Source: Pseudoscleropodium purum
Taxonomy: Eukaryota > Streptophyta > Bryopsida > Hypnales > Brachytheciaceae
DNA: 64,000 nt
Direction of reading: 5' to 3'
Assembly: GCA_963969395.1 (NCBI GenBank)
Contig: OZ017795.1
Span: 33,213,063-33,277,062 of the forward strand
Part shown: piece after piece, positions 1 through 64,000 of the stretch
Layout: each line of letters starts with the position of its first letter
Position numbering within the stretch: position 1 is the stretch's first letter
Notes under the pieces: model-generated
What the model saw: only the letters and a program-made list of their open reading frames with translations
Told to the model about the DNA's origin: nothing
Databases searched by the model: none
Program-made: the position numbers and the translations under genes

Positions 1-1311
1 AGCGATGATCTGATGCGATCACCTTCTCCAATTTTCTTGAAACTATTCTTAATTCAAAAGGTTTTCTAGACTGACAGATCAGTTTTTAAACTCCTCAAGA
101 CGATTTCACTTGACCAGCGTGATAGAGTGCAGGTAACCCTACCTGCCGGACCTTTAAATGCTCCACCGGTAGGCTAACTATAGAATTTTCGAAAGAAGAG
201 CTCACTTTCATATGCTTAGGAAGAGATGGCTTCGCGATCTCTGGATCAACAGGATCAAGAGAGTAGATTTCTACAAACTACCTTACATCTTACAGTAAAG
301 AAGAGAATTCTAATTTTCGTCTGCTGTTCACTGTGCTTCCAGATTTTTCCGTAGACTCTGTTTTCTTTCGTTTAAGTGTGCAGCAAAGAACGCCGGTCCA
401 GGTTCCCTGCGTAGCAATTCCAAGCTGATTCATCTGTTCTTTGCCACTTCATCCTTCGCGCTGCTAACCCTCCTGTGCTGAACGGGTTTGACTTTCGTCC
501 TCGCTGGTACGAACTTTCACGGACTGTCGATCGGGAGAATTAGCTGACGGTTCGGAGAATAGAGGACATGCAATTGAGGGCTGGAATCCTACTAATTCAT
601 TTCCAGAACATAAAAAAGATAATGAAATCAGTACAAGTCAGTGATCTTCGAATTAAATATTTTCCATCTAAATTGAGTTGACAGAAATATATGGTTCCCT
701 ATAAACGTAGTTGAAAAGATTTGGTGTCGGCATCATATATATTAGGAGTTCAAATCGGTACTAGAAAATAATACTAAGAGTTTCTCTCATCCTCAAATAT
801 TGATCACATAGTTTCAGCATATCATTTAAGTTAGATCTAACAGACAGTGCTCATTAGCAGAAGTTAATTTACAAGTCCTAATTTCTCCTCAGACCATTAA
901 TACTTCAACTCGCCATGACGGTACACGACCTATTTTCTGAAGTGATTGCTGTTGGATATTCTGAAATTTGCGTCGGAGGAGCTAGCACAAGTGCATCCAA
1001 AGGAAAACTCTTGTTGTGGGGTTCAGTTTTAAGATTGACGAATTGTGTAGCTTTGCAAACTTCCCCTGTTCGATTCAGAAGATTTTTTCATCTTGCACAT
1101 TCATTTGCAAATTAGACCGTTCCGATCCCGTGTACATGTGATGCTATGTTCTTTCTGATGCTTAAGACATTAATTTCACAGTCAAGCTATAGAATTCTGT
1201 GTCCAGATGAAAATTAAAATGATGTCAAACGTATCTGTTGTAATGCAGAATTCTAGTGCTGTCCTGAAGAAGTGCGGAGAAGCCCGATTTTTCTATTGAA
1301 GTCTTCTCAGG
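1..1311. other. Region upstream of the KNOX gene, no coding exon seen
   Basis: The first 600 bases are less AT-rich than the spacers further on and could be promoter or 5' untranslated exon of the KNOX gene; moss class II KNOX genes often have long leaders. No reading frame here resembles a protein. The 66-codon frame at 915-1115 has no recognisable motif and could at most be an upstream ORF. Confidence 0.4.
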
Positions 1312-4300
1312 ATGACTTTCGACAATGACTTGTCGCAAGACGTGTCCCTGCAGCAAGGGGAGTTTCTCGAGCTATGGGAAAGTTCAAGGTTCACACAAAG
1401 GCAAGATCCTCTTGGTAGCGATCATGCAGAAAATTATCAAGATAGCCAGTTTGCTAAAGATGGCAGTCGCCAAGACATAGATTTGCCCCGAAACCATCCG
1501 CTTGGTTCAACCTTACCTAAAACTGAAGATGACGGAAAGGACCGACCAAGGGATTCAGAAGATGAAGACAGTCATCATCATGAAAATGAAGATCCAAGCA
1601 GGGGAAGGGCTGGTGGTCCTCCAACATGGCTCAGCAGTGCCCTGTTGAGGCAGCAGAATCAATTACTACATGACACAGAAAATGGTCACGTTGAAGCCCA
1701 GAAGTGGTGTCCGGTTTGTTCTTCTGGTGGTTCGCAGACGTGCATTTGTAGCACTCAAATGCCTACTGGTTGTACGAATGCAACGTCATTTCTAAATCAG
1801 AATACATATACCCACTGGCTCGTTCCTGGCATTCATGCTTCACAACATCGACCAGATAAATTTGGGGATGGCAAGGATGACAAATTTGATGTTGATCAGC
1901 AGCAGACTCGGATGGCCACAGAGCTTAATCTAGCAGCAGCGCACGGAAGAGATTCCCAGAGGTTTCTGGAGGTAAACCCTCCGGCGGCTGGACAAAGATA
2001 TGCTGGAGACTACGACAGGGTGAGTTCTTGAGCTTAAACTGTAATTGCATGTACACTATTTCCTGCCTCACCTATCAAATTTTATTGTTTAGTAGAATCT
2101 TTTTCTCAAGTGGAGGTTATCGATTGTGCTTGTGCATTTGATTAAAATTTTCTCTTAATATATTCAGTATCTGCTTCTAGGATTATCAGATAAAAATTTG
2201 CCATTTGGAATGACTGCACTACTGCAGGGTGATTGGGACCGTGCGAGGCGAAACGCGGAGTGGGAGGATGCCAGGAAGCGTTGTATGATTGTAAATCATC
2301 CCCTCTACGAAGAAATGCTAGCAAATCATGCGGATTGCCTCCGTGTTGGAACTCCTACGGATTTGATTCCAAATATCGAAGCTCAATTGTCTCAGGCCCC
2401 TATAGTCATTGAGAAATACAAGTTGCTGCTCGACCAAATTGTCGATATCACTGAAGACGAGCAATTGGATCTTGACCGCTGCATGGTAAATTTCACTGAG
2501 TGGCCTTTTTGCTCCAAATGTCAAGATATGCCCACTAGTTTAAACTAAATTAGAATTTGAAGGGGATTAACGCCGTTGGTAATGAGATGCACCTTCTCTC
2601 ACGATTATCCTTTCCTTAGTAATCGGATTACAGATTCCCTTAAACTCTGTGAAAATTAACCTTTCTTGAAAATTAGAACCGATAATTAATCTCAATGTTT
2701 TCACCTCATTGTCAGGTTTGATAAATCGGCGTGTTGCAGAGCAACTGACCGAATTGTGACGTTCAAGTGCTCAGAGCTCTAAAAACTAGGACTGATACAG
2801 ATATGAGTTTTCAGACGGTCGCTTAAATGGAACTAGAGGAAATTTCCAACCTCTTGAAATTTCGCCATTTTAACGAATTTGACCTGACTTTCTTTGACTA
2901 TCTGCAGACCGATTACACTATGATCCTGGCTGCATTCAAGGACCTCTTGCAGCATCACGTGTTTACAGACGTCACGGAGGCAATGATGTCATGCTGGGAG
3001 TTGGAACAGGCTCTTTATGCCCTCACTGGTAAGCATATCATGAGATTCTACAGTCTTTGGTTTGAAAAATTAATAGATATACTGGTCGTCTACCTGGAAA
3101 ATTTATGGTTTTAAATTTTCGAAAAATAAAAGTAAATTTCTTATTATAATTATTTTAAATATAATTTTAAGCATCTTCAAGACATGAAACAATGTATGAA
3201 TTTTTTTGAAATTGACATTTGATTAGGAAATATACCACACCAAAACGTTTAAGCGAAAATCCCAGCAAAATACCATCAATTGTGCACGAAAGAGTGGATA
3301 ATGGATACTTTTACGAAATTGCCACTCTTTTCCTTTTATTCCCTTAACTTAATCCATCAAATGGAAAATCTGAGTAAGGTCACATGCTGTAAGTGCTGAA
3401 GGTATCTGTGTTCTTTGACGCGGTCCTCATGTTCAAAGAACTCTTCAAAATCCAGCAATAACAGTTAAATTATATGTCCGAATCTATTAGGAGCCACTCC
3501 AGAAGAAGGCTTCGGAGCAACTATGTCTGATGAAGACGAAGAGTATGATAGTGACTACGGCGCATACGACCGTAATATGGACTACCATGACAGTGGAGGA
3601 TATGGACCCCTTGTGCCGACGGAAACAGAGCGAACTCTCATGGAGCGCGTGCGCCAGGAACTAAAGCATGAACTTAAGCAGGCAAGTTGTAAATTTTGAC
3701 GAAAATTTGGCATTATTTCCTGTACATAAATTTCTCTCTGGACGAATTCTTCTAGCTAGTCTAGATTATTCCACCTTCTGACGATCTCTCAAGACTCAAT
3801 ATCACCCAGATCGGCACTTCATAAGATCTTTATATGAATACGTGGCACTTCATTATCTATGGCAAAGATAGAAAAATTAGATGTGTTTGAAGCACAGTGA
3901 GTCATTACTGAACAGAGTTACATCCAGTCAATGAACTAGCAATCAAGATTACAGTTTTTTAGTTTTCAGCTACCATAAGCCAGCACACGTATAATCGATC
4001 ATACTTAATGGTCTCCTTAGAAATAATCACTCACTTTTCTTCACACAAGCACTTTGAGATTGAAAAATTGGGGTATCTCCAGGGTTACAAATCCAAAATT
4101 GAGGATGTTCGAGAGGAGATTTTGCGCAAACGGCGTGCTGGAAAACTTCCTGAAGGCACCACAACTGTTCTCAAAGCTTGGTGGCACGCACACTCGAAGT
4201 GGCCTTACCCAACGGTACGCCCTTTCAGCTCCTTGAACAGTTTCACTTCCATCCAACCAGATTATTTAGTGTTTGATTCTTAGTTGTGCACTCCGATTTA

Positions 4301-4711
4301 TGCTCATAAATACTGGATGATCACGCTTCTGGTACGCGAGGGTATCAACTTGATTTTGAAAGAGCAAGCTATGTCATTGAATCATATTGTTTCAATTATT
4401 TGGCGGAGCATTTGAATTCTGCTTTTTGTGCAATTTGCAAATTGATTTTAAAAAACACACTTTTAGCTAGATAATCTAAGGTCTCTCTCGATACCAATGT
4501 AAATTGCATCGCATCAAAATTTGCTAAACATACTGTCCCGTGGCACAATGCATGTTATCAGGAGGATGAGAAAGAACTCTTAATACAGGAGACAGGATTG
4601 GAGCTGAAGCAAGTCAACAATTGGTTCATTAATCAACGCAAGCGAAATTGGCATAGCAACCCCCTGATGTCATCCCACGTTGATTCAAAGCTTAAAGTAC
4701 GAAAGAGGTAA
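1312..4711 (+). CDS. KNOX2: Class II KNOX (TALE) homeobox transcription factor, 6 exons, 519 aa
   Basis: Exons by splice sites and reading phase: 1312-2019, 2228-2485, 2908-3028, 3491-3681, 4083-4214, 4562-4711 (stop TAA). The 236-residue N-terminal exon is hydrophilic and low-complexity. KNOX1 follows (about aa 248-290, [16 protein letters not shown]), then KNOX2 (about 308-362, ending [17 protein letters not shown]), an acidic linker, the [20 protein letters not shown] segment, ELK (about 419-439) and a TALE homeodomain (about 443-505) with the YPT three-residue extension and [12 protein letters not shown] recognition helix. The ELK/homeodomain wording, such as [13 protein letters not shown], is typical of class II (KNAT3/4/5/7-like) rather than class I. 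Such factors act in the nucleus, dimerise with BELL proteins and promote sporophyte differentiation in mosses. The intron after exon 4 has a GC donor (CAG|GCAAGT). The frame is intact, with no in-frame stop in any exon. The KNOX1/2 wording is divergent, which suggests an early-branching plant. The start is the ATG in exon 1 that is in frame with all domains. Confidence 0.92.
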
Positions 4712-6958
4712 CAGAAGATAGATTCAGAGAAAAGTCCCTTTTTTTCTTCCTGAGTGTCAGTACCCAGTAACTTCCTTGAACTTCGGTAATTAATGAATCA
4801 TAGTTTCTACATATTACAACATCCTCTTTAATCATGCACCTTGAGGTTGTAGTTTGCAAGGTTCTGCTAAGATCTGTTACCACACCATTATACTTCTGCC
4901 CCAAAGAAAACAGACTATACTATGGGTTTGCTTTTCTTTTTCTTTATATTTTAGAATTTCAATGTGAGCTACAACTCAACTTAACACCTGATAAGTAGGA
5001 TTTAACTAGCTTGTTCACTTGATCAATGCAGCTGGTAAAATCGCAAGATCCTTGGTGGGTATATCGAAGATCGGCTTGAAGTATATCTTAATGTGTTCGG
5101 GTCTAAGGATAATTGTAGACTTGAGCTATTGAGAAATCGCTCATTAGCTCATGGTCTTTCCAGCCAGTGAGAAAGTGCTCCTAATGAGCATCGACGCCCT
5201 TTTCGCAAGATTAGAAAGAGTAGAATTATTAGAGGTGAATTTGAAGGTGGTCTGAGAGCCATTAATATCTCTCCTTTAATGTCCAGGTTTCCAAGAGCAG
5301 ACATTTGATGTCCTTAGTCAGGTTTGACACTGGATGTACACACAAAACATTGGTATGTAGGCTTCAAATTTGGCATTACTTTCGTATCACGAGAACCAGG
5401 ATGGGGACGTGATGATGTCAGATCATGAAACTACTACTACAGGCTGTGATATATCACAAAATGATAGTTAATAGGACTCAAACTTGTCGGATGCAGACGC
5501 TCAAGGTGACCCACGCTGAATAAATTTTGACTTTTAACGGACAGGTGTTTCCAGAGATTATGCTGCGCGCTCATTTGCTCAATTCAAGGTTAAATCTTGG
5601 TTTATTCTGATTCCAATACTAACGAGAACACTAACACCTGGACAGGTAACCACGAGGTTGTTTCAGACAACGATGTGCTCCAAATGATTACTAAACACCT
5701 CTGTGGGTCATGAAACTGAGGTTACGATTACCTTAGAATGTTTACAGGTGAAAATGTTTGTCATTCGGCAATGGAGTTTATGCGCCTGCGTAGTTGACAT
5801 TTCTTCAAATTCTGTGTCTGTCTCAGATGTTGGAACTTAAATGTTGTAGAAGGCCAAGCAGAATCATGATCAATTCGTGGATTGATTGATTGAACGCTGC
5901 TTCAAGAATGCTGCCTTCCTGCAAGTATTTTGAAGATTTCAAGTGATCATAAAGGTATACATTTTGGTTCTATCTGTGACCAAAACACAGAGTAACTTCA
6001 TCTTGTGCTGGTAGCTATGTCTGTTGATCAAGATTGGCAGTTTTTTTATTTCTTTAGGCGAAATGTTTCCATTTCTACGAGGATCTAGCTTCCAATCTTT
6101 GCTATAGTCAGCTTGATGACTGTCTCAATACATTGGAAAGTGACCACCCGAAAAAGCTTCCCAACAAGCTTCTGAGTATGCTTCCTTTTACATATTACAC
6201 TGTATACTTTTTGTTTTTGTTGGGTTTTGGTGTCTGTTGAAAGATTTCAAATTCTCCGATGCCAGATGGATAAACTACGAATTTTTACATAGTTTTCAGG
6301 TGCCGTTTGAATGAAATGTAAATTTTCACAGTGCTGATTTAGATGTGAGAATCGTGAGATTTAGCTTTGGAATTGGTGTAAAATGTTCAGGATTTTTTTA
6401 AGGTGGGCACCAGTGACAAGATCCGTGCAGGTCACGGGCCCTGTGTGACGGAGTGTGCAGGTAGTACTGTCTGTTAGTACCGCCCAATTTGAGCCACACA
6501 GTTAAGTATGCAGTCAAGGTTAGTTCAAACGAATCATGAGTTCGGCTAGGTCACAGTATATGAGACGTTAAGGCGACCTTGTTCTTGGATTAGCAATCTC
6601 CGAAAATTCGCAGTTTTTTAGCTTTGCAACTGGAAAGATTCGGAGTTCTTGAGGTAATTTTTTTAGTCATAATGCCTATTGTTTACCGTGTGCAGCTCAA
6701 AGATTGAACATAACTTCCAGAGCCGTAGGTGATCGGGAAAGTTTGTTATGGGCCGATGGTTGAAGGCCCTGAGAAGGAACAAAGTAAGTTCTCTGTTTTG
6801 AAGTATTCGGATTCGAAGGTCGACTCTGAAAGAAGCTGGTGAGTTAGAGGGAACCTTTCGGGTATCGAAGATCATAGATATTCGACATATTTGATTCCCT
6901 CTACAATTTTTACTGTCGTCGAATCAAGCTTCGCTTCTCGTTTTTGGATTTGATCGCA
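4712..6958. other. Intergenic/UTR region between KNOX and the amino acid transporter
   Basis: Contains the KNOX 3' untranslated region and the promoter of the next gene. No exon-like segment with splice sites and a recognisable protein was found. About 6700-6958 is richer in G+C and probably the leader of the transporter mRNA. Confidence 0.4.
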
Positions 6959-9936
6959 ATGACGGGAAGAAGCCGGGCTCTCGTTGAGACGGAAGTAGAA
7001 TCGACTCCTGCAACACCTGATAACTTGTTGCAATTACCAAGTGTGAGGCCTCCGATAGCTGTTCCACCTTCCGTACAATTTCTAAGTGCACAGCCGAAGG
7101 CCGCCTCCATGACCTTGACACCGGAGTTCAACGGTGAACCCAAACCGATGGGATCTAAGTTTTCAGTGGCGTCCCCATGGCGAAGCCCACAGACAAGTAA
7201 AGCAAGTAGGTTGTCACCCAGTTTCATGACACCAATTGGAACTCCTATACACAGGACTTTGCACAACCTTCAACATTATCTCGAAGAAGTCGGGCACACC
7301 ACAACACTGAATGTGACGGACACATGGCTTCCTCTCACGGAGAGCCGGAATGGAAATATGGTGTACGCAGCATTCCACAATTTGAATGCCATGATAGGGT
7401 ACCAGGCTATCTTCCTCCCCTTCGCGTTCATGTACCTCGGGTGGTATGTAAATGATTCTCCATGACGCTTTTACTTCGTTCATTTCATTTCCAGCTATCT
7501 TTATTTTCGTAGATTCGCAACTTCCACAATCAGGTCCGTCGTCGTTCGTAATCTCTCCAGAACTGCTGGATACAGAGCATGCTTGAAGTAGCTTTTAATG
7601 CTTGCGCAGGACGTGGGGCTTGATTGTATTGAGCTTGGCATTCGTGTGGCAGACGTACACGAAATGGCAACTTATCATGATGCACGAATCGGAACCTGGC
7701 AAGCGAATTCGCAGTTATATTGAACTTTCTCAAGAGGCTTTTGGTAATCCTCGGATCCTCGCTGAAATGCCCTAGTCCATGGTTAGGGTAAAATCAGTGA
7801 ACCTTGACAGCATGATTCATGCATGTCTACACATGCATTGTGGAATTTATTTATTTATTTTCGGCATCTGCACAACTTACTCGGAGTAACGTCGTGCAGA
7901 ATTATCATGATGCAATATCATGAATACTTCCTAATTGATCAACTAAAAAAATTGGTCAAATACTTGTAAAGATGCCCAGTTTTTTTATACAAGTCCATGG
8001 AAGCCTTAATTTGTAATTGAAGAAAGAAATGCAACGACTCTATAGATTTTGTTTCTACAGGTCTTGACAATAGAGCTTGGTGTTCATATCGCTCCTGCTT
8101 TGCTGTCATGTGCAGGGCAGAGTATGGGACTGTACATGACACTTCCAGCAATTCTAAACTTGACGGTCGGAACCTCCATTGGTCTTGTGGTGGTTGGAGG
8201 GAGCGCCTTAGAGCTGTTCTACGTCACCATTTGCCACAAGTGTGTGGATAACTCCATGACGATGATAGAATGGTGCTTAGTATTCTCCGCTCTTTGCCTC
8301 ATCCTTGCACAGTTGCCGAACATGAACTCCATAGCCGGCGTTTCACTCGCTGGAGCAATCATGGCTGTCTCGTACACCACTCTAATTTGGATGATTTCGG
8401 TCTTCAAAAGTAGACCACACCACATTTCTTACGCTCTGGCGACCGAGGGCGACACTCTGCTTGTGACTACGTTTGCAGTCTTGAATGCCATTGGCATCAT
8501 CACCTTCGCCTTTCGAGGTCATAACCTCGTCCTTGAAATTCAGGTTTGTGAATCGCCACCGACATGAAACTATCAAAAACATGAATGCTTTGTGAATCCT
8601 TAGATTCCTCAATTACTATGGATATGAGACTGGCATTGTTTTCCTATGTCAGAGGGACTTGAAATCTCCTTGTTTAAGTGTAACCTATCCATCCTCGAAC
8701 TCATTTGTAGCCTGTTATGCAGAACAAGCATAGACTTAATGCACTTTGTTTCACTCGGTTTTCAATTTGAGAAATGACACCATCAATAGGTTTTCGGCCC
8801 AAGTTCTTAGAATTGTGTAGATGCAAAACATCAGGTATAATTAAGATGCTTGCATATCTTCAGGGAACATTGCCTTCCACGTTGAAGGAACCGTCATTTG
8901 TCTCAATGTGGAACGGAGCAAAAACTGCATACCTGGTTCTGGGCCTCTGTTACTTTCCATTAGCCATCGGTGGTTATGCGGGTTTCGGGAACAAGGTACA
9001 ATTTCCTTAACCCTTTAAGGCCTAAGAGGCCCAAGCAGGGTTGATTTTCCACTAATGGCACTGTGGTGTTTAAGGATGCTCTTGATTAGTTTTGGGCTAG
9101 TCAGGATGCTTACGGGGAAGCAGATGGGTCTAAATTTTGTGCCACCAGAATCAATGAAGAACATGATTGCAGATACCATTCAAATATTAACAAAAATAGT
9201 CAAAATGAAGAAGTCCTAATACTCAAAACTGCTAAGCAAAACATGAGTCCTGATTTGGGCTTAGGGTCGTTTAGGGGTTAAGAAACCAGGTCATATCGCA
9301 GTTACTCGAGCATATCTAATTACCATCTAAAACAATTCACTCTTCAATTAATCAAACAAACTGCCTTCAATTCTTCTCTATTCGTTTCTCTTCTTTTCTT
9401 ACAAGGAGAAAGTTGTCGATTGATTTTCGTGATTGTGTGTGCAGATGATGGATTCCGGAATCCTATACTCTCTCCAAGCCTCGAATCTGTCCAGCACTGG
9501 CCGTGGTTTTCTTGCTCTTACCTTCCTCTTTGTAATGTTCAGCTGTCTGAGCTCCTTCCAGATCTTCTCCATGCCTGTCTTCGACATGATCGAGCAGTTG
9601 TACACGGGAAGATGGAAGAAGAAGTGCAATCCATATGTAAGGCTCTTCTCTAGATCGGTGTATGTGCTCGTGGTATTCTTTGTGGCCATTGCATTCCCTT
9701 TCTTAACAAGTCTGGCAGGTCTCATTGGCGGTCTCAACTCTATTCCTGTTACTTTCGCCGTCCCTTGCTTCATGTGGCTCAAAATGCGGAGACCGGACAA
9801 GGGCAGCTTCACCTGGTACCTGAACTGGTTCTTGGCAATCTTTGGCATGGTTTTGAGTGGTCTTGTCACTGTGGCGGGGGTCGGTGTTATCATCCAAAGA
9901 GGGATTAAGCTTGAGTTTTTCAAACCTCATGCTTAG
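6959..9936 (+). CDS. LHT-type amino acid permease (AAAP family), 5 exons, 556 aa
   Basis: Exons: 6959-7443, 7610-7743, 8116-8543, 8864-8995, 9445-9936 (stop TAG). A hydrophilic N-terminus of about 100 residues ends in the conserved SPSFMTPIGTPIHRTLHN stretch, then LEEVGH and WLPLTESRNGN, followed by about ten membrane segments. Family landmarks appear in order: HNLNAMIGYQAIFLP, LAQLPNMNSIAGVSLAGAIM, FAFRGHNLVLEIQ, FPLAIGGYAGFGN, VMFSCLSSFQIFSMPVFD, PCFMWLKMRRPDK and a KLEFFKP tail. This is the LHT7/LHT8 (AATL1-like) branch of the plant amino acid/auxin permease family: proton-coupled uptake of amino acids, normally at the plasma membrane. Exon 3 was set at the AG before 8116 because it gives the family's exact spacing after QEAFG; an AG at 8060 leaves the frame. 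The ATG at 6959 is the first in frame. Length and motifs look intact. AATAAA signals lie at 10124-10133. Intron 4 carries a MITE-like insertion (9007-9281). Confidence 0.9.
9007..9281. mobile_element. MITE-like element in intron 4 of the permease gene
   Basis: The segment starts TTAACCCTTTAAGGCCTAAG and ends with the imperfect complement (CTTAGGGTCGTTTAGGGGTTAA), giving about 22-bp inverted ends over 275 bp with no coding capacity. The terminal TTA/TAA would fit a PIF/Harbinger-type 3-bp target duplication. It lies wholly inside an intron. Assignment is by structure only. Confidence 0.5.
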
Positions 9937-12900
9937 TTAAAGTACTGATCAGGAGTTTCATGAGCAAGACTGTTACAATAGGTTTTACAATACAATGTTG
10001 ATCAAAGACAAGCTATCACAGACTACACCATCATTTCAATAGTTGAATGAGTGAAGGTTCATAGAAGGCATTTCGCTTCTCCACCAAAAAGTGACATCTG
10101 TGTGACTGTTGAATTGTATTTGAAATAAATAAAGATGAAGGATGAACTCATTTATACTGAATAATTAGTGTTATAACAAATGCATTAAAAGTATTTTCAT
10201 TGACCCCTAAAGTTCTTTGGGTCAAAAATTAGAAAATATTCTTAAAGTTGTCAAAAATAGCAATTTTTAAAAATAGGGATGTAAATCAAGTTTTATTCAT
10301 TTTTTAGAATTAATAATTTTAGGATTTTATTACTAACTATTATTAGGGTCTCACAAAAAAATTAGGGTCTTGAAGCAATGTACGTGTGAGAGCAAAGAAT
10401 AACTTAAGGTTTTTTCAAGGTTGCTCAAACATTTGGCAATGTGGCTTTGTTGAGCTTTCAAGCCCCATAAATGAAATCATCCTTAAAGTTTGAAAAAAGT
10501 CTAAAGACTTCGAATTTGAGTAGAGCCTCAAGTTAGGAAGAAGTGTGCAAATTTTCAAAGCAAAATAATGCTCTGTTCAACCAATCTGAATTGGAAGTCA
10601 AAACAAAAGAAAAATCTCAAAACCATTTAAACAAGCACCCGATTAGCATTGCTTCTTTTCTACTTGCATTGTCTCTTGTTTAGTCACTTGAGATCTATAG
10701 ATTCAATTACTTCAAAATGCAACTTCTTGGGCATTATAGTGATTGAGCAAAGTGAGAAATTAGAGTTTACATAGGACTTCGTTTATCTATTTGACCCATA
10801 GTATCACAAACATTCTCCAATTACAAGTCAAAATTCTTGGATAGTTAAGAATTGTTAAAATCTTGATGAAGGAAGCTATGAAGAAGAGGGTTATGGATTG
10901 CAAAAGACCCATGTAAGGTAGAACAACCTATTACCATCCTAATTTGCAATCTGACTAGTTTGGGGTCAACTTCAAGAGAGGTACACATTTTTCAGAGTTG
11001 TGTGCTTGTTTCACAAATTTAATTCAAGTGGAATTATAATTTTCTGATGAAAATTGTAATCTCTGTGAATTTTTAAAGTAGGCTGCTCTGAAATTGCAAA
11101 ACTGTCCATAGAGTGGGGTCAAAATTGTCTCATGAACAACCCATTACCATCTTAACATGTATCTATTGACACTGAAGTTTCCACCAATGAAGGATTGATA
11201 CATTACCTCTTTGGGCATTAATGCACTGAAATTGTCAGAAAAGTGAATGGATATGGGTTTTGCAGTCAGCACAATTGGGGTCAAAATGTAGGTAACGGAA
11301 TCTGGCAAATGACAGAATTGCGTAGTTCTAACTTAGTTTGGAGGAGTTGCAGTGGTCCCAAGAATGTTTACAAATGCAAATGGATACAACACAAAACAAA
11401 GGAAGATAACAAGCAAGAAATTGAAAATTTTGGAGGACAATCTGATTCAGAAAATATACTGACAGGCAACAGTCCTACACTTGACTTGCAAAATCATTTT
11501 GCTCATAGGCTGTATGGAGACAATATGGGTTTTATGGGGGCATAGACTGAGCATAGAAAATGATATGGCTTTTGATACTGATGCATTGGAAGAAGGGGCC
11601 AATGTTGTAGACACAGCATGCCTCCTGATTTTACTAAAAGTGATGGAGAAATTCGAGGACATCCCCATGTATGTAGGCTACAAACAAAGTAGGCTTAGAA
11701 AAGTACAAATGCAAATTCCCATTGTCCCATGTGGAAGTGAGTTCAGTCTCTTGAGTATGAAAGTCATTTTGAGGGAGTTGAGAACAATTATTTGGGTGAA
11801 AGTGATGATGCTTTGAATGGGATCAAGCATTTGTACCAGGTAGGAGTCAAAGAACATCTTATGAAATTCCACCACTTCCATTTTTTTTCATTATTATATG
11901 ATATTTATGTTACAAGTTTATATATTATAAGCTCATTCAATGGTTGTAGGATGTCTACTCATATCTATATTCAAGGCTCATACACTTGCATTTCTATATT
12001 CATATGTTAGCACTATTGATTTATTACAAACTTCGCAACATGCGTATTTGACAAAGGCTTGACAAATATAATAAAATTGGCTAAGTTAGGTGGTTGCTAG
12101 GTCCTACTAAGGAGAGTTGCAAGATAGGATGGAATATAGAAAATTATGGGTGAGATGATGATAAGATATAAAGATTCATGTTGTCCATCTTAATGATATA
12201 TGCTTAAGAAACCACAAAAGGATCATGTGAAGGTTTGGTGCCTAATGGATGCAAAGTCACTAAAGTTTGTTTCAAAATTTTGAGGTTTATTGTAGGAAGG
12301 TTTTTGTCATAGAAGGAAAAATGAAGCAATTCAAAAATAGTTGTAGTCAAATTTAGTGTAAGAGATTGTGTTGAATTTATTAGACGGTTTTCATGGAAAG
12401 GGCCATTTAGTTAAATAATGAATAATTATTTCACATCTATTGTACTCTTTAGAGAGTTGTTAGTTTGAGGTATTTATGCCACTGGAATAATGTATTCAAA
12501 TTGGATTGGCAAATACTAAATATTGTAAATATTAAGTCCTTCAATAGAAGTGAGGACAACACATTTTAGTGGAGAATGCATATGAGTCTAGGAAGTAGAG
12601 TGCCATTGTTTGGAAGGATTACCTTTGGGTGCTAATTTTTTCATCATATGTTAAAATAGTATAATATCCCACTGAGTTTCTAATGCTCAATGTATCATGA
12701 TAAAATGGTAAAATTCAATAGAGAATGTAAACATTCACCACAAGTATACTAAGTACATGTACAATGTGGACATAGTTGTACAAAATTGTTCCTACAATAT
12801 ATGGCACAAGGTATTCTAATTTCTCTAGGACATGTCCCTTGTCAATATGTTCATCATTTACTTGGACAAATCTGAGAATGGTGAATCTCAATGCAAACCT

Positions 12901-15340
12901 ATGACTCATTTGCAAATCCACATGAAATTGTATGAGATCCATCTACAAAATTATACTTTGGAGCTGCAAAGACAAGTCCTTGGGAAACAAACAAGAAGTG
13001 AATATTGTTTTCCATCATCATTACAAACATAAAGTTTCATATATTAGTGTGCACTTATGGTGTCACAAGGCTAAAAATATTTTATAGAAATTGTGGCAAT
13101 AAACATAAGTGTGAAGAAAGGCTATTTTGGAAGATTTTCTACAATGCCCTTGGAAATAGCTAGTAAATGTCAAGTTTGTCTCATATTGATATAACAATTA
13201 TTATTTATTAGAGTATTTGGGATTTTACAAGAATTTATTTGGTTTAACTTTAATTTTCATTTTTTAGTATTTTTTTGGTTTTTTATAATGATTTCAATTT
13301 TCAACTATACATTCTCTTGATGCGAATTGGTCCATTATACAGATATATCTATTTTTATTGATTTTATTTTATTATCATTAGCATACAAAAAGGAAATGAA
13401 GAAAAAAAATGAAAGGAGGAGGTCATGGGCAGAACTACAATTTCAATGTGCTTGTTATCCTATCTTGAGTGTACTGCATCTTGTTACAACTTAAGAGGAT
13501 AGGTAGTAAGTTGGATGCACAACTTTCTTGTACACTCTTGATAATAGTGCCAAGACACAAGTCCCCTATGTTGCTCGACAAGTCTAATGGTATTTGAACT
13601 TGGACCAACCACTCATGACAACATGGACTTATCCAACCAACCAAATTCATGACTTGGTGATTGTTTCTACTTTTATAGAGGATTTGTAGCCTCCATTTGA
13701 TGAATGTTGGGTCTTATTTTCTTGAAACTTCTTCCTTTGAATAGTTTTTATATTTATTAAAGTTTGGTTGAATTATTAAAAAAAAGATAAAGCTTGCTTT
13801 TCCTTCCTTGTTCTTTGAGGTTTTGTGGTCAAAAAGAGGATAAAGTTAGGTTATGGGGAAAGAAAAAAGGTAACCAACAAGCTTTGAGGTGCCCATGTGG
13901 CCAAGGTGTGGGTTGATGTGTCCCCTTTGAAGTTGGATAGAGGGAGGCTCTTCTTCATCCTTCCCTCATAGTATTTTTGAATATTGTATGTTTTGGAGAG
14001 TCATAGGGAATTGTGTATTACACATTTTTGAAAGAAATTTTGAAAGGATATTTTTCTTTTTCTTGTGATTCCCAAAAGCTATGGCTCACTCTATTTGGAG
14101 TTTGTATATGAAATTTATGCTTGATAGTGAAAGAAGGTCACCTATCAACTAGGTTTGAGGGAAGTAACTTTGAGGGTTTTTAGACATTTGGAGATTTGGA
14201 GAAGATGTGCATAAATTTGTGTAGAAGTTGTATGAGTTGTGTATAAGCAGCATAAAAAACTTTGAAAGTGTATCTTGTATTGAAATGAGTGCCAAAGTTG
14301 CTTCAAAACTTTAAATTAAGAGTGTGATATTTTTTTTATAAAGATAACACAAATTTTTGCAAGTTGTGCAAATTTCAAGTCTAAATTAATTACTATCCAA
14401 CCTTCATGGCCAGTTGAAATTTCTTCTCTTCAATTCAATGATAGTTCAACACTCCTTTACTTCCAAGCCTATAACTTTTACATTCTAGCTCCAAATTAAG
14501 ATTGTGATAGCTTCTTAGAAATCTAAAACAAAATCCTATAACTACTTTGAGTTTCAAATCAAAACTTTTTTCTATCTGGCTTTTATACCCAGTCAATGTT
14601 GATTGAGGATGAAATTAATGAGTTGCAGCTAATACAATATCAGGAGCAACCAGAATCTTGATCACAAACTGGAATGCAGACTTTATTCCCTACGGTTAGA
14701 AAAGAAGGAAACTGTAGACTGAGTGCTTGAGATGTGCACATGCATCATAGATCAGGACTTCACATAATGTAAAATCCATTAGCATTTTTAATATGTGAAC
14801 TTGCTGTTTGCCATTACAGGGTGAAGTTAACCCAAACAGAAGACTCAAGAACATTTACTGCATAGTAGAAGCACGCATATATGGCCCACAACCAACATAT
14901 GTACCTCCCACCTAATTGCAACCCAGGATTGTGCATCTGGTTTCCTTTCCAAACGAGTCCCGGCACCTACTCAAGAACGTGAGTGAAGGTTCAGTAAGCA
15001 AAAATTCTACACCAGCAATTGAACACAGAAAATGTCTAGAGCCCTAGCTCATACAGAAAATTGAATCCAGTTGATCCAAATCCACTACTGGCTAGAGCAA
15101 CAGTCCAGATAAGAGCTAAGTCTTTGCTTGCACAAATGTAACTTAGAACAACACAACTCAGACTAGCTCATACATCTGATGAGCATGAGCCAGGTATATA
15201 TATATTCACACCTGTCCACTGGTTGCTAAATATCTGGTGATTTTCCACGATGCTAGCTATTTTACAAACAGCTAAAACTTGCGACGTGCAACGATGCCAA
15301 GTGCACAGACCTAGACAATAAAATATATCCGTGGCTCCAG
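9937..15340. other. AT-rich intergenic region, no supported gene
   Basis: The start holds the 3' end of the permease transcript. The rest is AT-rich with homopolymer runs. Frames of 70-150 codons (for example 11243-11545, 11481-11816) have no recognisable motif, no splice-consistent neighbours and codon composition like the surrounding DNA. It is probably old, decayed repeat sequence. Confidence 0.5.
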
Positions 15341-15389
15341 ATCACCGAAAAGCGACTGAAGAAGAAGCAATCAGCTCAAATTTCGCCAC

Positions 15390-15760
15390 TTGACAAATTT
15401 GGAACTTGGTGATAGTCCTACGCAAATTGGAAGGCGGACCAGGCCAAACTAAAAAGCAAGTGAACTGGACCACCCCTGGACCACCCCTGCGCCGACGGCA
15501 GCCGCGGCAGCCACGGCACCCAAACGCAGCACCAGCCTTTCTCCGCGCTCGCTTCCTGCCACACCTCCCGAGGGGATCGAGCACAACCATCCCCATAGGA
15601 CACGGACACATGGGCACGGGCGTCCTGACTGGGTATCCTGCCCCGGCAGCAGCATACGCTGCGGCTGGATATGCAATTAGCGCCACTCCCGCAGCACCAC
15701 AATTACATTTCACCCCGAAGTTGCAGTGGTATGCTCCCGTGGGTTGGACATGACACACCC
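15390..15760 (+). pseudogene. GC-rich islet with a Pro/Ala/Tyr-rich reading frame, possible gene fragment
   Basis: This 370-bp block is strikingly GC-rich in AT-rich surroundings. The plus frame 15406-15753 reads as a basic, proline-rich stretch followed by GVLTGYPAPAAAYAAAGYA and a tail ending LQWYAPVGW. From memory this resembles the C-terminal tails of plant RBM24/38-like RRM proteins, but no RRM domain or splice-linked exon was found within 1 kb. It could be a retrocopied or transduced terminal exon, or the last exon of a gene whose other parts I miss. The opposite strand is also open, as expected for GC-rich DNA. Confidence 0.3.
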
Positions 15761-18700
15761 GCTTGCGGAAGCCGAGACGCAAACCCAAAGTTTTCACCAT
15801 TGCTTCGACATGATGGGTTCTCGCTCTCTCCTTCTAAGCAATGGGACTATCCTTGTTTCCCTTGCGGGCTTATCAGATCACTTCTTGATGAATTTGAACT
15901 CGGAACGGGGGAATCAGGGAAATCAATTAAACCTAAACTGCAACAGGGAATATAATCAAAGGTACAAAATTTCTCTAAAGCTGGCAAGCTGCTCACCAGG
16001 AATGGCAATGCGTGAACCAGAGATATATTTTAATCTCCCTGCGCTCCTTGCACTACTGAAATTCTTCTATTCAAGCCAACCAATTCAACCACCTCAGGCA
16101 GATGGCTGCTCTAAAAGAAGACCCACGAATTCCGAACGTAACCCTGCGACTGCATGTGCAGACTGAATGCTTTGTGAAGGTCAGCAATTAACAGCGTCAG
16201 CCGTCAGGCGATGATGAATCTAAAGTTAGAATGGCGATGTGATGAATTGTTTGAAAACATGAAGCGTCCATATATATGTTCAAGGTTCGCGTATCCAAGT
16301 CCCCAGCCGACGGATTGAAGGAAGCGCTGTGAAGGATCGACACCATGCCCAGGGGAGCTGCCGAGGGTCCTCCACCTGATCGAGTACAGTTCGTAAGGAT
16401 GTGCCCAGAGGCATGAAAGCTTGATAAGCTCATTCGACTATTGATGTAAGTTTGGTCTTTAGATTTCAGGAATCTATAGTTTGAGCACATTGTAGGTCCT
16501 TTTGCTGTTTCAGGCGCTTTCGTCGGAGGCGTGGCACCGAGTTACCGACTGAACGCCGCCGTGTGCGGCACTGTCGTACACGTTGGGACGGAATCTTCAG
16601 AGGATTCCTTCTGAAAGGACACGAAGTCGTATTGCAGAATTTTAAAGTTTTCTTCAACAACTGAGGCGGTGCCTCACTACATGAATCAAAACTGAACCTC
16701 GTCTAAAGTTCTGTTTTCAAAACTCCAATATTTTCCCACATGTAGTAGAACCACCCATTGCTGGCGAAGGAGCCATACCCAACCACTCCGAGCCGTACTC
16801 AACCAAGGCTAGAACGGATTTCTAACCAAAGATTAGAATGTGTTTGTTTTTTTCCTTTTCAAGGTTGGGACTAATAGGTCATGACATATATTCCAAAGTA
16901 GCAAGCAAGAAAGTAGTTTTTGAATGATTGAAATTGGAAAAGTCTATACCTTGCATATGGGTCCAAATCAACTTTTGGCTTCCAAAATTCATAGTAAATT
17001 CCATTCAAGGCATAAAATTACCAAAAGGTTTGCTATCTCCCTAATTTCTATCTTCCTATGTGCTAGAAAATTTACATTTCCTTATACTTCTCCATAACAT
17101 GCACAAAATTGCTTAAATGGTTGACAGTGGGTGCATGATTCTATTATAATTAATCATCCTACAAAATTGTATAATTGATTTTGGATGTACTTCAATTTAC
17201 AGACCAATCCTTTGGGAGGGCTATGGAAGCCAATTTGCACCATTTCAAATAAATCTTTACTTTTTGTCAAATATAAATAGTCTTTTTGTCAAGAAATTTC
17301 CCATTTCTATTTCAAATGTGTATAAAGTTGCCAAATTTAAATGAAAAAGTGTATTAATATAATTGAAAAGTGTTTATTGATCCAAGAGATGGATGAATGT
17401 AGAAATAGAGGGCTTCATCAAATTTCAAGTGATCTCCATCCCGTAACTTTCTGAAAAAGTAAAAAAATAAGCTCCTACTAGTATGGACAAAGCAACTATT
17501 ATGCAGCAGTATTAATTTGATTGCAGAGTGATATGGGTACCTGTCAAATTCGGATCCTTCTTTGACATAGCCTTGACTCTATTTCCTGAGTGTTTTTATG
17601 GTACACGGTTTCAATGTGTTTTTCAAAAGTAATTTGAAGATTTTGGATTTCAAAGAAAAATTTGCATCCTATCTTGTCAAGAGCAGAAACTCTGAGAAGA
17701 AAACACAGAAAATTTCGACCAGAATTTGTGCATGAAGTGTCAGTAGAACAGCACTTTCCTGGACACTAACTGGGGTGGTTGCATAATCCTATTCACTGCG
17801 TCTACAAAATGTGGAAATGAAGGTGGAAACACGTTCTACACCTAACAATCTACTGCTGTGGACCATAAGGGAAGACTTTCACATTAATTACAGCTGTCTA
17901 TGACAAACAAATCACCCATGACAAGCACCTAGGAATCAACCCACTTCCCCCCCCCCCCTCCAGTCTTCTATCAACCCATGAAAAACTTTTTCTTAAAAAT
18001 GGAATTAAGATTACATTAGGTTGATTTGCAGTTGTCATCAAAGCCTTGGGATATGGTTATGGAGTTATTAGTCATTGTCATAGAACACTAGCACCTTTCT
18101 AGTATAAACTGTTAGTAAAAAGTCTTTTTCTTTTTTTTTTTCTTTATGTCGTGTCCATGTTAGGAAATCTTGTAACCATGTTAAAGAATGTTATGACTTT
18201 TTTGGGTGGTAAGATGACCATTATGGAAACACTTTTTTGCTGATTTTGGATAATTTACAGACTTTTTTGAGCCAATTGGACGGCAAACTTAAAAAATTCA
18301 TAAAAAAATTCATATTTTGTTGAAAAAATAAAATTCTAGTTGCTTCCTTCATTTCTTACATTTATCTTTGTATGAGAAAAGATCTGATTTTTTTTGTTAA
18401 TGGCAATAGAACAGATCAGCCATTCTGCTTGTCATCGGCAGGTTTACCTTATGAGAACTCAAGCAGAAAGTAGTGGATTGTGGCAAGACATTGCAGTCTA
18501 CACAATACTACAGTATGTGGTTGTCAGTAGGGGACCATCATCTCTTTTTAAATAAATGAATTGGAAAGAGAGTCATGGAATAAAGCCAACTGCTGTGTCT
18601 GTGACTACGAACTCCAGGCCTCAATTATAAATCTTCAAGAAATTTGCATAGGTCTCACAAGATGCTAAACTATCACTACAAGTTCAGGACTCCTCCAGTC

Positions 18701-19459
18701 CTTGTACTCACCAATTGAGGTACAATTGCGAAGCTATGGAATGATGACCCATTTCCGACCACTTAAGGAATTCAGCACAGGTACACTCATGGTGTATTCA
18801 GGGAAATATTTTTTCCATGTCAGCAAATTGATTTAAGGAGGATTAAAAAAAAATTACATTTTGGGGGTCAAAATTGAAATTACTATGAATTTTTTTCCTA
18901 AAGATTTTGTAAAACCTATTCTTGTTATGTAGGTTGCTATAATTCCTACTATAAGTTGGTTGCAAAATTGATGTAAATTGATGTAAGTGATAATTATATA
19001 CATGCTGTGATCATTTTATGTTTTAATGTACATTACTTGGACATTTTGCAGTTCTTGGAGGTCATGCAGTAGGTGAGCTATAATATAAAGACATGTGAGT
19101 GTAATATGAACAAAGCTATGATTGAAAATTGAGTAGCCTATACTGCGGAAATGGTGTGTGTGTGTTGAAAATTGGGGGCCTACTCTAATGTGAAATATGT
19201 TCAAATTGTTATGATTGAAGATTTGGTTTCTTTGTGCTTTGCAGGCTGCACATACAACATGCAGGCACTCAGATGCAACAACTTTTTTCAACAGTTTTTT
19301 GAGCTCTATCCTTGTTCTTGTAACAGTGGAAATTGTAGAACTTGCAAGCATGGTTTGAATTGAAGTATTGATTAATGCTTTCATCACACATACATGCATC
19401 TCATTGAGTCAATGGTTTTGCAAATTTTCAGGAGGAGAAATTGTTGAAACTGTTTGATT
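15761..19459. other. Intergenic region, no supported gene
   Basis: 15.9-16.7 kb has moderate GC but no recognisable protein on either strand. 16.7-19.4 kb is AT-rich and includes a run of 13 C at about 17.95 kb. The end of the interval should contain the promoter and leader of the thioesterase-like gene. Confidence 0.4.
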
Positions 19460-22400
19460 ATGGCTATTCTGAATGCAGGAAATTGTTCCACACACTGGCA
19501 GCCCATCAGCACTGAAAAGCGATGCATCCATTCTATGCTGAGCTCTTCTCCTATGAGGTGGAAGAAAAGCTCACGCACATTTTCTAAATCTAGCGTTGCA
19601 GTTGGAGCCATGGACAGTAGCCAAATGCCATCAAAGGACAAGAATGTCCAGTTGTTTCATTCAGAAGCTGTGGAGGATTTGCTTAAACCTAGCTCAGAAA
19701 AACCAGCAGAACAGATGAAGTCTAACTCAGATCTGTTGCATCAGTTGTGCCAGGGTGGATTTTTGGAGAATCGCTTGTTGTACAGACAGAAATTTGTGAT
19801 TCGTTCTTATGAAGTGGGTGCAGACACGGCAACATCTTTCACAACAATATTCAGCTTCTTCCAAGTTTATACCTGCTCTTTGAGATTCAGAATTTTCTTG
19901 AGCATTCCTGTTGATTGATTTAATGTTTTAGAGTCACATGGTTCAGAATCATTTGGGTGCAAGACAGCTGGAAGAAAAATGTTTAATGAACATTGAGTAA
20001 GCATGTTTCAAATGGCAGGAAGTCTCCTTGTGCCATGTCCATTTAATGGGAATTGCTGGGGATGGATTTGGAACTACCAAGGCCATGAACCATCTTGGAT
20101 TCATCTGGGTTGTTGCCAAGATGCATGTGGAAGTGGAGGAGTTTCCAAAATGGTAAGCATTACATGGTCATATTCATGAGAACAATATGTTACGAATTGC
20201 TGAGATCTCGAAATTATGACATTCAAATTCACCAAGCTCTCAAAATTTGGACTCATATACTTTAGATCCAGGGTCCAGGTTGGAGTTGTACAAGGGTCCA
20301 GTTCTTTAAATTTTGCCATTCTCACAAGCACACCCATTGTTTTTTCAGCAACAAGTTGCAATTGAATTTTCTTCAGCACTAATCACATGTCCTGTCTCAG
20401 AATGCCTTTAATTGCACAAAATAGTGGAGTCTTTGTGGAAAAAGGCTCAAGGCTTTACATGTCAATGATGAGTATAGTAAGACTGACTTTGCATTTGAGA
20501 ACATGATTTGCACACCATGATGCAGGCAAGATATTAAATCATCCATTCGAAGGTGAGCCCAGCCTGACCTGGTCTGGCAGGGTCCCGCTCTAGGCAATGG
20601 GACCTGGCCAAGCGTGCACGGGGTGGGGGCAAGGGATGGGTGACAAGCACAAATGCAATACAACATCACATAGGACAACAATTTTGGAAAACTTAAAGAT
20701 GATCATCACCACTCGTGTCTTGCACATGGTGGCAAGTTAGGGTTTAGGGCAGTGGTTTAGGGTTTCATGGTCTTCTTTTAACATATCCCACACTATTTGT
20801 TTTACCTCCTACCACCCCATGTGTATATAATGAGTTGTCATTTCAATTCATAACACAAATCATGCATGAATAAGTTTGAAAGCAAAGTGAAACAAATGTG
20901 GTGGCATGCCACATTAGCATGGGTCAATTTGAAATGGATGCTTTTAAAATATTTTTTTTAAGGAAGTACAAAGTCCAAACAATTTCTTTCAAAGTTTCAC
21001 AAAACAACATTATGTGGTACAATTGGAACAATATTTTCAAAGTTCTTGTAGGACTTAGAAAAAAAATTAATATCACTAGAAAAAAACCATATGTCCATTT
21101 TATGCAAGACCTACATAATGATGAATGGACACTTTATTTGTTTTAGTGTTATCAATTTTTTTTCTAAGTCCTACAAGAACTTTGAAAATATTGTTTCAAT
21201 TGTGCCATATAACGTTGTTTTTGTGAAACTTTGAAAAAGATTGTTTGAACTTTGTACTTCCTTAGAAAACATTTTAAAAACCATTCATTTGAAATAAACC
21301 CATGCTAATGTGGCTTGCCACCACATCTATTTCATTTTGCTTCCAAAGCCATTCATGCATGATTTGTGTTATGAATTGAAATGACAACTCATCATATACA
21401 CATGGGGTGGTAGGAGGTAAAACAAATAATGTGGGATATGTTAAAAGAAGAGCCTGAAATCCTAAATTGCCGTTGTAAATCCTAACCTACCGCCATGCAC
21501 AAGACACGAGTGGTGGTGATCATCCTTAAATTTTCTGAAATTGTTGTTCTATGTGATGTTGTATTGCGTTTGCACTTGTCACCTATCCCTCGTCTCTGCC
21601 CCCGTATGCTTGGCTAAGTCCCATTGCCCAGACTGAAACCCTGACAGGCCAGGTTGAACTGTGCCCACTTTTGAATGGATGATTTAACGTCCTGCATGTT
21701 GTAGGCCTAATGTGATACAGATTGATTCATGGATTGCTTGAGCTGACAAAAATGGGATGAGACGAGATTGGATTGTGTGTCATTGTGACACAAATGAAGT
21801 CCTTGTCCGGGCAACAAGGTACACATATTTGCAGCCAATTTGTTCTTTTCATTACATTCTAGAAAAATGTTTATATGGCTATACTGTCCCCAAATGCTCA
21901 TCAGACCAAATTGTTTTATTTCAAAAAACTGACAATTGTTCTAGAATGCAATGCCATGCACATTTTTTTTTTAAATTTCAAAGCATAACTATCACTCTAA
22001 AGTACATGAGTGGGTAGAGTAAAAATTCACATGTGTTGTTATATAAAGATTGATATCTTAAGCTGAAGAGATTGTGTTGAATCTAATATAATTCTTTTTA
22101 TGCGAGGGCACTGAGAAAGCTGCTCAAGAATCTTGAGTTTGTTGTCAATATAAATTCTGAGACATTGGAGATGATATTGAATCACCGGTTTCTTGCATTT
22201 GGATTGTCCAGCACTTGGTGCATGATGGACTCCACAACACATCAACTGTCTAAGTTTCCCAATGCAGCTCAAGCAGAGCTGAGCCCTTTCTTTTGGGATG
22301 ATCTATTTGTTTTCCAACAGAGAGGGTTACTTTCCAACTGAATCATCAAATTAGATCATCTTAGTGCACAGAACGTGAGCCCCCCTCTCAAGATAATTAA

Positions 22401-23132
22401 TTTGCCACTTGATTTCTAAACTTGACACATGATATCCACACTTAGCCATGAACTTAATGTATGCTTATTGAAGTCTTTATACTACAATAATTCAGAATCT
22501 TTGTACTGTTTACCACACCTTTCTTCCCCACTGACACTCATACTCTTTAGGTGTTGATATTTAGAGTTGATAAAGGATGGTCACGCCTTAAGTTATGCGC
22601 TTAAACTTACCACAAGCTATTTTGTTTCAGTCTTGTTGGACAGACGTGGACGTGAACCAACATGTGAGCAACCTCAAGTACATCAGCTGGACCCTTCAGG
22701 TAATAAAAAAAAAATTCTTAACATGATCTGGCCATTCCATTCAACAATTCATTGTAAGTTAAGTTGGTGCCTCGTTTTACCAAATGAATTAATAAGTCTT
22801 CTTTTCTTTTGGTATCAATTATGGGTGAATTAATACTTCTGTGGCTTCTGCAGAGTGTGCCAGAGGAGCATATGGAGACCCACAATTTGACAAGTATAAC
22901 CCTGGAGTATCAACGAGAGTGCCAAAGCAAAACCATCGTTGAGTCTCTCACAAGCTCCAAAACCATGATGGGGCAAGAAGACCCAGATGGCATTGCAGCT
23001 GGGGCTCCCGCTGAGGATTGTTGGATACTCTTTGCCGTCAAACCCGTCGGCCATAACAGTTGCCAGTTCACTCACCTTCTGCAAACTCAAGGCTCCAAGC
23101 AACAAGAAATTGTCAGGGCAAGGACAGCATGA
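19460..23132 (+). pseudogene. FatB-like plastid acyl-ACP thioesterase, 6 exons, two in-frame TGA codons
   Basis: Exons: 19460-19864, 20019-20152, 21705-21818, 22212-22374, 22631-22699, 22854-23132 (final TGA). They join in phase and would give 387 codons. Exon 1 encodes a Ser/Lys-rich, transit-peptide-like leader of about 110 residues, then FVIRSYEVGADTATSF. Later landmarks: MGIAGDGFGTTKAMNHLGFI, KNGMRRDWIV, LSKFPNAAQAELSPFF, SCWTDVDVNQHVSNLKYISW (the D-x-N-x-H hot-dog active-site strand) and TSITLEYQREC. The family releases fatty acids from acyl-ACP in the plastid stroma and so sets chain length for export. Two TGA codons interrupt the frame, at 21739-21741 (just before ADKNGMRRDW) and 22339-22341. 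There is no frameshift and all splice sites are usable, so this is a recently disabled gene, an allele, or two base-call errors. Intron 2 contains a 1.2-kb fold-back repeat ending 8 bp before the acceptor. Confidence 0.8.
20521..21696. repeat. 1.2-kb long inverted repeat (fold-back element) in an intron
   Basis: The left arm, about 20521-21078, is the imperfect reverse complement of about 21147-21696, with a loop of about 70 bp. Matching landmarks: TTAAATCATCCATTC (left outer end) against GAATGGATGATTTAA (right outer end), ACCACCCCATGTGTATAT against ATATACACATGGGGTGGT, and CTTGTAGGACTTAG against CTAAGTCCTACAAG at the inner ends. It has no coding capacity. The arms are long enough for a fold-back or TIR-type Mutator-like derivative, and the RNA would form a hairpin stem of over 500 bp. 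No clear target duplication was found at the ends. Confidence 0.8.
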
Positions 23133-25124
23133 CGACCACTGAAATCTAGTTTTAGAAGAGGAATAAAGTGACAGCACTCAAAATTGTCCGAAAAAGGGTT
23201 AGATGAAATAGTTGAAGAGATTGTGATAACATCTAAAATTGTTCATGTAAGGGTTGGACCATATAGTTGAAGAACAACATCTAAAACTTTCCAAATAAGG
23301 GTTAGAGAATGGTTCCTATTATTGAACTACAAAATGTTTATGTTGAGTTTGGTTTATTAATCTCCAAGAGTACATTTTTAGACAACGTATAAATAAACTA
23401 TGAATTTTCAAAGTGTTGGGAAATAGGTGTATCCAAAATCCATCCTAGTTAGGATCTCATTTCCATAATGAGTTTATATTTTTTGCAAGAACTTAGATTG
23501 CATAGTTTTGCAAATAGGTCACAATTAGGTATAATTATCTTCATGTTGGTTTTAAGATTGTTATTAGTAGCCTATTGAAGTAGTTTTACTAACAATATCA
23601 CATAGGTGTATTAGGAACAAGTGATACTTTTGAGTCTAGTTGAACTATCTCTTCTTGTATTGGCTATAGACAGTAATTGAAGCCAATAAGATTATTAGAT
23701 ATGTGCTAGTAATTCCCAATAGAATACTCATATGATGTATTGATAGTTGGTCAATTTTGCACCTAAGAGCATCTACAATGCACCTAGCTTATTGGACCAA
23801 ATATATTATTAATTTTTTTATTGGTTTATAGTTAGAACTTGGAATTTATATCAAAATTGGAAGTACATCCAAAAGCACTTTCAATAAACACAATTACATT
23901 CCAATTTAGACTTTGGATGACAAAGATAATGGCCTTAGAAAATAAGTTAAAGACAAAAAATAATATAGAGGCCTTAGCAAATCTAGCAAAATCATTCCAA
24001 TAGTATGTCAATTTGTTGTGCTATTGGTATAATTTTGTTTAATTTGTCAAGGCTTCTATTTTTTTTTTTTGTCTTTTAGCTAGCTGTTTGTGGAATATAT
24101 TTTAGTTGTCTAATGTTGAATTTTGAGTTTTTGTGTCTTTAGGATGTACTTCCAATGATACAAATTCCAAGTTTTAATTATTAACTAGTGAAAAGATAAA
24201 GAAAAGATCAATATGTGTTTTACATAGTGGATGCTTTTACACATTAGGTTTGTCGTAGCAACTATAGAAATAAATTTGAATCAATTGCAATAATGTTGAA
24301 TTTGTTGAGTCCAACAAAAAATGTGAATTTATCATGATGGCACTAAATGTTTGTCTTCTTGGCTCATCTAAATTCTCTAAGGAAATTTTTAACTTATTGA
24401 TTATAAAGGGTAGAGATGCCTTTAGACCAAGAGATTATTTAATGTACAAAGAAAAGAGATCATTCAAAAGTAATTTTTGCTACCAACCAACTAATGAAAA
24501 TATGAAGTAGGACATAGGGCTACACTTTTATAATGTTATTTGTCCAATTTACCTAAGTTCCTAATTTCAAGATTACAATGTTTCTTGATTACATTGTAAT
24601 CATGATAAAAACTATTTTTATTATCATGTTCTTAAATCAATGAAAATTGTCACATATTAAAATTCTATCTATAAATATTTATTTTGTTGCAAGTTTATCA
24701 ACTTAACCTTGTAATGTTGCCATGGATACTAAGTGTCTAATGGATGATAGAAAATTCTTCCATATAGGACAGAAGTGCAACTATTCATCCTCAAAGTTTT
24801 GATGTGAAAAGAGAACATATTCTATAGTAGTTTGACTTCCAATGAGTACTTTTCAAAGCAATTGATTCCCACTATATTAGAAAATGATGATTTCTGCGGA
24901 AACCAGCCCATCCTTAAAGGGTTAAAAGACTTTTAAGCATACAGTACTAACACACAAATATGGGACGAACTACAATGTGACCTTCAAAATTGATAACCAA
25001 TTCAATATAGCTTCAAAACTACAAATTGATTCATATTCAGTTCTGTTTGAATATGTTTACAACATATAAATCACATGACTAACCTTCTTGTGTAGACGAA
25101 AGGACTCATACTTAGGAGGGTAGG
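23133..25124. other. AT-rich intergenic region, no supported gene
   Basis: Downstream of the thioesterase exons the sequence becomes AT-rich, with no exon-like segments. It lies between two convergent genes, so both 3' ends should be here. Confidence 0.4.
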
Positions 25125-26813
25125 TCAAATTTTTCCCTTTTGGGGCACAGTAGAAACTTTGGGCACAATAGAGGCAATGTTTACTACAGGTATTGTTAGT
25201 GCTGCCACTTCTAGCTGCCAGTTCTGTTGCAATGTGTCTAACTGGTCTTTCAATGCATTGGCCCGACTTTGGAGTTCCTGATGAATTAATCAATCAATAT
25301 GTCATAACAAATTCACACACTCCTCTTAGTCTCGTTCATGCATAACATTCTTGAGCAGCTGCCTTTGTACAACATCTTGAATTTAAAATTACCAACTTTG
25401 TCAATTTCTAGAGTTCTTTACTCAATTCTCTTATGCACTCTGCAATGACTGCAAAGCTTCTCAAATAAAACAATTAAGAGAGCATGTAGCCTCCCCATTG
25501 CTCTAGATTGTTATACAATCCAAAAGAACCAAAGAATTTCAGTTTCTTTCTCAAGGTCAGTGTGAATTTAGAGTCTATTGCTTGAGATTCCACACCAAGA
25601 ACCATCCACAATCCAAGTGTTAAAACCAAAACGATGAGACTCTCCAGTGAGAGCACTTACCATTCTCATCCCCTCCACCTCAACATTGTGAGCATAATCG
25701 AGGCGTTCAATTTCCTGTGTCAGACAACAGTCACATCCATATACCTACGTATTCCTCTCTGGTACTAGTTGAGCAGGATTTGTAAAGATGTCCGTGTACA
25801 TGTTATTAAAAACTCAAAAGTGAAAGTAGTGAACTAATACTGTACACTTATATAACATTGCCAAAAAAAATTCAATGTTGAACAAACTTATTAAATGTTT
25901 TCTCAGCTTGTGATTTAGAAAATCAGGAAACCTGATCACAGGACTTCATTTGAAGATCCATGTCAACTTGCCACTCCTGATGTCAGAACAGCAATTCTTT
26001 TTGTTAGAATTTACATGATTGAGCAAGTTGTTAATCTCTTCGTCTCTAATGCATGTACATGTATGTTTCTCAATGGTTTTTGTAATAATTAATTGAAGAC
26101 TCAAGCAAAGAAACAAACCCACCTCTTTCAATTTCTGCACTCGGCTTAGAAGCTCTGATTGCGAATCTTTCAAACTCTGCAACACTATGTCCTGCATCAG
26201 AACAATGCAATGGAGGAATCAGATAATTTGAGAGAGAAGAGAGATCAGATGAGAGAGACAGGGAGTAATAACTCCAGTTTGTCTCTGGAACTGGCATACC
26301 CCTCATCAAAGCCCACAAGATGAACCATTCAGATGATGCCATTTGGTGTAATGTGATGATCATCTTCAACCTTTATATTGTGAATGTTTGAATCAAGTCT
26401 TTAGTAAAATTAAACTATTTCAGGAACATTAAACGATGTCAAAAAAGGATCATCCCCATACATCTTCATGACACGGCCTCATTACAATCACTGGACCATG
26501 AATTCTGCAGACTATCCCATGAATTTAGGAAGCCTACCCATGAATTATGGAGATGATTCTATTTCTGATGCTGTCTAAATGCTATCTTTTTCATGAAATA
26601 ATCCAATTTTATTGAAAACCTGAACTCAAAAACTTTGCTCATTTTCACAAGATTCATTTTTTCCTCTTTACAGCAACAGGTTTGATGAAGAGATCCAACT
26701 CGACAATGAAATGGCACATTTTCATGACACAATAGTGAAAGGTGTTGGTGTACCACTCGGTCCCATGTCCCTGAAATTAGGGTTTCCAACCAGCTATCAT
26801 CCATGTTTGAGTC
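25125..26813 (-). CDS. Unrecognised small coiled-coil protein, about 5 short exons
   Basis: Minus-strand exons with good acceptor/donor sites, all in phase 0: 26754-26813 (less sure), 26123-26191, 25932-25976, 25661-25714 and 25125-25277 (stop TGA at 25125-25127). They encode, in order: a segment beginning DSNMDDSWLETLISGTW; DIVLQSLKDSQSELLSRVQ; EWQVDMDLQMKSCDQ; EIERLDYAHNVEVEGMRM; and ELQSRANALKDQLDTLQQNW followed by a hydrophobic then basic tail. The charge pattern and heptad spacing predict a coiled coil. Exons of 45-69 bp that keep phase and end in consensus splice sites are unlikely by chance. I do not recognise the family. The ATG in the first exon (MDDSW) is a possible start, but an upstream exon is equally possible, and the last exon could splice on at the GT after LTIP. 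Confidence 0.5.
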
Positions 26814-27867
26814 CTGCAAAGGGAAATTAAAATTTACAAACCATGAAAAGCATAGAAAACAGCACTGAACCTTCAACCAAGAACTCTTAAAATTTGGAGA
26901 AGTTCATATAAATCATTCATAGCAATTGAAAATTTTCACATGTGCAACCCACAGCTAGAATCATCCCTCATCCAAATTATATTGGGAGATCTCGTTCTGA
27001 TTACATGAAGGCCACCCTATGCAAATGGAACCTTGTTTCCTTGTTCAGATCACAAGCAATTTCGGTGTTGATCTCAAAGAATTGATCTGCACGGCTATTG
27101 TCAAAAAAATTCAAAACTAACATGGGAAATGTTTCCCGAATCCATTATTAGGGCTCTACGAGTCCACGGAGCCCCAATCGCGTTGACGAGCTACAAAAGG
27201 AAACTAATTTAGAGCAATTGCAAAGTAGGGAATTTCTACCTCCTTCCGCAACGGAATTAAAGATTTAACACATGCAGAAGATTCTGCCATCTTGTGATCT
27301 GTTGATACAAAGAACCAAATCCCCAGTAAACTTAGAATCAATAGGACATGAACCTCATGTAACATGAGTCTCTACTCTTGTACTGCATACGGATGCCCAT
27401 TGCTGTAGGACTCGGACTTGGGGAGCAAACCGATATGCTCAGTGACGGCCGACTGACTGGTGTGCACATGAATCAGATGAAAACCGTTGAGGAATCATTT
27501 AGTGAGTGACTACTCAGTAATATGAGATTGTCAATTGCCCAACCAATAAGAAGCAACAAATCTCTGCTAATGATAGATTACCGAGTTCTGATCTAAAGAT
27601 AATCTGCGGTAGCACCTGTAAATTGAGGGCCAAAAAATGACTAGCACTTCTATTGCAATATATCATGTGCTATTTTACAGACGATACTGAGCTGCAAGGC
27701 AAGAAATTAGATGAGAAATTCTAAGTGAACCTAAAGGAGCGTGGTAAGAACTTGAGTTCCCACTCAGAATCTAGATTGCTAGCCGATGGAGCCACCTACA
27801 GAGGAGAAACAAAGCATTCTACAAATGCGCTAGTCTACAAGGATGTTATTCCAAAATATTCGCCTAA
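26814..27867. other. Spacer between the coiled-coil gene and the receptor gene
   Basis: Holds the 3' end of the receptor transcript and presumably the promoter/leader of the coiled-coil gene. 27.1-27.5 kb is somewhat GC-richer. No exon was identified. Confidence 0.35.
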
Positions 27868-30800
27868 TCAATACCTCGTCCGGACAAAGGATGTTGGACT
27901 GTAATAGTTGCTCTGCTTCTTCTTCCACAACATACGTCCTCCAACAATAAGCGCTAGTGCTATAAGTACCCCAAATATCCCTCCCGCAATCGCACCAGCT
28001 TTACTCTTCTTTCCACCAGTGGCCTGCTAATCAAAGCATTTGTCGTTACAACGGATTGTTATGCAAAAAGAAGTAAGGCGCTGAGTTTCAAGGGACGGCT
28101 TGAAACCTTTAGAATGTATTGAATTAGTAAAATCAAAGCATGATGAGAAGATATCAGAAAATATCAACTGGAGAAAATATCATCACAACTTACATAGGGT
28201 TGGCCCAGCGGTCTCTGTAATGACTGTAGGGTAAGGAACTGGCCGTTCTGTATTCTCCCTTTCGCCTGCGCGGTAAGAACATTCAAAGTCAAACATTTAA
28301 TACTCCAAATCATTTTACTTGAATTTACCCAAGTCTATTTCATTACCTTTGCCGAGAGAAATGTACCCATTTGCTGACTTAAAAGCACGACGACTGTCAC
28401 ATGTACAAACCAAGAAGATATAATCGTTTCATTGTCGCATTTATTCTAATCTACGACTCGTATAACAAATTTCAGTCGAAGAGAAAATGACACAGCAGCG
28501 GAATGCAAATAGAAATTGAAGTGAATTTGCAACGTACCTCCCAATCAAGCTGGGCGAATTGCACAAGGTCGTAAATAGGGGGTTGAATGCGAACATCTCG
28601 GCTACCAGTCAGTGGATCGATAGCAACCCACCCAGTGCACCCACGAAACGCTGGAAAGGGCTGCTTTAATGCATTCCACACGTTCAAAGCCGTGATACTT
28701 CGATTGTTAGCAACTAGAGAATCGCAAATCTTAAAATACAATTGAACGGTATCAAGGAGATAAGGGGTGTATGACCGCGACTGGGCTATCCCGTACGCGG
28801 GTAGGCCTGGGTAACCTGCGGTCTGCCAGTAGGTCCAGTACTCTTGGCAGCTGGAATCATTGGAGTAATCACCACCTGCAAGCGCATACATGCACAGGTT
28901 CAAGAAGGAAAGAGTTATTTCGAACATCCAAACTTGTTGAATCGACAATCATATCAAGTATCCATTTGAACTGAAGTCAAAAGTTTGTAGAGGATGGAGA
29001 AGAGGATGAATTCATCTGGATTCAGTTCCTGAGAATGAGGATGGAAACCCCAACTAAAGCTTACCATAAGGTGCTATACCAATCTCTCCTTGAAGCAAGC
29101 CTCTGATGTCAGGTTCTGTAAACAGCAACAACTTGAGACATTAAGAAAGCTTAATTACTTTTGTCAAACTCGAAATTTTTTGAAACCCTGTGCAGATACC
29201 ATATTATCACGATGCAAATCACATACACGTGCGCAAAAGAATACCTTGAATGCATTCACCAAGGCATTCGCAAAGACCACATCATATAAACTTTCATTAC
29301 GTCCTCTAAACAGTGCAAAACACACCATTTGGACGAGAAATTCATAGAATTGTGTCGGAAGCACGTATAGGGAATGGATGATGTAGCATTCCATTACCTT
29401 CCTCTTCTGGTTCAAGAGCAGTGACTCCATCAGTGCCAAAGTACCACCAAGGAGAGTACAGCCTCCCCTACACATGAGCACAAAATTCAACTTAGCACGA
29501 AGTCAAGAAAGTTTGTGACAGTAAATCTTATATGATACATTTGAATTTGAAATCAAAACACCCATTTAAAGATGCTGTGTAAAACCGGCTCTCTACAAGG
29601 TTTGAACAAATTCATGCCGTCCTTAAACTGATGAAGGCCAAATATTAGATCAAACCATACCTGCGAATTGATGGCTGCAAAGGCATCATGTGCTTCCTGA
29701 GGGTGCATAACCAGGATCACAAAAGTATTTGGATCATGCTGATCCAGAACACTCTTGAGCTGTACGTAGTCTATAGTGGAATTTTCCCCATTTTCGAGCA
29801 ATACAAGGTTCACTGGGATAGCCCCATTGACAGACTGCATATTCAACAATAAAATTCAGTGATTTTCAAAACCTTCCAGGAAAAGTCATGAGGTGGAAAG
29901 AAAATAATTAATGCGGCCATCAGTCGATATTATTTTTGTGAGGATGGAGTACTGACCTCGTTGATGTTTGTCGCAAGATTCGTCGAGTAGTACTGTTTAG
30001 TGTGTAAAACAGTGACAGCAGTCATGTTCAACTTTGAAATCTGTGTTCACCATCCCCCAATGGTAAGTCGTCCAGCTAAAGGGCTGCAACGTGTCAATTT
30101 TCTCTAATCCACCAACCGAAGATACAATCGAGAGAATCATCTAAGGACGTCAAGAATCAAAGCATAGCGCAGTAGACACAATTGAATCGCAAGTACAAAT
30201 CCTGCTCGAATGCTATAAAAGTGCTCTTTGACCCTGAGGCTTCAACGATGGGGAAAGTTGGAGACTATTATCCTCAAATCTAACCAGAAGTAAACTTCGT
30301 TTTATGAATGTGAAAAGGAAACTCCAGCACTTACACTAGCAGCAATAGCCTGCGCTTGATACCTGTCAGGGTACCTGTTGCAGGATAACATTCTCAAACA
30401 CATGATTTGTTAACTCATGATTCTGCAATTTCTTAAATGTTCACTGAAGCCCCGACGCATGACACAAAAGGAACTCTATAAGGACGTAGCGGAAACAACT
30501 GAAGGTTCATGATTGAACATATACTTCCACAGAAGTTAGAACTCCGTCTCACACCAATCCTCAGGGGTAAGCTAAGATAACCACAGAATATCGCAAGAAC
30601 CTGGAGACAAAATGGAGGCCAGACATACACTGTGCGGAACAAGTTGTCAAACCACTCTCTGTCCGCTGTGATAGGTTCTGCAGTGGCAGCGAAAGAAATC
30701 ATGGAAATGTTTTTGGTCTTCACCACCGAGCATGAGCCCATAGCTGCTCCACTGCATGCCGGTCCGACGACTCCAATGACCTCAGCATACGTGGCAGGGT

Positions 30801-31222
30801 CTAGCTTCACGATCACATCTGCTCCATGGTAGGCTGTTTGCCAATCACAATCACTATATTGCTCGAATGGAACCAACCTATAAGTACGATTCCTTGAGTT
30901 CTCTACCTCCACGGCAACCTTGAAGGCTGATTCCCTGAGAATTATACCAACACAAAGAAATTTCGTCAATATACATCCAAACCTTGATTAAGATGAGATA
31001 TTCATTTTGAAACATTTGTTGAGGATTGAAAAAGAAGGTATATAATTTCAGTCTTACGGTGCCTTACCATTCTATAGCAAGATCTGTAGGAATCTCGGAA
31101 GCAGCGGCCGGACCCAGGAAGGCCAAGGTGTATTCTGGCTTTTGTTGTGCTCTAACGATGTCGAATTGGTTAATGAGATTTAATATCCCTACTAAGAGTA
31201 GGAAAACCCACGGCGTCGCCAT
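27868..31222 (-). CDS. ANF/LIVBP-type (Venus-flytrap) receptor-like protein with a single membrane helix, 490 aa
   Basis: Minus-strand exons: 31068-31222, 30629-30934, 30335-30374, 29957-30040, 29661-29834, 29398-29467, 29065-29115, 28538-28875, 28347-28373 (27-bp microexon), 28194-28265, 27868-28023. All splice phases agree and no stop interrupts the 490 codons. The N-terminal 25 residues form a signal peptide (MATPWVFLLLVGILNLINQF). The body has periplasmic-binding-protein-like I landmarks: YTLAFLGPAAASEIP, VIGVVGPACSGAAM, ISMISFAATAEP, FRTVYPDRYQAQAIAAS, VTVLHTKQYYSTN, WWYFGTDGV, LQGEIGIAPYGG and LLDTVQLYFKICDSL. The last exon encodes one hydrophobic helix (about aa 448-468, AGAIAGGIFGVLIALALIVG) followed by WKKK and a short tail. 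It resembles the amino-terminal domain of plant glutamate receptor-like channels, but the LAO/PBP2 domain, pore and other helices are absent. Expected place: plasma membrane, binding domain outside. The ligand is unknown. Confidence 0.85.
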
Positions 31223-32890
31223 TGTGTCCACTCTCTTTGAAACGGTTACTTCGATTATTATCCCAAGTTGACCATCCTTAGTAGCAACTCAAGACGTGCA
31301 TTTTCCACTCCCAGATGACAAACCTGGCAGCGCACTGGTAACAATTCTTAATATCAGAACCATGATACAGATGTCGGCATTCGAGATCAAAATAACAAAA
31401 TCACAAGACAAGTCAAAGAAAAAAGAGCAAAAAGCAGTCGGTGCAGTACGCCTAGAGGATTGATTGAAAGATTCAAAAGAAATAAACATGGCAATATCGC
31501 AAAAATAAACAGCGAAGACCCCAAGTACTGCTGGAAATATCCCGCTAAGAACATTTCGAATTTAGCAAACAACGAACTGTCTGTTCACAGTAAACTACTC
31601 AAAACAGCCTCATAGCATCCCTCAAGATTGTAAATCACAAAGTTCAAAGGCGAACAGGGCGAGAAAATTGAAATTCTAAAAGAATGATGAAATGTGCATC
31701 GCAATGGGGTCCACAATCACTACCATAAGGATCCCGGAAATTTTCTACAAGATAATCAAGATGTCTTAAACCATTGCCCCTGCTGCCAGTTCAAATTTCA
31801 CCCAAAACAAAAGAGATGGGAGTTGTCCCCTGCCGTGGATCACCCGAAGAATCTCATCAAATGCATATCCGCTGGCTCGTCAACCACAACACCTCACAAT
31901 AGTACGTCGTCTAAGATCATCAAGACCGCAACAAAACTGTGCGTATTGCAACCAGGTACACCGGCTTCGGACCGTGACAGTTTGAAGCTGAAATTGCGAC
32001 ATCGAAGGAGGGGAAAAGGATTTACACGACAGAAAAATCCACAAGAGCCAACCAAATTTTACAAAGACGACAACATGTCCATCACAATGGCGCCCGCCAA
32101 ACTATTCCAGGAGCGAGGTAAAATCTACAACAACATCAAGACCCCTTAAACCTCGTCAAAACCAGTGCCACCGGACCTTGTTCAAATTTCCAGCAAAGAA
32201 ATATACAGCACGACCAAAACCAAAGAGGCTGGAGCCATTTGCGTGCGACGGATAAGCGAATAATCTCACCAAGTACGTATCCACAGGCTTGTCAACTACA
32301 CAACCTCACAGCAGTACATCGCCTAAGTACACCAAAATCGCAGTGAAAATACGCGCATTGCAGCAAAGAGATGGAAAAAGAAACAATGCGGCTTCAAACC
32401 GTCGTGAGAGCTTGAATCTGAACTTGCGACATCAAGCAGTACTGCAGAGAGTTGCACGACGATAAAATCGACTAGAGTACAGAACTTTTGCGAGGGAAGG
32501 TAACCTGCGGCGCGCACTCCGCGAAAGCTGGAAACAGAAACCTCAAGTGTTATTAATCGCGACGAGTTTCAAGAAGAAACAAAATAAGTTACATAAAACG
32601 TGTCAATCGAGGAGCTGTAACATTCTTGTACTCCCGCGTGATTCCACATTGGAACGGCTAAAAAAACGCCGAGAGGCGCTCCGGAATTGCCGCCACTTGA
32701 ACTCCACCATCGCCATTGGAGAGAGCCTGCTGAATGTGCTCGAGTGCCGCTTATACCAGAGATGTGTTTAGAAACGGAGGAAAAGCATCAACGAAGTTCT
32801 TTGAATGAAAAGATGGAACAGACAGTTAAAATTAGCGAAAAATTAGAAAATTGAAGAGAAATGTACAGCTACGAATTGAAGACACATCTA
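31223..32890. other. Upstream region of the receptor gene with a diverged duplicated block
   Basis: Segments at about 31843-32065 and 32255-32490 are diverged direct copies. Shared landmarks are CTCGTCAACCACAACACCTC against CTTGTCAACTACACAACCTC, GTACGTCGTCTAAG against GTACATCGCCTAAG, and AATTGCGACATCGAAG against ACTTGCGACATCAAG. The 151-codon plus frame at 31694-32149 crosses one copy and has no recognisable domain. The block is richer in G+C than the spacers and may be promoter or untranslated exon of the receptor gene. Confidence 0.45.
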
Positions 32891-33241
32891 GGGGCGCTTC
32901 ACACATGGGCCGACTAAGTCGAGAGGCTGTGGGAGTTTATGGCCAAACTTTGGACGAGAGTTTAAAGAAATGGGCAATATATGGGCAATAAATGGACAAT
33001 TTGACGGACTCTCGATCAAAGTTTGGGTCACAAAGTAGCGACCCAAACTTTGGTTGAGAATCTGTCGTGAGGCCATTGCCATGTAGGAGCTTGGGCTTCT
33101 ATATAGGCACTTTGGAGGGTGACAGACTTTCGATTGTGCCGCCTTGTGTGAAGGGTCGAGAGGTCAAAGTCGGGGTTTTCTTAAATTTGATTGGTGGAGG
33201 TTGACGGACTCTCAACCTTGGGCCCATGTGTGAAGCGGCCC
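32891..33241. mobile_element. MITE of about 350 bp with about 20-bp terminal inverted repeats
   Basis: The left end GGGGCGCTTCACACATGGGC matches the reverse complement of the right end (GCCCATGTGTGAAGCGGCCC). Internal inverted segments around CAAAGTTTGGGTC / GACCCAAACTTTG give a second hairpin. There is no coding capacity. Flanking CTA and TTA could be an imperfect 3-bp duplication, suggesting a PIF/Harbinger (Tourist-like) MITE. Confidence 0.7.
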
Positions 33242-35141
33242 TTAAAATAAAGACTAGTGTGCCCTGCACCATTGCCACAGTCAAAATAAAAGTAAAAGCA
33301 ATTTTCTAATTTTTTAATTGATAATTTTTTGAAATTCAATAACTTTCACATAGTAAGTTCAAATGTTACAAAACAAAGCCCATGCATCCCTCCTCGCTAA
33401 GGGCTTTCCAATGGTACTAAGAATGCGATTGGGGGACGCATAGTCCAAGAGACCTCATTGTAACAAATAAAAAAACAAAACAAACAGCCTATCTTAAGAT
33501 GTTGATAGGATCTTTTTTAAGATTTTAAGGTTTGTCTTGAGTGAATGAGTGGTGACAATAAAATCATCATACAGCTATATTTGGATAGAAAACATTTTTC
33601 ATTATGTACTCGTACTTCACTGATTCAATTTTTACAATTACATGCATAATTAACAATTATCATTTATTATTTGGTGAAAAAAATGAATCTTTGTATCGAA
33701 AATTGGATTTTTGAAAAAACAAAATGTCCATAAAATATTGTCCTCAACAAAATTTTGCAAGTAAAAAATCACCAACAAAAATTATGGAAAAGGAGGTTGT
33801 ATATAAAAGGTTTTATTCATTAATTTTGGGTAATGCAAATAGTAATCTTCATTAGGTGATGATGCTAAGTACATCTATGTCTATACATGAAATATGAAAA
33901 ATATGGATGGAAAATATTTGTGCATCTAAAATATAAGCATTTATAAAATAAAGAGCAATATAATTCTATGATTTTGTTTCAATTCAAAGATGTCATTTAC
34001 TAATAAATAGGAATGTGTTGTTGAATATCCTTCCTACAATTTGAATCACTTTTGAATCTATTATCAATTGATTTCTAGAATATTATGTGTTTTGAGGTCC
34101 AAAACTACTTCAAAATATTCATACCTAAAATAAGGCTAAAATCTTCATTTATATTTGTATTGTAATGAATCAAACCCAAGGGTCCTTGAGTCAACCTCTA
34201 AAATTTCAAAAAATCCAAAAATGATTTAATTTGGAAAGTTCACTCAAAGTTCAATCAACTATTGGTATTTGATTTTGATTTAAAATAGGTGTGCACAATT
34301 TTTTTTCTAGTATGATTTTCAAATAGAAATTTGGAATTATATAATATGCACAAATTCAATTTTGAATGTATTTTTGGAATTTTTTGAAGTAATACAATAA
34401 TTTTTTGAAGGATTCTTAGTTCTTTGTAAAGGGCTCTTGGTACCCCAGAAGGATCTCTTACTAATAGGAAGCTTCCCTTAGTGCTAAAAAATTTCCCTTA
34501 ATTTTTTGGATGTTATCATTAGAAAGACTCTAGCTTGATTTTTTTGTCAATGGCTTGAGGTAGCAAGGGAAAGGTACTTGGATCCTAGTGACCCTTTCTT
34601 TGTGCCTTAGGATCATTTGAAGGCCATCAAATCTCCTGAAGTTCATGTTGCCTTATAGTCCTTTTAGGAGTTTAAAGGAATGAGTTGTTGGTCCTTAACA
34701 AAGTTGAAAAAGTGTTTTTTAAAATCAAAAGGTCATGGTTTGCAACTTTTCATTAAATTAATCCCTAAATTCCATGACTATGTATTCACCAAAAATGCTC
34801 CAAAATTGCTATTTCTAGTACAACTACTAATTTTTGGAATTTTTTTTTTGACATGTAACTATAGGATCTTGTATTATGATGACTTGAAAACATGTGGTAA
34901 AAATTTCAAAAATTTCTACAGTGTGGATTGTAAGATATAAACATTCAAATTCAACAAAACCATTTTTTCAACTTTGTGAAAAAACGGGTAGCTGCACTTC
35001 ACAAGCTCAATTTTTTATGAAAATGACCAATATGGTAGTGCTTCTTTAGATTATTTTTCCTAGACAAGTTGGCCAAATGCTTGAAAATTTTTAGATCATT
35101 TGGAATAGTACAATATATAGGAAAAAAATAGTAAGTAGGTA
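33242..35141. other. AT-rich spacer left of the large transposon
   Basis: Very AT-rich, with no exon-like or repeat structure that I can support. The 86-codon frame at 34680-34940 has no recognisable motif. Confidence 0.45.
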
Positions 35142-35275
35142 CAGGGTTGACGAATCTCTATGTCCGCCCCAAAATAGCGTTTGAAACCCGGACGTCCGGA
35201 CGCTAGCGGACGCAGCGTCCCTCCCGTCGTCGGAAGGCGGACGGACGGGGCGGACAGACAGGGTGGCTTAGAAAA
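35142..35275 (+). repeat. Type A terminal arm of the large element
   Basis: Begins CAGGGTTGAC, then has the CCGCCCCAAAATAGCG segment common to all type A ends, a CGGACGTCCGGACG palindrome, GCTAGCGGACGCAGCGTCC and a run of ggcggac units. The GC-rich arm contrasts with AT-rich DNA on both sides. Repeated subterminal motifs are the usual transposase-binding sites of hAT elements. Confidence 0.75.
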
Positions 35276-35617
35276 TCCGTTTTGGGTTTTTTGTTTTGAT
35301 TGTTTTCACCAATGAGAGATTGAGAGTGAAGTCATTTGGATTTTGATTTTTCTTATATTGCAATTGCGATTTAATAGAGTTGTATATCACTATTTATGTA
35401 AAAGCTAAAATATGAAATATATTTTTAATTTTTTTTGTTGAATTTCATTTTGATTTAGAAACAAAATCACTTTAAAATCCAGCGAGATGTATATCATCAA
35501 TAAACAAACAATTTTATAATAAAATGATTGAAGAAACCATTGTCATTTGTAAACATGAGCTTCATATATCATGAGCAACTAAACAATCAAACATCTAAAT
35601 TCACATCTCCACAATTC

Positions 35618-38600
35618 CTATGGACGCCAATCCACATCTCCTTTAACCTCAGTCCCACTATTCTCTCCTGCAGCTCTCTGTTCAAAATCTTCATTATCGG
35701 AGTCATCTTCATTGTCGGAGTCATCTTCATTGTTGGAATCAAGTATCGTTGTCTCCTTCAAGTCTTCTCTCGAAGTAGGTTTATTCCCTTCTTTCGAATT
35801 TAATTTTTCTTTTTTTACTTTGATAGAACGATTAAAGGCTTTTTGAATAGGAACCTTTCTTTTCTTTCTATTTGACAAAGTAGCAACATTTTCATCAAGA
35901 GGGGTCCTATTCTTCACTGGAGAGATAGCAAAAGGTTGCATTTCTCTTTTCGCTTTCACCTTACTCGATTCTTAAACCATCAATCTCGATGTAGGGTTGA
36001 CATGTCCATGAACGGTTATCTCCACTTTGGCTTTCTTTTGAAGTAATAGAGTGCCGTTTGTTGATTTGATGGGTTCTTGCGCCATTCTTTTTCCTAAAAT
36101 GCGAGCACCCAAAGATGCCAATGGCATCCGATCACTATCCGTATCACTTAGGCTTGTAGGTGATGACGCTACTTTCCGTAGATTACCGCTTGTAGAAATT
36201 TCTTTGGAAATGTTTATTAGACGTTTTCCATATTCAAAGCTCTGGGAATCATCCAATCCGACCAATCGTGTGCTAACAGACTTCAACGGTATTGGTGGAA
36301 GAGCACTAGATCTCGGTACTTCAAAAATTGATTTTATTGGCTCCTTTCCTTTATCACTCTTCACAATTGCTGAATTTGTGACTGCCATCCCAATTGAATC
36401 ACTATTTTTCTGTACCGCAATATTTGGTTCCCCCTCATCACCACTATTGTTGCCTACATCTTTTGGAACGTCCACCTTCATGACCGCATCTTCTCTTCTG
36501 TTGTTTCTTTGCACTACATTTAATGCCATAAATGGAGATTGAGAAATTAGAACTTCTTCATTTCTCCTATCATCACCAATAGCATTCTCATTGATTTTCA
36601 CCTCTTTGGCAATAGCGTTTGCCTTTTCCGATAGAATGTTTTCGTTATTCAAGAATCCCATTCCATTGCAATATGCAGTTAAAGAAGGTAGACTCTCTTG
36701 TACCTCTACATTATCCTCATCTTCATAAAAGGTATATACATTGTTTGCATTGTCGGGAACAACATCCTTGTGGTTTAGATGATAATCATGCGTATCATTC
36801 ACCAAATTGGGAAAGTCTTGCATAACGTCTTCATCTCCCCACGCTATCGCACGATTGAAGTCATCCCCACCATCTACAGCTGAAAGGGCCCTTTCCAAAT
36901 CCTCGTCATCATCGTCTTCTAACGTCGGTCTATCTGAATCCTCTGATTCCATCGGATCCACATTATCATTATACCATTTTTTTCATCTTTTTCCTTCGAT
37001 GTGTTTAATACTTTGGAATTGGTATACACATACACCAAATCCGCTGCTCTCTCCGGCTTCAATTTATTTCGAGATTTGTTGTGAACAAAAGAATAGTTGC
37101 TCCAATTCCATTCACATGAAGATGATGATACCGGTTGAGCCAATATCTTCTTCGCTAATGGAGCTATAAACTTGCTACATACACCTTCAAAATCCCACCA
37201 AGCATGTGCGGACAACATTTGATCTCCTGGATTCAACATATTGTGGAATGGAGGTTTCTTGTGTCGAAAAGCCACAAATTCCTTCACCACTACTGCATAT
37301 TCATCCGGTTTACATATTCTCTCCAAAACTTTCTTACATTCTGACATTGCATCTGTGTCATCCGCTAGCTCTTTGTCATGAAGAAGATATGGATTCAAAA
37401 GAGCTGCGGCTGATTGGAGATCGTTGTCCACCATTCTTCTTCGGGCATAAAAAGACTGTACCAATGGAATTGCAAGTTTTTCTAGCAAACAAAATGGTGG
37501 ACTTTGTAATCCGTTCACGTACTTCTCTAACTTCCTCATGATATGCAACACCTTCCCCATGCATGGTGATTTTGAATCCAAATCGCAGAGTGCACATATG
37601 ATTCGTTCAACCATCTCCACATAATTGATGGACCGATTCCAAAAATGGTCATCAAGAACAATTTTCTTCACCGCTAAAGCCAAGTATTTTGGTTGGACTT
37701 TGGCTCCACGTTTCTTCTTGAGAGTATTTACATACTCAACCCATTGCGGATCTACCACCGTTTGTTCCAATGCTCCTCTCAATTTTGTCAAACGTTCCAT
37801 CATGATAAATTTAGAGGCGAACCTTGTATCTCTAGGCATCAAGAGACCAAGATTTGGCGAATACTTTCACAATAGAGCTAGCGGCATATGTCTCTTCCTG
37901 ATAAATTTAGCTACAAGAACTCTTTTATCCAATTTGGAAGCAATCCATTTCTGTACAGCCTAATCTTTCAACAACAAATTCAATGCATGTACCACGCACC
38001 CTTGGTAAAAAATATGAGGATATTTTGCAGATATTACATCCCATGTGGACGGATTCACGGGAGTATTATCAGTAGTTATTAACATGACGTTCTTGGACCC
38101 CACTTGTTCAATGAACTTTTCCAACACAACTGCTAAGTACTCCGCATTTTTTTCACAACCACTTGTATCTACAAATCCAAGAAATTCTTCACCTGCAGAT
38201 GATACAAGCATGGCATTGATGAGAGGTCGATTAGTCACTGAGCTCCATCCATCAATGGACAATGTTGCTCCAAATTTTCGAATGCTATCTTCGGTCCGTG
38301 CATTCAACTATGTCTGAATGTTGGTCTTCGCCTCATTCAACAATTTGTACTGAAAGTCGTGGTATGAGGAAAGAATGTATGGCCTACCGAACGTAGCTGT
38401 TTTCTTCACTGCTTCTTTAAAAGCTGGATTTTGAGCCACGAAAAATGGTATGTTCGCCGAATAAAAAAAATTTGCCTACACTGAATGTAATTTGCGTCTA
38501 TGACCTTCTTCAAACCCATTCACTAAGCTGCCTTGCCTCTGAGGCCTAGAACTTGATGCCCTCGGGGTTTCATGTTCACCAGAAGCTTCTGTACTCAAAG

Positions 38601-38940
38601 TCACTTCAGTTGTAGCACATACCATTGATATCAATTCTTTGGACGCTAGACAAGAGTCTTCGTGGTCAGAATGCGACATAGTCTTTCCGGCCAAAAACTC
38701 TTGGACATCTGAAGGACCAGGGTTGCCATCCACATTGTCCATTACAACGCGTTTTGGAAAAACTCCTTCGCAATGCCGAAATAAATCTTGAACTGCCATT
38801 GGTAATCGTAGACAAAGGTTTACCTCTTTATCACGTATACCTTTAGGCTCAGGATAGCCTAAGTGGCTCAACATACGGTCGAGCTTCCTTGCCATGACCG
38901 CCTTGCAAAGCCTACATTCTACTTTACCATCATGTGCCAC
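35618..38940 (-). pseudogene. hAT transposase (BED finger, DUF659, dimerisation domain), disrupted
   Basis: One minus-strand frame runs from 38940 to 35618 with five in-frame stops (TAG 38476, TAG 38308, TAG 37960, TGA 37867, TAA 35972) and one frame change in an A-run near 36980 (7 A where 8 would keep frame). In order: a BED-like zinc finger (VECRLC...SHLG...C) at 38940-38810; a linker; DUF659/RNase H-like core with LSIDGWSS (first catalytic Asp), LITTDNTPVN (second Asp region) and CVVHALNLLLKD; RDTRFASKFIMMERL; then the hAT C-terminal dimerisation domain (CEWNWSNYSFVHNKSRNKL, DLVYVYTN) near 37200-37010. About 430 further codons form an acidic then Lys/Arg-rich extension (KKRKVP, a nuclear signal-like motif) not usual in the family. 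An upstream exon probably exists: the frame is closed just before 38940, where an AG acceptor sits. It would excise and reinsert the element if intact. Confidence 0.85.
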
Positions 38941-39293
38941 ACTATATCAAAGAGAAAAATTCCCTGTCGGTTTGGCCCTCATACTAACAAGTGTATGTTT
39001 TACCTCAATTTCAAAAGAAACCAATAGAATGTTTTAAATTTGAAACCCACAACTTGACAATGTATACAATATCAATGAAATTAGTCACACAAAGCTTTGA
39101 AAATCAAAGCCCCTCCGTCCACCGAACTATGCATTACCAAGCAAGAGACACAATAAATTGAAGCTCATAACCCTTGGAAATCTTAGCGTTCGGTTTTTCG
39201 AGAGTGAATACAAAAGCTTCTCTTCTAACATTTATAATCCCCTCCAGAAAATTTAGAGTTCATATTTTAGGGTTTACATTAAAAAACAAGCAA

Positions 39294-39408
39294 CGGCGCG
39301 CACGGGGCTGAAGCGGACGGGCGGACGGGTCGGGCGGGCGGATGGGGCGGTCGGGCGGACAGACCAGACGGGGCGGACGGACAGGGCGGACGGGGCGGAC
39401 TTCGCATT
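39294..39408. promoter_or_regulatory. GC-rich ggcggac repeat block upstream of the transposase frame
   Basis: Tandem-like ggcggacgg/gggcggac units in otherwise AT-rich DNA, about 350 bp upstream of the BED-finger exon. A telo-box (TTTAGGGTTT) lies at 39266-39275. The same heptamer builds the element's ends, so it may serve as promoter, transposase-binding site, or both. Function is inferred from position and repetition. Confidence 0.5.
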
Positions 39409-39702
39409 GCCATTAGTCATTAGAAAATTTTATATTGTTATGTAATTTGAATGTTACACAATCAAAAATGAATGCATCCACGTAAAATAAGGTGTACATA
39501 TAAAAATATTTTTATACGCAAATGAAAATATAGCATCTTTATATATAAATATATATGTATAAACAAAATACATGAAAACATAGTTCCAATATCACTATTG
39601 AATCCTATACGATCTTTTTAAGATCTAAATCTTTCACATTCTTTTTTGTTTTTAAACAATGAAAGGACCATTGTTTTTAAAAAACAAAATTCTCTTCAAA
39701 TC

Positions 39703-42700
39703 CTACTTTCCACCGGATGTACCACTACCTTCTCCCAAAACAAAAGGAAAATTTGTTGTACCAAGGAGTTTAGCAGATGATTGACGAGTTGACCGTTGTT
39801 GACTTGGACGGACTATTCGCCCTCCAGATTGAACTTTGATGTCCACCTTATGAAATTGTTTCTTGGTTTCCGGAGAGAAGTCATCGTCCTCTTTACGCTT
39901 CTTTTTTTGTTTTCTTTTTGGTGATAAATCGACTTCGTTTGCCTTCAAGGTTCTCAAGTTGCTCTCCACACGATCTACCATCGCTTGAACAACTTCATCA
40001 TCTCCTTTCCCTTGCGATGTTGTGACGCAGTCTCCATCCAATAGGAAAGCCTTCCAATGCCCTATAATATCGCCAATGCGCCTATCAAATGCTGCTGTCA
40101 CATCTACAGATCAATGTCCTGTGCTTGTTTGTCCATTTGTATCGTAGATAGCACGAACTTTTGCAGCCTCTTCCAACTTCGACAATAGAAGGGCCCTACC
40201 TACGAGGGTGTGGTCGTATGCCTTATATTGCTCATCGAACTCTTTTCCATGGTTCACCTCCATCCAACTGTCTTTTGGTCCTCTTTCCACTTTTTTATCT
40301 AGAAAACGAAAGAACTTTTCGTGTTGCAAGCTCCAATGTCCCCCCATGTTGTGACAAAACATTTCACGGGCCGCGTCATCTACGATTCCTCGAGCCCGCA
40401 ATTCCACCTCTCTATTGTGAGTCATCCACACTTCGAAATCCAATGGTTGCTGAGATTCCTTGTACAAATCATGCCTCTGTTCATTTGCATTCTACTGGAT
40501 TGGCTTCTCCCGATGTTGATAATTTTGAAATTTGTACGGCGCTTGATCAAAAGAAAAATTCCAACGATTGTACTCGTGGCCTAGAGGCATAGCTTTCAAG
40601 ATATCAAACATTTCGTAGAACCTAGCATTCAATGGACTACGACACTCAGTACACACCGAATGAATGAGTGATGCTTTCACAATGCAAGTGACATGGAAAG
40701 TGTGGCGACATTGGCCCATGATTACCGCACCTTCCGGTCCGAAGAGGCCTTGGCAAAGGCTACAACAACCATCCAAGATTGGAGAGGCTGGATCACAAGC
40801 ATGCACCACTCGCATGTCTTTCACATTGATGTGTGCTGAAAGTGTATCGTAAGGGATCCATCCTTCCTCTACTTCCAAGGCCCAATTGATGGGTGGAGTT
40901 TGGTTCTTCTTTGTGTGGTTTAACCGCTCAAACATGGCATCCATGTCTCCCCAACATGTGATCTCCATATATCCCTCAGAAGGATGTTGATCAAACATAA
41001 TCTTGAACCAATTCAAAGAGCTTTGAATGGCATCGCAATTTTCATTCAACTCCATTGCCAATGTTTGAAGACCTACCATTGCTTAAGATACTATAGAGGG
41101 TCTGTCTTGGAGTCTTTGTACCCATACTAACCATTGAGACTCCAAGCCGCTAGATGGCATAAACTTCTCTAAATCCAAGCTCAATTGCAATCGATTCAAC
41201 TCGGATTCAACAATTCCTTTTGCTTCAATTGCCTCCTCCAATTTATGCTTCAACTCTTCAAAGTCACAACTCTCCGTTTGCGTCTCCACATTCACGTAAA
41301 TGGATGAAAGCTTTTCCATTGATGGTTGTTGTGTCGCTTTTAACATGCTCATGTTGTGACTTTCTTGTACATTCACAATGGCAGGGTTGTCGCTTGCTTC
41401 GGCCTTATCAAAAGGAAGAGAGAGCTTATCTTCACTCTCTTGAGTCTCTTGACTGTCTTCAAGTACAATCACAGGTGAAATTGCAACCTCACTCGGATTC
41501 TTGGAGGTCCTTTGTATTTCTGCAATCTGTTTACGCATCTTCATCAACTCCTCCATTTGCCTCGATGATTATTGATTTAAATGTTCAACCTCACTCTTCG
41601 AAGTCTTTAATTTCAACTCCAACACTTTGCACCTTGCTTCCATTCCTCCAAGGTCAACAATTTTCTTCTCATATTCCACCAATTGTAATATGTGAACATC
41701 TCTTTCTTCAAAAAGTGGTCCGAAAGTCTTCATGAGATTCTGAAATGCTATAGCACCTTTCAACATCTCTGGTGCTATGAAAGAAAATTCCTTGGCCAAA
41801 TTCATAAAAGTCGGAGCAACTTCCGATAAAAATTCAGTTGACATCGTCATCTTGAAAATTGTATCAAGTATATGTCCAACATTCTTTGGATCTGCAAGTG
41901 GACTCATTGGAACAGTAGTAGCACCATCATCGGGGTTAGACGATCCGCCTATTTCTTCATGAAGGTTAGCAAACTGAACCGAGAGCTTCAAAAGATTTTC
42001 CAATTGTTTTGGATTGGACATGTCTTGTAAGGTTCAATGTAGAAGACTCAGCAATGACGCTGTAAACGGAAACTCCTCCGCCCGCTTTTTACACTCGGAA
42101 TTCCATAATGAGGATATATTATCAAACGTCACGCCTTGTCCACGAGGCGTATGTACTTTGTCTTCTAAACTTAACGCTGGACTAGATTCAACGCCTTGAT
42201 GCATAGGCGGAGATTTGTAGACCAAACTATCAAAACAATTGTTGGCTATCAGACTATCAATTGTAGCATTAGCCTTTGCCACTTTCTCCGCCAAGACTTT
42301 GTCTACTTTACTTTTTGAAGTTTCCCCGCGTTCCGTGCAAACATTGCTTTCGTTTACAGACTCCGTTTGCGTTTGTGCCGCAACATTTGGTGTAAAGGTC
42401 AAACGCATTGGAGCTGTGGAAAAGACTTCACCCTCTTGCGCCTCTACATCTTTCTCCACATCTTTCTCCACATCTTTCCCCACATTTTTCGAAGAGCTTT
42501 CATTGATGGCTTTTGTTGGAGATTGTACAGACCGTAATTCTTCAACATTTGAGGCTTTCTCCACACCATCCGTTTTCACCTCAATAGTATTTTTTAATAC
42601 TTTTTTTGTTTCTCCCTCTGAATTGTACAAGTCGGGAATGTCCTTTTGATTGGCTTCAAGTAGAAGTGGGCAAGTTGTTGTCGGAAACGTGCTCCAATCA

Positions 42701-43110
42701 ATCTTGCGGTCTAATATAAGTTCAGTGTAAACCATACACGCCATGCTATAATTAATATAGCCTTTGCTTCTGGGCTTGTTTCCGAATAGAACACGCCACA
42801 CCTCCGCAGATCAATGAACAAAATGTTTGTTGTTGCAAGTCCATGGTTTACAACAAAAATCCCGTGTATGACTCTTGTGCGACTCCTGAGGCCACAACTT
42901 GTCAATGTGGTACATTTTAACATAGGTCCTGCACATTTTTTATGTCCAATACTCCACATCTTCATCTTCCCACCCGCTCTCTACTTTAATTGTAGGGTCA
43001 TTTAAAATGTCAAGCCGAAGGTCATGTGTAGCCTCCTTCATTTTGCTCTTTTTTTTGGCTTCGCTTGCCGGAGTCACCCCATCAATATTTCGATCACCTT
43101 CGCCGTTCAT
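39703..43110 (-). pseudogene. RING-finger protein of about 1,135 codons inside the transposon, seven in-frame stops
   Basis: A single minus frame from the ATG at 43110 to the TAG at 39703 has seven stops (TAA 42940, TGA 42811, TGA 42034, TAA 41569, TAA 41083, TAG 40492, TGA 40111) but no frameshift over 3.4 kb. The N-terminus is Lys-rich, then Trp/Cys-rich (KVESGWEDEDVEYW). A low-complexity middle with VEKDVEKDVEAQ follows, then coiled-coil segments (LEEAIEAKGIVESELNRLQL). A RING domain lies near 40790-40640: CSLC, then CRH-TFHVTC, then CTEC, in the order C-x2-C-x11-C-x-H-x2-H-x2-C-x10-C-x2-C (RING-H2 form). The basic C-terminus contains PKRKQKKKRK. RING proteins usually act as E3 ubiquitin ligases. 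Why a transposon would carry one is unknown. I do not recognise the family outside the RING. Confidence 0.75.
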
Positions 43111-43319
43111 GATTGTCAATTGGATTCAATAACCAATTGAAGTGAATAAAAAAATCTCACGTGATAGTCAAAAGTAATGGCATCAACCGTAACACAGTAA
43201 CAAAAGATAGAGGACCCCAACTCTCCACCCCGTAGGAACAACTAGCGCATAAAGCAATAGTAGCACATCCAATTTGGCACCGAAGGAGAATTAAAGTGAG
43301 AAGAAATGAAAAGTCACTC

Positions 43320-43565
43320 CACCCTTATAGCCGTCCGCCGCCGAACCTGCCCTGGACCGCGCGAAGCGGCCCCGAACCTCGCGTATGCTACCCGGACCGA
43401 CGACGTCCGCTTCGGTAGCGGACGCGCCATCCCCCCATCGCCCCGTCCAACCGCCGCGTCCGCCCGGACTGTCCGCACTATTCGCCTTCCGATGCTGTCC
43501 GCGCTTTGGACACGCCGACCATCCCACTTAAACACTAACCGCCAACAGCGTCCGCCCAGCTGTCC
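43320..43565. promoter_or_regulatory. GC-rich gtccgcc block upstream of the RING frame
   Basis: About 210 bp upstream of the RING frame's ATG lies a 245-bp block of gtccgcc/gcggacg units with pronounced CpG content. A telo-box-like AAACCCTAAA is at 43695-43704. It has no coding sense: both strands are open only because of base composition. The likely role is promoter and/or transposase-binding region. Confidence 0.5.
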
Positions 43566-43570
43566 ATTGG

Positions 43571-44744
43571 TGCATCCTATGAGGCCATTATTATTCAAAA
43601 AGAGCAGTAACATTTCAAAAAAAAAACAGCCTAATAATCACTGCTAAATTAGGATCAATGTAATTGATTTATCATTTAAAAAAAAAAAAAATGTAAACCC
43701 TAAATCCTATACCCTAATTACCCTAAACCTTTTCTTTTCTCCCCTAAATTATTTTATGAATGAGGGGAATGTGGTTAAGTTGAATATGTTTGGATTATTT
43801 ACTTATATTATCCCTCTAAATAGGTTTTGAGAAGATCTGAAGATGGTGGGGATTTTTTTAAAGTTCATTAGAAAATCAAATGTTTTGCAGAAACAATCAA
43901 TTCCTTTTTTATTGTAAGCAAATGAAATTTTTTAAAAAGGTCCCAATACATAATTAGAATAACAGTTTAATGGATTTCAACCTCATGATATTTAATAAAA
44001 GGTTGTGATTTCTAATTAGAAGTGCATCACGATCTTCAAATGAACATCGAGTCTTTCATATTTTTTAATGAAATTTTGATTAGATTTGAAAACAAAGAAA
44101 AAGAATCAATGTTTTAACTTTCAAATCATGTATGGCTATATTTTTCCTTAAAAACATAGAAAAATTCGTTACTTGAGTTGATTGAATAGAATACATTATA
44201 CACTTATACATGTGCTATATTTATTTTGAAGGGTAATTCCAATATTCTTATTTCAGATGTTTTTAAATATTTATTTTAAAAAAGAGGGTTCATTGTTTAA
44301 AGATCTAAAAAATTGACAAACATAATTTCTATTATAAATAGGAATTGAATTCGGAATTTGAATTTTGAAATGATTCAAATGAACAAGATATTGATTATAA
44401 AATATTTCTTCGTTTGAGTTTTCAAAATGAATTCACGAAACAATTGCAAACTTTTGAACTTAGGTATATGGTATTGTTTTTGGTGTGTACTTTGTAGAGT
44501 ATAATACTTCAATTTTAATCCTAAATAAATGAGAAAACTCCACATGAATGAAATGTTTCTATGTATTGCACAAAGATTTCTACCAATTACTATGATAATT
44601 AGATACATTGTTACATTTCATAAAATATTCTACATAGAAAGAAAAAATCATTTTAGTTTTCAATCATGATAAAGAACTTTAGGGGTTAAACATCTATATC
44701 GTTAGATTTTGAAAAAAGAACAATTTGCTTCATTGGGTTTAGAG
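43571..44744. other. AT-rich central spacer between the divergent gene pairs
   Basis: No coding signal. It separates the left-pointing and right-pointing halves of the element and is bordered on both sides by telo-box sequences (43695-43704; 44745-44758) in opposite orientation. Confidence 0.5.
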
Positions 44745-45075
44745 TTTAGGGTTTAAGGTGAGCCGTCCGCCCGATCCGGCGTCCACCTTGTCCGCCCCAA
44801 TACCCGTCCGCCCTGTCCACCCGATCCAGCGTCCGCCTTGTCCGCCTTGTCCACCCCGATACCCGTTTGTCCTGTCCGTTCGATCCGGTGTCCGCGCTCT
44901 TCGACTCGTCCGCCGCGATACCCGTCCGCCCGATTACGGCCGTCCGATTGACAAGCGGACTGATGTAGTCCGCATGATCTGGACGTCCGCCTTGGGGCAT
45001 CTACTTATATATATATGGAGGAGGCGGACGGCTCATTCCGAACAGTCGTTCTCTTTTGGAGTGGGCGGACCAGTG
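44745..45075. promoter_or_regulatory. GC-rich gtccgcc block with telo-box upstream of the zinc-finger frame
   Basis: It starts with TTTAGGGTTTAAGG (44745-44758), then repeated ccgtccgcc, cgatccggcgtcc and atacccgtccg units to about 45030, ending roughly 170-200 bp before the ATG at 45242. The same arrangement occurs at the other frames of the element, which supports a promoter role. Confidence 0.5.
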
Positions 45076-45241
45076 CCTTCGAAGCTCTGCGCGCCCCCTT
45101 CCGCTTTGAGTGAACGATTGTTGTGACATTGTTACAAATTTTCACAAAGTTCACGCTTGTAAAATTTTAATTAATTGATTAAATCAAAATTTTGGTTCTT
45201 AAGCTTTCTAATTGTTTCATTCTCTTTGCTTCGGCTTCATC

Positions 45242-46988
45242 ATGCCGAAAGATAGAACACCCAAAAAAAGTAGTCGAAAGGGAAGACCCCAATTATTCGA
45301 TTTGGATGCTTGGGCCGGTCCATTGTGCGTGGGTGAATCAGGATGGGAAGAGGAACCAACAAAAGTGTGGGATTGCTCAATGTGCAAGAAGTATGTGAAA
45401 ATGACTCACATTCAAAAACTTTGGCGACGTGAACGTGTAGAGCACAAGCGCCACGTTGGGAAGGACAAATGTCTACGTGCCAAAGTGAGCACTTCAAACA
45501 ACGATACATACAAGTGCATCAAGTTCTTGGCATTAAAAGCGCCAAACCAAATCTAATGAATTATAATGTTATGGCAATGGTTTGGGCAGAGATTGTACTC
45601 CACAAGGACGTGGACAGGCGTACTGCTACAGGTTGCAATGTGGAGAACTATACGCGCACGGATGCCGTTATAGATACACAGTGGAGGGGCACAAGCAATT
45701 GCATGCTAGAGTGGTCCAATCGAGGTTATCTACAACAACCTTCAGTTGTTCTAGGAGATGCTGAAGATGCGTGAACAGATGACGATGATATGCAAGCGCC
45801 TGTCACATTTGGAGTTAGGCACAAGCGGGTAGAAGAATGAGAATGAATTGAATTCGAACAACAAATACAAGAGGCAACACGCAGAAGCCTTCAAGATCGT
45901 GGACAGCAAGATAGGCATGGTGGGTCCTACGGACGTGAATATGGAACGCGAGAATCTGAACAAGGAAGAAGTGGTTCATACTTTGGTTACGATCCTCAAA
46001 ATAGATATGAAAGTGGAAGAGGGAGCTATGGATCCACGCATTATGGTGGTTCAAGTGTAGTTGGTTCTCATTATGGCACTCCCCCTGAAATTGGCTCTCA
46101 AGGTGCAGTAGGTAGCTATGGCAACACGCACTATGGTAGGTCTAGTGGATCTGGTTCATATTATACTACGTCCACTCAAGTGGGTTCCAAAGGTAGTGGA
46201 GGAAGCCATGTAACCCCGCAGTATAGTTGCTCTCTTCATGGAAGTGCCCAATACTATCCGAGATCAACTAGAAGTGATTCATACAAGCATCATAGGTAGG
46301 GTTGACAGGACGTCCGGACGGGGACGTTGTGTTCACAGTGTCCGCTGACATTCGCGAATGCCGTCTGCCCTGTTCGCTCGTCTGCCCCACTCCGCCCTCG
46401 TCCGCCCGCCTGTCCGCCCGCCCTGTCCCACCCTGTCCACCCCGCCCTTTTCGCCCTCGTCCGCCCGCGTCTGGCCGCCTGTCTGCCCCGCCCGTCTGCC
46501 TTCCAACGGCGGGAGGGACGCTGCGTCCGTGCGTCCGGACACTAATGGACGCAGCGTCCCTCCCGCCGTTGGAAGGCGGACGAGCGGACGGGCGGCCAGA
46601 CGCGGGCGGACGAGGGTGGACGCGGTCGGACAGGGGCGGACGGGTAGGGGCGGACAGGGTAGGGCGGACGGGGCAGACAGGGCGGGACAGGGCGGACAGA
46701 CGAGCGGGCGGACGGCGTTCGCGAATGTCAGCAGACGCTGCGAACATAGCGTCCGCGTCCGGACGTCCTGTCAACCCTGCTGATTATGGGGCCTCTTATT
46801 ATGGGGCTTCAAATGAAAGAGGATCAGAGCCTACTACTCTTGTTTCTCCTCCCACTTTTAGAGGTTCAAGCTATGGACAAGGAGGTGCACCGAGTGGATA
46901 TCACGGAAACTACGGAGGTGGTCCGTTCATTGAAGTACAAAGAAGAGGCAACGGTCAACAATTTGAGTCCGATTCAGATTCCGAATAA
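45242..46988 (+). pseudogene. Zinc-finger protein with Tyr/Gly/Ser-rich tail inside the transposon, interrupted
   Basis: From the ATG at 45242 a basic start (MPKDRTPKKSSRKGRP) leads to a BED-like finger (CSMC...HKRHVGKDKC). The frame then changes by one between about 45480 and 45555 (an indel or a missed intron) and continues to 46296 with three TGA stops (45772, 45838, 45844). An acidic/Gln stretch (EFEQQIQEATRRSLQD) is followed by a long low-complexity tail of SYG, HYG and YGS repeats. The tail is split by a 483-bp element (46297-46779) and resumes at about 46785 (ADYGASYYGASNERG), ending ESDSDSE at 46988. The composition resembles prion-like, phase-separating tails and the YG-rich ends of some plant hAT proteins. 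The role is unknown. Confidence 0.6.
46297..46779. mobile_element. 483-bp fold-back hAT MITE (two type B arms) nested in the zinc-finger frame
   Basis: Begins TAGGGTTGACAGGACGTCC and ends GGACGTCCTGTCAACCCTG. The two halves are near-complete inverted copies of a type B arm built of gtccgcc/ggcggac units. It interrupts the Tyr/Gly-rich tail. The flanks (atcatagg; gattatgg) give only a poor target-duplication match, so the exact boundary or age is uncertain. Apparent long frames on both strands come from base composition. Confidence 0.8.
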
Positions 46989-48000
46989 AAAAACATGCAA
47001 GTATATAGTGAGCATGTGTTTGCTCAATTTTCTCATTTTTACTCTCACGACAAGTATAGAGCACTAGATTGGTAGAAGTAGTACAAAATTTTAAATGAAT
47101 AGAACAATTTTGAACAACAATTTTGTTCACTTTTTCAAAAAGTGTTGTGTAATAGTGTACACCAAGTATGTATGTAGGCAAGCATATTGTTGAAGACATC
47201 ATTGTATTATTTTATAATAGCGTTGATGTATAAGGCTATAAGCGACTTTGATAAATAATAAAAATATGAAGAAGAAATGTAATTTTGTAAGAGCCATATT
47301 ATGTCTATTTTTGAATTTAGCATTCGAGGTTAAATATATACTAGCATGGTGTGTATTTTAAAATTATTGTTGTGTGTTTATTACATTTAGAAACTCGTAA
47401 ATGGTATAAATGTATTTCTAATTAATTTATGAAAGATTGAATTATTTGAATATTTGAAATTTTTTTATTCTTCATTCAACGATTGCTAAAAACTAAAATG
47501 ATTTCTTATTGGTATGAAGAAATGTCCAAATTAGACAATTAGTGGTTCCTCTTTAGATTCTATTTTCAAATATGGAAATTCACTGAAATGGTTTATTTAT
47601 GGTTCTTTAATTGACAAGTACATTGATGGAATGCACCGAAAAAAAAAACATTATTAAATACAAGAGTTAATCCTTCTCTTTATCTTTTCCATTTTTATTT
47701 AAAATTGCAAGTGCACCATTTATGAAAGACCTAGGGTCACAATAGGGACCTATGATTCAAGTCATTTGAAAATTTATAAATAAATTACAAATCTTTGAAA
47801 AAATACAAAACCACTTGATTTTAATTCTTGATCAATTTCTCTTTGTCTGAAAAATGAGAAAAAAATATTCCCATCCAAAGAAATAGATGAAAAAAGCGGA
47901 TCAGCCCTCAGATGCACCATTTTTGAGACTCCCAGCCTGCCTTAAGACTTGAAAACAAAATCAAATTTGAAACTCATATAAAAAATCGGGATATTAGAGC
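46989..48000. other. AT-rich spacer within the transposon
   Basis: No coding signal or repeat structure seen. It lies between the zinc-finger frame and the regulatory block of the kinase-like frame. Confidence 0.45.
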
Positions 48001-48004
48001 AATC

Positions 48005-48320
48005 CGTTCTTTGCCGTCCGATCGGTTTACACCAGATTTGTCCGCCCTTGCCTGTCGGATCGGGCGGGTGCCAGATTTGTCCGCCCGTGGCCGTCCAATC
48101 GGGCGGATGCAGCTGTAGGGTTTCGGGGAGGCAGACGGCCAATGCGTCCGCTACCCGTGGCCCGTCCGATCAGGCAGACGCCAGATTTGTCCGCTCGTGG
48201 CCGTCTGATTGGGCGGACGGGGCTTTAGGGTTTCGAGGAGGCGGACGGCCGATGCATCCGCCACCCCCGGCCCGTCCGATCAGGCGAACGGTTTGGGGCC
48301 GTCCGATGGGGCAGACGAGC
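48005..48320. promoter_or_regulatory. GC-rich block with about 110-bp tandem repeat upstream of the kinase frame
   Basis: Contains two diverged tandem copies of about 110 bp starting at about 48071 and 48181 (both begin CCAGATTTGTCCGC), each with a telo-box (TAGGGTTT at 48116 and 48226) and ggcggacgg/gtccgatc units. It ends about 200 bp before the ATG at 48523, matching the spacing at the other frames. Promoter/transposase-binding role inferred. Confidence 0.5.
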
Positions 48321-48522
48321 CATCTGCATTGTCACTTTTGCTTTGTCCCTTGTGAATGCAAGGTGGAGCAGAGAGCTTGATGGTTCATCCTCCATTGGCT
48401 CCTTTCCTAGGCAAGGCAAGGGTGGTTTATTGGGGCCCCCTTGTTGCCAATTTTTTGGACACTTGCGCGTGAATTCAATTTTAAATTAAAAAATTTGATC
48501 TATATCAGTTTCATTTGTCACG

Positions 48523-50016
48523 ATGCCGAACAGGAAGAAGAAGGTTGCGAAGCTAAAACATGGAGAGGGACCATCAAACTTGGAGGTAGCTCGCCAAAGT
48601 CCTTCGAAAGAATGCAAGAAATTCATAATCGAACGCATCGTTCAATTTTATGAATTGAAAACAACATTGTCTTTAGACAATAAGTACATCAGATATCAAG
48701 AGGAGTGCGTGTCTAAATTCAAGGTAGACATGACACAGATGTTGTTGGATGCATTGAATGTTCCGAAGTGGCATGACGAAATGGATAAAACACACTTCAC
48801 CAAATGTTTGGAGAACAAGGTTCATGACGCTTTGTGGAATTTCAAAGTCATTTTGGTTAAATATGGCAAGGAATATCGACCCAATGACGCCCAGTTTGAA
48901 GAAGTGATTCTGAAAGTGGACTTATTTAGGGGGCGATGTGCTCCATTCGCCAAAAGGCACAATCGAGTTGGTTCGATTGCTTGGTGGAAAAGCAATAATG
49001 GAGTTACTGAAGCAGAAAGGACCAAACGGCACCTCATAGCACTTCCAGATACAGCACGCGTGATTGTTGTTGATGATAGAACGATGAGAGGTGGATATAC
49101 AACTATTCGAAAGGTTCGTATTGAAGGATGTCCAGGAATACTTCCTTATTAGGAGTTTGCGGCAAAGAAATCCATTCACCACCAAACTCAACCCAATTTT
49201 GCAAAGTTAGAACATCAAAACGAATCAATGGCTGTTCGAATTCCACACGCGGATGTGATATAGTTTGCTGCGGTGTACGGAACGATGTGTGAAGATTATG
49301 CGTATTGGTGGAACGGTGGAACTCTTCGACAAATGTTGAATATGGATAAGGACTATCCAGACAACATTCAAATCCGTTTGATGTATACGAATCCAACCGA
49401 AGAGGAGGTTGCAAAAGCTCACCGTTTAGGGCGATATCGGAAGAAGCGCACGGAGCTGACATGGGCCTTTATGCATATAATGTATGCAGTGCATCTTGCT
49501 AGACATTTGCACAATGATCTTTCTCTGGACAACATCTTGTTGCGTTTTCCAGAGGATGAGTCACGTGTACACATTGGAGTTTGCGATTGGGGCATGACCA
49601 CCTTAGCTTCTCAACCAATAAAGTCTTTGTACACATTTACATCAGCAAATGAGATGAAACAGACTTTGCAGAGGAGATGGTGGGTGGATCCACGTATTGC
49701 ATATTTGCATAAAGCATGTGCAGATGTGGAAGTCATTCCGATGTATTCACGTAAGTCGGAATAGTATGCCATTCGAAAAATTGCTCAGCGAATGAATGAA
49801 AACAACATGTAAGAGGCGTATTTCAACTTGCTACTTAAAACACCTAGTGCGACACAATTTGCCTTTCATGACTTTACAAAAATGTTTTATGCTTACTTGA
49901 AGCATAGTTCTTCGAAGACTGACGATAAAAATACTAATTTGACCCATGTGATTACGCGATTTTCTAATACATATCGTTGACCGATGCCAGATGAACATTT
50001 CCACCATTTATATTAG
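48523..50016 (+). pseudogene. Protein-kinase-like protein inside the transposon, four or five in-frame stops
   Basis: One plus frame from the ATG at 48523 to TGA 49978 or TAG 50014 (about 485-497 codons) has stops at 49150 (TAG), 49261 (TAG), 49762 (TAG) and 49810 (TAA), with no frameshift. The N-terminus is basic (MPNRKKKVAKLK) and about 180 residues are of unknown kind. Kinase subdomains then appear in order: a glycine-rich-loop-like GGYTTIRKVRIEG, FAAKKS (VAIK-like), a hinge followed by WWNGGTLRQML, the catalytic loop HNDLSLDNILL (HxD...N form with Asn for Arg), and CDWGMTT (DFG as DWG). Catalytic Lys, Asp and Asn candidates are present, so the ancestor could have been active. I do not recognise it as a standard plant kinase subfamily. 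Confidence 0.75.
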
Positions 50017-50091
50017 ATTGGTAGTGTAGAAGTAGTAGTTGAATAGGTTATATAGGCATTAAAAATTAGTTTAGAAATATAGAGTTGGAAT

Positions 50092-50382
50092 CAGGGTTGA
50101 CACGACGTCCGGATGCGGACGTTGTGTCCGCAGCGTCCGCTGACATTCGCATCCTAGTGGACGCAGCGTCCGCCCGTCCGCCCGATTACGGCCATCCAAT
50201 CGACGCACGGACTAATTTGGTCCGCACGATCTGGGCGTCCGCCTCGGGCTGTCCGCCCCACCCCGCCCCGCCCGTCCACTTTCCGACGGCGGTCCGGACG
50301 CTGCATCCGCTAGCATCTGTGCGTCCAAACGTCCGGAAAATGGACGCTATTTTGAGGCGGACGTTGACATTCGTCAACCCTG
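50092..50382 (-). mobile_element. 291-bp hAT MITE with perfect 8-bp target duplication
   Basis: Starts CAGGGTTGACACGACGTCC (type B) and ends with the complement of a type A arm (TTGACATTCGTCAACCCTG). It is flanked on both sides by gttggaat (50084-50091 and 50383-50390). No coding capacity: a deletion derivative keeping only the two arms. Given as minus because the type A end is on the right. Confidence 0.92.
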
Positions 50383-50543
50383 GTTGGAATGAAAAAAATT
50401 ATATGTGCAATTAGCCAAATGTGCACACTATATGGTATATGTAAATTTTTGAGTTCACAATATATGGTATTATATATTAAATTCAATACATTTTGCCCAT
50501 ATTGATTATGTTTGTATTTGTGTTGATCTCGATTTTTTAAATA

Positions 50544-50544
<1 letters not shown>

Positions 50545-50603
<59 letters not shown>
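50545..50603. repeat. (TA)n microsatellite
   Basis: About 29 uninterrupted TA units, directly visible. It lies between the nested MITE and the right arm of the large element. Confidence 0.97.
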
Positions 50604-50606
<3 letters not shown>

Positions 50607-50744
50607 AAGTCACAAACTTTTTTAGTTTGCCTTCTGAAAATGAATTGGAATTTTTTCATAGTTTCAAGACTATCATGGACTCATGGTCAAACTTTATAAT
50701 CTTTCAACTTATAAGAGACATTGTTTTAATTTTTTTTCCTATGT

Positions 50745-51690
50745 GGTTGAATCCCTAGAGGACCAACATGTGTTTTGGGGCAATATATAATTTTTGGGCA
50801 TACGTGTGACTGTAGATTTGCATATTTTGGGCTGAAATTTTTTAATAGAATGTGGGGATGAGGAATATCTTCCATATGCACAAATTTCATGACATTTGAA
50901 AATATGAGTCAAATCGCGAACCATTGCACTTCATTTAATATTTAATTGTTTAAGGATTAAGGGAGTGACCGCAGGGCAATTTGGGTAGGGCAGTCGGGGG
51001 AAACAGGGCCGTCAAAGCGAACGGGGCGGATAGGGGGGACGGGGGGACAGGCGGACGCTGCGTCCGCCGGGACCGCGAATGTCAGTGGACGCTGCGAACA
51101 CAGCGTCCGCGTCCAGACGTTCCGAACGTTCAGACGTCGTGTCAACCTTAAATAGGTAGTAGTAGATAATGATTCAAAATACTTAATTATTAAGAATTGA
51201 AATATGGAATTGTAAAATGTCCAATCCTAATGGTTGAAATATTGTAATAAACAATTTTCATCCAAATATTTTATTTTATTTTCAAAAATATTGAAAATTG
51301 AGTAAGATGAAGGACTTCAAAGTTTATTTTAGAATAGAAAGTTCATAATTGCCTATAAACAAAAAATCCTCATAGCTTTTGGCTTGTTGATCAAAATGGA
51401 ATGATTAAAAGATTTCCTTGTATATATAAGTCTAAAAAAACGATTTCAAATTTGGGTTTATGAAAAAAGTGATTTTTTCTAATTTGCCCAAATTGCCCAG
51501 TTACGAAAAAAAGTAATATATTAGGCTATAACTTTTGACTCCTATTTCCAAATGTCATGAAATTTGTTGCATATGAAAGATATTCCTCATCCACCCCTTC
51601 TTTAAAAAAAATTTAGCCTAAAATATGCAAATGTCTGGTCACAATGGCCTGCCCAAATTTTCCATACAACCAAAAAATGTAGTTCGGTCT
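50745..51690. repeat. Inverted repeat pair flanking the right end of the large element
   Basis: About 50745-50912 and 51525-51690 are diverged reverse complements. Landmarks: GATGAGGAATATCTTCCATATG against CATATGAAAGATATTCCTCATC, CAAATTTCATGACATTTG against CAAATGTCATGAAATTTG, and TTTGCATATTTTGGGC against GCCTAAAATATGCAAA. One copy lies inside and one outside the proposed right boundary at 51150, so the pair may be an independent repeat or a hint that the boundary is more complex. Confidence 0.65.
50990..51150 (-). repeat. Type B terminal arm of the large element
   Basis: Read from the right, it shows TAAGGTTGACACGACGTC, then gcggacgctgtgttcgcagc and ACTGACATTCGCGG, segments shared with the type B ends of the short elements, then gtccgcc-type units fading out near 50990. 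CAGGG has become TAAGG. The next 8 bases match the duplication left of 35142 at 7 of 8 positions. Confidence 0.7.
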
Positions 51691-52685
51691 TTTAGGGGTT
51701 AATGGTTGACTTTTGACAAGTTTTGCTATAAAATGAACTAACATATTAGATTTGAATTACAATATCTATGATGAACACAATGATTAATTCAACATCTAAA
51801 ATATATATTTATAATTATTTGATTTAATGTCTCATTTATTTTAATTTCATATGGCTTATCTAAATTAGTGTAGACTACTCATTTGATCATCTTCAAATGC
51901 AATGCAAATCTACTAAAACTTCCAATGAAGAGACCAATATTGTCTATTGCCTTTACTAAATCAACATTTACATCTTACAAAAGCTAACTAACTTCAAGAA
52001 GGTTCTAATGGATGATAAAATCAAGTTTTGCAAGTCTAGATTCAAGTTGCATCCATGGTAATAGTGTAACTAGTGACATGAGACATTTTAATTAAATTCT
52101 TATATTGGATATGTATCTTTTATAATTCACAACCATTTAAGACTTCCTAGATTCCTAGTTCTTCTTGCCAATGAGAATATCCAAAGATGCAATTCTTGAA
52201 GACTTCATTTTGGTGAAGGTGTGGAAGATATACATATTGCCAATTACATTTGTTAATGGCTTCAATTTTTTATGGTCTCAATGATGTCATGTGTATACAA
52301 CAATGCTACTAGTATGCAAGTAGAAAGCAGGGAGTAGGAAATGGTGAGTAGGGAGTGTACATCTTGGACGAAAATGGAAAATGTGAGTTAAAAAAAAAAG
52401 TCGACATAAACTTAGTGGAATCATTTTGAATATAGGGTGAAAGTTGATGGAAATATGGAAAGGATTTGCTGAAAATTGGAATGGAAGGGTCTAAAGGATG
52501 TACATGGAAGAAGATGAAAAAATTGGATGGAAATAAAAGAAGAAGTGGATGAAAGTAGAATTGTGAATGACAATAGAAAAAGTGGTAGATGAAAGTAGAT
52601 GGAAATGTTGAATGAAATTTATTAAAAATTTGGATGAACCAAAGGTAAGAATTTTGGTGAAAGTAGGAAAAGCATTGGTTTAAGG
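51159..52685. other. AT-rich spacer, no supported gene
   Basis: Apart from the outer copy of the inverted repeat, no coding or repeat signal is seen. A purine-rich stretch at 52.4-52.65 kb gives long open frames on the minus strand without recognisable protein. Confidence 0.4.
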
Positions 52686-52952
52686 CAAGGTTGACGAATG
52701 TCAACGTCCGCCCCAAAATAGCGTCCGTTTTCCGAACGTCCGGACGCACGGACGCTAGCGGATGCAGTGTCCCGACCGCCGTCGGAAAGCGAACGGGCGG
52801 GGCAAACGGACGGGCGGACGGCCCGAGGCGGACGCCCAGATCGTGCGGACCAGATCAGTCCGCGCGTCGATCGGACGGCCGTAATCGGGCGGACAGAGGA
52901 CAAGCAGACGCTGCGAACACAGCATCCGCGTCCGGATGTCGTGTCAACCCTG
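52686..52952 (+). mobile_element. 267-bp hAT MITE with perfect 8-bp target duplication
   Basis: Starts CAAGGTTGACGAATGTCAAC (type A, one change in CAGGG) and ends GGATGTCGTGTCAACCCTG (type B complement). It is flanked on both sides by gtttaagg (52678-52685 and 52953-52960). Arms and orientation match the large element 1.5 kb to the left, so it is a short derivative that the same transposase should recognise. No coding capacity. Confidence 0.92.
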
Positions 52953-52960
52953 GTTTAAGG

Positions 52961-55900
52961 TTTAGGAAAAAAATGGATGATATTATTTTCAATTACGACT
53001 TGGCATTTGACAATAGGAAAATTGGTGATAATCCCATTAAAAATCATAAGGCAAACCTATAGAATTCTGGCTTACAACTAAAATTACAACTTGGGAGTCC
53101 TATGACTATTTTAGATGTAAATTAAGGCTGTTGCTTCTATGTCATGGGTTTATGGGCCTATATTTATTTCCATAGTTAATATAGAATAGTAAAGCTAAAT
53201 TACTTTTTTTACCTTAGAAAAGTAACATAGTAGTTTAGGAACTTGTTAGCACGTTGTCGTATTACAAATGCTGACATTATGTAAAAATATATATATTTAT
53301 ATTATTTAGATGGTTTTCAATATTTATAACATAGTAAGGAAAATGACATTAGTTGAAGTAACTTCAAGGTGACGCTTTCTCTTTGCTGTTACAAACAACT
53401 ATAAAGAGTGGAATTTGCTTTATAGCTTCATCATTTTGATATTATTTTCTTTGTTTTTTATTTAAATTAAATTATGTCAAATTGAAGGATTTTTTTTGAG
53501 TTTCAAGATGAAAAATCTCAATTGGAATGTGAGTTTAAATTTTCTTTATTGCAATTGCCGAATCAATCTCAACAACCACTGAATCTTGTATTGCTACTTG
53601 GGCGTTCACAAAATAAAGCTAGATAATCTCAACCATCGAAACAACCTCGTGTAGAGAAACAATGGTATGAAAATTTTGCATGTGATGTTTGAGCATTCGT
53701 AATCTTATTGCAGGTTGAATGCGTTGAGCCTCATAGCCATGAAGTTATATTCAAAAGGTGTTTTAAAGGTTTAAACGACGATCAATATTATCACATAATT
53801 TGGCTTATCGAGGAGAGTCGTGGTCACCGATGATGGTTAAAGGGCCCAATTAATCCTTTAACTAGGGCGAATCGTGTTAATTATATTGCTACTACTGTCA
53901 ACTGCATCCTCAAATTCTTGAAGATGAAGTGATATTTCAATTAAAACTTTAGTTTTTTTACCTTGATTAGTCACATGTTAGTTTTTAGTTTTTCATTCTT
54001 TACTAGGAGTATTTTTCTAAAATAATTTTGTATTTGTGAAGTAGTACAAGGAAAATATGCAAATAGTTTGCCTTCTATTAACTTTGGGATGATTTATCTT
54101 CTATCTAGAAGTATGAAATTAGTTTATGGTCAATATTCATGACCAATGGGGATTAGGAATGTGTAGTCTAGCTTTTTGACTTTTATCACTATTTTTTTGT
54201 TTTTTTAAGAACTTTATATATATATATTCTACTCTATTTCTAGTATTTAGTGTAAAAATAGGCTTATTTTATCTTCCAACTGTGAAAATGATTCAAAACT
54301 ATTGAAAGAAGTACTTAGTTTGGAAATACAAAGTAAAAATAAAAGATAAAGAAAAGGGAGAAAAAGAAAAAGAAAAAGAAAATAAAGATTCGAGGAGTTT
54401 CGATGTAGAGACGTTGCAACTGTTGGCTTGCACGCTTCCGATCCCCCCCTTCCTCTTGCCTTTAATTCACTTCTCAGTCTCTGCTATTGTTTCCCCCCAT
54501 CAATGTCGAGACATAGTGCAGTTTTAAGTGCAAAAATTCTTAAGTGTGTAATCTTGCTTCTTGCAATAAAAATTGAGTTTTTGTATAAACTGTGCGTTCT
54601 TGTTACTGAGCTGTTGTACTCCGTGCTGTTGTGTTGGTTGCTTGGTGTCATGTGAATTGTTCTATTGCACTACTGGATTGTATTTGCAGGATGATTAACT
54701 GATGAATTCATGGACTGACCTTGTTGGCCATGAGACGTAGGCACATTGCGCTATAAGGAGGCTTGACAGGAAAGCGGATTGGTGAATGACAAGGAAACTT
54801 GTGAGAGGTCTCGAATTTGGTAGATACTGAGAATTCTCAAGTACTGATCAGAAAACGAGGATTAGGCTGGTGAATCGGCAGCCCTACAGTGGTGAAGATT
54901 GAGGCGAAGCAGATAGACATTAAGGTCGGTGAGAGCACTTGGTTGCAACCGGATGTTGCTTTGTTTGTTGATCAAGGAATTTGAGGAAGTTTGGTGGAAG
55001 TGACGGCATTTTGAATTCGAGAATTGGAGTCAGGCTCTGATGTTGACTGTTTCAGAGAACGACGAGCCTGTAGTGCAACTCCGGCCTAATCAAAAATTTC
55101 AAATCTAATCTTGTGAATCTTCGTGTGAATCTTTGCGCACGGTTGATCAAGAGCATTGATTGATGTTTGGTGAAATTAGTCTGATTTCAGAATGAAATTG
55201 AAAATTCAGTCGTTTGAGAAGTTGTAATCAAATTAGGGATTTGAAAATGCCAAGAGGTGAAAATTGAACCAACATTAGAGAAATTGTATAATTGCGTGAT
55301 CACCAAGTGCTAGAGAAAGGGAATGGGGCGAGAAATTGAGAAAATTGATCAGAAAATTTGATCGCCGAAGCGGATCAACCATCGCAGCAACTGCGGCGAC
55401 AAGCGTAGAGGAGAAGAGCTTCGATGTCGAAGCTGTTGGAGGTTGGTCCTTGAGATAGTTGGCCGGTCCTTGAGATAGTCGGCTGGTCGAGAGGAAGTTA
55501 CTCGAGTATCAGACACGGGTATTGACCAGGTACCACGGCTTTGGAGTATTGTATGGATAAAGGCCCCCAAGAACCACTACTATGGGCTTTGGAGTACGGT
55601 CATAGGACTAATAATCATGGTTTTTGGAGTATAAAATTTTGGGACGTTTTGACCTAATTATTTGACCAAAAACAAACTAAAATAAATGCACAAATTTTTC
55701 GAACGGCCCTTGGACCGTGCCCCTGGTTTGGGTGTGAGTACAAGTGCGACTATTAGTTTGGGGTTTATGTTTTAGTGGTTGTATGTATTAGAATGTTGTG
55801 TTAGAAGTTTCATATATCTACATGTTGTAAATTTGAGTATTGTGCATGTTGTAGGTAGAGCATACTAATTTGCACGTGGTTGGCTCTATTGTTCTTGACT

Positions 55901-58900
55901 GTGTATGTGCATTGATTATTATAAGTTGTTTTAAACCCTCAACCTTAATTTACTTGCTAAATATTAATACTATTATTTATAAAGTCCAAAAGACCTGCAT
56001 TGCACATGCATTCATCACAAGTCAATCCACCTTGAACTATTGTCTCAGAACTATTGTTACGAGCCAATAGCACACTCGATAGGACTGAAATGTTATATAT
56101 CTATCAATAGCATCTATTAACGGACAACATGAGTTGTATCTTGGATTTTTATGGAAAATAAGAATAAATAAACCTTTTAATCTAATAAACTAGTATATTG
56201 TGACCTTTGAATACACTATGCTAGCCTTACATAATTCATTCCGTGGTGTTTGAACTCGGATTTAGTGAACGAGATAAGATCTCAAAAATCATACTATAGG
56301 ATGCCATTTGGTTAAGATGTGGGCTAAAACCCACTTGACTTGTGTAATTTAAGTAGAAGATAAGGTGGAGAAAAAAGGGGACACTATTCATCGTCTCTCT
56401 TGTTGTTGTAAGTAAAGCCCAAAAGTTTAAATAACCATTTTGTGTTGTATGTTGAGAATTTGAAAATGAAATTTGAAAGAGTTATGTATCTTAATGTGAA
56501 ATTTTCAAATTGATCTCACTTGCTTGATTTGAAGTTGTGAATAAAAAATTATACTAATTTGAGTTAAAGGAGGTTTGTTGCTTTCTATATAAAAGAGTAG
56601 AAACTTTGACTAGCTATAAATGATGGACATGTCTTTTGATTGCAATGAAATTTTGAGAGAGTGTAGGAAATTGTATTGGTTTTTCATGAAGCTATTATTT
56701 ATTGTATTTGAAATTTTTATAAGTGAGTTGTGAGTGACGAAGCAAAGAAGGGTTTGCTAATCCTCTTTTTTTAAGGCCAAAATTTTGGATGGCCATAAAA
56801 ATTGGACAAAGTTTTAGAATGAATCGAAATTTAGAGGAAAAGTAAAAAATTATATTGGCTTTCTAAAAAGTTGCCATTCATTTCATTTTGACTTTGGATG
56901 AAATGGCAATACCAATTCAAAGTTTGATAATGAAGTAGAAGTTGGTGTTTGGGCTTTGGCATTAGTATTTGGGTTTTGGCGTTAGTGTTTGGGCTTTGAA
57001 ATTGGTGTTTGAGCTTTGGAGTTGATGTTTGAGCTTTGGAGTTGATATTTGAGCTTTGGAGTTGATATTTGAGCTTTGAAGTTGAAGGAGAGTTGAAGAA
57101 ACTTTGAAAGATACTTTGAAGACTTTGAAAATAAGAAGATTGAAGATTCGTCTATTGTGGCTTATTATTTTTAGCTTGATTTGGAGGCTTCTTGTCTTTC
57201 AATTGTTATGTCTAGTTGATTTTGGAGGCTTGTTATTTTTATTTCTACTTTATAAATACTACTGTGGATTATGTGAATATCCAATAATAGTCCCATTTTA
57301 TATTTGTGGTAACAAAGTGGAATTGATTATTCACATAGTTAAACTTCTATGTTGTTTTCTCTGATGAAGCACAATTGCTAATCATCGTAGGTTTCAGGTT
57401 TAGGAGCCAATTTTTGAATAGTCAACTTGTGATTTGGTTGTCATGTTTTACTCATCTAAAGTCGTGGGATCTTATTACATACCTTAATTTTATATCCATT
57501 TAGAGCCAACACAAGATAGACAATGGATAGTAATTTGATGACGGTTTAAAAGATTCGACATTCAAGATCAAAGGTTCAATACGACTATGACTTTCAATTT
57601 TGAACCATATTAATTTAGTTGATGAATTTGTTGTGACAAACTCATTCATATTCATCTTCTTTATTATTTTGTTAATTGTCAGTTGGATGAATCTGCGAGT
57701 GACGAGTTCATTTATTTTTATCATCTTATAACTTTCTTTATTCTTAAGCTATTTCTGGTGCAACCAAAATCTCTGTGATTTCTCGAGGCAAACGTTCTCT
57801 ATACAACAATGTTCATACATGGGCCTAATGAATTTAAATTGCAAATAATAATGGAATTTTGTCATGTCCATGGTTGCAAGTAAAAGAAAAATACAATTTA
57901 AACGGCTTCCAAAATAGGTCTCATGGTTCAGACACTTCAAATTCAGACCATTATGCATTTAGTGCGAGGGACAACATTGTCTTGTAGTTTTTAATTAGGT
58001 GAGTTTAATGTAATGCAAATAGTGACCCTTTTAGTCTTACTACATCTTCATTCATAAATACATAATAGACCTATAAAAACAAGGAAAAATCATCTCTAAC
58101 TGAAAAGAAAATCAAATTAGATCTCAAATGATTTAGGATTTCACTAAGCAAAATTTGTTTCACTTCATTGAAGCTAAAACTAGCAGCATAGATGAAGACA
58201 TCTATTATGCACTATAGATTATAAATTATACTAAAGATGCAATAAAGATGTTTACAATTTGGCCAACTTTTACACTTACCCAAACAATTTAGCTTCATCT
58301 CTTTGAAATTCAAACAGGTGCACTCCAAAAAAGACAAAATTGTTAACATATCATCTTCATTTCGAGGTTATATCTCTAAGTTCAAAAAAACAATACAACC
58401 AAATCCTAGATGGGGAACCATTGTAACTCTTTGAATATGGGCATCCAAAATGAGGGCTGAAATACAATTACTTTGTTGCTTTGTTGTTGGTGTTTTGGGA
58501 TATCTGCAATCAATTTTATTTACTCAAATCTTGCAATGCTCATCTAGTGACAATGGAGTAGAATAAGCATGAACAAATTCTCCACCTTCTTCTCCGCCGA
58601 AGAGTCATCAAGATGAAATAGCTTGTTGTTGAGGAAGAATAAAACTAGCAAATTCAAGAGTTAAAATTTTAGCCTTTGAAAGTTTTGTGCCTATTTGGAT
58701 TAGCTTGATGGTAGGCACAAGTGGTATAGATAGCATCTATTTGCATTGTGATCCCATTATACAATGTTTGATGTTGTCATTGCAGAAGTAAAATTCCTTG
58801 CGTTCATGTGAATTCTTCTTGTAATTTACTAGTATACTTGTATATTTTGGCATAGTTGTTGCAATGTTATTTTGGATAATTTTGGCTATGCACTTTTTTT

Positions 58901-59149
58901 TTGTAATTGCTTGAAGTACATAACATGCTTTCATTGATGTTTTTGTCAATTGGGCAATGTGCCATTGTGCCTCATCGCCTACACTTTCTTAGATTGCCAA
59001 CATATGAGTCCATACATGGGGACCATGATGTCTAAAATTCTCGTCAACTAATATTGAATCATGAACTTTCATATCTATAGATGCAACAACCTCTTTTAAA
59101 ATTGAATTGAATTCATTTGTATTTGTTGTCACTGAAGAAGTCATTGTTT
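52961..59149. other. AT-rich intergenic region, no supported gene
   Basis: Contains a short frame near 53710-53925 (HSHEVIFKRCFKGLNDDQ, with one TGA) that could be a decayed coding remnant but has no recognised family. 54.4-55.6 kb is less AT-rich and may be an old transcribed repeat. A 20-bp tandem repeat lies at 56941-57085. Confidence 0.4.
56941..57085. repeat. 20-bp minisatellite, about 7 copies
   Basis: Units of the form gtttgagctttggagttgat are repeated in tandem with single-base variants (ggctttggcattagt in the first copies). Directly visible. Confidence 0.9.
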
Positions 59150-60970
59150 GGATATGTAGATGAGAAAATTATACCTTATCAAGTCTATGTGAATCAAACT
59201 TGCAGCCAAGAGGCATGTCAACCTTCCTCTTTTGTGATCCAAACACTTTTTGATTTTTTAGGTGCAATTTCCTATTGACAAATTCTTCAGCTTCTAGAAT
59301 ATTTGAAATAGTTGCGATGAGGGATTTTGAATTTCCAATTCTTTTGTGCCAAATATTGTGCAACTCTTAGTAGGAGTTTTTCTTTCTTTGGCCTAGTTCT
59401 CATTTGATTTCCTTTTAGGTACTAGTAATACTTTATCATTTGCATAAATGCTCTCACAAAATCATTGACGATGGCTATGCACAAATCGTTTTTACAATTT
59501 TTAGATTGTTGAATCCACTTGTTGTGGACTAACTGTGCTAGATTGCACAATGGCATTTAAGCTTTTTCAGATGTAGTAGGATCCTACAATTACAAAAATA
59601 CAACACCTATATTACATCTTTGTAGGCTTTATGCTACTCCATGCTACAAAATCATTCTTGAAAGATTGTAATTTGAATGAGTGCATACATTGTTGCAATG
59701 TAAAATTTAGCACATATTCAAAAGAAAGAAATGAAATGTCACACCTCAACAATGGGGGAAGTCCCTCTCAATTTCAAACAGAGCCTTGGTAGGTGTTTTG
59801 ACCATAAGACAATGGCCAATATTGATAATATTGTATGCTAGTGCTAAGCAAATTATAAAACTTTTGCATTAATGCTTTAAGAGAAAAAGATTAATTCAGT
59901 TCACCAATAAAGGATCTAACATGATTACAAATGATAGTAAATGAGGCAAAAAATTTACAAGTTGATTAAACCCTTTCCATAGTCGATATCAAAAATGCCA
60001 AAATAAAAGCTACAACTTCAAACAGCGCAGCTCTTCTTCCGTAGTGGCACTTGATGACAACCACCATGCTCTAATGGATAGGAAACGTTTTTTGGACTAT
60101 GAGTCAATGAGACGTTCTTATATTACTTACGTAACAAACGATGTTAATTTTGCAAGTTGCCTGAGATGTCCACTTTTGTATGTTTTTTTATAGATTGAGT
60201 CCAATGGAAAAGACAAGTTCTTTCTTGATTGGATATAAATTTAACAATGTCCATTAAACTATACACAGTCTTCACAACATTCCAATTGGCTTGCATACTA
60301 TCCGCCATAAAGCTCTTGAATCTCCACTACACAATGTCGTTTTAAAATTGAATTCAAGTCCTTCCAAAAAAGAACTTGTACTATACAATCCTTAGATTGC
60401 ATGTCAGAATATGCAATTGTCATAACACAACAATAAGTTGAGTTATAAACATGGCATGCCATGGTTTTTTCAATCTTTAACATGCTTAATGTGATCCAAC
60501 ATCAACTAAGCTTTTTGAAGATCCCCATCCATTTGCATAAGCTTTACTAAATCAACTTCACTTCTTAGAACTACTTCGGATATTTTAACAACAAATACCT
60601 TATCTACGTATGTCTTTTGATTAACAAATTTACTTTCTTGCACAAATGCTCATATGTTGAATCCCTTCAATCTGATCATGCTATCAATCACTCTAAATTT
60701 TCTCAAATACTTGAAGGAAGTTACCTCGTTCCAAATACTTAGAGAATTCAAGTACTTTCATTTTTTCAAGACTGGCATCAAATCATCAAAGTCTATGGCC
60801 TTTAGTTGCTTTTCATATGGACACAAAAGTAAACTTCTTAAAAGTTCTTTCATAGCCTCCATGACAATTGAAGAATTCATCGTCAAAGGTGTTCGTTCCA
60901 ATTACTCTTCAATTAGAATTTGAGTTCTCTCTTGTATGTCTTTGAACTCTCTACTCTTTATTGAATGTAC
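59150..60970 (-). pseudogene. Decayed remnant of a repetitive plant ORF, transposon-related
   Basis: Minus-strand frames broken by stops and shifts read, from right to left: MNSSIVMEAMKELLRSLLL, ACHVYNSTYCCVMTIAYSDM (60483-60298), MADSMQANWNVVKTVYSLMD (about 60310-60250, shifted frame), RTCLFHWTQSIKKHTK (about 60190) and MHNIWHKRIGNSKSL (59363). From memory, the motif chain ACHV.N.TY..V.TI...DMQS, MADS.QANWN.V..VY and TCLFHWTQS..RHTK belongs to a repetitive protein family in plant genomes that I associate with transposable elements. I cannot name it securely. Several stops and frameshifts make it non-functional. Confidence 0.5.
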
Positions 60971-63900
60971 ATGACTCTTGAGATGAATAAACACGCTAGT
61001 CAGCATCTAATTTCCTACCACATAATACATTTGCACAATACACCACATAATATATGCCGAAGGCTCTTTGCAAATCTTATATACCAGAGTCAAACTTGGT
61101 GGATTCAATTGTTCAACATCAAGTGTTGTTGGTGAAAGTCCTTCCCATTTTAACTCATTAATTTCTTTAATTTAGTGTATACAACTCAAAAACTTGCACT
61201 TAGAATTCACACACCAAAGGTGCCCCAAACAATTAGATTTTCAGAAAAATAAACCTATTTGATTGACTAATTTATAGTCATCGTTTTTGACCAAACAAAG
61301 CCATCGTACCGCTTATCCATACCAACCATCTATTGTGCTTGGGATGAAGTGCCACTAGTATTAGCTACAAGTAATTTAAATACAACATTGCCATTGAAAG
61401 ACAAAGGTAACACTATCATAGTTTAATTTGGACAAGATATTTCTACATCCTTCAAATTATACAATCTTTTCAAGCAAGCAATTATAGATGCTCCTAACCT
61501 ACTAGAAACATTGAAATTAGGGGTCACTATTGATATAAATAAAAGATTGGTAGCTAGAATTGCTGAATTGTGGTTGAAGGAGTCTCCAAATTCAAGCTTG
61601 GTTCAAAAGAATTCGCTTTTGAATTTGAACTAAAGATAGTAACAAAATGCAATCAAGGTTGAACTTTGATATAGTTCAAAAATAGAGTTTGAAAGAAAGT
61701 TGAAGAGGATCAAGGGATGGTTTCTATGCCTTTGGAGTTGAACTCAATTATATTAGCAACTTTATAAATTTTATACTTTCCAGCCTAAAGGCTCCATATT
61801 GTATTTTCCCAATTAAAGACAATAGTTGTTCAATAGTATAAGTAAGGTTTTCAAAGTTAAAACCAAAAATATCTTCATCTAAATGAAAATAATCAAGCTT
61901 AAATTTAAACTTGAGATTTAACATTAGTGCCAATTGTAAATGTTTATTTATTCACTCTTGGTAAATAAGCAAGTACAACCAGGTTCTAATGTTTTAGTAT
62001 AGATTTTTAATCTATAGGTGCCTAGTATCATTCCATTGTGGCTTTCAAGCAATGGATCTTTCTAAGTTCCTAAAGTTTAATGAAATCACTAATGACTATC
62101 CTAATTGCAAAGATTCTAAACAATACTAAGGCTATAAGCCGTTGTGATTTTCTAATAAAAAAATCTATAATTTAAATTTAACTCATTGAAGTTATACTTC
62201 AACTCATACCATTTTTGAAAGTATAAAACTTGTAAGATTAGGAGATTTCCACAAGAAATTATGGTCGGATGAATTTGGAGCTTTTAAGTTGCCTTCTAAA
62301 CTTCATCCACTTTTTTTGTTCTTTTTCTTATTTTAATTATTCACAAATTGTAAACCTTGGCTTTATGCCACTAACTTCTATTTACATTATAAGTTTAGAC
62401 CCCAATGAATGACTTTTAAGTGACTTCATGCATTTCTTATCCCAAACTTCATCTTTTTTTAACTATTGCAATTTTAGAAATTTTCTAAGATTTGAAGTGG
62501 TTTTGGACTCTTCTAAATTCTTTCTACTTAATTCTAACTCTAAGTTTCTATTTAGTTGTCTTCAAAAGTTCATAATCTACTTCCTATTTTATTCTTAGGG
62601 TGTGGGTTTCTTTTTGTAAAATTACTATTTTTAGACTTTTGAATTCAGTTCCTTATAGAGTTTAAGATTATCTATTCAAATTGTTAAAGAACTCTAAGTT
62701 TCAATTTCCTAGTAAAAAGTTATAGGTGGATGAAGTTTGACTACTAAACAATATTTCAAACTTCATCCGTGGTTTTCTACTAATCTACAATTCTATCAAT
62801 TCAAAACAAACTTCCAATTTTACTTCTACCTTTTGAATTTTTATTCTATCTAAGTTTCTATTCTTGTTCTTTGAGAATGAAATTGACTGAATTTCATCCA
62901 ATTTGATTTTTAAACTTCATCCACACCTATTTTACTTGTTTTAACTTTGATTTTTAAGTATCTTATATTTTTGGAAACTGCAAGGTACCCTCCATAGGAT
63001 TCTAATATAAAATGACATGACTTCTAATTCTATAGGTCTGATTTGCTTCTAAATCTTGGCTCTATTCAATTTTATTAATTAACGGGAAAAGAAAAGGTTA
63101 GAAGAGTACCTTGGAGTAGTGAATAAATTAAGGAAAATAGAGGGTCATGCGACATGCGACATGTGACATGCTCCCTATTAGCACAAGAAGGCACCTCGTT
63201 GGTGCCTATAACCATTCTTTTACTTGGAGGAATGGCTACTTGAGAATTTTTTTCAGTCTACATGTGGCAACTGCTTATTTCCATTACTGAACAATAACTG
63301 GTGCATTTCTCTTGCTTTGGAGGCTAAACTGGTAACTTTGTACACAATTTGAATTGCTTAAATACAAAAAAATATTATCTAGGGGAGTTGAACCACAGCC
63401 ATGAAGGCCTTGTCCAACATGATGGGTAATCCCCCCCAATCCAGTTAGTAAAAGTGATACAAGAACTTTGAAGCCCAAACTTGTCGGATTAATAAAAATA
63501 GAGCTTACAAGTTTGTTCCCTGCCGTAGTCTCTTTTCCTACTATGAAGTGATGGCCTTGTGCACAGGGAATGTGCTCAAAGTAAAGAACTCCTGTGAAAA
63601 GAGTTTAAATACCAATATTCAGATGGCCAATTAAACAATTTCTCAATTTCAACTTCATGAAACTAAGAATTGAAAAGATGCGTTCATCAACAATACTTCC
63701 CAAGATCATATATGTAGCAATTTCAGCCAACTTTATGAACTTCAACAAACACTTCAACATAAGTGTGTTATGTGCAATGCGAACTCATATTTTCATCAAT
63801 GGATTCTATTCCATGGATTTCTCCATAGCTGCTTTTGCATAGGATTTCATGGTCAATTTGAATAGTGACATTTGCAACATCAAGAGCCTCTTGTCTATGA

Positions 63901-64000
63901 GGAGATCCACATGTTGTTGCTTGGGCTCTTTAGCATTCTCCAAATCAACCTAGTATACAGCAATAAAGTAGGACTTCATGGTTGCAATATGCATAGAAAA
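60971..64000. other. AT-rich intergenic region to the window end
   Basis: Homopolymer-rich AT sequence with no recognised protein, splice-linked exon or repeat structure. Short frames at 61748-61933, 63284-63478 and 63657-63842 have no supporting features. Confidence 0.4.

Follow-up and report, generated by a model that had tools for sequence, protein, structure and literature searches.

Elements of the hAT superfamily usually carry one gene and are roughly 3-7 kb long, a format that is usual and not strictly defining. In the available part of a survey that covers 276 hAT sequences from plants, the longest consensus has 7,144 bp (Gulliver), none is from the moss Physcomitrella, and the words kinase and RING are absent (PMC6027215). 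Multi-gene hAT elements are already known in fungi. According to the accessible portion of one report, hAT7 elements with a TET/JBP gene occur in Puccinia and produce 7-bp duplications, and IS3EU elements combine transposase, TET, and alpha-kinase genes in a conserved order, with the kinase opposite to the transposase; the word RING is absent from that portion (PMC12730594). A fungal hAT of ~9.5 kb has been described, in the part of the source at hand, as containing histone H3 copies, which derive from the transcript of a known host gene that the element captured and have decayed through RIP (PMC6710886). The literature searched yielded no multi-gene hAT with the gene set described below, nor any multi-gene hAT in plants.

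The element E1 lies in the window (the whole 64,000-nucleotide stretch of DNA analyzed), which sits in a 313-Mb genome. It is very probably a dead copy of a giant hAT-superfamily DNA transposon with several genes, in which the three besides the transposase gene have travelled as an old conserved set. Membership in the superfamily is established by the core and dimerization domains of the transposase, an 8-bp target duplication, and a short CAGGG-type inverted repeat. The usual one-gene, 3-7-kb format does not apply, as full copies have four genes in 16-17 kb and partial forms two genes in 9.5-9.8 kb. As originally predicted, two genes point leftward and two rightward; in the window copy all four are broken, and two short relatives (E2 and E3) are nested within it. 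The features are as follows.

35134..35141, no strand: left target duplication agtaggta, 7/8 against the right one
35142..51150, no strand: whole element E1, 16,009 bp with the nested E2 and E3 counted, collinear with the second full copy
35142..35262, + strand: A end of E1, CAGGGTTGAC plus a subterminal GTCCG/CGGAC cluster
35618..38982, - strand: hAT transposase gene, ~1,120 codons, six in-frame stops, one frameshift near 36985
39314..39400, no strand: GTCCG/CGGAC cluster upstream of the transposase gene, also in the second full copy
39703..43113, - strand: RING gene, 1,136 codons, seven in-frame stops, no frameshift seen
43333..43555, no strand: GTCCG/CGGAC cluster upstream of the RING gene
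44765..45070, no strand: GTCCG/CGGAC cluster upstream of the zinc-finger/YG gene
45242..46987, + strand: zinc-finger/YG-rich gene, frameshift near codon 69, further stops, split by E2
46297..46779, no strand: E2, fold-back element nested in E1, a B end at either side, splitting the zinc-finger/YG gene
48016..48305, no strand: GTCCG/CGGAC cluster upstream of the kinase gene
48523..49980, + strand: kinase gene, 485 codons, four in-frame stops, catalytic residues kept
50092..50382, no strand: E3, nested short B..A element, gttggaat duplication 8/8 (GTTGGAAT twice)
51074..51150, - strand: B end (right end) of E1
51151..51158, no strand: right target duplication aataggta
52686..52952, no strand: E4, short relative (A..B) lying outside E1, gtttaagg duplication 8/8 (GTTTAAGG twice)

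The predicted hAT-like ends with a 7/8 duplication, agtaggta/aataggta, were seen at 35134-35141 and 51151-51158; two random 8-mers of the window match at 7/8 or better with a chance of 0.0006 (0.0007 from the 5-kb flanks). E1 begins at 35142 with CAGGGTTGACGAATCTC. At 51150 its right end has GTCAACCTTA in place of the GTCAACCCTG of relatives and is thus mutated, yet it can be aligned with the ends of E2, E3, and E4. Left-end matches elsewhere start no more than two bases from 35142 in 33/39 scored cases and 3-9 bases outside it in the other six. Because these matches start at or near 35142 and the right end aligns with relatives, the boundary of E1 needed no choice. Five complete copies other than E1 have CAGGGTTGAC on the left and GTCAACCCTG on the right, and the 8-bp duplication is 8/8 in the second full copy, L012, L018, L023, L026, E3, and E4, against 7/8 in E1.

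Unlike A and B ends had also been claimed to pair in two nearby short elements with perfect duplications, and E3 and E4 indeed have one of each. The 8-mers directly flanking E2 match at 3/8; if its right edge gains three bases, a shift suggested by the second full copy, whose site is empty, the flanks atcatagg/attatggg match at 6/8. That copy is an empty site for both E2 and E3, and comparison with it shows the nested insertions to be real. A B-type end lies within ~350 bp of the A end in 7/7 further A ends (L002-L008, among which L004 and L005 seem to belong to a duplicated segment). Around fetched A ends, the flanks of 19 short elements match at 8/8 in 13 and 7/8 in six, a sample in which L004, L005, and one short element in L020 share a flank and may be one duplicated segment. 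The E1 family is the likely source of this short-element family, which is abundant in the genome.

In a correction to the first description, the transposase proved to be one gene, which has ~1,120 codons and its end at 35618, with DUF659, a hAT dimerization domain, a BED-like N-terminus, and a long acidic tail. Two parts of the originally proposed BED/DUF659/hAT-dimerization architecture exceed their Pfam cut-offs, namely DUF659 (PF04937; 84 bits vs 34.7, E 1e-23) and Dimer_Tnp_hAT (PF05699; 35.4 bits vs 21.4, E 9e-9), whereas zf-BED scores 14.8 bits in the window frame, below its cut-off of 20.6. In the BED region, two Cys columns are kept in 22/23 rows (one gap) and a His column in 23/23. 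D237, D298, and E613, which we take to be the catalytic D, D, E residues of the hAT transposase, are kept in 23/23 rows, and a motif closing the acidic tail is kept in 17/22 relatives, as read by eye. Predicted relatives number 43, many near full length. The dN/dS of the core is 0.43-0.75 (p<0.05 in 14/20 pairs); that of the tail differs at p<0.05 in only 2/9 pairs and so is not clearly below 1. Stop-free frames were found in 5/41 scored copies in the genome.

Of the three further long frames of the original prediction (RING, zinc-finger/YG-rich, kinase-like), the kinase and RING frames are upheld by their relatives. The kinase frame of the window scores 18.2 bits for Pkinase, below the cut-off of 31.7; its identity is supported by 54 predicted homologues, many near full length and 26-70% identical to it. 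The model of one relative, P0001 (pLDDT 82), matches kinase folds in PDB with 1,538 matches at E<=0.001, the top ones having prob 1.00, TM ~0.6 by target length, and rmsd ~9, and on this model the gene product is predicted to have a eukaryotic protein kinase fold. The Lys, Asp, Asn, and Asp-x-Gly columns, presumably the catalytic residues, are kept in 22/22 rows. Kinase dN/dS is 0.41-0.68 (p<0.05 in 17/20 pairs).

The RING protein comprises a RING-H2 domain and an N-terminal domain also present in the zinc-finger/YG protein. The window frame scores 26.8 bits for RING, just below the cut-off of 27. Its eight predicted relatives, many near full length, all match zf-RING_2 at E<=0.01 (8/8), which supports the zinc ligands; P0055 is under the zf-RING_2 cut-off and over that of zf-RING_11, the window frame being just below both. 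The predicted structure of the full protein (pLDDT 38) is too poor to use. RING dN/dS is 0.24-0.79 (p<0.01 in 9/10 pairs), the window/L014 pair giving 0.79 (p 0.1), or 0.85 under another alignment. Only 1/41 scored copies in the genome is stop-free, and a stop at codon 58 is common to 4/5 copies examined, which indicates that some forms spread with the frame already broken at its start. The zinc-finger/YG gene has 417-420 codons in three other copies; in the window an indel near codon 69 and the insertion of E2 break its frame, again correcting the first description. Its dN/dS of 0.59-0.80 (p 0.017, 0.20, 0.084) is not clearly below 1.

The shared early RING stop and the zinc-finger/YG ratio are among the points in favor of reading the extra genes as cargo taken from the host (Pack-MULE-like capture) that plays no part in movement, as are the recent movement of a transposase+kinase subfamily lacking RING and zinc-finger genes and the putative nature of the roles given to the accessory genes. 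This reading is nevertheless rather unlikely, since most kinase and RING pairs have a dN/dS below 1, neither of the partial forms seen has lost the kinase, 36/86 scored kinase copies in the genome are stop-free, scored copies are single frames across the whole query without introns, and no host donor was seen, the relatives being families of their own (kinase 26-70%, RING 34-91% identity).

All four genes are seen again in a second full copy on another contig (G000:C40 5,997,454-6,014,570; 17.1 kb with a nested short element counted), which has CATAATTC on both sides, a perfect 8-bp duplication. Its layout is that of the window copy: from the A end come transposase and RING, both leftward, then zinc-finger/YG and kinase, both rightward, and then the B end. 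DNA identity is 92-94% over most of its length, and the RING-to-zinc-finger/YG spacing is ~1.6 kb shorter in the window (250 vs 1,823 bases between flanking matches). Four other copies are shorter, 9.5-9.8 kb, and have two of the four genes (A-transposase-kinase-B), each with a perfect 8-bp duplication. Two of these are 99.1% alike over 9,587 bp, ~31 kb apart, with different duplications, so the family moved recently, and the stops common to this transposase pair suggest movement in trans. Gene-bearing loci make up 10 of 18 fetched; the genes present keep the window order except in inverted or nested stretches of L016, L021, and L025. Thus, of the copies expected from the original prediction, with ends 10-20 kb apart and four intact frames in the same order, one full-length example was found and the order held, but no element with all four frames intact was seen among the copies examined. 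The four frames did not appear in unrelated contexts in the loci read; many copies are partial.

Full four-gene copies may be uncommon, as only 1/3 candidates read to 18 kb is complete and top transposase and RING matches are never neighbors (0 among 41 and 41). The other two, L010 and L025, have transposase and RING, and no zinc-finger/YG gene, kinase, or B end was found within 18 kb. The lists of top matches contain 12 transposase-kinase and six RING-kinase neighbors, all divergent, where 0.20 and 0.15, respectively, are expected by chance in any orientation. Among 10 of 41 RING copies probed, the kinase is at the predicted place and strand in 7/10 and absent in 3/10, and the transposase is at the predicted place in 1/10. 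L016 is a partial form with RING, zinc-finger, and kinase, so that the kinase occurs in both partial forms seen, and in L014 the A end adjoins RING and zinc-finger genes without a transposase.

The scarcity of transposase-RING neighbors, the 1/10 probes, and L014 would suit a secondary fusion, in which transposase+kinase and RING+zinc-finger+kinase elements of one family recombined via GTCCG clusters and the fusion product was then copied. Such an origin is improbable, as the RING/zinc-finger spacer persists in each of the four transposase+kinase copies, which thus descend from a larger form and not from an ancestor that never had RING, and the full C40 copy is bounded by one perfect duplication. 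In addition, transposase and RING relatives have longest contigs of equal size in two other sources (17,649; 8,444). Transposase and kinase relatives share a longest-contig size of 27,639. These matches suggest, from contig sizes and not from DNA seen, that the same gene families are linked elsewhere. The original prediction held in preferring a giant element with accessory genes to chance nesting. A chance assembly, in which host genes and insertions of separate origin happen to lie between ends that do not belong together, and for which the mutated right end, the 7/8 duplication, and the real insertions of E2 and E3 might speak, is refuted by the collinear C40 copy and the partial copies in the same order, and retains practically no probability.

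GTCCG/CGGAC motifs number 60 in the 15.2 kb of E1 without E2 and E3, eight of them in 9.5 kb of coding sequence, against 24 in 47.7 kb outside E1 without E4. From the cluster at 44765..45070, 73-76 bp recur within E3 and E4, and the four deletion breakpoints of L026 all fall, on inspection, within GTCCG clusters.

On the reading of E1 as a multi-gene hAT transposon, elements of this type would move by cut and paste. Judging from its family, the ~1,120-aa transposase would bind the unlike A and B ends (the short CAGGGTTGAC inverted repeat together with subterminal stretches rich in GTCCG), excise the element, and reinsert it with the 8-bp duplication that is seen. The accessory set would consist of a RING-H2 protein, a zinc-finger/YG-rich protein, and a protein kinase that is divergent but keeps its catalytic residues, and the GTCCG motifs, found at the start of each gene and at the ends of the element, may allow shared regulation by element-encoded DNA-binding proteins; mudrB and TnpA are comparable transposon-encoded regulators. 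Loss of gene blocks between clusters would give smaller mobile forms (transposase+kinase), which, like the short A/B elements, may have been moved in trans, as shared stops suggest. The kinase and RING proteins would most likely act on host or transposase proteins, in regulation or escape from silencing. More tentatively, the family might form a modular multi-component system whose parts cooperate in trans: GTCCG-cluster exchange would have divided transposase and RING/zinc-finger blocks between partners, both large partial forms sharing the kinase, which with cluster-binding RING and zinc-finger/YG proteins could form a counter-defense or activation complex.

Related copies in the genome show the genes moving as a group, which is unusual for a hAT-type transposon. 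A conserved four-gene hAT of which one genome contains dozens of modular copies, and which has relatives elsewhere, would widen the cargo of plant cut-and-paste transposons, and its forms, which share the kinase but differ in whether RING, zinc-finger, or transposase is present, offer natural comparisons for what a transposon gains from kinase and RING, e.g., against silencing.

Plant hAT elements (Ac/Tam3 type and other BED/DUF659 elements) share with the E1 family the transposase domains, the CAGGG repeat, 8-bp duplications, and short non-autonomous A/B derivatives, whereas four genes, 16-17 kb, and a long acidic transposase tail set the family apart. The fungal hAT7 and IS3EU elements, as presented in the part of the source available, are likewise DNA transposons with conserved extra genes, and IS3EU also resembles the E1 family in having, in a conserved order, a kinase gene that runs opposite to the transposase gene (PMC12730594). 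The E1 family, unlike fungal TET-bearing hAT7, has 8-bp and not 7-bp duplications, no TET/JBP family is among the Pfam matches listed for the window frames and relatives scanned, and its kinase, unlike that of IS3EU, is a weak Pkinase match and not an alpha-kinase. The fungal histone-H3 hAT, as far as the accessible text describes it, is also an enlarged hAT with extra coding sequence and 8-bp duplications (PMC6710886), whereas the three further genes of E1 have relatives in other organisms and no known host source. VANDAL/VANC and similar MULE regulators, in the portion of the source available, are transposon-encoded extra proteins acting on the noncoding stretches of their element, as the model for E1 proposes (PMC10398659); they belong to another superfamily and are likened to the E1 family by this proposed model, not by sequence.

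The element at 35142-51150 (E1) was originally predicted to be a hAT-like transposon of about 16 kb with four genes reading leftward, leftward, rightward, and rightward, and this description is borne out by a second full copy in the same genome, L024 (contig C40, 5,997,454-6,014,570), which has the same gene order. The termini of E1 are as follows:

35142, left (A) end of E1, with first bases CAGGGTTGAC
51150, right (B) end of E1, a mutated counterpart of the CAGGGTTGAC left end

The 8-mers flanking E1 match at 7/8 positions, which occurs with a frequency of 0.0006 among random pairs of window 8-mers. The A and B ends show no likeness to each other past approximately 10 bases. Over its first ~120 bases, the A end shares 76-78% identity with its counterparts in E3 (50092-50382, nested in E1) and E4 (52686-52952, outside E1), two short elements with perfect 8-bp target site duplications, and the B end matches E3 with 85% identity over 81 bases.

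Two genes of E1 read leftward, one for the transposase (~1,120 codons) and one for a RING-H2 protein (1,136 codons). The transposase combines a DUF659 domain and a hAT dimerisation domain with a long acidic tail, and a count by eye shows that 17 of 22 relatives retain the final motif of this tail. The rightward genes encode a zinc-finger/YG protein and a kinase (485 codons). The zinc-finger/YG protein contains a long G/S/Y-rich stretch (45847-46296 and 46780-46986) that has many SYG-like motifs and may resemble prion-like low-complexity domains; its N-terminal start is 47% identical over 57 residues (E 4e-10) to the start of a RING relative, P0055. All four genes are broken: the transposase has six stops (five in the core and one in the tail) and one frameshift, the RING and kinase genes have seven and four in-frame stops, respectively, and the zinc-finger/YG gene has an indel, stops, and the insertion of a short element, E2 (46297-46779). 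A stop at RING codon 58 (near 42942) is common to four of the five RING copies examined, and another RING relative, P0056, begins just downstream of this position; a later start codon may therefore be in use. An alternative genetic code, an idea raised by the long frames with few stops, was rejected, since in-frame examples of TAA, TAG, and TGA are all present and most stops vary between copies and are absent in others. Likely host genes in the window include exons of an Aa_trans amino-acid transporter (6878-9936, forward strand) and exons of a receptor whose ligand-binding region is of the ANF_receptor type (30433-30987, reverse strand). Neither Rfam matches nor tRNAs were found in the window.

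The genome (313 Mb in 52 contigs) was searched for A ends, and 40 matches, including that of E1, were scored among 2,859 candidates. Of the 39 others, 25 were read, seven with 3.1 kb and 18 with 10 kb inward; three loci (L024, L010, and L025) were extended to 18 kb, and L016 was also lengthened. All seven A ends read at 3.1 kb belong to short A/B elements. The 18 loci read at 10 kb comprise 10 with genes of the element, seven with none, and one (L019) with only a distant hAT, a different transposase (1614-3533; 30% identical over 663 residues) near a short A/B element.

L024 is complete, with the A end, transposase, RING (containing a nested short element), zinc-finger/YG, kinase, and B end in order, and is flanked on both sides by CATAATTC. 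Its DNA identity to E1 is 93.2% over 6,036 bases, 94.2% over 3,569, 91.6% over 1,374, 92.2% over 3,338, falling to 83.6% in the final 812. Both E2 and E3 are absent from L024, with 8-base overlaps at each site, which identifies them as later insertions into E1. The two other loci read to 18 kb are incomplete. L010 carries the transposase but, of RING, just the final 103 codons, and L025 carries the transposase, a RING gene, and a further piece of RING in inverted orientation that matches at the same identities; no zinc-finger/YG gene, kinase, or B end was seen in either. In addition, L016 and L030 together make up a copy that runs from RING through zinc-finger and kinase to a B end. Directly next to this B end lies an inverted piece of transposase tail and A end, probably the result of one family member inserting into another.

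The right edge of each short element was placed with the 10-mer GTCAACCCTG, allowing at most two mismatches. Of 19 short elements near the A ends that were read, 13 have flanks agreeing at 8/8 positions and six at 7/8. Three of them on contig C47 (L004, L005, and L020; 8.86-9.15 Mb; 345-347 long) have one common flank, AGTTTGTG, and probably represent a repeated chromosome segment of that region.

Searches for the genes themselves gave 1,656 RING, 1,541 kinase, and 1,346 transposase candidates, which are first-look counts and not confirmed copies; the best 41, 86, and 41 were scored, with one, 36, and five, respectively, lacking stops. Among these top matches, transposase-kinase pairs within 2-20 kb number 12 (0.20 expected) and RING-kinase pairs within 2-15 kb number six (0.15 expected), and all 18 are divergent, as in the window. 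One transposase-kinase pair (C47, 1,417,321-1,426,236) has both genes free of stops. No transposase-RING pairs were detected among the top-scoring matches (41 versus 41). Ten of the 41 RING copies were also probed at the predicted places, where a kinase was found on the predicted strand in seven and a transposase in one; at one of the kinase-positive loci, a second kinase copy occupies the transposase probe site. The pair lists and the RING-locus probes indicate that the family is modular, with the kinase as its common part. Same-gene neighbours less than 30 kb apart among the top matches lie in opposite orientation in all eight pairs (two RING, four kinase, and two transposase), several of them equal-scoring; within 100 kb, 10 are opposite and four are in the same orientation. 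This arrangement could stem from local hopping, from palindromic duplication, or from the assembly.

Four copies (L012, L018, L023, and L026) are 9.5-9.8 kb long, carry only the transposase and kinase, and all have perfect 8-bp duplications. Since the partial form containing RING also keeps the kinase, both kinds of partial element possess it. L018 and L026 sit on the same contig with ~31 kb between them; they share 99.1% identity across 9,587 bases yet have different duplications, which points to recent movement. Their transposases have stops in common, which suggests that both were mobilised by a transposase encoded elsewhere. In all four copies, the spacer that separates RING from zinc-finger/YG in full copies is kept between the transposase and kinase, and in L026 both deletions start and finish inside clusters of the motif GTCCG.

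In E1 without E2 and E3 (15.2 kb), GTCCG/CGGAC occurs at 60 sites, eight of which are in coding sequence, compared with 24 sites in the 47.7 kb of the window outside E1 and without E4. The sites of E1 cluster densely at the A end and upstream of all four genes and are fewer at the B end. L024 has one cluster at the A end, one at the B end, one upstream of each gene start, and one more in its nested short element. A cluster piece from upstream of the zinc-finger/YG gene is found again in E3 and E4 (84-89% over 73-76 bases), reversed relative to E1.

With regard to selection, dN/dS between genome copies is 0.41-0.68 for the kinase (p<0.05 in 17/20 pairs), 0.43-0.75 for the transposase core (p<0.05 in 14/20), 0.55-0.69 for its tail (p<0.05 in 2/9), 0.24-0.79 for RING (p<0.01 in 9/10; 0.79, or 0.85 under another alignment, for the window/L014 pair), and 0.59-0.80 for zinc-finger/YG (p<0.05 in 1/3), values that are read as upper bounds for the active lineage because the pairs are not independent and mix time under selection with later decay. 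For RING, pieces shorter than ~120 codons and the inverted copy in L025 were left out; for the other genes, pieces below 90% of the query were left out. Pairs that differ at no more than 10 positions, L018/L026 among them, were also set aside. The kinase residues that, by motif, we take to serve ATP binding and catalysis are kept in 22/22 rows, including the window copy, and the predicted model of a kinase relative, P0001, matches PDB kinase folds (probability 1.00). The whole-protein model of P0055 (pLDDT 38) was left out of the analysis.

In protein databases, the kinase has 54 relatives with up to 70% identity; the only one named as plant by its source is from Ceratodon purpureus (46%), and another, at 69%, comes from a 2.9-kb contig recorded as part of a Bacilli MAG. 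The transposase has 43 relatives, with 74% identity at 83% query coverage and 58-60% identity at 95-98% coverage; the plants named among them, Cryptomeria and Penstemon, are distant only. RING has eight (34-91%) among the 7,992 scored candidates with the most words in common. Equal longest-contig sizes from equal sources indirectly link the transposase with RING (17,649, ENA; 8,444, JGI) and with the kinase (27,639, ENA) in other sources; no such match was found between RING and kinase relatives, and equal sizes also turn up inside the kinase list, where 2,291 and 2,044 each appear twice. A viral or prokaryotic origin was rejected, as no kinase or RING relatives were found in viral contigs and no kinase relatives in prokaryotic genomes.

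The ends, duplications, gene set, gene order, modular loss, and recent movement of one subfamily are established for this family. By analogy with the hAT family, the transposase would bind the ends and then cut and paste the element, and the common stops are consistent with movement in trans. The kinase, RING, and zinc-finger/YG proteins might act on host or transposase proteins, and the GTCCG clusters could be common control sites.

A typical hAT element is ~5 kb (PMC6710886), and among the 276 sequences of a plant hAT survey the longest consensus measures 7,144 bp (PMC6027215). A review of giant eukaryotic transposons contains the whole word "hAT" 0 times (PMC6431247). IS3EU elements are described as carrying an alpha-kinase in conserved order (PMC12730594). 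Neither a plant multi-gene hAT nor this four-gene set was found in the open-licence literature, represented mostly by titles and the starts of abstracts. Additional genes do have precedents in hAT elements, as in fungal ones that carry histone H3 (PMC6710886) or TET (PMC12730594).
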